57,055 bases of DNA, taken from Thermoplasmata archaeon (GTDB lineage Archaea > Thermoplasmatota > Thermoplasmata > Methanomassiliicoccales > Methanomethylophilaceae). The position numbers were made by a program, and so were the translations under genes. The notes below the pieces were generated by a model. That model was not told where the DNA came from and ran no database searches. It worked only from the letters and a program-made list of their open reading frames with translations. Where the stretch lies: assembly GCA_015063285.1 (NCBI GenBank), contig SUST01000009.1, positions 1 to 57,055 on the forward strand. The letters run 5' to 3'. Below, one piece after another: positions 1 through 57,055 of the stretch (positions are counted from its first letter, which is position 1; every line of letters begins with the position of its first letter).

Positions 1-42
1 CAAGAAGTGCACTGGCTGTAAACTGTGGACTTATGAAAAGAG

Positions 43-52
43 CCCCCCCCCC
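43..52. repeat. poly-C tract (10 C)
   Basis: A run of ten C lies in the gene-poor left edge, about 100 bp upstream of the first complete gene. Frame 2 is open from the window edge to a TAA at 110-112 and would encode a Cys-x-x-Cys peptide ending, so the tail of a preceding gene may run through the tract. That reading cannot be confirmed without the upstream sequence. Long G/C homopolymers are slippage-prone and are uncommon in the rest of this window (see 46324-46334). Confidence 0.5.
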
Positions 53-151
53 GAAACCAGGGATCTTACAGTTCGTCAATCAGCGTATGAATGTACGACC
101 ATTGACGCATAATGTGTACACAATCCAATAGCACAAAAGGTGGTGATAAAG

Positions 152-586
152 ATGAACAGCACGGAAGGAAAGGAGCAGGTAGCATTCTACTCGGAGGACA
201 GAGACTACTCCAAGGAGATGGTCGAGCTTCTGAAGCAGAAGCGCACTTCCAAGGAATCCGATGGATCCGCCCTGGCCAAGCTTGACAGGAAGCACATGCT
301 GTCCATCCTCGTCTATCTCAAGCACCACCGTCCCGCCATCAAATCCGACATCCATGCCAACATCTCCCGCAACTCCGGAATGGCCGAGAAGCTGGAGACA
401 CTGGAGAAGATGGGACTGATCGCCATGTATGATTCCTTCGAGAGCAGGACGTGCTACATCATCCTCACCGACAAGGGAGAGAGGGTCGCGGAGCTCATCG
501 AGGAGATGCTCGATATAATCGACACCGAGGATTCTTTCAAGCCCAGCATCTACTCTTACTGGAAGGAGAAGAACAGGGACGATTGA
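152..586 (+). CDS. Small winged-helix transcriptional regulator
   Basis: A 144-residue cytoplasmic protein. The middle part (about residues 40-120) reads as a winged helix: a helical segment with KHHRPAIKSDIHANISRNS, then LETLEKMGLIAMYD leading into the wing and recognition region, then ILTDKGERVAELIEEMLDII. The 'L.LTDKG' signature before a closing helix is typical of MarR/PadR-like archaeal DNA-binding proteins. I chose the ATG at 152 over the in-frame GTG at 140 because AAGGTGGTGAT (137-147) then sits as a Shine-Dalgarno sequence just ahead of it. The N-terminal 35 residues are charged and not recognisable. The gene stands alone and faces the converging ATPase gene across a structured intergenic stretch. 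Its target is unknown. The DNA upstream (113-130) has a TGTA-AATCCAATA-like string resembling part of the giant-gene promoter element, but this may be chance. Confidence 0.75.
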   Translation: MNSTEGKEQVAFYSEDRDYSKEMVELLKQKRTSKESDGSALAKLDRKHMLSILVYLKHHRPAIKSDIHANISRNSGMAEKLETLEKMGLIAMYDSFESRTCYIILTDKGERVAELIEEMLDIIDTEDSFKPSIYSYWKEKNRDD

Positions 587-754
587 TCCCTCGGTTTTTG
601 GTCGGAGGATGTACATCCTTTGCCGGCAGTACTGACAGAGCGGAGCATCCTTCTATATCCTATCAACCCAAGGTCTATCTCATACGGTGCGCAGATCATC
701 CGCGCGGCGGCATCAATGCCGTTTCCCCGCACAGCCGATTAGGGATACCGTATC
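587..754. other. Intergenic stretch with inverted repeats, no gene seen
   Basis: No convincing ORF lies here between the convergent genes. It contains a compact inverted repeat CGGCAT-CA-ATGCCG (708-721) and a wider 7-bp inverted repeat ATACGGT (682-688) / ACCGTAT (747-753) enclosing it. This suggests folded 3'-UTR RNA or an unrecognised small RNA. No tRNA or box C/D features were found. Confidence 0.3.
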
Positions 755-813
755 AAAAGGAGACGGCACCGCCGTGTGATCCTGCGTGGGGCGCGGGATG
801 CCTGCGGCGGTGC
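755..813. terminator. Large hairpin between convergent genes, copy 1 of a duplicated element
   Basis: A 9-bp perfect stem, GCACCGCCG (766-774) with CGGCGGTGC (805-813), encloses a second small stem ATCC/GGAT. The block begins AAAAGGAGACGGCACCGCC, which matches 17 of 19 bases of the hairpin start at 3023-3041. It sits between two convergent stop codons, so a bidirectional terminator is the simplest reading. Confidence 0.5.
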
Positions 814-821
814 ACAGTCCC

Positions 822-2180
822 TCAAATATCGATCCTCTTGCCCTTATCTATCAGGAGGACATCCCTTTTCTTGACCTCGTCGGTGAATCCGGAAATCGAG
901 AACAGTCCGAATCTTATGTCGTATCCTTTTAGTCCCCTTATCCTTTCAGTCTTAGCTACGAGATTGTTGAGTTCATGCGACCCCACAGGTTTTCCCTTGC
1001 GGCACTTGCATTCGGCAACGAAGGCCCTTTTGCTATCGAAATCCAAGGCCATGACGTCTATCTCGCAGTCCCCTTCCCAGTATCTGCCCACCTTCCTGGG
1101 GATGAAATCGATGTCGGCTGACATGCCGTAAACGGATTTTCTGCAGACCTCCTCGAACACGAATGCCGCGTGATGCTCGTAGAAATGTTCCTTCCAGTAT
1201 GCGACGGCTCCGTCCGTCTCTCCCATCTCCAGCGAGGATCTGAACGGTCCGACGAATTCGAACCAGAAAGACGAGTAGTTGTCATCGAACACGTAGAGTG
1301 CATTCCTGCTCCTCTCCGGGTCCTCGGTGACGGGGACGTCCCGTCTTATGAGCCCCATGTCCATCAGGGTCTTTAGCGGCTTCCCCAGAGATGTCTCCTT
1401 GATCTGGAGATCGGACGAGATGTCCCTGGGCCTGTGGTTGCCGTTGGCTATCGACCTCATTATCGACATGTATCCATTGGATTCCCTGACCTCGTCGTTC
1501 AGCATGAACTGGACGTCATTGAACATCGTCGAGGACGGATCTAGGATGTCGTTACGCAGAACCTGTTCCAATTGTCCGTTCCTCATCATCTCCATGTATT
1601 TCGGTACTCCCCCGTGTATGGCATACCTTTCCAGCGAACCGACGAAATCATCATCCCTTACGGTCTCGAAGGGCAGAGGACGCAGCCTCATGTGCCTGGT
1701 GAAACGGCCGTACAGCGGTTCGGAATATTCGTTCAGCCCATCCATTACCGATATGTGGGATCCGCAGATTATGAGCATTATCTCCGTCTTTGAAAGAATG
1801 TTATCCCATATGTCCTGGAGCTTGGGGACTATCTCTCTGTCAGCATACATCATGTATTGGAATTCGTCGATGGCCAGTATCTTCTTACCGTCCTTGCATT
1901 CCGCGAAGGCGGTGAACGCCTGCTTCCAATCGTCGAAGGTACCGTAAGTCCTTCCGGAGTATCCCGAAAGGCATGCAGAGAATTCCCTCAGCATGAGGGC
2001 CGAGTTGATGTTGCTGCAGAAGAAGTACATGGAGTCCCTATCCTTGATGAACTCTTTGATGAGGCGGGTCTTACCTACCCTCCTCCTTCCCGTCATGAGG
2101 ATGAACGACCTCTTTGCAGTATATTCGTCTTTCAGGATCGACAACTCCCTATCCCTGCCGACGAACTCCATCTCATCCAT
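822..2180 (-). CDS. ATPase_2 (archaeal ATPase) with C-terminal DUF234 nuclease-like domain
   Basis: A 452-residue AAA+-type ATPase. The N-terminus MEFVGRDRELSIL leads into Walker A GRRRVGKT (residues 31-38); Walker B is KKILAIDEFQY and a sensor-like strand is IMLIICGSH. A winged-helix segment follows (PRDISSDLQIKETSLGKPL, then a 'DMGLI' wing). The C-terminal DUF234 region has the PD-(D/E)xK-like pattern EIDVMALDFD...FVAECKCRKGK. Family members are abundant in archaea and occur in mobile or accessory regions; their biochemical role is unsettled. I start at the ATG at 2178-2180 rather than the ORF's upstream ATGs because the DNA upstream encodes an Asn/Lys/Tyr-rich AT string containing a TATA-like box about 20-25 bp away, which predicts a leaderless mRNA. 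The gene is divergent from budA and shares an inverted-repeat promoter region with it. Confidence 0.85.
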   Translation of the reverse strand: MDEMEFVGRDRELSILKDEYTAKRSFILMTGRRRVGKTRLIKEFIKDRDSMYFFCSNINSALMLREFSACLSGYSGRTYGTFDDWKQAFTAFAECKDGKKILAIDEFQYMMYADREIVPKLQDIWDNILSKTEIMLIICGSHISVMDGLNEYSEPLYGRFTRHMRLRPLPFETVRDDDFVGSLERYAIHGGVPKYMEMMRNGQLEQVLRNDILDPSSTMFNDVQFMLNDEVRESNGYMSIMRSIANGNHRPRDISSDLQIKETSLGKPLKTLMDMGLIRRDVPVTEDPERSRNALYVFDDNYSSFWFEFVGPFRSSLEMGETDGAVAYWKEHFYEHHAAFVFEEVCRKSVYGMSADIDFIPRKVGRYWEGDCEIDVMALDFDSKRAFVAECKCRKGKPVGSHELNNLVAKTERIRGLKGYDIRFGLFSISGFTDEVKKRDVLLIDKGKRIDI

Positions 2181-2195
2181 GGTTGGAAATGGCTG

Positions 2196-2240
2196 GACAG
2201 ATATATAATTCTTATAATCATTATTCTTGTAAGAATTATT
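2196..2240. promoter_or_regulatory. Divergent promoter with 10-bp inverted repeat (candidate operator)
   Basis: ATAATTCTTA (2205-2214) and TAAGAATTAT (2230-2239) form a perfect 10-bp inverted repeat with a 15-bp spacer. A TATA-like ATATATAA (2201-2208) precedes the minus-strand gene by about 20-25 bp. The spacer holds a third near-copy (TTATTCTTG). The site lies between two divergent start codons, so one bound factor could control both genes. Confidence 0.5.
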
Positions 2241-2274
2241 ATGGTCTTTTTTCATGCATAAGGGAACAGTTATC

Positions 2275-3012
2275 ATGCGGAGAACGGATACGAGTGCGAT
2301 GTCAGATCGCAGAACGCTCTTTCAGGTATCTTTGCTGCAGGCACTCTGCCAAGGGGACTACGAAGGCCATTTTCCCATATCCGAGTTGAAGAGGCATGGG
2401 GACATAGGGCTGGGCACTTTCGAAGGCCTCGATGGCGAACTGATAATGCTGGACGGCATCGTTTACAGGGCTTCTGCGGACGGATCCGTATCTGCAGTGG
2501 AAGATGATTCCACGCCTTTCGCGTGTGTGTCCTTCATGGGAGAGGGCCAGTCGTTTGAGATAACAGCATCCTCATTTCAGGAGTTCTCTGAAAGGATGGA
2601 TGGGATTCTAAGCGGTGTGGGGATGAACTCCCCGTATTTCGTCAAGATCCATTCCAGATTCCCCAGCATGCTCCTGAGGAGCGTCCCGATGCAATCCGGC
2701 AGCACTCCCCTGTCGCAGGTTGTAGCGGAACAGCAGGTCACATGGTCCTACAAGGATATCGAGGGTAATGTGGTAGGGCTGTTCTGTCCATCGTTCATGT
2801 CCGCTCTGAACAATCATGGGTGGCATCTCCACTTTATTTCTGATGATAAGAAGGTCGGAGGGCATGTCCTGGACATTTCAATGGACGGGTCCACCTGTCA
2901 GATATGCAGGATGGATTCCCTCTCGATTCTATTGCCTGGTACATCAGGTTTCCAGTCTAAGGATCTCGGTTCCGAGATGACCGGGGAGATCAGAAGGATC
3001 GAGAGCGTCTAA
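2275..3012 (+). CDS. budA: Alpha-acetolactate decarboxylase
   Basis: Converts (S)-2-acetolactate to acetoin (EC 4.1.1.5) in the cytoplasm. The family is recognised by LFQVSLLQALCQGDYEG near the N-terminus, the GDIGLGTFEGLDGELIMLDG block, TPFACVSFM, and the zinc-binding HLHFISDD...GGHVLD segment near the C-terminus, whose three histidines ligate zinc in characterised enzymes. Length is normal (245 residues from this start). The start is uncertain: ATGs at 2254, 2275 and 2299 are all in frame, the family core begins near residue 10 of this version, and a weak AAGGGAAC lies upstream of 2275. No acetolactate synthase gene lies nearby, so the enzyme probably works on overflow acetolactate from branched-chain amino acid synthesis. 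That is inference. A strong hairpin follows the stop. Confidence 0.9.
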   Translation: MRRTDTSAMSDRRTLFQVSLLQALCQGDYEGHFPISELKRHGDIGLGTFEGLDGELIMLDGIVYRASADGSVSAVEDDSTPFACVSFMGEGQSFEITASSFQEFSERMDGILSGVGMNSPYFVKIHSRFPSMLLRSVPMQSGSTPLSQVVAEQQVTWSYKDIEGNVVGLFCPSFMSALNNHGWHLHFISDDKKVGGHVLDISMDGSTCQICRMDSLSILLPGTSGFQSKDLGSEMTGEIRRIESV

Positions 3013-3033
3013 TAGATGGGGTAAAAGGAGAAA

Positions 3034-3071
3034 GCACCGCCACAAGGCCGTTTCGGACCCTGCTGCGGTGC
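3034..3071. terminator. Bidirectional terminator hairpin, copy 2 of a duplicated element
   Basis: Stem GCACCGC (3034-3040) pairs with GCGGTGC (3065-3071). The plus strand continues GATCTTTTCGTGTTTTC and the minus strand continues into TTTCTCCTTTTACC, so it can terminate both budA and the giant gene. The left flank AAAAGGAGA..GCACCGCC repeats the element at 755. Confidence 0.6.
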
Positions 3072-3096
3072 GATCTTTTCGTGTTTTCTCTAGATG

Positions 3097-6000
3097 TCAC
3101 CTGCGGCGGATCATGATCACCGAAACGGCAATCACGGTAGCTATGAGGACGGCTATCGCCAGGTAGACCAGTATAGACATCTCCTTCACGGGTTCGGGTA
3201 CCGGCTCGGGGATCTTCTCCTTGGATATCAGGTAGATGGAGAAGTGTCCTACGGTGAAGGTGGTGTCGCCAGTGAACATGTTGTACTCGCAGGGGATCTC
3301 CTCCGCATGACCATTGTTATCCACGTAGTAGACGAAGGATCCCTTGTAGAATACCGATACGGTGGCGGTTCCTCCAAGCTCCGAGACGGTCTTCTCTCCG
3401 GCCTTCAGGATGATTGTAACGGCATATTTGTCGCCGATGAGCCTCTCCTGATCGTCGGTCAGGTCCTCGGGGTGTGCCTTATGGATCGTCAGAGTGACAT
3501 CTCCTCCGGCGTTCCTGAGGGTCTTCGTCGTCCTCTCGTCAAGGGTCACGGTGAAATCGATGTTGCTGAACCTGATGCTGTAGTCGTTGTCCGCAAGGAT
3601 GGGCATGGATACCTCGGGGACCCTGAAGTCGCTGCTCAGGTAATCCATCTCGAACACAACGGAATCATAGCTGAGCTTGTCCAGCTCCTCCTTCGCATCG
3701 TAGATGTTCAGAGGGTCGATGACAGGGACCTTCACGACGAACTCTCCGTCCACTCCCTCGATCTCTATGACCCTCTGTAGGGGTCCGTCGCGGTAGGTGA
3801 TCTTCTCGTCCACCTTGACGGTCGTGTTGCCCTCAGCATCGGTGAACGATTCAGTTACCAGACGCGTGGTCCTGTCGTCATAGGTGGTGGTCTCGGTCCT
3901 CTTCTCCCTGACGCTGCCGTCGGGCCTCACGGTCTTCTCGGTGATGATGGTCGTCACGGATCCGTCCGGGTTCTCCCTCTTCTCCCAGCTCCTCTCGGTG
4001 GGATCGGTGGGACCAACGGGTCCTGAGTTCTTCTGCCACAGTGAGTACGCATCGTTCTCGTCCTCAAGGTCGACGGTCCTGGTCTGTGGGGTCAGCTCCA
4101 GTCCGGATTCGAGGAACCATCCTATGAATGTGTACCCTTCTCTCTTTCCTGCATCGGGAAGCTCTCCCAGCGCGACGTCTCCTATGTAGGTACGGGTTAC
4201 GACGGTCTCCTCTCCGTTGATGAAGTTGATGACGGTGGTCTTGCGTGCGGGATCGACCTCCCACACCGCATAGGCCGTGTTGTTCCTTTCGAGAGATGAG
4301 GTCCTGGTTTCGGCGGTGATCTCGGTCTTTCCGTCGGCGAGGAACCATCCGATTAGGATGTATCCTTCCTTCTCCCCTATATTGGGAAGATCTCCTACGA
4401 CGGTGTCTCCGTACAGTGTGCGCTCCTCGACCAGTTTATCATCGTTGATGAAGTCGACGACCGTCACTTCCAGCTTCTCCCATTTGGCGTATACGTTGTT
4501 CTCCCTGTCCAGATCCAGGGCTTTGGTCTCTGCCGTTATCTCGGTCGTTTCGTCAGACAGGAACCATCCCAGGAATTCGTATCCGGTCCTCTCACCTATG
4601 TCTGGGAGTTCGCCGACTTCCGCATCGCCGTACAGCGTGCGGCTCTCGATGATGGCTTCCTGGTTGATGAAGTGGATCACGGTGGTCTCCCATCTTGCGT
4701 ACGCATTGGTCTCGGGATCGAGGTCGAAAGCATCCGTCTCGGAGGTTATCTCGGTTATTCCGTCTGCCAAGAACCATCCGACGAATCCCTTCTCTCCGGC
4801 GTATGGGAGCTCTCCGAGCTTCACATCGCCCTTGTAGGTCTTGGTCTCTACGACCTTGTCATCATCGTAGAATGTGATGGTCGTTTCCGTACGCTCGATG
4901 ATCTTGATGATGTAGGTCCCGCGGAATCCGTTGCCGCTTCCCATATCGACGAAGTATTGGACCCTGTGCTCGCCTATTTCGATGAATGCTGCTGATGTCG
5001 CATATGTGCTTCCGTATTCCTTGAATTCATCGAGGGTGTACAGCTCCTTATCTCCGATGTAATAGTATACGACCATGTCGGGCTCTTCCTGGTTGAAGAC
5101 AGCCTTCTCCAGTTCCTCGTTGGTCTTTGCATTCTCGACGGATGAGTTCTGGTAGTCTCCGTTGTATACTAATTCTGCATTACCGGTCGTGAGATAGAAC
5201 GGATACAGGTTGATGACCGTTGGGCTCTTGTTCTTCGTTATCACTATGGGATAGGAAGAGACGGGTCCGTACCTTATGTCAAGTTTTCCGTCTTCCTGTT
5301 CTACCGCCCATCCTGTGAACCCGTAATAGTAATCGAGGCCGAGGGATGCGAGTTCAGCTTGCATCTCTTTAATGAGATCGGTGATATAGACGCGAGCGAT
5401 ACCGCTTTGATCGAATTCCGGTTGGAACGGTCCCGTTGTCGAGATCACTTCTCCTAGATGGTTGTGGTAGTTGATGGTGAACGTGTCGCTGCTGGTGTAC
5501 AGGGATACGTCTTCCCTGACCGTCAGGACATACCAGCCTTCTACTGGCGTTATTCTGCTGTCCTCGCTGAGAGATGAGGATGTGAACCAATCCTTGGTAT
5601 CAAAGGATTTGAATCTGATCTCGGTGTACAGGGGGAACTTGAATCCGCTGGCGGCCACGTAGCTTCCACCCTGCTTGTATTCCAGACTTATCTTGCTGAT
5701 GTCATCCTTGGTGAGCATCTGTCCGTTGACCAGATATGTGATCGTAGCCGATTCCACTTCCGGCTCCAGATCCAGGTTCATGTTGTCTATCATGAAGAAG
5801 TTCCAAGTGTAATTGCCGTTGGACTGCTTCACAGGCTTTCCTATGTCGACCACTTTCGTTGAATCCTCCAGGGAGGTCGCCTTCGAGTTGTCGATGTCCA
5901 GTTCGTTTCCGGATATAGGCGATATCGTGAGAGTTACCTGTGAGTGGTAGTACAATCCTACGACGTAGGTGGTGGTAATCTGATGGGTGCTGGGGTTCTC

Positions 6001-9000
6001 GAAGACTGATTTGCACTCATACTTGATCACTCCGGTATCGCTCCTCATGTGGGTGGCCGCGTCGGCACTCTGGTAGTATGTATCTCCAGTATCGATGTTT
6101 CTGAGGTAGTGGGGGCCGTCCATGTCTATCCAAATGTATTTTGGTTCAGTTGCTCCGACCTCTAAGAACTGGTACGGGTTCACGACGATCGGTTCCCCGG
6201 CTTCGCTCATGTAGGATACCTTCACAGGATAGTACGGTATGCCTTCAGGTGAGAAGATGCAGGCTTGGCCTATGTCGATTCCTGGTGTATATTCGACATG
6301 ACGTGAATCGTAGTATCTGCCATCCTCTGCTACGATGGATACTTCCCTGTTTCCGTTCTTGAAGATACCGCTGACGATGTAGAATCTCTCTCCATCGGTG
6401 GTTCTCTCCATGTATGCTCCCTTCTCATCGGTACCGATGGTGTAGGTCACGATTACGGTGTCATCGTACTTGTAAGGGGACACGGTGACTGTCTTTCCGC
6501 CCTCTTCCCTGTAGGTGTTGTCGCTTATCTTGTAGTATTTGACACCTGCAAGTTCGATGTACTCGTCATCGCCGATCTTTCCGGCATTGTAGATGTTGCC
6601 GAGTGCGTCCTTGAACTTACTGGGGGTGACGGTAACTACCTTGGTTCCGCCCTCTTCCCTGTAGGTGTTGTCGCCGATCTTGATGTATTTGATACCGGCA
6701 CGTTCGATGTATTCCTGAATGCCATTGAATCCGATGATGTATTCTGCATCCTTGAATGTGAACTGTTCAGTTTTGATCGTTCTCTTCAAAGGATCTGTTT
6801 CGGGACTCTCCATGTATCCTGCATGGAGGTTACTGCGGTCGACCGGGTAGTACTTGTATCCGTCACCTTCCAGATGCGGGTCGCCCTGTTCGTAACCGAC
6901 CAAATCAAGCCATACTCCGGTCTTCGATGCCGAGTCCGAAGGAAGATCGGATGAAGATATCGAAGCCGATAGATAGTCGCCATCGAATCCGTACATCAGG
7001 ACGAAACGAGTGGTGGTCCAGCTAGCTATCAGTGTGGTGTTCTTGGTTATCTTGACGGGTTCTCCGGGATAGTGCTTGTTCCCAGCATCATCGGTGAAGT
7101 ATCCGTTGAAACTGTAGGCTACCAGATCGACACCGGGTGCCATGATCACATAGTCTTTGAGATCGGGCAGTATGAAGTCGTTGCCATCTGCTATCTCTTC
7201 TGTATACCTCTGTCCCAAATCCTCTCCATTCTTTACGAGGGTGTCGACGGTGGTCAAGACTGTTACCGTATAGATGTCCTGTTCGTATACGGGAGTGAAT
7301 GTGACCGTTCCTTTGTCACCGTCTCCGATCAGATAGTAGAGCAGACCGTTCTTCTCGATTATCTGTCCGTCGACCCCATCGGAGGTCCAGTTTTCGAGGT
7401 TGTGATGATCCTTCTGCTGCATACCCGGCAGTTGAACAGTCTCTCCGATCTTGTAGGATCCTCCCCAGGACCCTCCTATAATGTACTGCTGGTATTCCTC
7501 AGCGACCTGGAGGGTGACTATGTTCCTGCTAGCAAGGACTTTAATTGAGAAGTTAGACATGTCGATGTCCGGATCAGCCGGCACTGTTACGACGATGTTC
7601 AGCAATCTGCCGGTCCAATTAGATCCTGCTATGAATCCGGTGTATGTGTTCGTACCGTCCGAGAGTTTATTATCGGTTGCAGTCTTGTTAACGATCACTG
7701 TTTCGTTGCCGTGTCTGTACTTATCTCCGCTGGCGGTCTCTTCTACAAAGTCGAATACTAAATGATCGCTGTTACGGACGATGAAACCGTTCTTGACGTC
7801 ACTATTCAGTGTTAAGCCTTCGATATAGATCGGATTGTATTTTCCGGTAAATACGTTCGGAACATCGCTGACCAGCATAGGAAGTCTTACCGTGTTCTCT
7901 GTGACATATTTGCCGTCCAGCGTTTGGCCAAGATAGTTAATGAAGACAGGCAGTGTGGCCTCAGTAGTGACCTCGACCCTGATCGGTTTGCCGGGTCCGA
8001 TCTTCTCTACAGTGGTTTCATCTAAGATGTCTATCGCACGCACTATGCTTCCGTCGTAGAACGCGTATCCTATGGCAGTCTTTCCTGCTGCATAATCCGG
8101 CCCAAACAGATCTGCGAGACTGTATATGAGGTCATCGCCGAACGACAATGTTTTGGTCTTTGTCATTTCGGTTCCGGTAACCACGTATGTGACATCGTAC
8201 GTTTCGACCTTTATGATCACATAGATCTCCGCAGGTTTGGAGACAGCGGTCCAGTTGAGATTGAATTCTTTATCTGTGGGGCCTACCAATGGCTCCTTCC
8301 ATTCGTTGATCGGACTTATCTGGAAGAAGTTAGTGTTATCAAAGAATCCTTCCAACAGGTGGTTCGAAGTATATCCGGTCTTTATCGATGCTTTGACAGC
8401 CGGGAGTCCGCTAGTATCCTTGTTCTTCTTCTCATCATCTGGCTTCGCGTTGATGACCGAATCAAGAGCACCCACATATCTGCTGTATTTGATACTGTTC
8501 TTAACCATCTCTTCGTTACTGTGGTTGTACTTGATGGTGAAGCTGTCATTCTTCACAGTATATGTTGACGTTCCGTCGGTGTAAGTGTAGGGAGTTACGG
8601 ATATCGTGCTGTCCTCGCTGCTGAAGATATCGCTGATGACCAAGTAGTACTTCGGGGTCTGAGTATTCTTCCCAGTCATGTAGACTCCCTTTTCATCACT
8701 GCCAGAGATGTATTCTGTGGTGCCATCGGTGTAGGAGGCGGGGGTCACACTGACTATGGTTTCGTCATGTTTGTACACGTTTTGGCTGACGTATGTGTAG
8801 ACGTCTCCTCCTTTCTCGATGTTCGGGTGACTGATGTAGAATGCCATGTCATCGACTATCCTCTCTCCGCTCGATGCGAAGTAGTCGTGTACATATGCGG
8901 AGATGATGTAATAGGTGAATGAGAGCTCGTTATCCATCTCGACATCAACATATCCGACCATCGTATAGTCTTCGAACACACCGGTGTAGTACTTGTTCCC

Positions 9001-12000
9001 GTTGAAATCCTCGATGAATTGCGCTCCGTTGTCATCGACATCTCTGGTGTACTCGATTCCTCTGGAATCGACGAATACGCTCGGATATGCGGTAATCGAA
9101 GCCGAACCAGTTCCTTCTGTCTTATTGAAGATGTTAGCTTTGGCTCCGTCCGGGTAGTATTTTGAGTCTCCGTGCGTCAGATAGAATTTGCCGTTGGTGT
9201 CAAGTACTCTATCGTACAGGGTGCCGTTCGAATCAATGTATTTGGACGGAGTTACCTTGATCGATGTTATCGTATTGGACCCGCGATATTCGTAGACGTT
9301 GTCGTTGATCAACTGCAGATTATCCTTGTAGTAGGTGTCGTCTACGTTGTTCTGCAGATAGTATGAGACGGGTCCGGGTCCGGTGATCGTATTGTTGGCA
9401 TTCCTTGTGTAGATGATATCGTTGAGATCCCTGTATTCGGAAGGGATTAGGGTGATTGATCTCAACGTTGAGTTATCATTGTAGAGGAATGTGTTGGTCC
9501 CATCTTCGGAAGGGTAGTATCTGACGCCATTACAGATCAGATAATACGCTCCGTTTTCCAAATCGACTCTGTTGTATTTGTTTTCGGTCGTACCGTCTTT
9601 GTATACCGTAGGGATGACATTGACAGTCTTTATCGGTCCCTGTACTTCCGCATTGAAATACAGTTCCGTTTCCTCAGCGCTCCATTTGTACCTTACACAT
9701 ACAGCATAAGGATCATCGGTCACGGGGACGTATCCTCTGTACTGTTGAGTCTTTCCGTAGGGCAGTCCTGTGCCGCTGACTACACGCTCCAATTCGTAGT
9801 AAGTGTTGGTGACCGTGTTCTTCAGATAGACGTAGGTCTTTCTCAATTCGTTTTCATTGACTATGATACGGTCTTCGTCGTCTTCATTATCATCGAAGAG
9901 TATGTTGATGATAACTGGCCTGTCCCCTATCTCTCTGACGGAGATCGAACATACTCCTTTAACGATCAATGTGGTGCTTATCGAGCTGGAGTCTTCAATC
10001 TCGAACTCTCCGTATGCGTTCCAACCGTTGAACTTGTAGTTGTCCTTGGAGGTATAGTTCAGAACTATCCTGTCACCGTAATTTGCCTCGTAACTGCCGT
10101 CGATACGTATCCTCTGTGAGTTGCCCGAACCGTCGTTCTTGGTAACGATCGCATCTATTATTCCGTGGGTCAGGTCCGAGACGGTGACGGTATAGGTCAG
10201 CAGCTGCCACCTGGCAAGATATTTGATGATGTATTCGCCATCGGAATCGGGATCGTCGATACGTATATTCTGCTGTACAGTCCAACTGCGGGTCTCGATC
10301 TGCGAGGATGTGTCGTTACCTTCCAGCTGGATCACTTCCCTGAGGACTATTGGGCGTTTTTCAGTGTCGAATGTCACGAATAATCTGACTGTCCTTTCGG
10401 TTCCGGCACGGGGTGTAAGTGATATGTCCTTCCCCATTATACTCTCGTTGTTCCAACCTATCAGCTTGTAACCTGTACGGGTCGCATCGCTCAGCGTGTA
10501 GGTGAACGGATAGTAGTATTCGGAACCGTATACGCATGTGTATGTTGCTCCCAATATATCGGTTTCAGAGTAATCTTGTTTTGTTGGATCCCAGTCAGGT
10601 CCCGTATAGAGATTCCCGTAAACATCCTTATACTTGCCATCGATTTTTCCGCTGACTGTTAGTTGATATTGGTTTTCGTTGACCTTATGCCATTCGTTTC
10701 CGAACTTGTCCACATAATGTATGTGTTCTCCCTCTTCCTCAGTTGATTCAGTTTTTTCGGTGAACAGATTCTTTTCTCTTATGGCGACAGTTCCGTAGCA
10801 GTCTACGTAATAGTCATAATGCTCCGGATCCTGGGTTTGTCCGCCGGGGAACACTGTGACGATACCGTTGGCTATCGAGATGGACGCGTCGTTCGCATTC
10901 TTCTCCATATCCACCTGAATAGCTATTTCCTGCGTTGAGGCATAGATTTTTATTGTGTTCGTAGTGCCGAACTTGACCATTTCCGTCCTCAGTATGGAGG
11001 AACTTCCGATGCTGAAGGTCTTGCTGTTTGCATCATTCTTTGAATACCAACTGATGAACATCGGGCTGTCAGTATCGAATAATACTTCCTTCGCCCTCTC
11101 CAAGACCGACTTTCCATCTATTGTGATGTCTATCTTGGTGTCTACCCTTATGCTGAGCTGTTTGCCGTCGATTATTATGTAGCTAGGTGTAGTATCATTT
11201 TCACTCTCGTAGAATTCCAACAGGACCTCTACACCGACCCATTTGGCATACAAAGTGGTGTTGCTGTTGACCTTGTCAGAGTTGAAATCCCATTCGTAGT
11301 CGTATTCCTTCTCTGTGTACCATTTGACCTTTTCATATCCGTCATTTTCGGTGTTCACAACAGGTACTAGTGCTGAGGGAATCAATGAACCGCTGCTGGT
11401 TTGAGGAAGATAGAGTTCGTATGTGGTACCTCTCATGTTATCGAAGGTTACCTTCACCAGGTATGCTGAGTAGAGCACGACTGGATTCTCGGTATCCGTC
11501 AGAGGGGTTGAGTAGTTGTAAGGCTGTGTTTTGTTGATATCCGTAAACCAACCTGCGAAGTTCTCCGCGGTATCCGGGCACATTTCCGGTGTCAGGACCG
11601 TTCCGTAAGGGAAGGTTTTGGTAATCTCCAACGTATTACCGACTCTTTGATCGATGAATTGTACCTTGACCAGAGGGGCCTCGATAAGATTGACTATGAT
11701 CTTTGACTTGACGGTATTACCATCTGTCTTGACGGTAACAAGATGCAGTGTGAAACTCGGATTGTCGCTGAGTCCGTATTGGAAGTTCTCTATCTCGTAT
11801 CTGATGGTGGTCGGATCCGTACCGATCATGGTTCCGACGTATATGTGGAGTGAGTCGGAGGTCTCATATGTTATGCTATTCGCGTTGGATCCTATGACAA
11901 CAGAGACATTGTCGTTGACATTCATCCAGCCGGTTGTATTGTCATGGTTCATCACAGGCTTGACACTTATCACCGCACCTTCGTTGACTCCTACGGTCGT

Positions 12001-15000
12001 CACCTGTTCTAGATACATTTTTCCCTTGACGAATTCAGGAGATGCAGGGAAGATGATTTCGGAGTATCCGCTGTTGTTGTTCGAGGATTTCTGCTCCGTC
12101 TTCATCTTGATGTTGTATTCGTTATCGTCTCCTACCCTTGATTCGGCAATGATGTAAACATCGATACGAACTTCGATCGTGTTCACGATGAGTCCTACAC
12201 CACCGCTCTCCTTCACTTCTTGGAAGTTCAATGTGATGTATCCGGGGTATGCGGTCACGTTGTTTGGGGCACCGACAATCTGCAGTTTCAGATCATATAT
12301 GCCTGCAGGTTCATTGGTAGCTCCATTCAGGATCATTGACGGATCCGAACTTCCCAGATAATAGCAGTTGACGTCAGCGCCGCCCGATCCTCCTGGTCCG
12401 TTGAAGTAGAAGCTGTCGCTGCCGGTAGCTGCTTTCGGTAAAGTCAGATTGACTGCATTGGTGGTCGTCAGGACTCCGTTGCTTTCCTGAGTCTTAGTGC
12501 CGTCCATTCCGAATATGATTCCCAATTCATTATCATCCGGGTAATTTGTTCCTTTCATTCCGGGTGTTACGAAGGTGTAATCCTTTCCGCTTGTGGATGA
12601 AGCAGATACGGGGGTGAACTGGCCTCCGACGTATTTGATCTTGGATCCATCCATTAGTTTGAAAATTTGAATATTCGTTTGGTCGGTTATTTTCAGGTTT
12701 CTGTCTATCGTACCTTCGATGTTAACGTTGGTAGCGTCAGTGGGCCTCGACTCGCTGTCAGCCGTATCCGCTCCATGAAGGTACATAGTGGCGATCTTCA
12801 TCTCGGTTCCGGAGATGAACCAGAAACGGTTATCCGTGGAAACCGAGGTCTCAGCCATCTTATAGCTGCCTTCTCTGCTGACTACGAAACCTCCTGTGGA
12901 TAGTTTTGGTCCTATTACATAGGCTCCGTAGGAGTTCTGATTTGAAACGGACATGATTGTGTATCCGGTGATGTTGGACTGGCTTTCAGAACTCGATGAT
13001 CCGACACCTATCGAGAATGTGGTTCCTGAAGTGAACTCGATCATGTTGGAAGGGGAACCCGCGGTGGTAGGGTTCTTGTCTCTGTTCAAGCTGTTGAATT
13101 CCAGCACGTCATAGATCTCGTTATCAACTGTTATGCTGGAGTTGAATTGCAGAGTGAAGTTTTCAATCTTGAATATACTGGCTGTTTTTCCAGTTGTCGT
13201 ACTTCTGCCGCCTATCTTAGCCGAACTCTGAATGAGTGTCAATTCGGTGGCCCTATGGATGGCATCGAGTTTTTGTATGCTCTCGAATTTTTCCATTATG
13301 ATATCGGTTTTTCCATATGTGTTGCATGAGTTACCGCTACCCATTATACTGCCGGAAATCAATATGGTCCTGTATCCTTCGTCTCCGCATATTTCGATGT
13401 GACCGGTACCCCAGACCACAGTTTCTTTGAAGGCTTCTGTGTTATCATTGTCGCCGATCCTTATGTTTCCGCCGGCGTAAATGGATGAGACACTTATCGT
13501 CTTCTCTTCTTTGTTATCCGTGCTGTCCTTGTCATGACTGTATTTTTGTTCAGCATTGTAGTGGTGGCCCACAAAGATGGCGGTGTTTCCCCATGTGTTA
13601 CCCATGAAACCGCCGCCGAAAACGGATCCTGTGATGGTTCCCTGATCTATTACTATGGTCGAATTGGATAGTTTGGTCGGGTCGCCACTCCAGTATTTAT
13701 CATACGATCCGTCATCCCCATTGGACGATCCACCATAAACCGATCCGTGGATGTCTGTTTCCTCTCCGGAGATGTAGACGCCTCTGTTGCCAGTCACTCC
13801 TTCGTTTCCAACAACTCCCAATCCGCCGCCGAAGACATTCTCCCCAATCGTTCCACCAGATACGTCCACTATCGTGGATCCGACAAGCTTTCCAATCGAA
13901 CCTGCACCGTATACGTTACCCTCTATGCTTCCATCATAGATTACGACAATCGAATTGCCAGTGACCTTCGCGTATCTGTCCAGGTATATTCCTTTGGTGT
14001 TTCCGACCTTTTCGATCCTGAATTTATCAGTGTCGTATATCTCTCCCCAATAGAACGATACTCCGCTCGAGATCGTTACGCTTATCTTGTCATTGGGATT
14101 AGTGCTGTTTACAAAACGTCCATCCGCGGTGGGGCGGTATTTGATATTGTTATTCTGTATGTAGAAGCCGGTGTTGTCGATTCCTTGAGTGTACACCACA
14201 TTGTCCGAATCGACGATCATGACCTGCTTCCTATCAGTCACATCCCCTGTGTTTTGGAACCATACGGATTCGCTTACTATGACAGGTTCGTAATAGATTT
14301 CGGTATGGGTGGCATCAATCATGACGTCATTGCCTTTCTTGGCTGCGTAGGAGTAGGTATAATTGCCATCGCTTCCAGTGAACCAGGGCAGTTTATCGAA
14401 AGTGATTCCCGCATTTGTATTCTTGAGCACTAAGAATGAGGGCGTAAGGATGGATTCCTCGCTATGGGTCTCATCTTCATAGAATTTTGTCGTTCCGCCG
14501 TCGAAGGATGCGTTGATACCCTTTCCTCCTCCGTAGACGTTACCTTTGACCGTTCCGCCGTTCACTGTTACGGAGACATCTCCGTAGACGCAAGCAACGT
14601 CGTTGTTTCCAGATTTGAAATCAGTTTTTGTCTGGTCGTCCCATCCGTACATCTCCAGGATTGGTAACGACATTCCTCCTCCGTAGACGTTTCCGTTGAC
14701 GACGGTGTTGCCCGATATCCTTATGTAGACGTCCCCGTAGACGTTCGAGAATCCTACAGTGTTTTTCAGACCATCGAGGTTTAGGGCAGAGTTGATAGTT
14801 CCATTCGAATTGTGCTTGATCTTATCCAAACCACCGCTTCCACCACCATATACGTCATAGACTATGTTTCCGCCTTTGATATCGATGTTGATGACGAGTT
14901 CCTTATGACCTTGAGCCTGGGCTTCCGCCGTTACTTCTTTTCCGATCGTTCCTCTGTATCCACAGCCGAAAACATATCCGATCGTTCCGCCGTCTATGGT

Positions 15001-17160
15001 TATTGAAATGGAGGAATCCCAAAGCATGGACCTTCCAATCGGGAGATCATAATTGTCATATCCTCCGCCGAATACCGATGCGACAGTGGCGTTCTGTCCG
15101 ATTTTTATTATGACGTTGTCTACGCAATTGTTACTTTCAGATTCTTTGGGTATACCGTCGGTGATAGTTCCGCATGCCAGATGTCTTACTATTGCGCTTC
15201 CCGAGATTTCGAGATATGCTGCATCTGTATGTGTGAATTTTTGACGGCCTCCGGCCTGGACATCCCAAACGGAGGTTTTGTCGGAGAGGAATATATGTGT
15301 AGATCCTATGATTTTGGATTGACTGTTCAGACCCGAACCTCTGGACATACCGCCTTCCACGATGCTGGATTGCACGATGCTGTATTTTCTGGATTCATCG
15401 CTGAAACCGGTACTGCTGTCCTCCCAATTATCTCCAGGTGTGAAATGTCCAGTCATGTAGACGAATGTTCCTCCAACATTCTCCGGATGGTATTCACTAT
15501 CTGGGTTTCCTCCGTAGATAATATTCGCTCTGTTTCCAGAGCTTCCTCCTATGACCGTATCGGTAGTGGTGCCCCCCTTGAGCACTATGTATGTGGACAG
15601 GGGTTGGTTGACAGTTCCGATGTCCTTCATGAACGATCCTGAGACGGTATTGTAGTAAACTCCGTCATGGATGATCACATACGTTCCCAATTCCACTGCA
15701 AGATTACTGGTTGTTCTCCCGTCTCCGAAAACTATTTTCTTTTCTGTGATGGAATATTCTTCTTTCGTGCTGGGGTCGTATCCTTCGAAGACTATCGGGG
15801 TCTCGATAGCATTCTTATAGCTCCCTCCAAAGACCTGAGGCGCTTCAGATGCTGGATTTGTATTCTTTCCGGAACCTGTTCCCAGGGTAGGGTTTTGGAT
15901 GTTGACACCGATTATCAGCACATGTCCTTCAGCAAATATGGACCCTGAACCGGAATCACCGTGTTGGCCTTCACTTGATGCTCTTTTTATTCCCACATTG
16001 TCAATTATAACGTTGCCGTCCAGTCTGCAGAGTTCATCGTTGTTTACGGTTCCCCCGAAACGAAGGGTTACAGGATTATTGGGATCAGCAGAACGGTATG
16101 TACCGGTCGGAAGAGCCTTTAGGTAAGAATCGTCTGTCTTACCAATTGACATTATGAAATAATTCTCCCAGTTCCTTGTGTTCTCTATGGATAGGCTGAA
16201 TATCGTTCCGAACATATCGGATGAGGAACGACTGTCTCCGCGGATGACAGCATCGTATCTTCCCTTGTAATTATCCATATCTATTGCAGCGATGTTATAG
16301 CTTCCATAGATGTTGGATGGTTTTGCATACGGGGATAAGATGTCAAATACGTATCTATATCCGCTCGTCCAATGATCTACATAGACTGAATCATTCTTCA
16401 ATATGAAGATATCCGGCTCTATCCATTTTGCATAGAGGGTGCTGGTGCTGTTATCGACTACATCTCCAGGATACACAGTGATCCATTTGTCGTCTTTGAA
16501 TGTCAGCCATCCTCCGAATACCTTGTTCGGATTTAGGCTATAGTTGTTTATAGTGAAGGATACGGTGACGGTGTTTCCATTCCCGGTAAATTTGTAAGTA
16601 TCGTATACGGCGCCTTCAGATTCAAAGGTCATGTTTGCAGATATGTTAGAAATTGTAGTATGAGGTATCTGGAAGTAGTACGTTTTGTTATTGGATGTTG
16701 ATTTGAACTCTATCGATACTGGCCAGTTCTGAATGGTTACGCTGTAAGAGTTGCTGGGAGAATCGGTTATCTGCGTTCCTGTGGTCGATGTGGTCACCGT
16801 ATAGCTTTTGGTCGGGGTGCCCTCGGTGATCGTTGATATTTCTCCGTTGCTCTTAAGTTCGTAATTCCAGTTCGATGCCGGTGTAATCCAGTTCCCGGCT
16901 ATGCCATCATTATTCCCTGTGTTGTTCCAATAGACGGGATTGTATTCTGTGGAGGCGATTCCAGAGTACGGGATGGATGCTGAGGTGTTGTTACCAGCTG
17001 GATCGACATATGAAATGTTATGGGAATATGAAGGGTCCGTCGAATCCACACTTGAGGCAGCCAGAATGAAAACTATTGCTACCGCTATCAATAAGAATGC
17101 CGCTATACCGCGTCCAGTCTTTTTCATGTTACTTGAAAAAGTGCCTTTCTGCCCCCTCAT
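3097..17160 (-). CDS. Giant membrane-anchored surface protein (adhesin-like), 4687 residues
   Basis: Predicted extracellular, anchored at the C-terminus. An N-terminal signal segment (GIAAFLLIAVAIVFILAAS, about residues 18-36) is followed by an InlB-like module (GGWL...LYAKWIEPD). Next comes a long right-handed beta-helix-like region rich in VYGGG, VFGGG and NGDDGS turns (coding DNA about 12.9-16.4 kb), then Ig-like beta domains, scattered and then tandem InlB/Listeria-Bacteroides repeats (four copies, about 4.05-4.9 kb), an acidic Thr/Glu 'DGS' stalk (about 3.78-4.0 kb), a folded C-terminal domain ending in FTVGHFSIYLIS, and a transmembrane helix followed by RRR. Two blocks of Tyr-rich repeats (about 8.5-9.6 and 6.0-6.8 kb) are absent from the paralogue at 21794-35266. 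N-glycosylation sequons are frequent. The first ATG has GGGAAAGA upstream; an ATG 33 bases later precedes the signal segment and is an alternative start. Ligand unknown; adhesion is inferred from architecture. Confidence 0.85.
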   Translation of the reverse strand: MRGQKGTFSSNMKKTGRGIAAFLLIAVAIVFILAASSVDSTDPSYSHNISYVDPAGNNTSASIPYSGIASTEYNPVYWNNTGNNDGIAGNWITPASNWNYELKSNGEISTITEGTPTKSYTVTTSTTGTQITDSPSNSYSVTIQNWPVSIEFKSTSNNKTYYFQIPHTTISNISANMTFESEGAVYDTYKFTGNGNTVTVSFTINNYSLNPNKVFGGWLTFKDDKWITVYPGDVVDNSTSTLYAKWIEPDIFILKNDSVYVDHWTSGYRYVFDILSPYAKPSNIYGSYNIAAIDMDNYKGRYDAVIRGDSRSSSDMFGTIFSLSIENTRNWENYFIMSIGKTDDSYLKALPTGTYRSADPNNPVTLRFGGTVNNDELCRLDGNVIIDNVGIKRASSEGQHGDSGSGSIFAEGHVLIIGVNIQNPTLGTGSGKNTNPASEAPQVFGGSYKNAIETPIVFEGYDPSTKEEYSITEKKIVFGDGRTTSNLAVELGTYVIIHDGVYYNTVSGSFMKDIGTVNQPLSTYIVLKGGTTTDTVIGGSSGNRANIIYGGNPDSEYHPENVGGTFVYMTGHFTPGDNWEDSSTGFSDESRKYSIVQSSIVEGGMSRGSGLNSQSKIIGSTHIFLSDKTSVWDVQAGGRQKFTHTDAAYLEISGSAIVRHLACGTITDGIPKESESNNCVDNVIIKIGQNATVASVFGGGYDNYDLPIGRSMLWDSSISITIDGGTIGYVFGCGYRGTIGKEVTAEAQAQGHKELVINIDIKGGNIVYDVYGGGSGGLDKIKHNSNGTINSALNLDGLKNTVGFSNVYGDVYIRISGNTVVNGNVYGGGMSLPILEMYGWDDQTKTDFKSGNNDVACVYGDVSVTVNGGTVKGNVYGGGKGINASFDGGTTKFYEDETHSEESILTPSFLVLKNTNAGITFDKLPWFTGSDGNYTYSYAAKKGNDVMIDATHTEIYYEPVIVSESVWFQNTGDVTDRKQVMIVDSDNVVYTQGIDNTGFYIQNNNIKYRPTADGRFVNSTNPNDKISVTISSGVSFYWGEIYDTDKFRIEKVGNTKGIYLDRYAKVTGNSIVVIYDGSIEGNVYGAGSIGKLVGSTIVDVSGGTIGENVFGGGLGVVGNEGVTGNRGVYISGEETDIHGSVYGGSSNGDDGSYDKYWSGDPTKLSNSTIVIDQGTITGSVFGGGFMGNTWGNTAIFVGHHYNAEQKYSHDKDSTDNKEEKTISVSSIYAGGNIRIGDNDNTEAFKETVVWGTGHIEICGDEGYRTILISGSIMGSGNSCNTYGKTDIIMEKFESIQKLDAIHRATELTLIQSSAKIGGRSTTTGKTASIFKIENFTLQFNSSITVDNEIYDVLEFNSLNRDKNPTTAGSPSNMIEFTSGTTFSIGVGSSSSESQSNITGYTIMSVSNQNSYGAYVIGPKLSTGGFVVSREGSYKMAETSVSTDNRFWFISGTEMKIATMYLHGADTADSESRPTDATNVNIEGTIDRNLKITDQTNIQIFKLMDGSKIKYVGGQFTPVSASSTSGKDYTFVTPGMKGTNYPDDNELGIIFGMDGTKTQESNGVLTTTNAVNLTLPKAATGSDSFYFNGPGGSGGADVNCYYLGSSDPSMILNGATNEPAGIYDLKLQIVGAPNNVTAYPGYITLNFQEVKESGGVGLIVNTIEVRIDVYIIAESRVGDDNEYNIKMKTEQKSSNNNSGYSEIIFPASPEFVKGKMYLEQVTTVGVNEGAVISVKPVMNHDNTTGWMNVNDNVSVVIGSNANSITYETSDSLHIYVGTMIGTDPTTIRYEIENFQYGLSDNPSFTLHLVTVKTDGNTVKSKIIVNLIEAPLVKVQFIDQRVGNTLEITKTFPYGTVLTPEMCPDTAENFAGWFTDINKTQPYNYSTPLTDTENPVVLYSAYLVKVTFDNMRGTTYELYLPQTSSGSLIPSALVPVVNTENDGYEKVKWYTEKEYDYEWDFNSDKVNSNTTLYAKWVGVEVLLEFYESENDTTPSYIIIDGKQLSIRVDTKIDITIDGKSVLERAKEVLFDTDSPMFISWYSKNDANSKTFSIGSSSILRTEMVKFGTTNTIKIYASTQEIAIQVDMEKNANDASISIANGIVTVFPGGQTQDPEHYDYYVDCYGTVAIREKNLFTEKTESTEEEGEHIHYVDKFGNEWHKVNENQYQLTVSGKIDGKYKDVYGNLYTGPDWDPTKQDYSETDILGATYTCVYGSEYYYPFTYTLSDATRTGYKLIGWNNESIMGKDISLTPRAGTERTVRLFVTFDTEKRPIVLREVIQLEGNDTSSQIETRSWTVQQNIRIDDPDSDGEYIIKYLARWQLLTYTVTVSDLTHGIIDAIVTKNDGSGNSQRIRIDGSYEANYGDRIVLNYTSKDNYKFNGWNAYGEFEIEDSSSISTTLIVKGVCSISVREIGDRPVIINILFDDNEDDEDRIIVNENELRKTYVYLKNTVTNTYYELERVVSGTGLPYGKTQQYRGYVPVTDDPYAVCVRYKWSAEETELYFNAEVQGPIKTVNVIPTVYKDGTTENKYNRVDLENGAYYLICNGVRYYPSEDGTNTFLYNDNSTLRSITLIPSEYRDLNDIIYTRNANNTITGPGPVSYYLQNNVDDTYYKDNLQLINDNVYEYRGSNTITSIKVTPSKYIDSNGTLYDRVLDTNGKFYLTHGDSKYYPDGAKANIFNKTEGTGSASITAYPSVFVDSRGIEYTRDVDDNGAQFIEDFNGNKYYTGVFEDYTMVGYVDVEMDNELSFTYYIISAYVHDYFASSGERIVDDMAFYISHPNIEKGGDVYTYVSQNVYKHDETIVSVTPASYTDGTTEYISGSDEKGVYMTGKNTQTPKYYLVISDIFSSEDSTISVTPYTYTDGTSTYTVKNDSFTIKYNHSNEEMVKNSIKYSRYVGALDSVINAKPDDEKKNKDTSGLPAVKASIKTGYTSNHLLEGFFDNTNFFQISPINEWKEPLVGPTDKEFNLNWTAVSKPAEIYVIIKVETYDVTYVVTGTEMTKTKTLSFGDDLIYSLADLFGPDYAAGKTAIGYAFYDGSIVRAIDILDETTVEKIGPGKPIRVEVTTEATLPVFINYLGQTLDGKYVTENTVRLPMLVSDVPNVFTGKYNPIYIEGLTLNSDVKNGFIVRNSDHLVFDFVEETASGDKYRHGNETVIVNKTATDNKLSDGTNTYTGFIAGSNWTGRLLNIVVTVPADPDIDMSNFSIKVLASRNIVTLQVAEEYQQYIIGGSWGGSYKIGETVQLPGMQQKDHHNLENWTSDGVDGQIIEKNGLLYYLIGDGDKGTVTFTPVYEQDIYTVTVLTTVDTLVKNGEDLGQRYTEEIADGNDFILPDLKDYVIMAPGVDLVAYSFNGYFTDDAGNKHYPGEPVKITKNTTLIASWTTTRFVLMYGFDGDYLSASISSSDLPSDSASKTGVWLDLVGYEQGDPHLEGDGYKYYPVDRSNLHAGYMESPETDPLKRTIKTEQFTFKDAEYIIGFNGIQEYIERAGIKYIKIGDNTYREEGGTKVVTVTPSKFKDALGNIYNAGKIGDDEYIELAGVKYYKISDNTYREEGGKTVTVSPYKYDDTVIVTYTIGTDEKGAYMERTTDGERFYIVSGIFKNGNREVSIVAEDGRYYDSRHVEYTPGIDIGQACIFSPEGIPYYPVKVSYMSEAGEPIVVNPYQFLEVGATEPKYIWIDMDGPHYLRNIDTGDTYYQSADAATHMRSDTGVIKYECKSVFENPSTHQITTTYVVGLYYHSQVTLTISPISGNELDIDNSKATSLEDSTKVVDIGKPVKQSNGNYTWNFFMIDNMNLDLEPEVESATITYLVNGQMLTKDDISKISLEYKQGGSYVAASGFKFPLYTEIRFKSFDTKDWFTSSSLSEDSRITPVEGWYVLTVREDVSLYTSSDTFTINYHNHLGEVISTTGPFQPEFDQSGIARVYITDLIKEMQAELASLGLDYYYGFTGWAVEQEDGKLDIRYGPVSSYPIVITKNKSPTVINLYPFYLTTGNAELVYNGDYQNSSVENAKTNEELEKAVFNQEEPDMVVYYYIGDKELYTLDEFKEYGSTYATSAAFIEIGEHRVQYFVDMGSGNGFRGTYIIKIIERTETTITFYDDDKVVETKTYKGDVKLGELPYAGEKGFVGWFLADGITEITSETDAFDLDPETNAYARWETTVIHFINQEAIIESRTLYGDAEVGELPDIGERTGYEFLGWFLSDETTEITAETKALDLDRENNVYAKWEKLEVTVVDFINDDKLVEERTLYGDTVVGDLPNIGEKEGYILIGWFLADGKTEITAETRTSSLERNNTAYAVWEVDPARKTTVINFINGEETVVTRTYIGDVALGELPDAGKREGYTFIGWFLESGLELTPQTRTVDLEDENDAYSLWQKNSGPVGPTDPTERSWEKRENPDGSVTTIITEKTVRPDGSVREKRTETTTYDDRTTRLVTESFTDAEGNTTVKVDEKITYRDGPLQRVIEIEGVDGEFVVKVPVIDPLNIYDAKEELDKLSYDSVVFEMDYLSSDFRVPEVSMPILADNDYSIRFSNIDFTVTLDERTTKTLRNAGGDVTLTIHKAHPEDLTDDQERLIGDKYAVTIILKAGEKTVSELGGTATVSVFYKGSFVYYVDNNGHAEEIPCEYNMFTGDTTFTVGHFSIYLISKEKIPEPVPEPVKEMSILVYLAIAVLIATVIAVSVIMIRRR
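4050..4890 (-). repeat. Four tandem InlB B-like repeats in the giant protein
   Basis: Four consecutive modules of about 70 residues share the frame 'V..F......V..RT..GD...GELPD.GE.EGY.F.GWFL.....EIT.ET...DL...N.AYA.WE'. Each ends with a W-containing strand. They are the C-terminal-most repeat block before the stalk and membrane anchor. Confidence 0.75.
5990..6780 (-). repeat. Tyr-rich repeat block 2 in the giant protein
   Basis: The repeats share a VTVTPSKFKDALGNIYNAG-like start, then a variable Asp/Gly/Glu segment ('DDEYIELAGVKYYK'), then 'ISDNTYREEGGK'. The unit is about 45-50 residues. At least two units are very similar; later ones are divergent. I do not recognise this repeat as a named family. 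Confidence 0.6.
8500..9640 (-). repeat. Tyr-rich repeat block 1 in the giant protein
   Basis: Several units of roughly 50 residues follow the pattern 'V.P..Y.D..G..Y.R..D.NG.FY...G..KYYPDG....F'. The block interrupts a region that is continuous in the paralogue, between the conserved VYLKN..TNTYYE segment and the conserved SFTYYIISA and SRYVGALDS segments. Confidence 0.6.
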
Positions 17161-17278
17161 ATGCCATCTTTCCCATCGATTACATCAGTCACACACTTGG
17201 TTCGTTATCTTTCCCTTGTAAAGACAGCGATAACGCATGCGCGTTACTTTCTTTGTTAAAGGATGATTAGCTATTAGT

Positions 17279-17340
17279 TGTATATATGTTATAAAGTTAG
17301 ATTTATCCAACATTCTGCTATCTGGATGTATAATCCAATA
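17279..17340 (-). promoter_or_regulatory. Promoter and operator of giant gene 1 (shared with giant gene 2)
   Basis: On the minus strand the order is TATTGGAT-TATAC-ATCCA (palindrome TGGAT-N5-ATCCA at 17323-17337), a third half-site TTGGAT (complement at 17305-17310), then an AT-rich box ATATATACAAC (about 17279-17288). The start codon is about 120 bp further, which gives a 5' leader of roughly 90-100 nt. The same order and spacing occur at 35395-35453. Confidence 0.65.
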
Positions 17341-17344
17341 AATA

Positions 17345-17606
17345 CGATTTGATTTCAGCCATTTCTTCGACAAAGTAGTTTGATTCTTTTGACCGGACAT
17401 AAACGGCCCCTCCTCATCAAAAATCATTCGACGTTCACCGTATTATCCCGATGCGAATGACGTAGTGTGATCGACACGATCGTGAATGCAAGAGTAGTTA
17501 GATTCCAGAGAAGTCGTAAATGGTTTGGAAGGGGCCTCATCGGCCCTCATCCCATGCGTACGATACGCAGCACGTTCTTCATTCCGTTCAGATCGATGGA
17601 GCCTCT
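17345..17606. other. Intergenic region with hairpins, no gene seen
   Basis: No supported ORF. It contains a hairpin GGGCC-TCATC-GGCCC (17532-17546), a candidate terminator for the minus-strand ATPase gene ending at 17607, a small GCGTA-CGA-TACGC hairpin near 17556-17568, and a CACGATCGTG palindrome near 17475. Confidence 0.35.
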
Positions 17607-18797
17607 TCATTTCTCGCTGTCAAGCAGCCAATCTATGACGTTCATCACAATTATTCCGTCGAAGGTCCCGAGATTGAACCTGTCCATAGTCAGCACCTTC
17701 TTGGGGAAGTTGTCCCGTATCATCTCCAATGACCGGAATTCCCTGTCCCTCGTGTCCTCCGGAAGTATGGTGGCCGCCACCTGGTAGTATTCCACTTCGC
17801 TCCCTTTGATCGCTGTGAAATCCACTTCCCTGTCGCGGTAGGATCCTATCCTCACCGTGTACCCCCTGCGTATCAGTTCGAGGTACACGACGTTTTCCAG
17901 CGGTCTGCTCATGTCATCGGTCCCGGATCCCTGCAGGGCCATGAATCTCATCCCTAGGTCCGATGCATAGAACTTGCCGTTCGTCGAAAGGAGCTTCTTC
18001 CCTACGATGTCATACTTCTCCGCATGATAGAATAGAAGGGCATCGATCATCCCTTCTATGTATCTGTCCACGGTCCCATTATTCAATCCAGTCCCTTCGG
18101 ATATGTTCGCGATGTTTGTAACATTGCCGATATTGGAGTATAGGAATCTGGCGATGGACCTGATCTTGTTCACGTCATCGGTCTTCAGCCTGGACAGCAC
18201 ATCTTTTATCAGGACGGTGCTGAAGACGCCCTCGAGATAGCCGAGGCTGTATCTTTCCCCTCTATCGGGGTCCGCATCGGGAAGCCCGCCGTATCTCAGA
18301 TACTGATTGAACCTGTCCTCACTGTTCCCTGGATGCAGTTCGAGGAATTCGCCGAAGGACAGGGGCAGCATCTTGATCTCTATGTATCTTCCCGAGAGAT
18401 GGGTCGAAAGATCCGTCGACAGCATATCCGAATTGGAACCGGTGAGGTAGACATCGTAGTTCTTAGTCTCTTCCAGAGAGGAGACTATGAGTTCCCATCT
18501 GTCCACATTCTGTATCTCATCCAGGAGAATGTAGACTATTCCGCTCTTCGGTAGTTTCCTCAGTTCGGAGCGCAGTTCTTCCGGGGATATAACGTCGTAT
18601 CCTTCGAAAGATTCGAAGTTCACATGGAATATGTGGTCATCGGCTACCTCTTCGGACCTCAGGTCCTCAACAAACTGATCCATAAGCGTCGATTTGCCGC
18701 ATCTGCGCATACCGGTGATCACCTTAACGATGCTGGTGGCATCTTTGGATTCATGCAGTTGCCTGAGATACTCCGCTCTTCTGACGGTCTTTTCCAT
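17607..18797 (-). CDS. AAA_14 ATPase with DUF4143 domain
   Basis: A 396-residue ATPase. Walker A is TGMRRCGKST (residues 28-37), Walker B is GIVYILLDEIQNV, and a sensor strand is VYLTGSNSDML. The SGRY.EI.MLPLSF.EFLEL block is the hallmark of this family. The second half is DUF4143 with a degenerate PD-(D/E)xK-like end (DREVDFTAI...EYYQVAATI). Members are common in bacteria and archaea, often next to mobile DNA or surface-protein genes, and have no settled function. The start at 18797 gives the usual family N-terminus (M....R..YL..L). In-frame ATGs at 18830 and 18848 exist, and a TTTTTAAAAT box about 25 bp upstream of 18830 would make that one leaderless. An 18-bp palindrome lies just upstream. 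It is unrelated in domain composition to the DUF234 ATPase at 822. Confidence 0.85.
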   Translation of the reverse strand: MEKTVRRAEYLRQLHESKDATSIVKVITGMRRCGKSTLMDQFVEDLRSEEVADDHIFHVNFESFEGYDVISPEELRSELRKLPKSGIVYILLDEIQNVDRWELIVSSLEETKNYDVYLTGSNSDMLSTDLSTHLSGRYIEIKMLPLSFGEFLELHPGNSEDRFNQYLRYGGLPDADPDRGERYSLGYLEGVFSTVLIKDVLSRLKTDDVNKIRSIARFLYSNIGNVTNIANISEGTGLNNGTVDRYIEGMIDALLFYHAEKYDIVGKKLLSTNGKFYASDLGMRFMALQGSGTDDMSRPLENVVYLELIRRGYTVRIGSYRDREVDFTAIKGSEVEYYQVAATILPEDTRDREFRSLEMIRDNFPKKVLTMDRFNLGTFDGIIVMNVIDWLLDSEK

Positions 18798-18828
18798 ATG
18801 AATCTGTAAGTATCCTTCAAATAAATCC

Positions 18829-18880
18829 ATTGCGATAGATTTTTTCATAGATTTTAAAAATTATTCTATTGCAATAGAAT
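18829..18880. promoter_or_regulatory. 18-bp palindrome plus degenerate second copy (candidate operator)
   Basis: ATTCTATTGCAATAGAAT (18863-18880) is a perfect palindrome. A one-mismatch partial copy, CATTGCGATAGATTTTTT, starts at 18828, and both are followed by a T-run. They lie between the divergent DUF4143 ATPase and J-domain genes and overlap the ATPase gene's upstream ATGs. Autoregulation or co-regulation of the two genes is possible. Confidence 0.45.
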
Positions 18881-18917
18881 TTTTTTTACAATTTTAATAA
18901 CAAAGATAACAACCAGC

Positions 18918-18928
18918 TGTTATTATAC
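18918..18928 (+). promoter_or_regulatory. TATA box of J-domain gene
   Basis: TTATTATACC is centred about 25 bp upstream of the ATG at 18950, which predicts a leaderless transcript. No Shine-Dalgarno sequence precedes the ATG. Confidence 0.5.
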
Positions 18929-18949
18929 CTACACGGGATTCTAAGTATC

Positions 18950-19711
18950 ATGATAACTGAGAATACGATCGTCAAGGTGACCCTGGGCGGAGGCGAGGAT
19001 CCCATGGAGAAGCTGACCAGGCTCATCATCGAGAGGGACGAGCTGCTCTTCCACGTGGTCCCGGAGCTGAAGGTGGAGTACATGCTCAAAGTAGGCGCAT
19101 TGGAGCACTTGGTGTGGAAGAAGCGCCTGGAGCTGTCCATGGCCAAGAGGAGGCTGTCTCTGATACGTTCCTATCTGAACAGGCAGGAGGAGTCCGACAG
19201 CGAAGCTATCGAGGAGACGATCAGGTTCGAGTACGAGAATCTGCTGGACGACCTGAAGGAGCGCAACGAGGAGATCAAGAAGCTCGTGGGGCTGATATCG
19301 GCGGAGAAGCTCTCCCAGGAGGATACGGAGGAGATAAGGTCGCTGTACACCAAGATAGTGAAGAAGCTCCATCCGGACCTCAATCCCGATGCCTCGATAG
19401 CGGACATCGCGCTCTTCCAGAAGGCCGTGGAGGCTTACAAGAGGGCGGATATCTTCATGATACGCGCCATCTACAGCTCTCTGGACTTCGACGAGCCCTG
19501 CAGGGTGTACGCCGAGAGCGTGAAGGCGAAGATCGCGGAGTTGGAGCAGCAGATCGAGATCATTAGATCGTCCTACCCGTTCGACAAGATTCCCTTCATG
19601 CAGGACCGCAATGCTGTGAGAGAAAGGAACGCTGAACTGAACGAGATGCTCGACAGCATCACCGAAGACCTGGAGCTCGTTAACAGGACGATAGCGGAGG
19701 TGACGGCATGA
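18950..19711 (+). CDS. Coiled-coil protein with J-domain-like segment
   Basis: A 253-residue charged, mostly helical protein. The central segment EEIRSLYTKIVKKLHPDLNP carries the HPD tripeptide (residues 141-143) after a basic helix, followed by a helix with FQKAVEAYKRAD, which together form a J-domain signature. Long amphipathic helices flank it (about 55-120 and 195-250) and probably form coiled coils. J-domains recruit and stimulate Hsp70 (DnaK); no dnaK, grpE or canonical dnaJ is nearby, and the zinc and G/F regions of DnaJ are absent. The stop overlaps the ATG of the following HIRAN gene, so the two are translationally coupled. The client of this pair is unknown. Confidence 0.75.
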   Translation: MITENTIVKVTLGGGEDPMEKLTRLIIERDELLFHVVPELKVEYMLKVGALEHLVWKKRLELSMAKRRLSLIRSYLNRQEESDSEAIEETIRFEYENLLDDLKERNEEIKKLVGLISAEKLSQEDTEEIRSLYTKIVKKLHPDLNPDASIADIALFQKAVEAYKRADIFMIRAIYSSLDFDEPCRVYAESVKAKIAELEQQIEIIRSSYPFDKIPFMQDRNAVRERNAELNEMLDSITEDLELVNRTIAEVTA

Positions 19712-20097
19712 CCATGCCTGTGGTGATACCGGACGACTTCGGCCTGATGGACCCTTCCAAGCTCACCGACATAGCTCCGATCACATTCAGGATACCTCTG
19801 ATGGACACGGAGATAGTGGGGATATGCTTCAGGGGCGACCCGGAGGAGATCACCGCAGGTCTGAAGGAGTGGGACCTTCTGTCGCTGGTCAGGGAGCCGG
19901 ACAACCCCTACGACAGGCGCGCAGTGAAGGTCCTCAACCAGGACGGGATGCACATAGGGTACATCCCCAGGGACAGGAACGAGACCGTCGCCAACCTGAT
20001 GGACGCAGGGAAGCATCTGTACTGCGAGATAACCGGTATCGGGGGATTCAGGCACGACCCGTGCGTAAGGATAAGGGTGCTGATGGACGATCTGTGA
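19708..20097 (+). CDS. Stand-alone HIRAN-domain protein
   Basis: A 129-residue protein that is almost entirely a HIRAN domain (about residues 22-125): GICFRGDPEEITAGLKEWD, then LVREPDNPYDRRAVKVLNQ, then GMHIGYIPRDRNETVANLMD. HIRAN domains bind DNA ends or stalled-fork DNA in eukaryotic HLTF and occur alone or fused to nucleases and helicases in prokaryotes. The ATG at 19708 overlaps the preceding TGA; a second ATG at 19714 is possible. Pairing with a J-domain coiled-coil protein suggests a two-component unit. Its job in damage repair, stress or defence is not shown by the sequence. Confidence 0.85.
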   Translation: MTMPVVIPDDFGLMDPSKLTDIAPITFRIPLMDTEIVGICFRGDPEEITAGLKEWDLLSLVREPDNPYDRRAVKVLNQDGMHIGYIPRDRNETVANLMDAGKHLYCEITGIGGFRHDPCVRIRVLMDDL

Positions 20098-20147
20098 TTA
20101 TCTGAAGCAGTGGGCAAATACGTGAATAGTGGAAAGGTTGCACAATG

Positions 20148-20157
20148 ATTTATAAAG
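20148..20157 (+). promoter_or_regulatory. TATA box of TA-like pair
   Basis: ATTTATAAAG is centred about 36 bp before the ATG at 20189. The ATG also has a good ribosome-binding sequence (GGTGAGAT, 20179-20186), so a short 5' leader is expected. Confidence 0.55.
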
Positions 20158-20188
20158 AAGATGAAACTATGAGAATTTGGTGAGATAA

Positions 20189-20359
20189 ATGGCGACCAAG
20201 AGTTTCTTTGAGGATATGGTCATCGATACCGACGAGGCGGCCGACAGGCTGATAGCGGCGTTCGACGAGGCCGATTCAGGTGCGCCCGGTATCGACACCT
20301 CCGATACCCACAGGGTCGTGACGGACCCTGAAGAGCTGGGGAGGATCCTTAATTGGTGA
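20189..20359 (+). CDS. Small acidic protein, candidate antitoxin
   Basis: A 56-residue acidic protein beginning MATKSFFEDMVIDTDEAADR, continuing with an alanine/acidic helix and ending EELGRILNW. The opening ('F.....I.T.EAA..L..A...A') resembles small antitoxin-like proteins encoded just before toxin genes. Its stop overlaps the start of the GNAT gene by a few bases, so the two are translationally coupled. It shows no ribbon-helix-helix or HTH motif. Function is inferred from size, charge and position. Confidence 0.65.
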   Translation: MATKSFFEDMVIDTDEAADRLIAAFDEADSGAPGIDTSDTHRVVTDPEELGRILNW

Positions 20360-20916
20360 ATGAGCCATTCATAGCGCCTTTGCGTATTCTATTGAAGAAA
20401 TATGGAGAGGACAAGGTGATAATGATCCTGAACGCGTACCATGATTGCGTCGGATCGGATCAGGAATCCTTCCTGAAGGATAAAGCCATAATGATGGAGA
20501 AGAAGAATATGTGCAGGACATATCTCGCCATCGATGGCGACAGCAAGATTCTTGGATACTACAGCATCGGACTCAGATGCATGAAGGTACCAGAGAAGAT
20601 CAATGAGAAAGGTGAGAGGGAGAAGGATGACAGATTCACCATCAGGATGAATCTGGATCCTGAATCAAGGGTAGCGCAGTCTTATCTGATAGGACAGCTG
20701 AGCAGATCCAAGGATGCTCCAAAAGGCTTTGGGTCCAAACTGATGGAGGATGCCATCCATCATATCCTGGAGGCGAACCTCATAGTAGGTTGTAGACTGG
20801 TCAGGGTAGATTGTGAGGATGGATTGATAGATTACTATACTGATCTTGGATTCAGAAAGATCAAGAAGAATGATGACGAGGATTTGAATCAGATGGCCTA
20901 TATTTTAAGGGTGTAA
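20356..20916 (+). CDS. GNAT-family acetyltransferase, candidate toxin of a TA pair
   Basis: A 186-residue GNAT protein: YLAIDGDSKILGYYSIGL (core strands), AQSYLIGQLSRSKDAPKGFG (acetyl-CoA-binding loop and helix), then CRLVRVDCEDGLIDYYTDLGF, which is the usual GNAT C-terminal strand/helix. GNAT toxins such as TacT and AtaT acetylate aminoacyl-tRNA. This one shares the fold pattern and operon position, but its substrate is unknown. The start is GTG at 20356 (a TTG at 20353 is also in frame), overlapping the upstream stop. Its codons look more AT-rich than those of the neighbouring J-domain and HIRAN genes, which suggests separate acquisition. Confidence 0.75.
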   Translation: MNEPFIAPLRILLKKYGEDKVIMILNAYHDCVGSDQESFLKDKAIMMEKKNMCRTYLAIDGDSKILGYYSIGLRCMKVPEKINEKGEREKDDRFTIRMNLDPESRVAQSYLIGQLSRSKDAPKGFGSKLMEDAIHHILEANLIVGCRLVRVDCEDGLIDYYTDLGFRKIKKNDDEDLNQMAYILRV

Positions 20917-20987
20917 TCGGGATAGCTCTCTTTGACGGAACTGACGACTGTTATCCCTGTATCCGAGCATTTAGTCGCCGGCTGTGA

Positions 20988-21581
20988 TCATCTGACCCTG
21001 AAGGCGACGTTCATCGTCTTGGCGATGAGGGCGCATTCGTCCTCAGAGGATTGGGGTATGGAGCCTCCCACTATGGAGACGGTGACACCGGTAACGGTCT
21101 TACGGCACTCCGTGATGAAGTCCAGGACCGCCTGGTAGGATTCCATCCCGTATTTGCTGCGGGTTACCTCCAGGTATTCCTCGGCATTCTTCGCGTTGAG
21201 GCTTATGGATACGGAATCGACTAGTCCCTTCATCTCGGGAACTATATCCCTCCCGTTGATGAGCGATCCCAAACCGTTGGTGTCGAGGCGCACCCTCTTC
21301 TTCAGTTTCTCGTGGATGAATGCTGCTATCTCCTTGAGATCGTCGAATCTCTCGGTGGGCTCTCCGTAGCCGCAGAACACTATCTCCTCTGTCGAGGATA
21401 GATCAAGTGCCAGCAGTGCATCTTTGACCTCTTCTGCAGTGGGTTCCCTGTCCAGCCAAAGGCTGTCCGCATCCCCGAGGCCGGGTGTCTCGTTCCTGAC
21501 GCAGAAGGTGCACTTGCAGGGGCACCTGTTGGTCATGTTGATGTAGTAACGGGAACCGTACTTGTAGACGATCTTGCTCAT
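20988..21581 (-). CDS. Radical SAM protein, TatD-associated type
   Basis: A 197-residue radical SAM protein with the cluster motif C20-x3-C24-x2-C27 in NRCPCKCTFCVRNETPG, then LWLDREPTAEEV, the GE-type motif VFCGYGEPTERFD, and a RLDTNGLGSLING strand. The 'YINMTNRC...CTFCVRN...LWLD.EPT' pattern matches the family often found beside, or fused to, TatD-type nucleases; no tatD lies in the window. The start is the ATG at 21579-21581, because GAGGAGAG sits 8 bases upstream. The longer ORF runs through an AT-rich simple repeat and is not coding. The natural substrate is unknown. Confidence 0.85.
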   Translation of the reverse strand: MSKIVYKYGSRYYINMTNRCPCKCTFCVRNETPGLGDADSLWLDREPTAEEVKDALLALDLSSTEEIVFCGYGEPTERFDDLKEIAAFIHEKLKKRVRLDTNGLGSLINGRDIVPEMKGLVDSVSISLNAKNAEEYLEVTRSKYGMESYQAVLDFITECRKTVTGVTVSIVGGSIPQSSEDECALIAKTMNVAFRVR

Positions 21582-21670
21582 GATGCGGACTCTCCTCTGT
21601 CTTGACAGCTGCCTCCCATATGCTAGGAGGATAATAATTCGAACGGTTTGTAACGGTATGGTACAGTCAT

Positions 21671-21706
21671 AGTTAAAGTAAAAGTTAAAGTAAAAGTAAG
21701 AGTAAG
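21671..21706. repeat. Six tandem hexamers (AGTTAA/AGTAAA/AGTAAG)
   Basis: Six exact-length 6-bp units run without interruption: AGTTAA, AGTAAA, AGTTAA, AGTAAA, AGTAAG, AGTAAG. The array lies about 90 bp upstream of the radical SAM start, in its promoter region and just beyond the end of the second giant gene. Confidence 0.7.
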
Positions 21707-21770
21707 ATGTTGGAAGCATCAAATTTTCTCTTCATTCAGAATCTGTGTTGAAAAATCAAGGAAATAGTTT

Positions 21771-21803
21771 GAAGAGATGAAGGGCCGACCCCCTCATCTC
21801 TTC
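21771..21803 (-). terminator. Terminator overlapping the stop codon of giant gene 2
   Basis: A 10-bp perfect stem, GAAGAGATGA (21771-21780) with TCATCTCTTC (21794-21803), includes the TGA stop of the minus-strand gene. On the minus strand it is followed by AAACTATTTCCTTGATTTTT. Confidence 0.65.
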
Positions 21804-24800
21804 CTGATGATCAATGCGCCTGCTATAATCACAACGACCAGAGCTGCTGCGGCGATTGCGACGAACATCATGAGGTCCTCTTCCTCGGAGAAGGCCAGCG
21901 GACCGACGGTCAAGGTGTACACTGAGAAGTGCTCAAGTTTGAACGTCATGATTCCGGTGGCAGCATCGTAGGAGCATTCGATCTCCTCAATCGCACCGTT
22001 GTCGCTCACGTAGTAGAGATGGTCGTAGGGCTTGTCGCACAGCACGCTGACGGTCGCATTTCCACCGAGGGCGGATATGTTATCGCCGTTGATCGTGATG
22101 GTCAGGGCCATGGCATAGTTGTCGTGGATGATTGCCCTCTGCCTCTCGGTCAGGTCCTCAGGATTGAGCTTCTTGATGGACAGGATGGCATCTCCGCCCT
22201 TGGAGGACAGGTTCTTGACGGTCGCCTCATCCAGGGTGACCCTCTTCTCGTTGTTGTCGAGGGAGATGGTGTAACTCCTGATGGTCGCCTCCTTCAGGTA
22301 GTCCGAAGGGATGATGATGACGCCATCGGCGGAGCTGAACACGAGATCGACATCCATGGATTTCATCTCGTCCAGGATAGTCTCCGCCTCACGGAGCACA
22401 TCGAAGCTGGTGTCGGGGAGGTAGGCCTCGGCCTTGTCTCCGTCGTTGACTATGACGAATGAGACCTGGTGTCCCTCTGCATCGGTGTTGATGATCTTGA
22501 CGTTCTCCTCGACGATCCTGCCCGCATCATCGGTTACGACGAGGCGCTCCTCGGTCTTGCTGGTCTCTCCGTCGGTGACGGTCCTAACGCTCTCCTCGAC
22601 GTTGTTTCCTCTGCCGTCCTTGGTAGTGACGGTCTCCTTGGTCTCGGTGGTGACGTTACCGTATCTGTCCGTGTAGGTGGTCTCGTCCCTCTCGAAGGAG
22701 CTTCCGTCCTCGTAGGTGGTCTTCTCCTTGATTATCTCGGTCTTGGAGCCGTCCCTCTCGGTGATGGTTTCCTTGTCGATCCTGGTAGTGGAACCGTCTT
22801 CGTGCTCGATGATCTCCGTCTCCTTCTTGATATCCTTAGGGTTCTGCGGAGCGGGTATCGGATCATCGCCAGAGATCCATTTCGCAACTAGGGTGATGTT
22901 CTCGGTGATCGTGGTGTCGAAGTTGAACAGTCTGTCACCAAGGTACCATCCTTTGAAGGTGTAGCCTTCCCAGGTGGGGTCCTCGGGCTTCTCGACCTTG
23001 GTTCCAGCTTGGATGACCTTCTGCTCAACAGCAGATCCTCCATTGGAATCGAAAGTGACGACGATGTCGCTCGTCCATACGGCGTAGAGGTCCAGCGTCT
23101 TGCTCTCAATCTTCGGGATCGGGCGGTTCATGATGTTGCCGGGGTAATCCACTCCACTGTCTGCGGTATTGGACCATCCGACGAAGGACATTCCTTCCCT
23201 GATGATTCCCTGGCTGGGCAGTATAATGGGTGCTCCGAACACAGGTTCGTGCATCTCCGTGACGATCCTGTCGGTTCCATCGTTGGCATGGAATACTATC
23301 GTGTAGACCTCTATGTCCCATGCAGCGACAAGGTCGTAATCCCTGGTAACAGGCTGGTTGAAGTAGAACTTGTCAGTGATCACGACGCTGACCGAGCGGG
23401 TCTGGCCAGTGGTAAACTCGTACCATCCGATGAATTGCATCCTCTCAGGTACAGGAGGATCTGCGGGTTGCTCGACAAGCTGTCCGTCGATAACCTCGAT
23501 GGTTGCCTTGAGTTCAGGAACTCCTTCAGGTTGTGCGTAGAATCTGACAATGTGCACCGGTTTCTTCTCCCACTCGGCTATGAATACCATATCCTCCTCG
23601 ATAACGGTATTGCGGAAGTCGAACGGTGTGTCTTCGCCCTGCAGATGCCAATACTTGAAGTTGTAGGTGTCGTTGATCGGTTCTGCGGGTGCGCTAATCT
23701 TCTTACCACTGTCTACGATAGCGGAATAGTACACGGTGTCGTTCGACATGAAGGTCACGGTGCACTGCTTCTGCCATTTGGCGACCAGATCTACAGAGCT
23801 GTTAATCACGGTGTCGAAGTCGAACGGTGCGTCGTTTCCTTCCTTGTCGTACCAGTACAGGAACCTGTTTCCTTCCCATGTGGGGTCTTCGGGCTGGATG
23901 ACCTTTCCTCCGACGGCCACGGTTTGGGTCTGGATCGGTGTACCGTTGTTGTAGTTGAAGGTGACCTTGTAATCGGTTCCCCACTGAGCGTAAAGCGTGA
24001 ACGTGAGTCTGTCTCCGCTTTCGTCCATGGTTCCGATATCATAGTCGAGGGGGAAGTGGACCGCATGCTTGTAGAGGATTTCTCCATCGGGAGTTGCGGA
24101 CCATCCCTGGAATGCGAATCCGTCACGGCTTAGGATCATGGGTATATTTGCGCCGTAGACTCTTCCCAGATCCCTGGTCGTCGACTGAGCTCCCTCGTAG
24201 TTGGGATCGAGTGTGACGGTGTAGGATATGGGCATCCATCCGGCGACTAGCAGGTAGTCTCTTTCGATATCCGTGTTGGCGAAGTCGAACGGGGTGTTGC
24301 GGTCGATGACCTCGTATCCGGGGGATTCGGATATGAATCTGAATTCGTACCATCCTGTGAACTTCAGTCCTCTCTGGCCCGGAGGATCGGCAGGTGCGGA
24401 GACCTTCTTGTTCTGTGCGTCCACGTTGACGACTGCGACGCTCCTCAGTTGGGGGCTCTCTCCTCCGTAGGCAGCGTAGTATCCTACTGACCAGGCGATG
24501 GTGGTCACGGTCCATTTTGCCTTGAGACTGATGTCGCTGGTGATGGGCTGGCTGGGATCGTAGTCGACATAGCCGTCATCGGTGAGTCTCTGCCATCCTG
24601 CGAAATCATAGATCTTGAACTGGGTGTTGGTCTTGTTCGGTTCTCCTATGACACTGTTCAGGCTGGTTCCGCTTGCAACCTTGAAGGTCCTGTCGTAAGC
24701 TATGCTTCCGCCGTCCAGATCCAATGTGACGGTGTATGTATCCGACCACTGAGCGGTGAGCACGATGTTCGTGGTGATCGGGGTATCGAAGTTGAACACG

Positions 24801-27800
24801 TTTCCGTTAAGATACCATCCTAGGAATTTGCTGTCCTTCTTCAACGGTGCGGACGGTGCGGTCGCGTATCCTCCGTACTCGACATACTGGGTTTCGACGC
24901 TGGTTCCTCCGTTCGAATTGAAGGTGACCGTACGGGTCTGTCCTTCCCATATCGCATACAGCGTTATGGTGATCCTGTCGGCGGGATCCAGTGCTGCATA
25001 GGACCCCTGCAGGGGGAACGAGATGGTCTGACCGGTCCATACGACATTTCCGTTCTTTTCGAACGACCATCCGAGGAGGTTGTAACCTTCACGGGATACA
25101 GACAGTGAGATGGGACCCTTGTTCAGGCCTCCGACTGCGGATGTGGTTGTGCTTCCCTCGTAGTTGGGATCAATGGTGACGTCATATGATTTGAGACTCC
25201 TGACTGGGAACAGCTTGAAGTCGCTGGTGACAGGGGTGTTGTAATCATATGGTTCATCCTCTAGGATAATGTAACCGGATGGGGTCTCGGCCAGTTTTAT
25301 CTTGAACCAACCTTCGAAACCAAGTCCTCTCTGCGCTGGAGGATCTCCAGCATCGGTTATCTTGTCACCGTTGATGATGTATGATGTGTGGATCTTCTGG
25401 AGGTTGTTACCTCCGACCAGGCCGTAGTATTCGATGGTCCAGTATGGAATCGATTCACCTATACTCCAGTCAGCAACAAGTGTAAGGTTGCTGTGGATTT
25501 CAGTTACTCCGAATACGAATGGTTGTCCATCCGTATCGCTCGCAGATTTGATCCAGCCTTCGAAGTCGTAGCTGTAGTTGAGATAAGTTCTAGTTGCATT
25601 TCCGGGGTTGTTGATCGTCTGTCCGTCCTGGACACTGATGGTTCCCTTTCCATCCTCTCTTACGGTTCCCGGGAATCCCTGAGGCAGGACTCCTCCAGTG
25701 GGGTCGAAAGTGACTGTATAGATGTTGGTCCATTTTGCCTCTGCGATCGTAGTGGTCTCGGTCAGCTCCGATCCCGTTGTGGATGCGGTGAGTTTAGTTT
25801 CGCCGACAAACCATCCTTCGAAGATCGCCATGTCCTTGCTAATTTCAGGAAGGTCTCCCAGATTCTGGTAGTCTGCGATCTCGATGGTCGCCTTAAGAGA
25901 GCCTCCGTCGTAGAACATGACTTTTTTGTTGGGTGTTATCTTGACGACGAATTTTCCCTGTACACTCATCTTGTCTCCGCTTGCATCGACGATGACACCA
26001 GCGTAGTACACCGAGTTCGCGTCTGCTCCTTCGCCGATAGTGCTGAAACTGAAACTGCTTCCGCTCTTCGGGTACTTGAACGATCCGTTCGGGTTCGTAG
26101 CATCGTAGGGGCCTTCGGTTATGATCTTGTCATCCCCGCAGTAGTGGACATCGATCTTGTACGTCTCCATCAGCTGGTTAAGGGCAGGATCGTTCTCGAT
26201 GGACGAGTAGTGCTTCGAGCCGTCGTATGTGTACGTGACGTTTCCGTCTTTGATGTAGAACGCGTACAGGTTCACTATGGTCGGGGTGTGGACACCCAAC
26301 TCGACTGTATCCTTGGGGATGTGAGTATAGACTTTCTTTCCATTGCTGTCCAGTAAGGCCCATCCAACGAATATATGGCCGTCCATGCTGCATTCGATAT
26401 CCCTGAGAGTGATGGTTCCGTTGTTCAGTTTCCCTGAATCGTACAGAAGGGTACCATCCCAGTCGAAGTAGCGTATGATGTGAGAGCTGCTTGTGGTATA
26501 GAGGGAGATGTCCTCCTTGACGGTGAGGGTGTAGACTCTCTTGCCGTCGATTATGGTACTCTCTACCTTGTTCTGTTCGTTAAAGATGGGCTCGTAGTAC
26601 CATTCCTCGTCGTTGTACATTCCGAAGGTGATCACGGAGTAGAGAGGAATGTTCTGACCGTTTCCGCTTACATCGTTGTAGTAGACCGTGAAGTCATCGA
26701 CCTTGGTTCCGTTGACGATGAAGTTGATGTCGGCAGATGCTGTCTTCGTTACTATGTTAAGATTGATGTCTTTGGTGATGAAGAACGTCCAAGCGTATCC
26801 TCTGTTGTTGGACAGCTTCGTCGGGGTTCCGATGTCGTATGCGGTCAATCCGCTCTCGCTCAACGTTCTCTCAATATCCAAATCGTACCCTGCGTCTGGT
26901 TTGATTGAGATAACAATCTCAGAATGGGCGGTCATCATGTAGACGCCGTCTTCAGCAGGTTTCGTGATGGTAGTACTCACAGATGCGTGGGCATCGGTCG
27001 AATAAGTGAACTTGTAGCTAAGATCCTCCTTCCACTTCAAGGTTATGATCAGATCGCTTGTTACAGTACTGTTGAAGTCGAATTCGACATCTCCGTTGAA
27101 GAAGCCCAAGAATTGGTACATATTGGTGTCGTAAGTGTTGATCAAGGGCTGAGTTACTTTGCCTTCAACGGTTGCGACAACCAATCTTTGGCTGTTGTTA
27201 GCTTTGAATGAACTGACAGGTGTGATGAACGTGACCTTTGCGGTATCGTCAGGATAATGCGCAGTCAGAGATATAGTGGCGCCGTCATTGCTGGCGCCAA
27301 CCCTGTAGTAGTAGTTTCCGTTCTTGTAGATCACTTCACCTTCTGCGGGATCTGCAGTCCATCCGGAAATAGGATCGTTATGGGAATTCCTCTTCATTAT
27401 CGGAAGAGGGATCTCCTGCTCGAATGCAGCCCTATCGCTGGGATTCCAATCCCATGACAGGATCTTATCTGAGTTTTCTATCTCTATGCTAACTGTGTTC
27501 CTGGTGTAGTTGAAATACAGTGTCGGGGTGGTGCTTCCTTCCCACGGGGTCGAATCGACTGCGGTGATAACGATTCTCTGGCCGACGAGTTCTGCGCTGA
27601 TTTTGGTATAAGGTTCCATTCCGCTGAACTTCATTCCTTCTACGTTTATTCCAACAGCAGCAGAGTACTTTCCATCATTCTCCACCAACGGAACTTTCAT
27701 AGGTTCTTGCTCGGAGTAGCTTCCGTCAAGCTCTTTCAGCTTGAGGACTACATTGACATCCTTGGCGGTTCCGGTGACCACCTTACCATACAATATGAGA

Positions 27801-30800
27801 GTACCGCTCTTGGCCTGGATCAAGCGAGCATCATTCATTTCGTGGAATCCGTATACTTGATTACTGAATTTCGTCTCACTTCCAGGATCACAGTCGAAAT
27901 ACCATCCTGAGATGATCTTACCAGATCCGCCTAATGCCTGATAGATGGATGCAGGCACGTTGGGCAGGAACTTAGCTCCGTAATCGACTGAGGTTGTGGC
28001 TTCTACCGGATCTGAGTAGACTTTATAGTCTGTACCGTCTTCATTCTTAAGCTTGTATTTGACTTGGTAGAGGTTCTGTGTCTCAACCACAATGAGTGCA
28101 GGCTTGTCGAATTTGGTCCAGTTCAGATAGAACGATTCAGTCTTCGTACCATAATCATTCTCCGGTGTGGGAATTTCATTCGTTGAACCTGTGTGGTAAT
28201 TATGGTCCGTATTCACTATGAACTTTGTTACTTCACCCTCGGTTTCGTACAATCCTTCGAGAACTGTGTAACTGTATCCAGCAGCGACGGTTATCTTGAC
28301 CGGTGGCAGATTTCCATCGGGGTTGTTGATGAGAAGATCCTGGGGCTGACTGAAGATAAGTGAATCTAATGCTCCTACGTACTTGGTGTAGTTCAGGATG
28401 GAGTACTTGTAGTTGCTAGTGGTCTGATGAGGCGTGCTTTCGACGGTGACCTCTTCAGTGATGATCTTTGCTGATATTATGTAGTATGTGAAATCAGCGT
28501 TGTTGTCTCTGTCGATCGATAGGTCTCCCAACAATGTGAGATACTCGTCGGAGTCTCCGTATTGGAGACAGACCTCGTACAGTCCGAGAGGTATGTAACC
28601 GGAATACAGCTTGGGTGCCGAGGGGTCGTTGCTCTTTAGGGACATCTCATAGTATTCCTGAGTGTATACTTTGTTGTGCAAGTACACTCTGGTCTTCTGG
28701 AGCTCACTGTCTTCGATAGTGTTGTTGTTGAAGATCATGTTCAGGTTCACGAACCTGCTTCCAATTTCACTTGCAGTGATGGTACAGTTTCCTGTTACCA
28801 TGACCGTGGTGAATGATGAGTAAGCATCCTCCAAGTTGCATTCTCCGGAAGCGATCCACCTGTTGAGCTCATAGTGCTCTGAAGGAGTATAGGAGAGTTC
28901 TATGATGTCTCCGTAGTGGGCGCTTATGGTAGTGCTGGTGATGCGCTCCCTGTTTCCGTTATGGTCGACCAAGAATGCATCGACGGTTCCGTTAATGGGA
29001 GATGGGATTGAGACACTGTAATTCATCTGCTCCCATACGGCCTTGTAGGTGATCTCGTAGTCGCTACCTTTTTTGTTGAGATAGTAATCGGTTGTTCCGT
29101 TATCCAATTGGACTATAATGGCCCTACCAGTCTCATCAACAGTCTCGACCTCAGTTCTCACGATTTTGAGATAGATCACGTCGTCTCCGCCCACATTGGC
29201 GTGTTCTTCAACGTAGAATATTTTCAATGTTCTTTCAACACCGGGACGTGGATCCAATGCACCGACATTGGTCGGCATCTTGGTGTTATGCCATCCTTTC
29301 AACTTGTAACCAGACAGGGATGCGTCTTTGAGGGTGTAGGTGAAGGTGAAGTAGGTCTCGTCACCTTCCATTTGTGCGACTGATTGGTCGGGATATACCA
29401 AGAATGAACTGGGAGCCTCTACTGTAGCTGATTCGTACGGGACTGAAGAAGTTTCATTCCAACTCTTCTTGTCCATCGTGACTTTGATTGCGATGTCGGA
29501 AGTGACTGCATAGATGTTGATTTCATTTACGAGCAAGCCGGTATCGGGGTTTGTCAGCATGGCCATGGTGAGAATCGTATCCTGATCGATGTTGTACCAT
29601 GTGCCCGAGGTTGTGTTGTTTCCCTGGAAAGACTCCCACTGGATGAATTTCTGACTGTAATCGGGTGATGATGTCAGAACCTCCCTGGCGTAATCCAGGA
29701 TGTTCATGTTGTTATGGTTGAAGTCAACGATATCGAAAGTGGATCCGATCCTAACACTCGCATATACCGGTTCACCGTTCACATAGTTCATGACGTAACC
29801 ATTGGTACCGAAGATGTTCGTCCATCCGCTTCCTGAGGGTTTGAAGAAGTTGATCTTGATCTCTATTCCGGACCATTTGGCATATAGGGGCATATCCTTG
29901 GTGACCCTGTCGGATTCGGTGTTCCATTTGTAGATGAAGCTGGAATCCTTGTACCATCCTCCGAATACGTATCCGGCTTTTTCCGGCTCAGGAAGGTTCG
30001 TCAGACTTGCACCGCCCTCTACATCCTGAGAGACGTATATCTTCAGGGATCTGCCGTCCATGTAGTCCAGATTGACCGTGTACATGTATCTTGCGTACAG
30101 GGTTAGGTCTTTGGTAACAGGGGTATCGTGGTTGTACGGTTTTGTGTAATTCTCGTCCGTATACCATCCCACAAATCCTTCTCCCGTGTCAGGGCATTCG
30201 ATCTTGCTCACAGTTTGTCCCTGATAGAATGTGAGGGCTGACTGGTTGGATTTGGTTCCGTACATTCCAACGAATGTGACCTTGACTTTGTTCTTTTCAG
30301 AAACGATAAGGGTGATGTTGGATGGTGATTGACCAGAGCCTGTATCCAATACGAACGAAAGGGTGATATCTTGCGGAACATCTCCGCTGTATTCCACATA
30401 ATATCTTATGGTGGCTACCGAGGATCCAGACAGAGTTCCCAGTTTGATCGCGCTCTGTGAACCGTCCTCATTGAAGTTATCGGTGAACTCTTTCGGACTG
30501 GATAGCATCCAACCAGTGGTGTTGTCCATATTGGCCATAGGGATGACCCTCACTGTGGTTCCAGCATTGATTCCGGTAACTTTGGTCAACTTGAGTTCAG
30601 ACATCGAAGGCGATTTCGGGAACAGAACATCAGAGTATCCTATGTATGAACTGGGATTTTCTTCGGTCTTCACACTGATGCTGTAATCCGTTCCGTATTC
30701 GGTCGAGGAGGTGATCACATAGAAGTCCACACGGACCTCGATGTAGTTGGCGGGAATCGTGTAGCCCTCATCGCCATAAGCAGAAACTTCTCTGAAGTTA

Positions 30801-33800
30801 AGGATCAGATAACCGAGATATGCGGCGTGATCTACGGGAGCTCCAGTCAATGTGAAGTTGAGTTTGTAGGTTCCAGGAGCGCTTGCGCATGTAAGCAATA
30901 CTGACTGATCTTCTTGACCGTTGTCCCTGTTATAGTAAGTCGACTTGACAGGGTTCTCGAATCCGGGGATTCCTTCAAAGGAATTCATCTCATTTGCGAC
31001 AGTAAGCGTTGCTCCGTTTCCTTCATGTCCGAATATCAGACCAAATTGGTTCTCATGGGGAGTCTGGCCGCCGTTCATCCCTGGCTTTACGAATTCGTAG
31101 TCATGGCCGTGTATGTCGGATCCCAATGAGTAGAATGCTCCACCGACATATTCTATGGCCGTGCCGTTGAACATCTTAACGATGTCCACTGATCCATCAA
31201 CTGTCTTGATAGCATCGCTGCCAGAGGTGGAAAGACTCATAGTGATTGCTTTCTTCTCGGTTCCTCCGATATACCAACAGCGGGTACTTTCGTTGAAGTC
31301 GGTCATGTTTGCTGCTCTGAAAGATCCATCCTTATTGACTACGAATCCTCCGGAACCAGGGCTACACATGACATATGCACCATAGCTGGATTCTCCCTGA
31401 GCCGAGAGTATTAGGTTTCCGTTGACGGCACCATAGCTGGAGGATGATTCCCTTATGTAGAATGTTGAACCGCCAGCGATGATTATCGAGTTGGAAGGAG
31501 AACCTTGGGTGGTCGGTTTGTTGTACATGTTGACGCTGTTCAGAGTCAATACCTTGTCAGCGGTAGAATCGATTTTCACTATGGTATCGTATTTCAGAGT
31601 GAGATCATCGATCATATACAGGCTAGCAACCAGTTCTTCGGTGACTGCGCTCCTTCCCTGAACTTCGATGTATGACTGAGTGATAAGTGCCTCGGTTATA
31701 CGATGGATTCCCTGTATCGGGGTGTTGGTGTTGTTCTGTAATTGGATGATTTCCAGTTTGGTGCTGAGTTTGGTGTTGCAGGCGTTTCCGCTTCCCATTA
31801 TGCTTCCGTCAATGGAGATTTTCGCTTTTCCTTCGTTTCCATAGATGAAGATGCTTCCGTGTCCTTTGACGAGGTCGGTGCCGGGGCCGAACGGATTCTC
31901 CGCATGACCCTGCTCGTCAGTCTTGACGTTAGCTCCTGCGTATATAGATGATACATTGATCGTCTTCACGCTACCTTTATACTGGTAGGGGTTGACGTAG
32001 TTCCCCTCATCGTCCTTGTAGTAGTGACCTACATAGATGTTGGTGTTTCCATAGGTCCTTCCCATGAATCCACCACCGAATACGGACCCATCTATAGTTC
32101 CTTGGTCGATGACCACGATGGTAGTGTCGTTGTCGTACACGGTTTCATCAGTATCATTGTTGAGCTTGGGTCCATCGTCACCTTTCGACGATCCTCCGTA
32201 AACAGATCCATAGATCCTGGTGGAAGATCCCGTGACGTAGACTGTCCTGTTGCCGGTGACGGAGATGATCTTTTCTACTCCGAATCCACCACCGAACACA
32301 TTTCCTTTGATCTCTCCACCGGTGACCTCGACGACTGTGTTTCCATCGACCTTTCCTATGGCCCCTCCGCCGTAAACGTCATGGCCGATGTAGCATCCAT
32401 CTTTTATCAGGACGTATGTGTTTCCAGTTACTTTCGCGTTGTCGACGTAGTGTCCGCTCGTCGTATTGTATGTGATGTTCGTATTGTTGTTCACGAACCA
32501 GGGAAGTTTATTGAATGGGTTAGCAGTCGGGTCATTGTAATCGATCAGACTGCTATTTACGACCGTGATCCTCGAGTAATCGTCGGCCCAATCGGCGGAT
32601 TTCTCTTCATCGATACCCTTTCCGCCTCCGTATACTGATCCAGCGATGTTTGCGTTGTTACCGATGCTGATCGAGATGTTTCCATCGACCTTCGCGACCT
32701 CGGGGTATTCGTCCGGAAGCGACTTTCCTTTGTAGTTTGTCAATGTGGGGACGGACATGCCTCCGCCGTAAACGTCTCCATAGATATTGATGTCCGAGTC
32801 GCCACCTATACTGATGTTGATGTTACCGAACACATAGGATTTTCCGGTCGAGTTCTTGTATCCTTTCCAGCTGGGTTCTACGAAGTTTCCGGTACTGTTG
32901 TGCCTGTCTTTGTCCAGACCACCGCTGCCTCCTCCGTAGACACTGTCGAATATGGTACCGCCTGTTATTTCGATGTTGATCGTCAGATCGTTTTTGTTCG
33001 ACTCGTTTCCGATGCTTCCTCTGTATCCGCCACCATAGAGGTTCCCTACGATTCCTCCGACCATCCTTACTGTGATGTCACCGTCCAGCATAGATTTGTA
33101 TGTGGGTAAAGCCGAGGTGTCGTAACCTGCTCCGTATACTCCGGCCGCTACTGCTCTGCCTCCGATGTATATGAGTACGTGATCGACGCAGTCGTTATCA
33201 GAGGTTGTTGCACCGTCCGTGATGATACCGCATGCTATGTGCCTGATGATCGCTTTTCCGGTCAGTTCCAGATATGCGCTGTCGGTTCTTGTGAATTCGC
33301 TGCGGCCAGATGCCTGTACATCCCATACAGAACTGTTACCGCTGACGAATACATGGGTGGATCCCTCGATGGTTGCTTTGTTTCCGGAAGTTCCTTTGGA
33401 CGATCCTCCCTCGATGATGCTAGACTGTTCGATGTAGAACTTGGTCCTCTCTCCATAGAAATCGTTGGTTTGCGTATCTTCCCAATTATCTCCAGGAGTA
33501 TAGTGGCCGACACAATAGACGAATGTTCCTCCGTTGTTCTCAGACGGGTATTCCGAATCGTTGTTCGTGTTGTAGATGTTACCATAAATATCGCCACTAC
33601 CGCCAGATCCAGAGCTGCCTCCTGCCAGAGTGTCGGTGGTGATACCTCCCTTGAGCACTATGTAGGTCGACAAGGGATTGTCTTGAGTTCCAATGGTGGC
33701 ATTGGCTCCTGAAGATCCACCGACTATGTTGTAGTAGGTACCGCTGTGGATGATGACATAGGTTCCCAGGTCTACGGTGAAATCTCTGATCTCTTCCCCT

Positions 33801-35266
33801 CCTCCGAACACGATCTTCTTGCCTACAATTGTTGCATTTGTGATCGAGCTTCCAGGAGTTCCGCCGAAGATCTGCGGCACACCGCCGTTATCATTGGGAA
33901 TGTTGGTTGTAGTGTCAGATATTATGCCGTTGTTGACTTTTTTCCATAGGTTTTCAATTCCGGTTCCTAAGATGAGCTTGTGACCGTAAGCGTATATCGC
34001 AGAACCGGTACCGTCTCCATGTGTTCCGATGTTACTGCCGGTGCTTACGATGATCACGTTATCTATGATAACATCGCCGCCGAGCCTGCAACATCCAGTT
34101 CCTGAGCCTGAGAATTGCAATACCGTTTTCTCAATTGCTCCGATAGGTGAACGGTATGTTCCTGTCGGCAGATAATTGGGATAGTTACTGTTGTTTACAC
34201 CACCCACGGTCATGTCAATCAATTTCTCTCCGTTCCTCGCCTTCTCCAGAGTTAGGAGGTAGATGGTACCGAACATGTCTGATGATGTGCGCTTATTTCC
34301 GCGGACAACGTCGGCATAGTTTACTTTCTTGTTGTTGTCGATATCGATGGCCCCAATTGTCTTGTTTCCTTGGATGTTAGTGGGGTATGCGCACGGACTG
34401 AGCACATCTACTGTGTAGCAGTCGCCATCGGCCCATCTGTTGGCGTAAACTGTGTCCGACTTCAAGACGAAAACATCAGGCTCTATCCATTTGGCGTAGA
34501 GTGTGGTTATGCTGCTGTCCACGACATCCCCGGGATAAATCATAACCCATTCGTTGTTCTGATAGGCCATCCATCCGCCGAATACCTTATCAGGGGATAG
34601 TGTACAGGTTGTGAATGTGATAGTTACGGTCGTTTCTGTGACCTGGCTGTGGAAATTATAGTAGTCATAGATGGGGTCAGTATTACTCTTTGATTCATTC
34701 TTAGTGACAGTTGTGCTGGTGGCAGTTATTCCGTTCTCCTTAATAACGAATGATTTGGGTATCTTAAATTCATAATCGATGCCACTCCCAGCACTTCCGT
34801 CGTGCGTGAACATGATGCTGACCGAATTATCTTGGATTTTTACAACATGATTAAGGGAGTTTTCATAGGAATTGAATGAGCCGTCAGAATTTAGTTTTAC
34901 GGTCCCTGTCCAGTTGTCACGGGTTCCGGATGTTGTAACAGGAGTGCTGTTTCCATCGATGAATTCGCAGACAGCTGTGTTTGAGGGGGCATTCCAGTTT
35001 CCAGATGTTATAAGGCCCGTGTTGCTCCATAACAAGGGGTTGTATTCCGTCGCTGCTATTCCGTCATATGTTACTTCAACACTGCCGTTACCAGTTGTGT
35101 TGGTCGGATCGATGTACGTGATCGTGTGTTCGCCTTGAGCAGATATTGACTCGGATACCCCTATTGCCGTCCCTACAAAAGTTATTGCGACAGCAAGAAG
35201 GAATAATGCTAACATTTTGTGCTTTGTCTTTCTCATGCCCCTTGAAAAAGTACTATTGCAATCCAT
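21794..35266 (-). CDS. Giant membrane-anchored surface protein (adhesin-like), 4490 residues
   Basis: A paralogue of the 4687-residue protein with the same order of parts. It has a signal segment (KMLALFLLAVAITFVGTAIG), then a 'YDGIAATEYNPLLWSNTG' opening shared almost word for word with the other giant, an InlB-like module ending LYAKWIEPD, and a beta-helix-like region with VYGGG, VFGGG and GGSSKGDDG turns (about 31.1-34.5 kb). Ig-like and InlB modules follow, then twelve tandem InlB-type modules (about 22.9-25.8 kb), the acidic 'EDGS..R...ET.T.RDGS' stalk (about 22.44-22.85 kb), the FKLEHFSVYTL C-terminal domain, and a transmembrane helix followed by IIRKR. It lacks the Tyr-rich repeats of its paralogue and instead has the expanded tandem InlB block. 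The promoter block is shared with the paralogue. Start chosen at the first ATG (GGGAAG about 10 bases upstream); the ATG 30 bases later is an alternative. Adhesion is inferred. Confidence 0.85.
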   Translation of the reverse strand: MDCNSTFSRGMRKTKHKMLALFLLAVAITFVGTAIGVSESISAQGEHTITYIDPTNTTGNGSVEVTYDGIAATEYNPLLWSNTGLITSGNWNAPSNTAVCEFIDGNSTPVTTSGTRDNWTGTVKLNSDGSFNSYENSLNHVVKIQDNSVSIMFTHDGSAGSGIDYEFKIPKSFVIKENGITATSTTVTKNESKSNTDPIYDYYNFHSQVTETTVTITFTTCTLSPDKVFGGWMAYQNNEWVMIYPGDVVDSSITTLYAKWIEPDVFVLKSDTVYANRWADGDCYTVDVLSPCAYPTNIQGNKTIGAIDIDNNKKVNYADVVRGNKRTSSDMFGTIYLLTLEKARNGEKLIDMTVGGVNNSNYPNYLPTGTYRSPIGAIEKTVLQFSGSGTGCCRLGGDVIIDNVIIVSTGSNIGTHGDGTGSAIYAYGHKLILGTGIENLWKKVNNGIISDTTTNIPNDNGGVPQIFGGTPGSSITNATIVGKKIVFGGGEEIRDFTVDLGTYVIIHSGTYYNIVGGSSGANATIGTQDNPLSTYIVLKGGITTDTLAGGSSGSGGSGDIYGNIYNTNNDSEYPSENNGGTFVYCVGHYTPGDNWEDTQTNDFYGERTKFYIEQSSIIEGGSSKGTSGNKATIEGSTHVFVSGNSSVWDVQASGRSEFTRTDSAYLELTGKAIIRHIACGIITDGATTSDNDCVDHVLIYIGGRAVAAGVYGAGYDTSALPTYKSMLDGDITVRMVGGIVGNLYGGGYRGSIGNESNKNDLTINIEITGGTIFDSVYGGGSGGLDKDRHNSTGNFVEPSWKGYKNSTGKSYVFGNINISIGGDSDINIYGDVYGGGMSVPTLTNYKGKSLPDEYPEVAKVDGNISISIGNNANIAGSVYGGGKGIDEEKSADWADDYSRITVVNSSLIDYNDPTANPFNKLPWFVNNNTNITYNTTSGHYVDNAKVTGNTYVLIKDGCYIGHDVYGGGAIGKVDGNTVVEVTGGEIKGNVFGGGFGVEKIISVTGNRTVYVTGSSTRIYGSVYGGSSKGDDGPKLNNDTDETVYDNDTTIVVIDQGTIDGSVFGGGFMGRTYGNTNIYVGHYYKDDEGNYVNPYQYKGSVKTINVSSIYAGANVKTDEQGHAENPFGPGTDLVKGHGSIFIYGNEGKAKISIDGSIMGSGNACNTKLSTKLEIIQLQNNTNTPIQGIHRITEALITQSYIEVQGRSAVTEELVASLYMIDDLTLKYDTIVKIDSTADKVLTLNSVNMYNKPTTQGSPSNSIIIAGGSTFYIRESSSSYGAVNGNLILSAQGESSYGAYVMCSPGSGGFVVNKDGSFRAANMTDFNESTRCWYIGGTEKKAITMSLSTSGSDAIKTVDGSVDIVKMFNGTAIEYVGGAFYSLGSDIHGHDYEFVKPGMNGGQTPHENQFGLIFGHEGNGATLTVANEMNSFEGIPGFENPVKSTYYNRDNGQEDQSVLLTCASAPGTYKLNFTLTGAPVDHAAYLGYLILNFREVSAYGDEGYTIPANYIEVRVDFYVITSSTEYGTDYSISVKTEENPSSYIGYSDVLFPKSPSMSELKLTKVTGINAGTTVRVIPMANMDNTTGWMLSSPKEFTDNFNEDGSQSAIKLGTLSGSSVATIRYYVEYSGDVPQDITLSFVLDTGSGQSPSNITLIVSEKNKVKVTFVGMYGTKSNQSALTFYQGQTVSKIECPDTGEGFVGWYTDENYTKPYNHDTPVTKDLTLYARYMYTVNLDYMDGRSLKIYVSQDVEGGASLTNLPEPEKAGYVFGGWYKDSSFIYKWNTESDRVTKDMPLYAKWSGIEIKINFFKPSGSGWTNIFGTNGYVMNYVNGEPVYASVRIGSTFDIVDFNHNNMNILDYAREVLTSSPDYSQKFIQWESFQGNNTTSGTWYNIDQDTILTMAMLTNPDTGLLVNEINIYAVTSDIAIKVTMDKKSWNETSSVPYESATVEAPSSFLVYPDQSVAQMEGDETYFTFTYTLKDASLSGYKLKGWHNTKMPTNVGALDPRPGVERTLKIFYVEEHANVGGDDVIYLKIVRTEVETVDETGRAIIVQLDNGTTDYYLNKKGSDYEITYKAVWEQMNYSVSIPSPINGTVDAFLVDHNGNRERITSTTISAHYGDIIELSYTPSEHYELNRWIASGECNLEDAYSSFTTVMVTGNCTITASEIGSRFVNLNMIFNNNTIEDSELQKTRVYLHNKVYTQEYYEMSLKSNDPSAPKLYSGYIPLGLYEVCLQYGDSDEYLTLLGDLSIDRDNNADFTYYIISAKIITEEVTVESTPHQTTSNYKYSILNYTKYVGALDSLIFSQPQDLLINNPDGNLPPVKITVAAGYSYTVLEGLYETEGEVTKFIVNTDHNYHTGSTNEIPTPENDYGTKTESFYLNWTKFDKPALIVVETQNLYQVKYKLKNEDGTDYKVYSDPVEATTSVDYGAKFLPNVPASIYQALGGSGKIISGWYFDCDPGSETKFSNQVYGFHEMNDARLIQAKSGTLILYGKVVTGTAKDVNVVLKLKELDGSYSEQEPMKVPLVENDGKYSAAVGINVEGMKFSGMEPYTKISAELVGQRIVITAVDSTPWEGSTTPTLYFNYTRNTVSIEIENSDKILSWDWNPSDRAAFEQEIPLPIMKRNSHNDPISGWTADPAEGEVIYKNGNYYYRVGASNDGATISLTAHYPDDTAKVTFITPVSSFKANNSQRLVVATVEGKVTQPLINTYDTNMYQFLGFFNGDVEFDFNSTVTSDLIITLKWKEDLSYKFTYSTDAHASVSTTITKPAEDGVYMMTAHSEIVISIKPDAGYDLDIERTLSESGLTAYDIGTPTKLSNNRGYAWTFFITKDINLNIVTKTASADINFIVNGTKVDDFTVYYNDVSGNGQNIPLYSVITFGMYNDEEWYYEPIFNEQNKVESTIIDGKRVYTLTVKEDISLYTTSSSHIIRYFDWDGTLLYDSGKLNNGTITLRDIECSMDGHIFVGWALLDSNGKKVYTHIPKDTVELGVHTPTIVNLYAFYIKDGNVTYTYDGSKHYSSIENDPALNQLMETYKIDVHYCGDDKIITEGPYDATNPNGSFKYPKSGSSFSFSTIGEGADANSVYYAGVIVDASGDKMSVQGKFVVKITPNKKVMFYDGGSLKATIEIADYQNLGDLPEISKDMAIFEGWFVGETKLTASTTGSELTETTTIAEAKWTNIYTVTFDPTGGVLPQGFPGTVREDGKGTISVQDGQTINNPGNATRTYLNYSYDFEGWIKSASDTDGQPFVFGVTEIHSNLTLVADWSIGESIPYWTIEYYGLVGGNNLQKIHTSYIINGDKITDAGDPPAQRGLGFEGWFKIKLAETPSGYIILEDEPYDYNTPVTSDFKLFPVRSLKSYDVTIDPNYEGSTTTSAVGGLNKGPISLSVSREGYNLLGWSFEKNGNVVWTGQTISFPLQGSYAALDPADRITITLYAIWEGQTRTVTFNSNGGTSVETQYVEYGGYATAPSAPLKKDSKFLGWYLNGNVFNFDTPITTNIVLTAQWSDTYTVTLDLDGGSIAYDRTFKVASGTSLNSVIGEPNKTNTQFKIYDFAGWQRLTDDGYVDYDPSQPITSDISLKAKWTVTTIAWSVGYYAAYGGESPQLRSVAVVNVDAQNKKVSAPADPPGQRGLKFTGWYEFRFISESPGYEVIDRNTPFDFANTDIERDYLLVAGWMPISYTVTLDPNYEGAQSTTRDLGRVYGANIPMILSRDGFAFQGWSATPDGEILYKHAVHFPLDYDIGTMDESGDRLTFTLYAQWGTDYKVTFNYNNGTPIQTQTVAVGGKVIQPEDPTWEGNRFLYWYDKEGNDAPFDFDTVINSSVDLVAKWQKQCTVTFMSNDTVYYSAIVDSGKKISAPAEPINDTYNFKYWHLQGEDTPFDFRNTVIEEDMVFIAEWEKKPVHIVRFYAQPEGVPELKATIEVIDGQLVEQPADPPVPERMQFIGWYEFTTGQTRSVSVVITDKFYFNQPVTRDYDLVAAWDIEVYTIVFHANDGTDRIVTEMHEPVFGAPIILPSQGIIREGMSFVGWSNTADSGVDYPGNIMNRPIPKIESKTLDLYAVWTSDIVVTFDSNGGSAVEQKVIQAGTKVEKPEDPTWEGYTFKGWYLGDRLFNFDTTITENITLVAKWISGDDPIPAPQNPKDIKKETEIIEHEDGSTTRIDKETITERDGSKTEIIKEKTTYEDGSSFERDETTYTDRYGNVTTETKETVTTKDGRGNNVEESVRTVTDGETSKTEERLVVTDDAGRIVEENVKIINTDAEGHQVSFVIVNDGDKAEAYLPDTSFDVLREAETILDEMKSMDVDLVFSSADGVIIIPSDYLKEATIRSYTISLDNNEKRVTLDEATVKNLSSKGGDAILSIKKLNPEDLTERQRAIIHDNYAMALTITINGDNISALGGNATVSVLCDKPYDHLYYVSDNGAIEEIECSYDAATGIMTFKLEHFSVYTLTVGPLAFSEEEDLMMFVAIAAAALVVVIIAGALIIRKR
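22870..25441 (-). repeat. Higher-order repeat: four InlB module types in a ~940-bp unit, three copies
   Basis: Module A starts WTIEYYG / WSVGYYA / HIVRFYA, with first codons ending at 25441, 24493 and 23554: periods of 948 and 939 bp. Each A is followed by module B (DPNYEG-type in copies 1 and 2, FHANDG in copy 3), module C (FNSNGG / FNYNNG / FDSNGG) and, in copies 1 and 2, module D (LDLDGG / FMSNDT). The last copy ends at the acidic stalk without a D module. Confidence 0.7.
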
Positions 35267-35394
35267 TATACCGTTTCTTCCCTGCTAGGTACGCCGACTG
35301 TTTTCTGTTGACATTCGCCCCCTTTGCGTACTTAGTGATAGTCGAATGTCGACAATCGGTTCATCATCACTATATTCCAACTCTATTAACTTGT

Positions 35395-35453
35395 TGTATA
35401 TATATCAATAGGTCAAGTTCATCCAACAAATTGTTATCTGGATGTATAATCCA
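35395..35453 (-). promoter_or_regulatory. Promoter and operator of giant gene 2
   Basis: Contains the palindrome TGGAT-GTATA-ATCCA (35439-35453), a third half-site ATCCA (35421-35425) and the AT-rich TATA box (35395-35405). The order and spacing match 17279-17340 of giant gene 1 almost base for base, although the surrounding leaders differ. The start codon is about 130 bp downstream on the minus strand. Confidence 0.65.
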
Positions 35454-35629
35454 ATATGTACAAAAAAGTGTATATCCAGTAACTAAATCGACATTGTTGA
35501 TTTCAAGATACGGATAGATTTAGCTACATTCTATGCCCTCTATTATCGTCGATTGGCGTATAGATGGTAAGCGGGTGACGAATAACCGAGATCAAAGTTA
35601 TCTTTGTCCAAGTCGCCATCAGAATCACG

Positions 35630-35637
35630 TTATATAC
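35630..35637 (+). promoter_or_regulatory. TATA box of endA
   Basis: TTATATAC lies about 22 bp upstream of the ATG at 35656 with no Shine-Dalgarno sequence, so the mRNA is probably leaderless. Confidence 0.55.
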
Positions 35638-35655
35638 TCTCGTCATTTACCTTCA

Positions 35656-36732
35656 ATGATGAGAGGAGAACTGTCCGACGGCTATGTCATAGTCAGGGAC
35701 CAGACAGACGGTAACCACCTTTACGGCAAGGGCAACTACGGATATCCGCGCAGCGGAGGCGGTGTAGACCTCGATCTCCTAGAAGCAACGCTTCTTACTG
35801 AACTGGGGAAGCTGGAGGTCTTCGATAAGGATAAGAAAATGTCATTCGAGGATCTGTTCAGGCTCTCATCGGATTCCGTGGAGGATTTCGATATCCTCTA
35901 CATCGTATACAGGGACATAAGGCTCGGAAGGGGACTCGTCGTAAAGCAGGAATCCGGCAATTACGATCTTTCCGTGTTCGGCGCAGGCAAGAGGCAGTCC
36001 AACTCCCGCCCGGCATACATGCTCAGAGCGGTCTCCGAGAGGAGCCTCCTCGACGTCTCCGATTCTCTGGAAGGCACCAAGGAGACCAACGACAGGAGGA
36101 AGAACCTCCTGTACGGAGTGGTCGACGAGGAAGGGGACGTGACCTATTACAAGCTCCATGTGAAGGATCCCGCCGGCAAGGTGTTCCCCACGGACGTGAG
36201 GGGACACGCCGAAGGCGTCCTGGTGAGCGACCGTGTGTTCATATTCGACCAGACACAGAGCGCGTTCCTGCACGATTACGGGTTCTTCGGGAACCTGGTG
36301 AACGGGATCTACCAGCTGTCGCTGGTGGAGGCCTGCTTCCTCATAGGGAAGGGGAAGCTGACCGTGAGGGACATGGAAGATACTGAGATGGATTACGACG
36401 ACCTCTTCGAATACGGTTTCAACGAGCAAGATGAGTTCGAGAACCGCCTGAAGGTGTACACTGACCTCAGGGAGAGGGGGCTTGTTGTGAAGGCCGGTTT
36501 CAAGTTCGGTACCCACTTCAGGGTCTATCAGGACGATCCCGACGATTGTCACGCAAGGTTCCTGGTGCATGCGGTGCCCTATGAGATTACCAAGATGTGG
36601 CCCGACATCTCCAGGACGGTTAGGTTATCGGGCGGTGTGAAGAAGGAGATCCTCTTCGCGATGGTCAAAGGAAATTCCATCCAATACCTCGAGTTCGAAT
36701 GGTACAAACCCGGACTGATCCCCGGGAAATGA
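35656..36732 (+). CDS. endA: tRNA-splicing endonuclease, fused two-repeat form
   Basis: Cleaves introns from pre-tRNA at bulge-helix-bulge motifs. The 358-residue length and two endonuclease-like repeats (about 1-165 and 170-358) fit the alpha2 form found in Thermoplasmata and some other euryarchaea. The first repeat (YIVYRDIRLGRGLVVKQE) is the degenerate structural copy. The second carries the active-site elements YTDLRERGLVVKAGFKFG, FRVY (catalytic Tyr), the His of CHARFLVH and the Lys of SGGVKKEILFA. I placed the start at 35656 from the TATA spacing and the family N-terminus; the ORF upstream is not conserved coding. It is a housekeeping gene beside an insertion element that lies only a few dozen bases after its stop. 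Confidence 0.9.
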   Translation: MMRGELSDGYVIVRDQTDGNHLYGKGNYGYPRSGGGVDLDLLEATLLTELGKLEVFDKDKKMSFEDLFRLSSDSVEDFDILYIVYRDIRLGRGLVVKQESGNYDLSVFGAGKRQSNSRPAYMLRAVSERSLLDVSDSLEGTKETNDRRKNLLYGVVDEEGDVTYYKLHVKDPAGKVFPTDVRGHAEGVLVSDRVFIFDQTQSAFLHDYGFFGNLVNGIYQLSLVEACFLIGKGKLTVRDMEDTEMDYDDLFEYGFNEQDEFENRLKVYTDLRERGLVVKAGFKFGTHFRVYQDDPDDCHARFLVHAVPYEITKMWPDISRTVRLSGGVKKEILFAMVKGNSIQYLEFEWYKPGLIPGK

Positions 36733-36860
36733 TCTCCATGTGCCAGCTATTCTAAAAAATGACCAGCAGCAAAAACGAGCGGCAATCTCCCCGAGGATGA
36801 GTGCAAGGACTGAAAAAGTGCGACATTCATTCTCAATCGCTAAAAGGAGGCGAATGCCGC

Positions 36861-37886
36861 ATGAGATACATTGGTCTAGATGTACATAAGGATAATATCA
36901 CGGCTTGCGTGCTCACGAGCACTGGCAAGCCGAAGTTCGAGAAGAATTTCGTGAAGGAATCAGAATCCTGGAATCTTTCCGAGCTGATGGAATACGGCGA
37001 TAAGGAAGGATTCTGCGTCATGATGGAATCAGGGACGTACGCATATCAGCCGTTCAGGTTCTTTTCAGACAATGGTGTGGAGACCCATGTCGTCCACGCC
37101 CAAGCGCTGAAACTCATCACGCAATCCGATAAGAAGACGGACAAGAAAGATGCGTATACGATCGCCAGGATGCTAAGGCTGTGGAAGAGAGGTGAGATAG
37201 ACCTTCAAATGGCATTCATACCGACCAGAGAGCAATGCGAGCTGAAGGACATATGCAGGTACCGCGAGGAGATCTCCAGGAAGATCAGCGATGAGACCAG
37301 GAGGATCAAATCGCATATGTCCAGAAACTGCGAGCATCTTCCGGAAGCATTCGATAACTTCCAGGCACAGAGGGCAAGGAACTATGTCAGGTTCAACTTC
37401 TCATCCGATATCACGTTGATGAACCGTATGGCCGGGTTGGAAAGGCTGTTCGCTGAGAGGGATTCCATCCAGAAGGAGGTGGAATCCAGGCTTCCGGATT
37501 CCAGGGATGTGGAGATCCTGATAACCATTCCTGGAATCGCCAGGCAGACGGCAGTCCAGATCATGTCTATGATCGTTGATATAGACAGATTCGACGATTC
37601 TGAGAAACTATGCGCATACTTCGGTCTCGTCCCGAGGGTTAGGGATTCCGGGGGCAAGGAGCATCACGGTCGCATGACCAAGAACGGGGACAGGATGATG
37701 AGGGCGTTAATGGAACGTGTGACGGAATCTCACGTCCGTAACTGTGACTCATCGGTCACCAAGTATTACAAACGCAAGTGCTCGGAGATGGGCACGAAGA
37801 AGGCGCTCATAACGGCATCCAGGAAGATGCTGTCGGTCATATTCGCGATGCTGAAGTCCGGCTCGGACTTCAGGCTCGCAGCTTGA
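36861..37886 (+). CDS. IS110-family DEDD transposase
   Basis: A 341-residue recombinase that looks intact. The N-terminal RuvC-like DEDD domain has YIGLDVHKDNITACVL (first Asp), VMMESGTYAYQPF (Glu) and SDKKTDKKDAYTIARMLR (Asp residues). A coiled-coil segment (EEISRKISDETRRIKSHMSR) joins it to the C-terminal Transposase_20 domain: TIPGIARQTAVQIMSMI, FDDSEKLCAYFGLVPRVRDS, then GGKEHHGRMTKNGDRMMR with the conserved serine region. The ATG at 36861 has AGGAGG upstream; the earlier ATG at 36801 is out of keeping with the family N-terminus. IS110 enzymes act with a bridge RNA encoded in a non-coding end of the element; here the long end is 3' of the gene. Confidence 0.9.
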   Translation: MRYIGLDVHKDNITACVLTSTGKPKFEKNFVKESESWNLSELMEYGDKEGFCVMMESGTYAYQPFRFFSDNGVETHVVHAQALKLITQSDKKTDKKDAYTIARMLRLWKRGEIDLQMAFIPTREQCELKDICRYREEISRKISDETRRIKSHMSRNCEHLPEAFDNFQAQRARNYVRFNFSSDITLMNRMAGLERLFAERDSIQKEVESRLPDSRDVEILITIPGIARQTAVQIMSMIVDIDRFDDSEKLCAYFGLVPRVRDSGGKEHHGRMTKNGDRMMRALMERVTESHVRNCDSSVTKYYKRKCSEMGTKKALITASRKMLSVIFAMLKSGSDFRLAA

Positions 37887-38150
37887 ATCGGCATTCGATT
37901 CAAGCCTGACTCCCGACATCCGATGCCGGTTATGGGATGCGAGGTCCGAGGTATTCTGCCGTCGTCCTTTCTTGCGGCCTTGACCGCCTTGAAAAATTAC
38001 GGAGTCGACCGACGACCAGGCTCGAAAAGTCATCTTACGGCCATCTGGACCGTCTAAAGTAAATTGCGTTGGCATGACAGGATCGGTGGGTCGGATGCGG
38101 GGATCTCCCAGCGTAAGCTATAAACAACAGGCAAGATCATGCAGAAATAA
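37881..38150 (+). ncRNA. Candidate bridge RNA region of the IS element
   Basis: It starts with a perfect 10-bp hairpin, GCTTGAATCG-GCATT-CGATTCAAGC (37881-37905), that overlaps the transposase stop. Further pairable segments follow (CATCC..GGATG near 37918-37940, and G/C-rich complementary strings to about 38060). No ORF is present. In IS1111-type elements the bridge RNA is encoded downstream of the transposase. The assignment rests on position and fold only. Confidence 0.4.
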
Positions 38151-38190
38151 CGCTCGTTTTTGTCAAGTAAAGAGAAAGGAAGGGGTTTCA

Positions 38191-38208
38191 GCGGCCCATC
38201 CGAGCCGC
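38191..38208 (-). terminator. Hairpin after ferredoxin
   Basis: GCGGC (38191-38195) pairs with GCCGC (38204-38208), about 10 bp beyond the ferredoxin stop. A pyrimidine-rich run follows on the minus strand. Confidence 0.35.
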
Positions 38209-38217
38209 ATTATCGAA

Positions 38218-38379
38218 TCACTCGATAGCTCCAGAGGGGCATGCGTCGATACATGCGCCGCATTCGGTGCAGACATCGGGGTTGATGACTGCGACGTCTC
38301 CGACTGTGATGGCGGACGAGGGGCACTCGTCTGCGCATACTCCGCATGCTACGCACTCTGCTTCGTTGATCTTGGGCAT
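38218..38379 (-). CDS. 2[4Fe-4S] ferredoxin
   Basis: A 53-residue electron carrier with two complete cluster motifs: CVACGVCADECPSSAI and CTECGACIDACPSGAI (C-x2-C-x2-C-x3-CP twice). No insertions or extra domains. GAGGT (38388-38392 on the complement) precedes the ATG, and a TATA-like ATTTATAAT lies near 38412-38420. It probably supplies low-potential electrons to hydrogenase, heterodisulfide reductase or similar enzymes of methanogenesis; the partner is not in the window. It is encoded downstream of, and on the same strand as, the amber-containing ORF, but has its own promoter. Confidence 0.92.
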   Translation of the reverse strand: MPKINEAECVACGVCADECPSSAITVGDVAVINPDVCTECGACIDACPSGAIE

Positions 38380-38462
38380 TTAGTTTACCTCGGAGAACAA
38401 ATCGATTTCTCATTTATAATATATGTACCCGCCAGAGTGCATTGCTTTTTATCCGGATCCGA

Positions 38463-38768
38463 TCACTCTTCTCCGTTTCCGCCGAAACCATGGCGCAGGA
38501 GCTCGTTGTATCTTGCATTGGCCTCCTCGCTTTTCTTCTTCTGCCGCCAAGAATCGATCTCGCTGCGTATCGCCAGCATCTCATCCACGATGGTCTCGGG
38601 ATCCTTCGGTCTCGCATTCCTCAGATAGGCCGTCATGCGGCGTATGGCCTTGGGTGCACCAAGACCTTTTGCGATCTCCAGACCGAATTCCTACGGGAAA
38701 CCGAGACCTGTGATGGTTTCGACTAGTTCGTCCTTCGCTTCATTCCATTCAGAATGGGTGTCTTCCAT
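38463..38768 (-). CDS. Conserved small protein with in-frame TAG (candidate pyrrolysine codon)
   Basis: Reading through one TAG (38691-38693, residue 26) gives a 101-residue protein. MEDTHSEWNEAKDELVETIT leads to GLGFP-[TAG]-EFGLEIAKGLG, then APKAIRRMTAYLRNARPKDP, ETIVDEMLAIRSEIDSWRQK and a closing ARYNELLRHGF. The reading frame is uninterrupted on both sides and ends in TGA. From memory, small Clostridia proteins of unknown function share the 'GFP.EFG...A..L....AM.RM..YLRNA.P...E.I.DEMLAI...RD.W..KK....N..YNE.L' pattern, with an ordinary residue where the TAG falls. Either the codon is decoded as pyrrolysine, as is known in Methanomassiliicoccales for methylamine methyltransferases, or it is a nonsense mutation. 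No strong ribosome-binding site; AT-rich AATAATTATTG lies 30-40 bp upstream. Confidence 0.6.
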
Positions 38769-39140
38769 CGATATTCCGATAGAGTCCAAGGTCAATAATT
38801 ATTGGGCGGTTAGGAGGCCCTAGACCCTCACAAGAGGGGTCGACTCTTCGGACCTCCGACACCGACGGCCGGTGTCAAACCTTTTCTACTTCGATCGTTT
38901 ATGACCAATCGATAACGATGGTCAAGTGACCGATCGTTATAGTCAGCCGGTATCCGCCTTGCGGACGTTGGCTGAGGTAGTATGTAAACACATTATCACC
39001 TCCTACCGTGTCCCCCGAGGTCGACACTCTGATAGGACAACAGTCCGTTAGATCCGGACCGTTGGTCCGGGAACGGCAGGAGGATCTCTTTTTCACCATT
39101 CTTTGATGAAATAATCAGCCAGGTCAAATTGTAAAAAATA
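38769..39140. other. Structured intergenic region, no gene supported
   Basis: About 370 bp without a credible ORF. It contains GACACCG-ACGGC-CGGTGTC (38858-38876) followed by AAACCTTTTC, a GACCCTC/GAGGGGTC hairpin (about 38823-38840), and an interrupted palindrome AACGAT-GGTCA-AG-TGACC-G-ATCGTT (about 38917-38940). An unannotated ncRNA or clustered terminators are possible. Confidence 0.35.
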
Positions 39141-39145
39141 AGAAC

Positions 39146-39159
39146 GGGGCATGCGCCCC
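39146..39159 (-). terminator. Terminator of DUF5654 gene
   Basis: GGGGC-ATGC-GCCCC sits 15 bp past the stop. On the minus strand it is followed by GTTCTTATTTTTTAC. Confidence 0.65.
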
Positions 39160-39173
39160 TTGTTTTCATTCAC

Positions 39174-39431
39174 TCATTCCTTCTCTTCGGCGGCAAGAGC
39201 TTCCTTTGCCTTTCCGAGAGCCCTGGCGATCCAGATCGTCATGATGACTGCGAGGATCGTCACGATGATGGCGTAGATCAGCATTCCGACGAGGTCGTCC
39301 TCTGTGTCGAAAACAGCGGCGACGGCCGCCTTGATGGTCTCGTTCCATGCAAGTGCGGCGACAAGTCCGAAAGCTGCCGTGATCAGGGCGGCGAATGTTT
39401 CGAGCAGTTGAACTTTGAATTGTCCAGCCAT
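39174..39431 (-). CDS. DUF5654-family small membrane protein
   Basis: 85 residues. An amphipathic start (KVQLLETFAALITAAFGLVA, continuing ALAWNETIK) matches the DUF5654 family, followed by a second hydrophobic helix (MLIYAIIVTILAVIMTIWIA) and a charged tail ending EEKE. Two membrane helices are predicted. The family is widespread in archaea and has no known function. A TTATATGC box about 22 bp upstream of the ATG predicts a leaderless mRNA. The gene is divergent from the TetR gene. Confidence 0.8.
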   Translation of the reverse strand: MAGQFKVQLLETFAALITAAFGLVAALAWNETIKAAVAAVFDTEDDLVGMLIYAIIVTILAVIMTIWIARALGKAKEALAAEEKE

Positions 39432-39446
39432 GATGCCGAAATCGAT

Positions 39447-39467
39447 TGCATATAAGATAAACTTATC
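39447..39467. promoter_or_regulatory. TATA box and GATAA-AC-TTATC repeat
   Basis: The minus-strand TATA (39449-39456) abuts GATAA-AC-TTATC (39456-39467) in the DUF5654/TetR intergenic region. This is a small inverted repeat that could be a binding site. Confidence 0.35.
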
Positions 39468-39541
39468 GCAGTTAGCGGTCGCAATTGTCGATTTCTGGCA
39501 TATAGGACGGAACAGGTGGAGACATTAGTCAAAGTTAATAG

Positions 39542-39564
39542 ACTACCGAACGGTAGTTTAATAC
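39542..39564 (+). promoter_or_regulatory. TetR operator overlapping core promoter
   Basis: ACTACCGAACGGTAGT (39542-39557) is a perfect 7-bp-arm palindrome directly adjoining TTTAATAC (39557-39564), which is centred about 27 bp ahead of the TetR ATG. A repressor bound here would block TBP/TFB access, so autorepression of the TetR-DUF998 operon is likely. Confidence 0.7.
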
Positions 39565-39587
39565 ACTTGTTAGCGGATCATGGATTG

Positions 39588-40184
39588 ATGACCGACAGGA
39601 AGAACGAGATTGTCTACGCGACACTCGAATTGGCATCCGAGGACGGCCTGGGCGCCGTTTCCATGCAGAAGATTGCCGACAGGGTAGGCATAACCAAAGC
39701 ATCCCTCTACAACCATTTCTCGTCCAAGGACGAGATAGTCGATGCGATGTATCTTACCATCAGGGAGGCCTCGAAGCAGAGGGCAGCTGTCGGACCTGTA
39801 GATTACGATTCCATGGCATCTGAAGGTTCCATGGAGAGCATCCTCACGAAAGCAGTCTTGTCATACAGGGCCATGGTCCACGATCCCCAGCTGTCGATGT
39901 TCTACAGGATAGTCATGTCCGAGAGGGCGATCAGTCCCGCGGCCTCGGAGATAATGGTCAGGGAGACGCAGACCATGATCGATGCAACGGAGAAGCTGTT
40001 CGGTGCGATCCAGAGGAAGGGGTTGGCATCCTTCAGCAATCCGAAGGCCGCAGCCTTCTCGTTCGCCATGGCGGTGCATTCGATGATCGATTATGAGTTC
40101 GATCTCTCCTCCGCCGGCATGGATGCCGGGAAGGACATGATAGGTGAATACGTCAAGGAGTTCTGCCGCATGTATGCGGCCTGA
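39588..40184 (+). CDS. TetR-family transcriptional repressor
   Basis: A 198-residue regulator. The N-terminal TetR helix-turn-helix is AVSMQKIADRVGITKASLYN followed by HFSSKDEIVDAMY (about residues 20-55). The remaining helical half is the ligand-binding and dimer domain (YRAMVHDPQLSMFYRIVMSE; TETMIDATEKLF-like helix). The ATG at 39588 was chosen because it is TATA-spaced for leaderless initiation and gives the usual family N-terminus; the longer ORF would read through the operator palindrome. It is followed 11 bp later by a membrane-protein gene that it probably controls. Confidence 0.9.
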   Translation: MTDRKNEIVYATLELASEDGLGAVSMQKIADRVGITKASLYNHFSSKDEIVDAMYLTIREASKQRAAVGPVDYDSMASEGSMESILTKAVLSYRAMVHDPQLSMFYRIVMSERAISPAASEIMVRETQTMIDATEKLFGAIQRKGLASFSNPKAAAFSFAMAVHSMIDYEFDLSSAGMDAGKDMIGEYVKEFCRMYAA

Positions 40185-40195
40185 AAGGGTTGATT

Positions 40196-40849
40196 ATGAT
40201 GGAAGAGAGGAGATTGATGTTGCTGATAGCCGCTGTAAGCGGCATCCTATGCGCTGTGTTCTATCTGCTGCACGATGTGATAGGTGCGATGAACTATCCC
40301 GGTTACGATCCGATGAGGCAGGCCGTGAGCGATCTGACCGCTACGGACGCGCCTTCGTTCGCAGCAGCTATCGGGTATTCGAGCGTATACGGGATTCTCA
40401 GCATACTATGTTGCGTCCTGATCTGTCTGGTCGTCAGGGAAGAGGCCAAAGGGATCAGGATTGGCGTCTATCTGTTCACTGCTATGCAGTTCGTTTCGGC
40501 GATAGGATACTCGCTGTTCCCTCTTACCGGCAGCGGATACGATGGCAGCATGCAATCGTTCGTGCACGTGTACATACTGACCATTTTGGTCGTCGTTCTG
40601 TCGATAGCTTCTCTCGTAGCATTGGCCTATTTTGGGATCAAGAACGGAAGGAAGGTTCTGGGCATCGCCGCTGCGATAGCATTGATCGCGATGATGTTCG
40701 GCGCTATGGGAAGCCAGGCTCTCCCGCAGGATGTGTTCGGACTGGTGGAGAGGTTCAGCACGTACAGCGCGGTGGTGTTAACGGCGTTCCTGGGATTCTA
40801 TTGGTATAAGGTGTCGGACGAGGACCGTCCAGTATCGCAAATAAACTAA
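40196..40849 (+). CDS. DUF998-family integral membrane protein
   Basis: About 217 residues with six hydrophobic helices, beginning LMLLIAAVSGILCAVFYLLH. The DUF998 signature is the segment PGYDPMRQAVSDLTATDAPS after the first helix, then a YSSVYGILSILCCVLICLVV helix. Family members are polytopic membrane proteins of unknown function, frequently under TetR-type control. The ATG at 40196 is immediately preceded by AAAGGGTTGATT; an ATG at 40199 is equally possible. It forms an operon with the TetR gene, ended by a hairpin. Confidence 0.85.
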   Translation: MMEERRLMLLIAAVSGILCAVFYLLHDVIGAMNYPGYDPMRQAVSDLTATDAPSFAAAIGYSSVYGILSILCCVLICLVVREEAKGIRIGVYLFTAMQFVSAIGYSLFPLTGSGYDGSMQSFVHVYILTILVVVLSIASLVALAYFGIKNGRKVLGIAAAIALIAMMFGAMGSQALPQDVFGLVERFSTYSAVVLTAFLGFYWYKVSDEDRPVSQIN

Positions 40850-40861
40850 AGAAAAAAAAAC

Positions 40862-40875
40862 GGGCCCGAAGGCCC
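40862..40875. terminator. Bidirectional terminator
   Basis: GGGCC-CGAA-GGCCC, preceded by eight A and followed by TTTTATTGTTTT, lies between the convergent DUF998 and tfb genes. Confidence 0.8.
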
Positions 40876-40886
40876 TTTTATTGTTT

Positions 40887-41819
40887 TCAGAGCTGGATCT
40901 CGATACCGAGCTTCTCGGTGAGCTCCTTGTACCTGTTCCTGATGGTGACCTCGGTCACACCGGCCACATCGGCGACCTCTCTCTGAGTTCTGCGCTCGTT
41001 GCACATGATCGAGGAGATGTATATCGCAGCGGCGGCGACACCGGTGGGCCCCCTTCCGGAGGTGAGCTCCTTCTCGGACGCATCCTTGAGGATCTCTGCT
41101 GCCTTGGACTGGACCTCTCCGCTCAGCTTGAGCTCCGAGCAGAACCTCTGGACGTAGTCCTGGGGCTTGGTGGGCATCAGCTTGAGCTTCAGCTCACGTG
41201 TCATGAACCTGTAGGTCCTTCCGATCTCCTTCCTGCCTACACGGCTGGAGTTCCCGACCTCGTCCAGTGTCCTGGGGACACCGCACTGTCTGCATGCAGC
41301 ATACAGCGAAGCGGCGACGACGCCTTCGATCGACCTTCCTCTGATGAGGTTCTTGTTGACGGCCTTCCTGTAGATCATGGCCGCGGTCTCCCTGACGTTC
41401 CTGGGGAGTCCCATTGCGGATGCCATCCTGTCCAGCTCGGACAGTGCGAAGGCCAGGTTCCTCTCCGTTGCGTTGGAGACACGGATCCTTCTCTGCCATT
41501 TCCTCAGCCTGTACAGCTGGGCCCTGTTCCTTGTGGGGATGCTCTTACCGTAGGAGTCCTTGTTCTTCCATGAGATCTCTGTGGAAAGTCCCTTGTCGTG
41601 GATGGTGTAGGTCATAGGCGCACCGGTACGTGCCCTCTTCTCTCCCTGCTCCACGTCGAAGGCTCTCCACTCTGGTCCCTGATCGATGAACTGGTCATCG
41701 AGGACCAGACCGCAGTCCTCGCACAGGAGCTCTCCCCTCTCGTAGTCACGGACGAGGTGGTGGCTTCCGCACTCCGGGCAGACCTCAATCTCTTCTGCTC
41801 CTTCCCTTGTCTTTACCAT
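40887..41819 (-). CDS. tfb: Transcription initiation factor TFB
   Basis: Archaeal TFIIB homologue that bridges TBP-DNA and RNA polymerase. The 310-residue length is standard. It has a zinc ribbon with C14-x2-C17 and C33-x2-C36, the B-reader/linker ([20 protein letters not shown]), and two cyclin folds: [20 protein letters not shown] onward, and a second with [20 protein letters not shown] leading to the helix-turn-helix [20 protein letters not shown] that contacts BRE. AAAGGGGGAAAA precedes the ATG. The gene starts within the 3' end of gar1 (35-bp overlap), so the two are co-transcribed, a gene order seen across euryarchaea. Confidence 0.97.
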
Positions 41820-42051
41820 GTTGTTTTCCCCCTTTGGTGTAAAGGTTTGTTCCTAACATTTGGTCTGTCGCGGCAGCTCTCGTCTCGACGGATGCGTATG
41901 GAGCGGACACTGGTCCGAACACCCTCTTGACGATTCCCATCCTATTTTGGCCTGAATCGAATACAAAGGCTCCGATTTCCGGGGCTTCAGAACATTGGAC
42001 GATCAGTCTGCCGTCCGTTGTTATCTCTTTCACCGTTCCTAGAAAATCCAT
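41785..42051 (-). CDS. gar1: H/ACA RNA-protein complex subunit Gar1
   Basis: 88 residues. The Gar1/Naf1 beta-barrel is read from [40 protein letters not shown] and [15 protein letters not shown], the last being the family's strongest motif. It joins Cbf5, Nop10 and L7Ae in rRNA pseudouridylation. The basic tail ([16 protein letters not shown]) is encoded within the 35-bp overlap with tfb. GGCGGAAT lies upstream of the ATG as a weak ribosome-binding site. Confidence 0.92.
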
Positions 42052-42294
42052 GAGTCGATTCCGCCACTGCCGGGACTTAACCCTCTAGTTGATGGTTATA
42101 CTGATTTATTATTTAATGATTTAGGGATTCTTTATATTGTAGCACGAAGAATCCGCGTTTTCTCTTATTTAATTATCTTTATCGATTTTTTCGGTGGCTG
42201 GATGAGTAATCCTTGGACGTTAGTCGGTAACAGTTTCCAGTGGAAATGGTGGTGTCTTATACCGTCATTCTAGGAGTCTGATTCATCGGTGATG

Positions 42295-42460
42295 GAATTA
42301 AATATGAATTAAAATAGAATTATTAGTAATTTGATATTTTACAGATTATTTAACTTAAAAGACATTAAAAGTGCATAATTATTCGCTATTTCGTTTGATA
42401 TTTTTGTTACATATAATGTAGTAGAATTATTTTAGAATTAAAAAGGAATTAATTATATAG
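42295..42460 (+). promoter_or_regulatory. Two triplets of GAATTA at 11-bp spacing, plus TATA box
   Basis: GAATTA begins at 42295, 42306 and 42317, and again at 42424, 42435 and 42446: exactly 11 bp apart within each triplet, with 129 bp between triplets. The downstream triplet abuts AATTATATAG (42451-42460), which lies about 21 bp before the ATG at 42477. The rest of the 42052-42294 intergenic region is AT-rich; it holds the gar1 promoter side and no gene. Confidence 0.65.
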
Positions 42461-42476
42461 ATACGAATCATCTGTA

Positions 42477-43787
42477 ATGCTGAATACCATGGATAATCTC
42501 GGGAGAGAATCGGAGTCACAGGAGTTCAAAAAGAGCATGGCAGAAATGGACGAGGGCTTGAAATCTCTCGTATCCATGCTTAATAAGGACGGTATCGCCA
42601 GCGTGTATTTCGGTGTTGAGGATAACGGAGATGTCATCGGTTTGGATATCGGGAAGAACACCTTGAAGGACATCACGGACAAGATCTATGAGAGGATAGA
42701 GCCGAGAATTATCGCCAGGATCGATATCCTAAATGCTTCCGACGGTAGGAAGTACATCCATGTAAGGGCGAAAGGAACGGAGAGGCCATACACATACAAG
42801 GACGAGGTCTTCGTAAGGTCTGGCGAATCGAATCGCAAGGCCCCCATGTCCGAGATCAGGAATATGATATTGAGCTCAGGAGACAATCTGATAGAGACTT
42901 CCTCCTTGCAGACGGACCTGTCATTCTCGGAGCTCGTTTCCATTCTTAGAGAGAAGGGGATGGATGTGAGCGATGACGACAGGCTCCGCAAAAGCCTTGA
43001 CCTCCTGAATCTGGAAGGAAGGTACAATTTCCAGGCCGAACTTTTGTCAGATCAGAACAACATACCGCTGACGGTCGTAGTATTCAAGGGCATAGACCGT
43101 ACATCCATATCGATAAGGACCGATTATGCGGGGCATTCTTTGTTAAGAGAGACAAAGTCGGTAATCGATTACGTATCCTCTCTGAATGAGACAAGCGTCG
43201 ATATGAGCGATGTGATCAGAAAGGAGACCTCATTGTTCGATATAGATTCTTTCAAAGAGGCATGGATCAATGCTTGTGTTCACAACAACTGGATCAATCG
43301 TATAGCACCGACGGTACACATCTTCGATGATCGTCTAGAGGTCATATCGTACGGGACTTTACCGTACTGGCTTTCAATGGATGACTTCTACAGCGGGAAG
43401 AGCATGCCTGTCAACAAATCCCTGATGAGGGTATTCATTCAGACAGGGCTGACGGAGCATACCGGACACGGAGTACCGGTCATAGTATCGTCATACGGGG
43501 AAGGTGCTTTCGACATAGGACCGAGCACAGTGGTTGTAGTTATGAGGTTCGGCCGTGCGCGCATAGTGTCCAGATTGCGTCAGGGTAACGTTATGCCGAT
43601 GACCGATAGGGAGCTGCGCGTATTGGATGCGATACGTATAGATCCAAAAGGGTCCTTCGAGGACATTTCCATAATCACCGGAATCAGCAAATCCACCATA
43701 GCTAAGATAGCGGTCAAGCTCAAAGAAAGAGGAATGATCGAACGCGTGGGAAACAGGCGTAACGGATATTGGAAAGTCAACGATTGA
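42477..43787 (+). CDS. AlbA_2 (Schlafen-AlbA) domain transcriptional regulator with C-terminal wHTH
   Basis: 436 residues. The N-terminus has ESQEFKKSMAEMDEGLKSLV, then DGIASVYFGVEDNGDVIGLD, and ends with YTYKDEVFVRSGESNRKAP. This is the AlbA_2 DNA-binding domain (about residues 10-120). The middle follows the family's HATPase_c_4-like region (FKEAWINACVHNNWINRIAP, VHIFDDRLEVISYG, GLTEHTGHGVPVIVSSYGE). The C-terminus is a winged helix (MTDRELRVLDAIRIDPKGSF, ISKSTIAKIAVKLKERGMIE). Predicted to be a DNA-binding regulator. The leaderless ATG at 42477 is set by TATA spacing. The long AT-rich upstream region with phased GAATTA repeats suggests autoregulation by a multimer. It is probably monocistronic. 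Confidence 0.85.
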   Translation: MLNTMDNLGRESESQEFKKSMAEMDEGLKSLVSMLNKDGIASVYFGVEDNGDVIGLDIGKNTLKDITDKIYERIEPRIIARIDILNASDGRKYIHVRAKGTERPYTYKDEVFVRSGESNRKAPMSEIRNMILSSGDNLIETSSLQTDLSFSELVSILREKGMDVSDDDRLRKSLDLLNLEGRYNFQAELLSDQNNIPLTVVVFKGIDRTSISIRTDYAGHSLLRETKSVIDYVSSLNETSVDMSDVIRKETSLFDIDSFKEAWINACVHNNWINRIAPTVHIFDDRLEVISYGTLPYWLSMDDFYSGKSMPVNKSLMRVFIQTGLTEHTGHGVPVIVSSYGEGAFDIGPSTVVVVMRFGRARIVSRLRQGNVMPMTDRELRVLDAIRIDPKGSFEDISIITGISKSTIAKIAVKLKERGMIERVGNRRNGYWKVND

Positions 43788-43858
43788 TCATATCGAAGCT
43801 GCCAAGGAACATCTGTGGAATGCACTATTAATAAATATAGGGGAGTTTGTTTCCAGTA

Positions 43859-43880
43859 ACATTATATCCCGCCTTGCGGG
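43859..43880 (+). promoter_or_regulatory. TATA box and 5' hairpin ahead of small membrane gene
   Basis: CATTATATCC is followed by CCCGC-CTT-GCGGG (43868-43880). If transcription starts about 25 bp after TATA, the hairpin lies at or just before the mRNA start. GGAGTGA (43891-43897) is the ribosome-binding site. Confidence 0.4.
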
Positions 43881-43902
43881 AAGTAAAATCGGAGTGAAAA
43901 AC

Positions 43903-44217
43903 ATGGCATTAGAGATCTGGTCGATGGAGTTCCTCAGCCTCATCGTTGTCGCATTCGCGATTGTCATGCTCCTCACTGGAATCCTTGCGGCAGCCTTCGG
44001 CGCCGGTAAGGCCAAGGGATACGGCGGACTGATGACCGTAATCGGTATCGTACTGCTCGGTGTCTGGATTTGGCTCTGCGGATTCAGTGACATATCCGCA
44101 TTCAGGGATGTGAATCTCTGGGATGTGGTCATCGATGCTATCATCAACCTGCTTGGTGTCATCGTCGGAGCATTGGTCGCAGTCGGTATCTTCCTTGTGG
44201 TCGTTCTTAAGAGCTGA
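43903..44217 (+). CDS. Small three-helix membrane protein
   Basis: A 104-residue protein with hydrophobic segments FLSLIVVAFAIVMLLTGILA, GGLMTVIGIVLLGVWIWLCG and LLGVIVGALVAVGIFLVVVL. The middle loop is FSDISAFRDVNLWDVVIDAI. I do not recognise a family. The start at 43903 is set by GGAGTGA five bases upstream; an in-frame GTG at 43894 lies inside that site. It lies about 160 bp upstream of the first of two putative double-glycine-leader peptides, so an immunity-like role is imaginable, but only from position and size. Confidence 0.7.
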   Translation: MALEIWSMEFLSLIVVAFAIVMLLTGILAAAFGAGKAKGYGGLMTVIGIVLLGVWIWLCGFSDISAFRDVNLWDVVIDAIINLLGVIVGALVAVGIFLVVVLKS

Positions 44218-44374
44218 TCCCGGAAGTAACCAAAACATCTTCCTTCAACCCTCTTACTTCTGTATGGTTTGATTCATGCTTGTGCTATTGTGGATCGATC
44301 TGTCGAAATCATTTTATAACTTTAGTAGAGTCGTTCAGCTAGGATGGATTCCACGATAATTGCGGGTCGATACC

Positions 44375-44638
44375 ATGGGAAATGCAACATACGAGATGAG
44401 GATGCCCACCAACTACATGGATATGTCCGTTGCAGAGATGCAGTACGAAGGCGGATTCAGTTGGAAGACCTTCGGAATAGTGCTTGCGGCGGTCGGGGCG
44501 GTCGCGTTCTTCGGCGGATTCGGTTTGGCTTATATCGGTACAGCGTCGGCCGTATGTTTTGGTACTGGAGCGGCAGGCATAGTCGGAGGACTGGCGGTTG
44601 GAATAGCCGGACTGTCGATCATTGATGCCCACGACTGA
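44375..44638 (+). CDS. Bacteriocin-like precursor peptide 1 (double-glycine-type leader)
   Basis: 87 residues. The polar leader MGNATYEMRMPTNYMDMSVA continues EMQYEGG, ending in GG at residues 26-27. The remaining 60-residue core begins FSWKTFGI and is very hydrophobic, with GGFGLAYIG and GIVGGLAVGIAG (GxxxG-type) motifs. The leader's 'MS..EM.Y.GG' resembles class II bacteriocin leaders (LS..EL..I.GG), with one residue fewer before GG. The next gene has a near-identical leader and a different hydrophobic core. TTTTATAAC (about 44311-44319) is the likely TATA box; a weak GGGTCGAT precedes the ATG. Alternatively it is an ordinary small membrane protein. No C39-peptidase ABC exporter is in the window. 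Confidence 0.6.
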   Translation: MGNATYEMRMPTNYMDMSVAEMQYEGGFSWKTFGIVLAAVGAVAFFGGFGLAYIGTASAVCFGTGAAGIVGGLAVGIAGLSIIDAHD

Positions 44639-44800
44639 TCCTATGGCGGATCAGAGCGTCTGTCCTTTGTTCCATTTGAATCGAACAATTCTGTTTCGAT
44701 CGACGTTCACAAAAGTTTCAATAGACTATGCGGAATTGTTTTATAATATCCTCAGAGTTAATTCTGTTAGACGTATTCACGACTATTGCGAGGTATGGAT

Positions 44801-45100
44801 ATGAGAAATGCAACATACGAGATGAGGATGCCCACCAACTACACGGACATGTCCGTTGCAGAGATGCAATATGAAGGCGGATTCAGTTGGAAGACCTTCG
44901 GAATCGCGGTCGCAATCGTCGGAGCAGTTGCGTTAGCTGTCGCATTGGGTGCAGGAGTCGTCGGTGCGGGAATGATGGCCGGAGCCTTTGGTACCGTCTC
45001 AACAGGGACTACCCTGGTAGGCATCGCATCAGCAAGCTCCATCGGAGGACTGGTGTTAGGCCTTGCTGGACTTGAGATCAACAACAACGCGAACAGCTGA
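44801..45100 (+). CDS. Bacteriocin-like precursor peptide 2 (double-glycine-type leader)
   Basis: 99 residues. The leader MRNATYEMRMPTNYTDMSVA continues EMQYEGG and ends at residue 27; the 72-residue core starts FSWKTFGIAVAIVGAVALAV and is rich in Gly/Ala with GAGVVGAG and SSIGGLVLGLAG motifs. Leader DNA (44805-44904) differs from that of peptide 1 at only 4 of 100 positions, whereas the cores are unrelated beyond the first 8 residues. It has its own TATA box (TTTTATAATAT, about 44739-44749) and a GAGGT six bases before the ATG; upstream ATG 44795 and TTG 44786 overlap that site. The pair resembles a two-peptide system, but activity is untested. Confidence 0.6.
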   Translation: MRNATYEMRMPTNYTDMSVAEMQYEGGFSWKTFGIAVAIVGAVALAVALGAGVVGAGMMAGAFGTVSTGTTLVGIASASSIGGLVLGLAGLEINNNANS

Positions 45101-45226
45101 AGTTACACCCGGTCTGATCCGGTATTATGGAGACCTTTATAGAGGATGACGGGGAGAGCGTGATCACTCTGAATATGATCATCCATGCATGCCGCGAGCA
45201 TATTTTGGAGAAGGACAATCAGGGTC

Positions 45227-45460
45227 TCAGTTGATCTGCCATTGTTTCAGGTTGAAGGTGCAGCATTGCACCTTCGAGGATACTATAACGCCGTCCTTCC
45301 AGAGTCTCATCAGCGTAGGCTTCAGATTCTCGATATACTCCAGATAGGTCTTGTTGTCCTTGAACTCCTCCGGGCGGAGTCTCTTGACTATCGCACGGGT
45401 GCAGATCATTGGGTTCTCGCGTATGACCGTGAGGACCTCCTCGTCGGTGATCGGATTCAT
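45227..45460 (-). CDS. Small winged-helix-like protein
   Basis: 77 residues: MNPITDEEVLTVIRENPMIC, TRAIVKRLRPEEFKDN, then a helix LEYIENLKPTLMRLWKDGVI and a two-strand wing (VSSKVQCCTFNLKQW). This order fits a minimal winged helix. A TTTATATATT box about 25 bp upstream of the ATG at 45460 predicts a leaderless start. It faces the two peptide genes tail to tail. Target unknown. Confidence 0.7.
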   Translation of the reverse strand: MNPITDEEVLTVIRENPMICTRAIVKRLRPEEFKDNKTYLEYIENLKPTLMRLWKDGVIVSSKVQCCTFNLKQWQIN

Positions 45461-45527
45461 GGATGATAGAACCAACTTGTAAATATATAAAGAAAAGAAG
45501 GAAAAGGGTGGTTTGGAAGAGAATCGT

Positions 45528-45785
45528 TCAGTTTCCCTGACTGATCATCTCGAGCTGACTCATGACCTGGTAGATCAACGTCCTTCCGTGCATGGGGATG
45601 TTGGGGTCATTGGCCAGGTCGTCAAGGATGACGATGGCTCCGGTTGCGCGGACATCCATAGGTTCCTTCGTATCGAGGAGCCTGGCCTTGGCGTCCGTCG
45701 CACCTTTCCTGATGTTACGGGGTACGGATGTATCCTCTGCGAGCATGTCGAGAACGTCTGTTATCTGTTTGACTTTGTCTGCCAT
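45528..45785 (-). CDS. UPF0147-family protein
   Basis: 85 residues, all-helical. VKQITDVLDMLAEDTSVPRN, IRKGATDAKARLL and DPNIPMHGRTLIYQVMSQLE are the conserved segments of UPF0147, an archaeal core family with no assigned function. GCGGTGAT precedes the ATG. It is co-transcribed with the 54-residue gene upstream (15-bp gap). Confidence 0.88.
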   Translation of the reverse strand: MADKVKQITDVLDMLAEDTSVPRNIRKGATDAKARLLDTKEPMDVRATGAIVILDDLANDPNIPMHGRTLIYQVMSQLEMISQGN

Positions 45786-45800
45786 GGAATCACCGCGGGA

Positions 45801-45965
45801 TCAGAATGTCTCGAACTCTTCCTGCAGGTCCTGGACCATCTGGTCGAGGACTTCCTCGAAGTTCATCGATTTGTATTCCCTGACGCCGCCGAGATCGCTC
45901 TGGATCCTTACGACAAAATCATTGTTCTCTTTTACAAGCTCTACGTTGCACAGAATCTCTTCCAT
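45801..45965 (-). CDS. Small conserved protein upstream of UPF0147
   Basis: 54 residues: MEEILCNVELVKENNDFVVR, IQSDLGGVREYKSMNFEEVL, then an acidic end DLQEEFETF. It looks like a small alpha/beta protein. The ATG at 45965 has GGGGGTAA upstream; the longer ORF extends through the promoter (GATATATATG, about 46014-46026) and is not coding. First gene of a two-gene operon. Confidence 0.75.
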   Translation of the reverse strand: MEEILCNVELVKENNDFVVRIQSDLGGVREYKSMNFEEVLDQMVQDLQEEFETF

Positions 45966-46615
45966 TGTTCTTACCCCCGTAGGATTAATGGGTCGAACAT
46001 GGACTACATATATATCATTGGCGGTTTTTTCCACGGTTCTTGGTGTGTTCAAGGCTGGATACTACGTGATGGATGAACGATCCATGATTGTTTGAGGCTG
46101 TTAGATACGTTTCCGTTATCGGATTTCAACGGGTTTCGGGTCTTTTGGATAGTTGGATGATAATGACATGGAAAGAATAGCCAGTACTGCTCCAAAGTTT
46201 AACGATGATTAATCGTTATTGACTGTTTAGTTATTTTTTAATAGACTGTTAATCACTTCCTAACCAATTAGGGTAGGTCCGATGAGCACATCGGCTCCCT
46301 CATAGGCTGTGAAGCTGTGCCTAGGGGGGGGGGGTGAGAGTATCCCCAACACATCTTACCGACGGATCTCAGGTCCGCGCTATCCTGAAGAATACGAGAT
46401 GGTGCGGATGGATTCTGCAGACATTATCTATCGCCATAAGGGGCATTCTGCCTCTGTCGTTGCCGATGCCTATGGTACCGTAGGTTCGGTAGGTGCAGCA
46501 CATCCCATTTCGTATCGTTTCTTGTATTCTTTCGAAGAAGGCCTTCCTCTGAACTGTGACAGGACAGAAAGCATGGCGCGGATGATCTGACGGCTTCGAA
46601 GAACGAGTTGATAGA
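45966..46615. other. Long promoter and leader region of surface protein 3
   Basis: Contains tandem TTGGAT half-sites (TTTTGGATAGTTGGATGA, about 46143-46160), palindrome AACGAT-GATTA-ATCGTT (46201-46217), an AT-rich TTATTTTTTAATAG promoter-like string (about 46231), hairpin CCGATG-AGCA-CATCGG (46279-46294) and an 11-G run. An ORF at 46309-46590 is open but unrecognised and begins before the G-run; I do not call it. Confidence 0.4.
46324..46334 (+). repeat. poly-G tract (11 G)
   Basis: Eleven consecutive G about 280 bp upstream of the surface-protein start and downstream of the likely promoter, so probably in its 5' leader. Such tracts vary in length in phase-variable genes of host-associated bacteria. 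Sequencing error in the length is also possible. Confidence 0.6.
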
Positions 46616-49600
46616 ATGAATATGAAAGGAAAGAAGATGCTTGCGGTGTTGGCGGCATTAGCCATGGCGTTCGCAGTATTCGTTTTAATTACGGATGTTG
46701 ATGAAAACGATGCGGGAAACATCGTAGATTTAGATAGTCAGGCCGTTGATATTCCAGACACAAGTGGTTATGCTTATACTGTTTCAACAAAAACTCTAGC
46801 CATTTCGAATTACAGTTCAATAACGGATACATTTAAGGGAACGGGCATCACAATTACTGGTGAAGTAACAGAGGACCAAATAGGGGCCCTTGGGTTCGGT
46901 GCTATGAAGGAGGATTCAAGCACTCTGTATTATACTACACTTGACTTGGCCGTAATTGCAATCAACAGTGCACTTATTCAGGATGTTACTATCAAAGTAC
47001 TTGCGGATCATACTGGAATTTATAATGCATTGTTGCAGACAGGATCTTCGAGTAGTTATTCATCGAGTGAATACAGTGTGACTATTGATCTCAATAATAA
47101 GACATATATTACCACGCCAACTGGAGCTGTTGGAACTGGTGGACTTGACGATAAGATAATGTATTTTTGGTTTGGAGCTAATGAACTTACTATTAAAGAT
47201 GGTATAATTCGTGCTAACCCTAGTAATACCGAAGGTTCAGTTTTGATGAAGAGTTTCATGCCTACGCTTAATCTTTCCAATATTATTTTAGACGCATCCA
47301 GTGTAAATTCTACATCCAATCCACAGTTCTTAACAGACCTGGATGGTGTAAAGAAAGGAACAGCATTGTACATAGGGAATGGTACTGTAAACCTTACTGG
47401 CGGAACTCGCATAATTGGATCGGATAATGTTTCTGCAGTTACAGTTTACGGACATGGGCAATCAACATCGCCTGGGGTTTGGACATCATATGTTGGATCA
47501 ACTGTGATAATGGATAAGGCTACTATTGATGGAAATGTCATCGTTGCTACTCAGAAGGTAACGGCAGCACCAAAAGTTGTCCCTGCGACGTTGACAATAA
47601 CTAAAGCAGACATGGTCGGTGACATCATCGTTGTTCCCGATGATGTAGTAATTAATGCTAATGGAAAGACGTCTGCAGCGGACGGAACAAAGACTGTTAC
47701 AATTACAGATTTGACAATCCCTACAGGAGGAGCCATGTCTGTGAAGAATGGACAGACCCTTACAATAAGTGGTTCCTTGACAAACTTTGGAACTCTTGAG
47801 AACAATGGTACTATCATAAACAACGGAACAATAGTTCTCAATAGTAACAATGGCTTCGTATCAAACACTGGTTCGTATCCTGAGTTTACAAATGCGTATA
47901 GGGGTTTGAATGGAAATGTTGAGCTAAACGTTTCGATAGGAGTTACAGCTATAGTGTTCCCTACTGGTGATCTCAATATCATTAGTCAATCTTCTTCAGC
48001 CGGGTTGTTCGCTTATATGTCTGAGACTAAGGATGGAACCAAGCATTCTCTGAACGTAACAGAATCCACGTTCACAGGTTCTCTTTGGGTCGCTGAGGCG
48101 AATAATGTTTCGGTTACCGGATCCACGTTCGGTTCATCTGATGCAAAACTAGTAGAGATGATGGATGTCGGTATCAATAACGGCATTTATGAAAATGATT
48201 CTACTGATGCCAGGGCTGGTGCACTATGGATTGTGGATTGTACCGGGGACATTATTATCGGTACTTCAGAGAGTGGCGGAGGAAATAAGATCTATGCTAG
48301 TACAGCAGGAGATAATTCAAGTAGTGCCCGTGATGGACAGTCTCATGGAATCCGTTGTGTAGCCATTTCTGCAAAGGGTGATGAACGCGTATCTAGCATT
48401 AGTATCGTTAATAACGAATTCCATGGTGGAATGAATGCAATACAATCTAACCATTGTTATGGAACAGGTACGACATTAACGATAACGGGTAATACATTTG
48501 ATTGTTGGGGCATGACCGATACTGCTACCACACAGGGAGGTTATGCCATGAGGTTGCATTTCAACGCGGCTCTTGGGAATGTTGTTGTAAATGACAATAC
48601 TTTCATCAAGGCATTTGACAGTACGAAGTTGTATGAGGTGGGTAACCTTTTGAAGGCTAGTTTTGCTTCTGGAAGTGTGTCGGGTAATGCTATATCATTT
48701 GCTAATAATATTTATAAAGCCAGTGTCTCAGCGACATCTGAGGTTATAACTACCAGTACTTCTCTGGATGCGGTGGATGGTAAGTACACGTTTGTTAATT
48801 ACGGTACCTATATTGCAGGATCGGATCTGGAAAAAACTGGAGCATACTATGGTAGTTTCATTGTTCCCACAGAACAGACAGCAACTGTAGGGAATGGTAC
48901 GACAATGACCTTTTATGATCAGGTGACTGTAGAAGGAACACTTGTTGTAAGTGGCGTGCTCAATCTGGTAGGAACACTTACGAACTCTGGTATTATTAGC
49001 GGAGAAGGGATGTTTACTAATTCTGGGGTGTTGATTAATGAGGCTGGTGTATTGGATACAATAACATGTGTACCATCTGGAGGTAGTTATAAGCTTATCA
49101 TTCCGGCAAAGACTGATGCTGTATACAAGGGGACCAAGACCCTCGCATTCAAATCGATTCCCACCGGAATTGGAAATGAGACCGTTACCTTGACATATAC
49201 CACCTATGCCGCTGATGCTGGTAAGGTCCAGACATACACCTACGAAGCAACTCCTTCGGCCTCAGGAGAGTTTACTGTTGAAGCATCGGATTCTTCAGCA
49301 ACCAGGACATTTACGATAGCTTCTGCAGGCGATCTCACAATAGGAAAGGCTTTGCTCAATGATGTCACGTTGGCTTTAACATCAGATTCCGGACAGTATA
49401 CAGGAGTTGCACAGAATCCAGGATTCACCGTAAAGATCGGTGATCAGGATGTGTCTGCTGATTTCAACGCCGCATCTTGGCCAGATGATATGATTAATGC
49501 TGGATCAAAGACATTAACTCTTACATCTAAGAATGAGAATATAGAGTCTGGAAACAAGACTGCAACTTACACCATCACACAGGCGGAGAATGGAATCACA

Positions 49601-51718
49601 GCAGTCACCATAGCTGGATGGACATATGGGGCAAATCCCAGCGTGCCTACTACTACAGCCGTTTTTGGAGGAACTACTGCTACCTACCTGTACAAGTTGA
49701 CATCTGCCGGCGAAGGGGCATATTCGTCTACGGTACCTACGGATGCCGGAGCATATGACATTAAGGCCACCATTGCAGAGACTAGTAACTACAAAGGAGC
49801 AACAGGAACCGCGACTTTCACTATTGCACCTCTGAGTATTACTGGAGCAACAGTAACCTTGGGCGATCCTCTAACCTACAATGGCAGTGCTCAGACTCAG
49901 GCAGTCACTAAGATCACGGTGTCCACTGTAGATTACAACATCGGAACCGGACTGGCCGTTTCCGACAATGTCCAGACCAATGTCAAGACAGATGGGGACT
50001 ACACTCTCACCGTTACCGGTTCAGGCAACTTCACCGGATCTGCAACCAAGACATGGAACATCTCTCCTCTGAGTGTTTCAACACTTGATGTAACAATCAA
50101 GAACGGTGATGCTACCATAACTCGTGGTGAGCGCATTGCTTATGATGAAAAAGGATACACATTGACCTATGCTGTAGACGGATATGCGAGCCCTGCCACC
50201 ATTGCTTCGAAGTGGCAGATAAAGAACGGCGAGACCTGGACCGATACAGACACAATCAAGAATTCCGGAGAGTATCAGCTTGTCCTTACAGGATCCACGA
50301 ACTTCACCGGAACCCAAGCATTCGCAGGACCCGTCATTGCAGAGGCTAAGGAGGTCGAGCATGTGGATGAGACCACACACAAGACCACTGAGGATGCGAC
50401 TGTGACGGCAGATACAGATTCCGTCTCGATATCCAACGATTCGGAGTTCACTGTCGGTGATGACAAGAAGGTGGAGATTAACCTTCAGACGACCTTCGAG
50501 TCTGGAAGCGACGGAAAGGCTAAGATCGAATTCCCCGAGGGAACTGTGTTTAACGAGGGCAATGAGAGCTCTGTTATCTCGTTGGTCAATATCACGCCGG
50601 CCGGTCCTGAGGCCGCACCCACCTTCGAAATTGTCTTCGAGAACGTGACCGTTACAACTGTCACGATCACGCTGCCAATTGGTACTGGTCTAACGAACCC
50701 TGCGGTGTACTATGTACCCGGAGGTTCAGCTGAGAAGGTTCTGATGGGAGGTACATACGATGCTGTTGCAGGTACGATTACCTTTACCACTACCCACAAC
50801 TCCACTTATGAAGTTCAGCAGAGTGAGACGCCAGTGACGCACAATGTTAACATCACAGCAGGTTCTGGTGGAACCGTGTCACAGACGACTGTTACCGGTG
50901 TTGCTGATAACGCGTCCATCTCCGCCAGCGGAAGTACGTTGACCATCGGAACCACCACGGTTACCGCCACCGCCAGCTCCGGATACACCTTCTCCAGCTG
51001 GTCCGGAATACCGGCGAGCGGAAAGGTCACCGAGAATCTGAACATCAAGGCGAACTTCACATCGAGCCCGGGCCCCACACCACCCGGACCCGGCCCCGGA
51101 CCGTCCCCGACCATCACCTACACCCTGACTTTCGAAGCAGGCACAGGCGGATCCGTATCACCTGCGACCGTTAAGGCGGCCATCAACGCCAACATCTCGG
51201 TCAACGGCGATACCATGATCATCGGAACCGGAACCAGCGCGAAGACAGTGAAGGCCATCCCCAACGACGGTTACACCGTAGGAACCTGGTCCGTTACCAG
51301 CGGAAAGGTCACCTCGGACATGACCATCAGCGTGACTTTCAAGAAGGTGTCCCTCACAGAGATATCTGTGAAGAACGCCCCCACCAAGGTCTCGTACAAG
51401 GAGGGAGAGAAGTTCGATCCCGCCGGACTGTCGATCATGCTGAAGTACGACGACATGACCTTCAAGGTCCTGCCGTACAAGGGCAACGAGTCGCAGTTCT
51501 CCTTCAGTCCGTCGCTCGCGACGCCTCTGAAGACCTCGGACAAGACCGTGACCATCACCTTCGAGGGTAAGAGCACCACGCAGGCCATTGTCGTCAGTGG
51601 AGATTCGCCTTCAGGCGGCAATGATAACACCGTGCTGTATGTTGTGATCGCGGCCATTGTGGTCATATTCGCGGCCGGAGCGGTGTTCTACTTCGTGAAG
51701 AAGAAACCCGCAGAGTAA
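46616..51718 (+). CDS. Membrane-anchored surface protein 3 (adhesin-like), 1700 residues
   Basis: Signal segment KMLAVLAALAMAFAVFVLIT (about 8-27), then a long beta-solenoid-like part with short strand repeats and 'NNGTIINNGTIVLNSNNGF' turns (to about residue 830). MBG/YDG-like modules follow (TYTITQAENGITAV..., YKGATGTATFTIAPLSITGA, NFTGSATKTWNISPLS), then an acidic linker (EVEHVDETTHKTTEDATVTA), two InlB-divergent 'GSGGTVS..TV' / 'GTGGSVSPATV' modules around a Pro/Gly linker (PGPTPPGPGPGPSP), an Ig-like domain (LTEISVKNAPTKVSYKEGEK), then helix NTVLYVVIAAIVVIFAAGAV and a KKKPAE tail. GAGTTGAT precedes ATG 46616; an ATG two codons later is an alternative. Codon use shifts from AT-rich in the N-terminal two thirds to GC-rich at the C-terminus. 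Structurally unrelated in its N-terminal half to the two giants. Adhesion is inferred. Confidence 0.85.
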   Translation: MNMKGKKMLAVLAALAMAFAVFVLITDVDENDAGNIVDLDSQAVDIPDTSGYAYTVSTKTLAISNYSSITDTFKGTGITITGEVTEDQIGALGFGAMKEDSSTLYYTTLDLAVIAINSALIQDVTIKVLADHTGIYNALLQTGSSSSYSSSEYSVTIDLNNKTYITTPTGAVGTGGLDDKIMYFWFGANELTIKDGIIRANPSNTEGSVLMKSFMPTLNLSNIILDASSVNSTSNPQFLTDLDGVKKGTALYIGNGTVNLTGGTRIIGSDNVSAVTVYGHGQSTSPGVWTSYVGSTVIMDKATIDGNVIVATQKVTAAPKVVPATLTITKADMVGDIIVVPDDVVINANGKTSAADGTKTVTITDLTIPTGGAMSVKNGQTLTISGSLTNFGTLENNGTIINNGTIVLNSNNGFVSNTGSYPEFTNAYRGLNGNVELNVSIGVTAIVFPTGDLNIISQSSSAGLFAYMSETKDGTKHSLNVTESTFTGSLWVAEANNVSVTGSTFGSSDAKLVEMMDVGINNGIYENDSTDARAGALWIVDCTGDIIIGTSESGGGNKIYASTAGDNSSSARDGQSHGIRCVAISAKGDERVSSISIVNNEFHGGMNAIQSNHCYGTGTTLTITGNTFDCWGMTDTATTQGGYAMRLHFNAALGNVVVNDNTFIKAFDSTKLYEVGNLLKASFASGSVSGNAISFANNIYKASVSATSEVITTSTSLDAVDGKYTFVNYGTYIAGSDLEKTGAYYGSFIVPTEQTATVGNGTTMTFYDQVTVEGTLVVSGVLNLVGTLTNSGIISGEGMFTNSGVLINEAGVLDTITCVPSGGSYKLIIPAKTDAVYKGTKTLAFKSIPTGIGNETVTLTYTTYAADAGKVQTYTYEATPSASGEFTVEASDSSATRTFTIASAGDLTIGKALLNDVTLALTSDSGQYTGVAQNPGFTVKIGDQDVSADFNAASWPDDMINAGSKTLTLTSKNENIESGNKTATYTITQAENGITAVTIAGWTYGANPSVPTTTAVFGGTTATYLYKLTSAGEGAYSSTVPTDAGAYDIKATIAETSNYKGATGTATFTIAPLSITGATVTLGDPLTYNGSAQTQAVTKITVSTVDYNIGTGLAVSDNVQTNVKTDGDYTLTVTGSGNFTGSATKTWNISPLSVSTLDVTIKNGDATITRGERIAYDEKGYTLTYAVDGYASPATIASKWQIKNGETWTDTDTIKNSGEYQLVLTGSTNFTGTQAFAGPVIAEAKEVEHVDETTHKTTEDATVTADTDSVSISNDSEFTVGDDKKVEINLQTTFESGSDGKAKIEFPEGTVFNEGNESSVISLVNITPAGPEAAPTFEIVFENVTVTTVTITLPIGTGLTNPAVYYVPGGSAEKVLMGGTYDAVAGTITFTTTHNSTYEVQQSETPVTHNVNITAGSGGTVSQTTVTGVADNASISASGSTLTIGTTTVTATASSGYTFSSWSGIPASGKVTENLNIKANFTSSPGPTPPGPGPGPSPTITYTLTFEAGTGGSVSPATVKAAINANISVNGDTMIIGTGTSAKTVKAIPNDGYTVGTWSVTSGKVTSDMTISVTFKKVSLTEISVKNAPTKVSYKEGEKFDPAGLSIMLKYDDMTFKVLPYKGNESQFSFSPSLATPLKTSDKTVTITFEGKSTTQAIVVSGDSPSGGNDNTVLYVVIAAIVVIFAAGAVFYFVKKKPAE

Positions 51719-51730
51719 ACCGGATAAACC

Positions 51731-51748
51731 GAGGGGAGAGATCCCCTC
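51731..51748 (+). terminator. Terminator of surface protein 3
   Basis: GAGGGG-AGAGAT-CCCCTC, then ATCTTTCCCTTATTGTT, starting 12 bp after the TAA. Confidence 0.75.
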
Positions 51749-51861
51749 ATCTTTCCCTTATTGTTACTACATTTTTCAACAAAAAGTCTGAATTCAGAGA
51801 ATCGAAGGCAGGGAAAAGACTCCAATAATACTGTTGTTCATCTACGGGCTTTCTGAGAAAC

Positions 51862-51948
51862 CTTTATAATATAATCTATAATAGAGGGGCTTGTTCTGTG
51901 TTGTTATCGCTTCAGCGAAAGCAAGCACGGGAAAATCGGCTCATGCCG
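51862..51948 (+). promoter_or_regulatory. Promoter and folded leader of secE-spt5-rpl11
   Basis: TATA box CTTTATAATATAATC (51862-51876). The leader then has GCTTG (51889-51893)/CAAGC (51922-51926) enclosing TCGCT-TC-AGCGA (51907-51918), and a separate CGGC-TCAT-GCCG hairpin (51937-51948) just before the ribosome-binding GGAG. A regulatory role is possible but unproven. Confidence 0.5.
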
Positions 51949-51964
51949 ACGGAGAACGATTGAA

Positions 51965-52192
51965 ATGGCAGACGAAGAAGAGTCAACGTACGAAGAGCTC
52001 CAGGACGAGTTCGAGGCAAAGGCACGCGGATTCGGAAAGGGAAAGTACGGCAGGATCATGAAGATGGCTCGCACACCGAGCAAGGACGAATACACCAAGA
52101 CAGTGTACATCACCGCGATCGGTATCATCCTCATCGGAGCCGTAGGTTTCGCCATCTGGTGGCTCATGACCGTCCTTCCGGGATACTTCTGA
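51965..52192 (+). CDS. secE: Preprotein translocase subunit SecE (Sec61 gamma)
   Basis: 75 residues. The amphipathic helix (GRIMKMARTPSKDEYTK) and the single membrane anchor (VYITAIGIILIGAVGFAIWW) are the SecE/Sec61-gamma pattern. It stabilises SecY in the membrane. GGAG lies 9 bases upstream. First gene of the secE-spt5-rpl11 operon, an order widely conserved in archaea. Confidence 0.93.
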   Translation: MADEEESTYEELQDEFEAKARGFGKGKYGRIMKMARTPSKDEYTKTVYITAIGIILIGAVGFAIWWLMTVLPGYF

Positions 52193-52208
52193 CGGAGGCT
52201 GAATCATC

Positions 52209-53018
52209 ATGATGCTAACTGGTGACAACAATCTGAAGAAGGTTGCAGCCAGCGGAATCGTTTCTTGGCCCTTCAAGCTCACATCCAGTGCAGACAAAGC
52301 GAAAATCTCGTTCTCAGTCGTTGCTGGACCGGATGCGGAGAACGCCCCCGAGTGGACGGTGAGTCTCCATGACGCTACAGAGGGAGAGATCTGGACGAAC
52401 GACACCAGCAAGACAGAGGTCACAATCGCGCTTCCAGGAAAGAACGCGAAGGAACTCAAGCTGGAGGTCATCTGCCCCAACGGAGCCAGGTACGGCGACT
52501 CCGTTAAGACCACGGTCACCGCGGAAGCGGATGACGGAATATCATCGCTGGTCTTCGAAGCCGTAGCACAACAGTCCATAATGGTCCTTAAGACCCAAAT
52601 CGACCAGGAGAAGACCGTCGCGAACGAGTTGGCATCCAAGGCGAACAAGGCCAAAGACAAGGACATATATGCGATCCTGAGCCCTGCTGGACTCAGAGGA
52701 TACGTGTTCGTGGAAGGCATGAACACCGATCGCGTCCGCGAGAAGTCCAAGGACATCAAAAAGGCCAGGAACTTCATCGACGGAGAAGCGGATATCAGCG
52801 AGATCAGCCCCTATCTCACACCCGTGTCCGCAGTCGTAGGAATCGTGGAGGGAGACTTAGTCGAACTCGTCAACGGTCCCTTCAAGGGTGAGAAAGCAAG
52901 GGTGCAGCAGATCGATCAGGCCAAAGAGGAGATCACAGTCGAACTCGTCGAGGCCATGGTCCCCATTCCTGTCACTGTCAAAGGAGACAGCGTCAGGTTA
53001 ATTGAAAAGGAGAAATGA
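52209..53018 (+). CDS. spt5: Transcription elongation factor Spt5 with extra N-terminal domain
   Basis: The C-terminal half (about 122-269) is archaeal Spt5/NusG: the NGN domain (SIMVLKTQIDQEKTVANELA, IYAILSPAGLRGYVFVEGMN) and the KOW domain (EGDLVELVNGPFKGEKARVQ, EEITVELVEAMVPIPVTVKG). With Spt4 it clamps RNA polymerase. At 269 residues it is well over the roughly 150 usual for archaeal Spt5: residues 1-120 form an added beta-rich, Ig-like segment (ASGIVSWPFKLTSSADKAKI, EWTVSLHDATEGEIW, ELKLEVICPNGARYGDSVKT). Both halves use the same codon style, so this is a genuine fusion rather than a start error; no internal ATG has a good ribosome-binding site at the junction. GGAGG lies 10 bases before the ATG. 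Confidence 0.92.
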   Translation: MMLTGDNNLKKVAASGIVSWPFKLTSSADKAKISFSVVAGPDAENAPEWTVSLHDATEGEIWTNDTSKTEVTIALPGKNAKELKLEVICPNGARYGDSVKTTVTAEADDGISSLVFEAVAQQSIMVLKTQIDQEKTVANELASKANKAKDKDIYAILSPAGLRGYVFVEGMNTDRVREKSKDIKKARNFIDGEADISEISPYLTPVSAVVGIVEGDLVELVNGPFKGEKARVQQIDQAKEEITVELVEAMVPIPVTVKGDSVRLIEKEK

Positions 53019-53021
53019 GCA

Positions 53022-53492
53022 ATGGTAGATACTGTTGAGGCATTGGTGGACGGAGGCCGCGCTTCCGCAGGTCCACCGCTCGGACCCGCACTGGGCCCCA
53101 AAGGAGTGAACATCGGTCAGGTCATCGCGAAGATCAACGAGAAGACAAAGGCCTTTGACGGAATGAAGGTCCCCGTCAAGATCCTGATCAACGACGACAA
53201 GACATTCGACATCAAGGTCGGAACACCCCCCGTGTCCGCACTGATCAAGGGAGAGCTCGGAGTAGAGTCCGGAGCCCACAACGCCAGGACCGAGAAGGTA
53301 GGAAACCTCACCCTCGACCAGGCAAAGAAGATCGCCGACATGAAAGGCGACGATCTCCTCGGTGCAACACTGAAGGCAAGGGTCCTGGAAGTCGCAGGAG
53401 CCTGCGTCGCCATCGGTGTGACCATCGACGGAAAGGGACCCAAGGACTTCACCAAGGCCGTCAAGGCCGGTGAGTACGACTCCCAGTTCTGA
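53022..53492 (+). CDS. rpl11: 50S ribosomal protein L11
   Basis: 156 residues. The N-terminal GGRASAGPPLGPALGPKGVN and KIADMKGDDLLGA near the rRNA-binding end are diagnostic. It binds the GTPase-associated region of 23S rRNA and the base of the stalk. The ATG lies 3 bases after the spt5 stop, with AGGAGAAAT as its ribosome-binding site within the end of spt5. Confidence 0.97.
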   Translation: MVDTVEALVDGGRASAGPPLGPALGPKGVNIGQVIAKINEKTKAFDGMKVPVKILINDDKTFDIKVGTPPVSALIKGELGVESGAHNARTEKVGNLTLDQAKKIADMKGDDLLGATLKARVLEVAGACVAIGVTIDGKGPKDFTKAVKAGEYDSQF

Positions 53493-53508
53493 GTCAAAAA
53501 CATTTCAA

Positions 53509-53522
53509 GGGGGAACACCCCC
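53509..53522 (+). terminator. Terminator after rpl11
   Basis: GGGGG-AACA-CCCCC, then ACCCCATTTTCTTTC. It separates the secE-spt5-rpl11 operon from the genes that follow. Confidence 0.7.
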
Positions 53523-53594
53523 ACCCCATTTTCTTTCGATACCATCCTTTATTACTCGAAGAACATATTTCGAATCCGAGGGAGCTGTTGCCAT

Positions 53595-54731
53595 ATGCGT
53601 TATGAGTTCATGCATAAGGATGTCATCGTGGCCGATCTGATCCTAAGCGAAGATGACGGCACGATTCTCAAGGTAGAGCATATGCAGCACTTAGAACACA
53701 TGCCCATGGGTACCGTTGTCAAGGGTTTCCTCGACGGACGTGCATTCAAAGGCTGGTGGAACAGCCGTTCCATCCCTGCCAGTCGCAGTGGTATAAAGGA
53801 TGTCCTCTACGAACTGGACTACCACTCCACCACGATGCTTATCGAGAAGTGCATGGGACTCAGCCTGTCCGATCAATACTGGATCAGAAGGGAAGGATCT
53901 GACATCTGTTGGGAGGATGTAAATTTCTTCGAGAACGAATTCTCCGAGGATATGGGTGATCTGCTCTTCGGCAAGATCTCCGGAAGCGATGAACTCAGCT
54001 TATCATCCCCCGATAACACATCGGACGGTGTCCTGAAGAAAAGATGGAAGATCATCGACGGAGAGAGATGCCTTATCAAAGGCGGAAGCGGTCAGAATAT
54101 GCAAGAACCTTTCAACGAAGTCATCGCATCTATACTCATGTCCTCGCAGTCCATCGACCACATCCCATATGACTTGGTCTGGATGGACGGGTACCCGTAC
54201 AGCGTTTGCAAGGATTTCATCGATGGAAGCACCGAACTGCTGACAGCATATCATCTGGTGAAATCCGTCTCTCAGAAGAAGAGCGATAACCTGTACATGC
54301 ACTACGTCCGTGTATGTGAAGATCTGGGCGTCGATATAGTCCCTGCATTGGACCGTATGATCGTAATAGACTACATCATGATGAACAACGACAGGCATAT
54401 GGGTAATTTCGGACTGATACGCAACGCTGATACGCTGGAAGTAATTGGGCCCGCACCCATATTCGATACCGGGTCGTCATTGGGATGTCAGATCCGTACA
54501 GATAGGTTCAAGACCGAATTGGACCACAGCGCTAAGCCTTTCAAGGAGACGTTCCATGAGCAGTTGGGTCTCGTCTCGGATTTCTCATGGCTGGACATCG
54601 AATCGATGACATCATCCCTCGGTGCCGTGGAATCAGTGCTGGATTCAAAGGGATTCATCGGGGATGAGCGTAAGGGCATGATCATGGACCTCCTGAAGGA
54701 CCGTATAGAAAAGATCTCCCATAGGATCTGA
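53595..54731 (+). CDS. HipA-like kinase-fold protein without HipB partner
   Basis: 378 residues. The N-terminal part begins YEFMHKDVIVADLILSEDDG and continues with RAFKGWWNSRSIPASRSGIK and MGLSLSDQYWIRREGSDICW, a pattern seen in HipA-like proteins of Firmicutes. The kinase core has a glycine/Lys-type strand (RWKIIDGERCLIKGG), the catalytic loop VIDYIMMNNDRHMGNFGLIR and the metal-binding IFDTGSSLG. HipA proteins are Ser/Thr kinases; E. coli HipA phosphorylates glutamyl-tRNA synthetase and is held by HipB. No antitoxin-sized gene is adjacent, so this one may be a solitary regulator. GGGAGCTG precedes the ATG. It sits between the two ribosomal-protein operons and reads with more mixed codon use than its neighbours, which suggests insertion. 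Confidence 0.85.
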   Translation: MRYEFMHKDVIVADLILSEDDGTILKVEHMQHLEHMPMGTVVKGFLDGRAFKGWWNSRSIPASRSGIKDVLYELDYHSTTMLIEKCMGLSLSDQYWIRREGSDICWEDVNFFENEFSEDMGDLLFGKISGSDELSLSSPDNTSDGVLKKRWKIIDGERCLIKGGSGQNMQEPFNEVIASILMSSQSIDHIPYDLVWMDGYPYSVCKDFIDGSTELLTAYHLVKSVSQKKSDNLYMHYVRVCEDLGVDIVPALDRMIVIDYIMMNNDRHMGNFGLIRNADTLEVIGPAPIFDTGSSLGCQIRTDRFKTELDHSAKPFKETFHEQLGLVSDFSWLDIESMTSSLGAVESVLDSKGFIGDERKGMIMDLLKDRIEKISHRI

Positions 54732-54750
54732 ATTCCCGGTCCTTCCTTTC

Positions 54751-54832
54751 CTTTATAATAGTTTATATATCAGTTGTTTTTACAGAGGAATACTTGTAGG
54801 AGAGCCGCAAGGCTCGCAAGTACTACAGGAGG
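54751..54832 (+). promoter_or_regulatory. Promoter and L1-binding-like leader hairpin
   Basis: Overlapping TATA boxes (CTTTATAATAG and GTTTATATATC, 54751-54771) precede a leader with stem TACTTG (54791-54796)/CAAGTA (54817-54822), an asymmetric loop (TAGGA opposite G), stem GAGCC/GGCTC and a GCAA tetraloop. Two helices separated by an asymmetric loop mimic the 23S rRNA L1 site, and L1 is known to autoregulate its operon this way in Methanococcus. The hairpin ends five bases before the ribosome-binding GGAGG. Confidence 0.65.
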
Positions 54833-54839
54833 AATTGTA

Positions 54840-55478
54840 TTGGCAGAAAAACCAACCGTAATGGCCGTGCAGAAAGCACTCGAGGGTGCAAAGAAGCGCA
54901 ACTTTACTGAGACGGTTGAGTTGGCCATCAATCTCAAGGATGTCGATCTGACCATCCCCAAGAACCGTATCCAGGAGGATATCATTCTCCCGAACGGAAG
55001 GGGAAAGGCAGTGAAGATCACTGTGATTGGTGGTGGCGAACTAGCCTTGAAAGCCAAGGACGTGGCCGATCTTGTGATCACACCCGAGGAACTCGGAGCG
55101 ATCGCAGACGACAAGAAGCAGGCAAAGAAGATCGCGAACAGTACCACGTATTTCATCGCTGAGGCACCTCTGATGGCTCAGGTCGGTAAGAGGCTGGGTA
55201 CCGTTCTCGGACCTCGCGGAAAGATGCCGAAACCAATCGCACCGGGAGCAGATCCCGCACCGATGATCGACGGTCTCCGCAAGTCTGTGTCCATCAGAAC
55301 GAAAGACAGGAAGACATTCCACGCACCCGTGGGATCCGTTGACATGGACCCTGAGAAGATCGCTGAGAACATCGATCTGGTCCTCAAGCGTGTCGAGTCT
55401 CACCTTGAAAAGGGAGAGCACAACATCGCTTCAGCCTATGTCAAGACCACCATGGGACCTGCGGAGAGGATTCTGTAA
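54840..55478 (+). CDS. rpl1: 50S ribosomal protein L1
   Basis: 212 residues. Diagnostic segments are KRNFTETVELAINLKDVDLT, the RLGTVLGPRGKMPKPI motif, and the closing GPAERIL. It binds the L1 stalk of 23S rRNA and, in methanogens, its own mRNA leader. The start is TTG at 54840, seven bases after GGAGG; the upstream ATG (54774) would make the regulatory hairpin coding and is rejected. First gene of the rpl1-rpl10-rpl12 operon. Confidence 0.95.
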   Translation: MAEKPTVMAVQKALEGAKKRNFTETVELAINLKDVDLTIPKNRIQEDIILPNGRGKAVKITVIGGGELALKAKDVADLVITPEELGAIADDKKQAKKIANSTTYFIAEAPLMAQVGKRLGTVLGPRGKMPKPIAPGADPAPMIDGLRKSVSIRTKDRKTFHAPVGSVDMDPEKIAENIDLVLKRVESHLEKGEHNIASAYVKTTMGPAERIL

Positions 55479-55490
55479 GGAGGTTTGAAG

Positions 55491-56495
55491 ATGGCACACG
55501 TCGCAACTTGGAAGAAGGACCTGGTGAACGAGCTGGTACAGGATATGCGCGAGGCTCCAGTCGTCGCAGTTGTCGACATGGAGAACATCCCCGGACAGCA
55601 GATCCAGTCCATGAGGGCAGGACTCAGGGCCCACGCCAAGCTCAAGATGACCAAGAACAAACTGATGCTCTTGGCCATTGAGGAGGTTGCCGCGGACAAA
55701 CCCGGAATCGAAGCACTCAAGGACTCAATCGATGGTCAGTGCGCGATCGTAACTACGGACATGGATCCCTTCAAACTGTTCGCACAGTTGAAGAAGACAA
55801 TGTCCCCCGCACCTGCTAAGGCAGGTCAGATCGCACCCTTCGACATCGTTGTACCTAAGGGACCGACACCTTTCGGACCCGGACCGATCATCGGAGAGCT
55901 TCAGAAGATAGGCCTTCCTGCAGCAATCGAGGCAGGAAAGATAGTCGTCAAGAAGGACACGACGCTCGTCAAGGAGGGCGAACCCATCCCCGCGAACGTC
56001 GCCGGAATGCTCCCCAAACTCGAGATCCTCCCCATGATCGTGGGATTGGACCTCAGGGCAGCATACGAGGACGGAACAGTCTATACCAAGTCTGTTCTGG
56101 ATATTCCCGAGGACTACTACGCCAACATGTTCGCTACGGCTGCACACAACGCTTTGGCACTCGGTGTCGAGATCGCGTTCCCCACAAAGGAGACGCTCCC
56201 GCTCTTGATTGCAAAGGCGTTCAGGGAGACAGTTGCTGTCTCTGTTGAAGCCGCGATACCCAACGAAGCAAGTATCAAGACACTCGTCGCAAAGGCAGAC
56301 GCCCAGATGCTCGCAGTCGCATCCGCTACCGGATACCAGAGCGAGTCCGTCTCCGCCAGGGCAGGAGCAGCCGCCGCAGCAGCACCCGTTGCAGCAGCAG
56401 AGGCAGCACCTGCAGCAGAGAGTGTGAAAGAGGATGAACCCGAGGAAGTAAGCGAGGAGGATGCAGCAGCAGGCCTCTCGGCACTTTTCGGATGA
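55491..56495 (+). CDS. rpl10: 50S ribosomal protein L10 (P0)
   Basis: 334 residues, the archaeal long form that carries several L12 dimers. The N-terminus (AHVATWKKDLVNELVQDMRE) and the IPGQQIQSMRAGLRAHAKLK segment bind rRNA; the middle has PFDIVVPKGPTPFGPGPIIG; the C-terminus is an Ala-rich hinge ending in the acidic translation-factor-binding tail [14 protein letters not shown], shared with L12. AGGAGG lies nine bases before the ATG at 55491. Confidence 0.96.
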   Translation: MAHVATWKKDLVNELVQDMREAPVVAVVDMENIPGQQIQSMRAGLRAHAKLKMTKNKLMLLAIEEVAADKPGIEALKDSIDGQCAIVTTDMDPFKLFAQLKKTMSPAPAKAGQIAPFDIVVPKGPTPFGPGPIIGELQKIGLPAAIEAGKIVVKKDTTLVKEGEPIPANVAGMLPKLEILPMIVGLDLRAAYEDGTVYTKSVLDIPEDYYANMFATAAHNALALGVEIAFPTKETLPLLIAKAFRETVAVSVEAAIPNEASIKTLVAKADAQMLAVASATGYQSESVSARAGAAAAAAPVAAAEAAPAAESVKEDEPEEVSEEDAAAGLSALFG

Positions 56496-56515
56496 AATTT
56501 AAGGAGTTGAATTAA

Positions 56516-56827
56516 ATGGAGTATATCTACAGCGCAATGGTGCTCTACTCTGCTGGCAAAGACATCACCGAGGACGCAGTCAAGGCAGTCCTCACAGCCG
56601 CCGGAGTCGACGCTGACGCAGCAAAGATCAAAGCATTGGTTGCATCTCTCGAGGGAGTCAACATCGCAGATGCTATCGCGAACGCCGCAATCGCAGCGCC
56701 CGCAGCAGCACCCGCAGCTGGAGCCGCCCCCGCAGCAGCCGCCGCACCCGCAGCAGCCGAGGAACCCGAGGTTGAGCAGGTCAGCGAAGAGGATGCAGCA
56801 GCAGGTCTCTCTGCACTCTTCGGATGA
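56516..56827 (+). CDS. rpl12: 50S ribosomal protein L12 (P1)
   Basis: 103 residues. The helical dimerisation domain starts [20 protein letters not shown] and includes [20 protein letters not shown]; an Ala/Pro hinge follows, then the acidic tail [14 protein letters not shown]. It recruits and stimulates elongation-factor GTPases on the stalk. AAGGAGTTGAA precedes the ATG. Last gene of the operon, followed by a strong terminator. Confidence 0.97.
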
Positions 56828-56863
56828 ACGTCAGTTGATCTTCAGAGTCAATACAAACTACTT

Positions 56864-56890
56864 ACCACACCCTTGTGGTTTTTCTTATTT
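56864..56890 (+). terminator. Terminator of rpl1-rpl10-rpl12 operon
   Basis: ACCACA-CCCT-TGTGGT (56864-56879), followed by TTTTTCTTATTTT. Confidence 0.8.
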
Positions 56891-56935
56891 TCGGGCTAAT
56901 AATCCCATATATAGTCGATATTTGATTACGTCCGC

Positions 56936-57055
56936 ATGGAAGAAAGCAAATATTGTTCCGGTTGCGGGAAGACCCTGAAGCCGGGCATGCAGTTCTGTCC
57001 CCAGTGCGGGAAGGTCGTCAGCGGTTCTGCTGCCGACCAGGAGATTCAAGAGCAG
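56936..57055 (+). CDS. Zinc-ribbon protein, truncated by window end
   Basis: 40 residues are visible: MEESKYCSGCGKTLKPGMQF, then CPQCGKVVSGSA. Two C-x2-C knuckles (C7/C10 and C21/C24) form a short zinc ribbon, as at the N-terminus of many archaeal small membrane proteins (the zinc_ribbon_2 type). An ATATATAG box (56907-56914) about 25 bp before the ATG suggests a leaderless start. What follows the ribbon lies outside the window. Confidence 0.75.
   Translation, partial: MEESKYCSGCGKTLKPGMQFCPQCGKVVSGSAADQEIQEQ

Follow-up and report, generated by a model that had tools for sequence, protein, structure and literature searches.

The methylamine methyltransferases MtmB, MtbB and MttB contain pyrrolysine (Pyl) as a catalytic residue, which is encoded by a conserved TAG codon. 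A report of 2025 is said to have extended the known cases to archaea that use TAG as a sense codon throughout the genome. Outside the methyltransferases, a Pyl codon has been gained in the gene of Methanosarcina Thg1 (tRNA-His guanylyltransferase; Heinemann et al. 2009), for which a neutral explanation has been given. In Borrel et al. 2014 (PMC4153887), the Thg1 case is cited as a neutral Pyl acquisition, and Table 7 gives 16 putative non-methyltransferase Pyl proteins of 'Candidatus Methanomethylophilus alvus', half of which have amber-free homologues. In the same paper, TAG accounts for 1.6% of the stops of this species, and the authors suggest that constant decoding of TAG keeps an amber mutation stable.

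The gene described here (hereafter the TAG gene) lies in a stretch of 57,055 nucleotides, which as a whole is called the window. It has the same codon as MtmB, MtbB and MttB and would use the same decoding machinery, the genes of MttB and MtmB also occurring with TAG in this genome; in contrast to theirs, its TAG is private and stands at a variable site. It resembles Thg1 in that a Pyl codon would have been gained in a non-methyltransferase gene with a neutral explanation, but the two proteins are unrelated, and Thg1 has reportedly been studied by experiment, the TAG gene by sequence analysis. The 'Ca. M. alvus' candidates are also close: the order is the same, genes of ordinary or unknown function carry a TAG while their homologues are free of it, and TAG is a nearly unused stop. 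The species differs, and the present family was not seen among the entries of Table 7 that were compared. A sequence-only reading of the window had held that a small non-methyltransferase protein with Pyl would be new; since such candidates already appear in the cited table, the TAG gene adds one protein to a known phenomenon.

The gene, its locus and its family

The positions of the gene and of its neighbours are collected in Table 1. Translation reproduced exactly the minus-strand frame of the sequence-only reading, with one TAG and a TGA end: the product begins with MEDTHSEWNEAKDELVETITGLGFP, is interrupted by the TAG, resumes with EFGLEIAKGLG and ends in HGFGGNGEE before the stop. When the read-through product was compared with its own genome, the one match was the TAG gene itself, and therefore there is no intact second copy. 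A plus-strand ORF of 184 aa across the TAG gene is spurious, being antisense to the ferredoxin gene and the TAG gene and having no family match. The idea that translation begins anew at codon 45, an internal ATG, was also rejected, because conserved residues would be lost.

Table 1. Features of the TAG gene, its neighbours and other large frames in the window
Feature	Position	Strand	Remarks
Read-through frame	38463..38768	-	101 codons, single in-frame TAG, terminal TGA; member of an unnamed helical family of about 100 aa
In-frame TAG, codon 26	38691..38693	-	GAG, GAA or GGG (E/G) aligned in archaeal relatives
Probable ATG start	38766..38768	-	Met here or at most 1-2 residues away in 6 of 7 archaeal relatives
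Terminating TGA	38463..38465	-	same stop at the same place in the syntenic sister
DUF5654 small protein, upstream neighbour	39174..39431	-	homologue also adjoins the gene in the sister
Small 4Fe-4S ferredoxin, downstream neighbour	38218..38379	-	not at this place in the sister
IS110-type transposase gene	36801-37886	+	between ferredoxin and tRNA intron endonuclease; not at this place in the sister
Giant open frame	3097-17160	-	4687 codons
Giant open frame	21794-35266	-	4490 codons
Third large open frame	46616-51718	+	1700 codons

The closest relative, called the sister here, is found in RGIG4496 on one contig of 3953 bases (L003/L016), where the order of genes is transcription factor B, DUF5654 protein, TAG-gene homologue and tRNA intron endonuclease. 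In the window, transcription factor B and the DUF5654 protein are separated by genes for a TetR regulator and a membrane protein, and the ferredoxin and the transposase separate the TAG gene from the endonuclease. The endonuclease homologue of the sister (L003:1849-2922, minus strand) lies in two ORFs of 96 and 237 aa and is a single frame in the window; the split is a frameshift or an assembly error in the sister. The gene neighbourhoods of 80 homologues showed no constant partner.

Counting the source genome, the TAG gene occurs in 8 of 102 genomes of its archaeal family. The seven other archaeal copies (60-71% identity, E 5e-43 to 7e-34) align across the TAG and have no internal stop. A pattern scan of public genomes, with one taken per species, found at least 558 stretches encoding such a protein; among the best 80 of these at least 558 loci, the majority belong to rumen Lachnospiraceae, e.g., Butyrivibrio, and three are archaeal (L016, L017 and L062). 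The sequence-only reading had taken the family to be bacterial and both sides of the TAG to fit its patterns, which agrees with these matches: YLRNA.P, DEMLAI and YNELL are genuine family motifs. The Lachnospiraceae family of about 100 aa is homologous to the TAG-gene product over its whole length with 53-64% identity and differs in being bacterial and in having a sense codon at position 26. Viral contigs yielded two distant relatives and nothing else. In FastTree trees the archaeal copies cluster, exactly so with the longer alignment and together with two extra tips with the shorter one. The gene is thus shared with rumen Firmicutes and was probably acquired from these gut bacteria, the direction being the part that we infer. 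Since its archaeal distribution is patchy, it is probably an accessory gene in these archaea.

Searches of Pfam, NCBIfam, PHROG and PDB, by sequence and by fold, gave no convincing match for the product, and its structural model has four helices and no relative among solved structures. The protein can be described only as small, mostly helical and under purifying selection.

Pyrrolysine decoding in the genome

The assignment to Methanomassiliicoccales, made earlier from the letters of the window, is borne out, the genomes of the same genus being Methanomethylophilaceae. PylB, PylC and PylD pass the NCBIfam curated cut-offs and are encoded in one cluster at the start of contig C13. The first base of this contig already lies within pylS, of which the codons for the final 85 residues open the cluster, while its 5′ part is missing from the assembly. 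In searches of this draft assembly pylT was not found, and a match to it with two mismatches is not a tRNA. In the 13 same-genus loci examined, pylT is located just upstream of pylS, a position that here falls beyond the end of contig C13, and pylS is present in 27 of the 30 genomes searched in the genus comparison. A search of the genome gave no match to the N-terminal domain of PylS, which is expected because PylS is shortened in this archaeal order (PMC3941956). That is to say, of the pyl genes named for checking in the sequence-only reading, pylBCD are present and pylS is represented by its 3′ end, while pylT was not found in the assembly. The genome does not lack pyl genes, the case in which that reading would have taken the TAG for a simple nonsense mutation.

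The genes of MttB and MtmB each contain one in-frame TAG. In a 454-kb sample of genome stretches with 349 called genes, TGA is the stop of 298, TAA of 44 and TAG of 7, and MttB and MtmB are two of these seven.

Residue 26 and constraint on the frame

Among 84 homologues, all of which align without gaps in the core of the TAG-gene row apart from a single insertion seen in L034 alone, residue 26 is E in 38, A in 13, K in 11, G in 7, D in 7, R in 4, Q in 2 and V and S in 1 each. Position 26 is plainly tolerant to substitution and often holds Lys, from which Pyl derives. AlphaFold predicts helices at residues 2-21, 26-36, 39-52 and 57-92 (pLDDT 84 on average and about 97 around residue 26), so that residue 26 opens the second one. 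Conservation of the TAG itself, one of the two signs of read-through suggested earlier, was absent: each of the 84 homologues carries a sense codon at this place and none has TAG, and hence the TAG is without comparative conservation. The sister reads CCC GAG GAG TTC at the site and the TAG gene CCG TAG GAA TTC, and therefore one G-to-T change accounts for the TAG.

The other suggested sign, coding sequence conserved downstream, was observed, with homology continuous in the 84 homologues and constraint after the TAG. Of the 38 columns in which conservation reaches at least 90%, 32 lie after the TAG. The TAG gene keeps 37 of the 38; the sole deviation, S38A, is common to the sister, so that no change at these columns is private to the TAG gene. 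Comparison with the sister gives a pN/pS of 0.19 for the part after the TAG, which no other archaeal pair undercuts, and the differences at the three codon positions are 13/9/38, with synonymous divergence near saturation (pS 0.73). For the same part, the terminal branch has a length of 0.07, less than that of 50 of 85 tips. The 31 conserved codons after the TAG contain 72 nonsynonymous sites, and at 95% these exclude an unconstrained divergence of more than about 0.042 per nonsynonymous site; the absence of decay bounds only the age of any pseudogene state. A nonsense mutation had been expected to combine sense codons in relatives with decay after the TAG, and of these the former was found and the latter was not.

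Explanations for the TAG codon and further candidates

It is likely that the gene is intact, that a neutral change from Glu to TAG took place at a tolerant site, and that the TAG is read as Pyl to give the full-length protein. The small-protein gene, held in common with rumen Firmicutes and probably derived from them, would have undergone a single substitution in this lineage, from GAG (Glu, as in the syntenic sister) to TAG. Codon 26 would then be read by tRNA-Pyl, because the cell keeps the pyrrolysine system and rarely stops at TAG, and the whole protein of 101 residues would be made with Pyl at residue 26, where it is most likely neutral and without a catalytic role. The frame, the homology on both sides, the missing decay, the pyl biosynthesis genes and the avoidance of TAG are observed; from them we infer read-through, the inserted Pyl and neutrality. 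As predicted from sequence, the TAG-gene product very probably incorporates Pyl.

A very recent nonsense mutation, which would leave a new, undecayed pseudogene whose translation mostly stops at codon 26, agrees with the sense codon in all relatives and with the patchy, hence dispensable, gene, and the missing decay limits only its age, in that neutral change at the 31 conserved codons after the TAG would have to stay under about 0.042 per nonsynonymous site (95%). However, since pS against the sister is near saturation, such an undecayed interval would be a small part of the history of the lineage, and TAG is decoded in this genome and avoided at gene ends, so that this explanation is unlikely. 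An error of sequencing or assembly from G to T is considerably less probable still: the codon differs from GAG by one base, and the genome is a single draft of 33 contigs, but assembled contigs seldom contain substitution errors, and the genes of MttB and MtmB have the in-frame TAG expected of them.

The least probable of the explanations weighed is a conditional switch, in which completion of the protein would require abundant charged tRNA-Pyl and would be controlled by the supply of Pyl or methylamine, possibly with the help of RNA structure; if this were true, the small protein would be coupled to methylamine metabolism. The RNA after the TAG (38593-38693, minus strand) folds somewhat better than its shuffles (z -2.13), whereas four TAG-free relatives range from -0.18 to +0.96 and thereby give no support to a conserved RNA signal, which was rejected. 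The value is a single weak score out of many tests, the TAG occurs in no genome but this one, and its very low use as a stop suggests constant decoding; moreover, such signals are described as not required in PMC4153887.

Neutral gain of a Pyl codon in an intact gene would support the view that TAG in these gut methanogens is a Pyl sense codon that can drift into tolerant sites of ordinary genes. Annotation is affected as well: under the standard code, a fragment of 25 residues is called or the TAG gene is missed altogether. Together with its syntenic GAG relative, the TAG gene offers a small and clean test protein for neutral Pyl gain.

In a read-through scan from which tandem genes were filtered out, the sequence continued in a coding-like manner after 4 of 933 TAG, 1 of 2173 TGA and 0 of 736 TAA codons, and two of the four TAG cases are the methyltransferases. 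The TAG gene itself falls below the filter because its part before the TAG is short. A NADAR-domain gene on contig C2 (L096:1680-2135, plus strand) has an in-frame TAG at 1893-1895 that is spanned by the Pfam match (E 2e-20), and its product is, judging from this match, a second non-methyltransferase Pyl candidate in the genome. On contig C3, where the gene with the TAG at 96166 (plus strand) has no family match, that codon and the TAG at 91285 (minus strand) are both flanked on either side by coding-like sequence.
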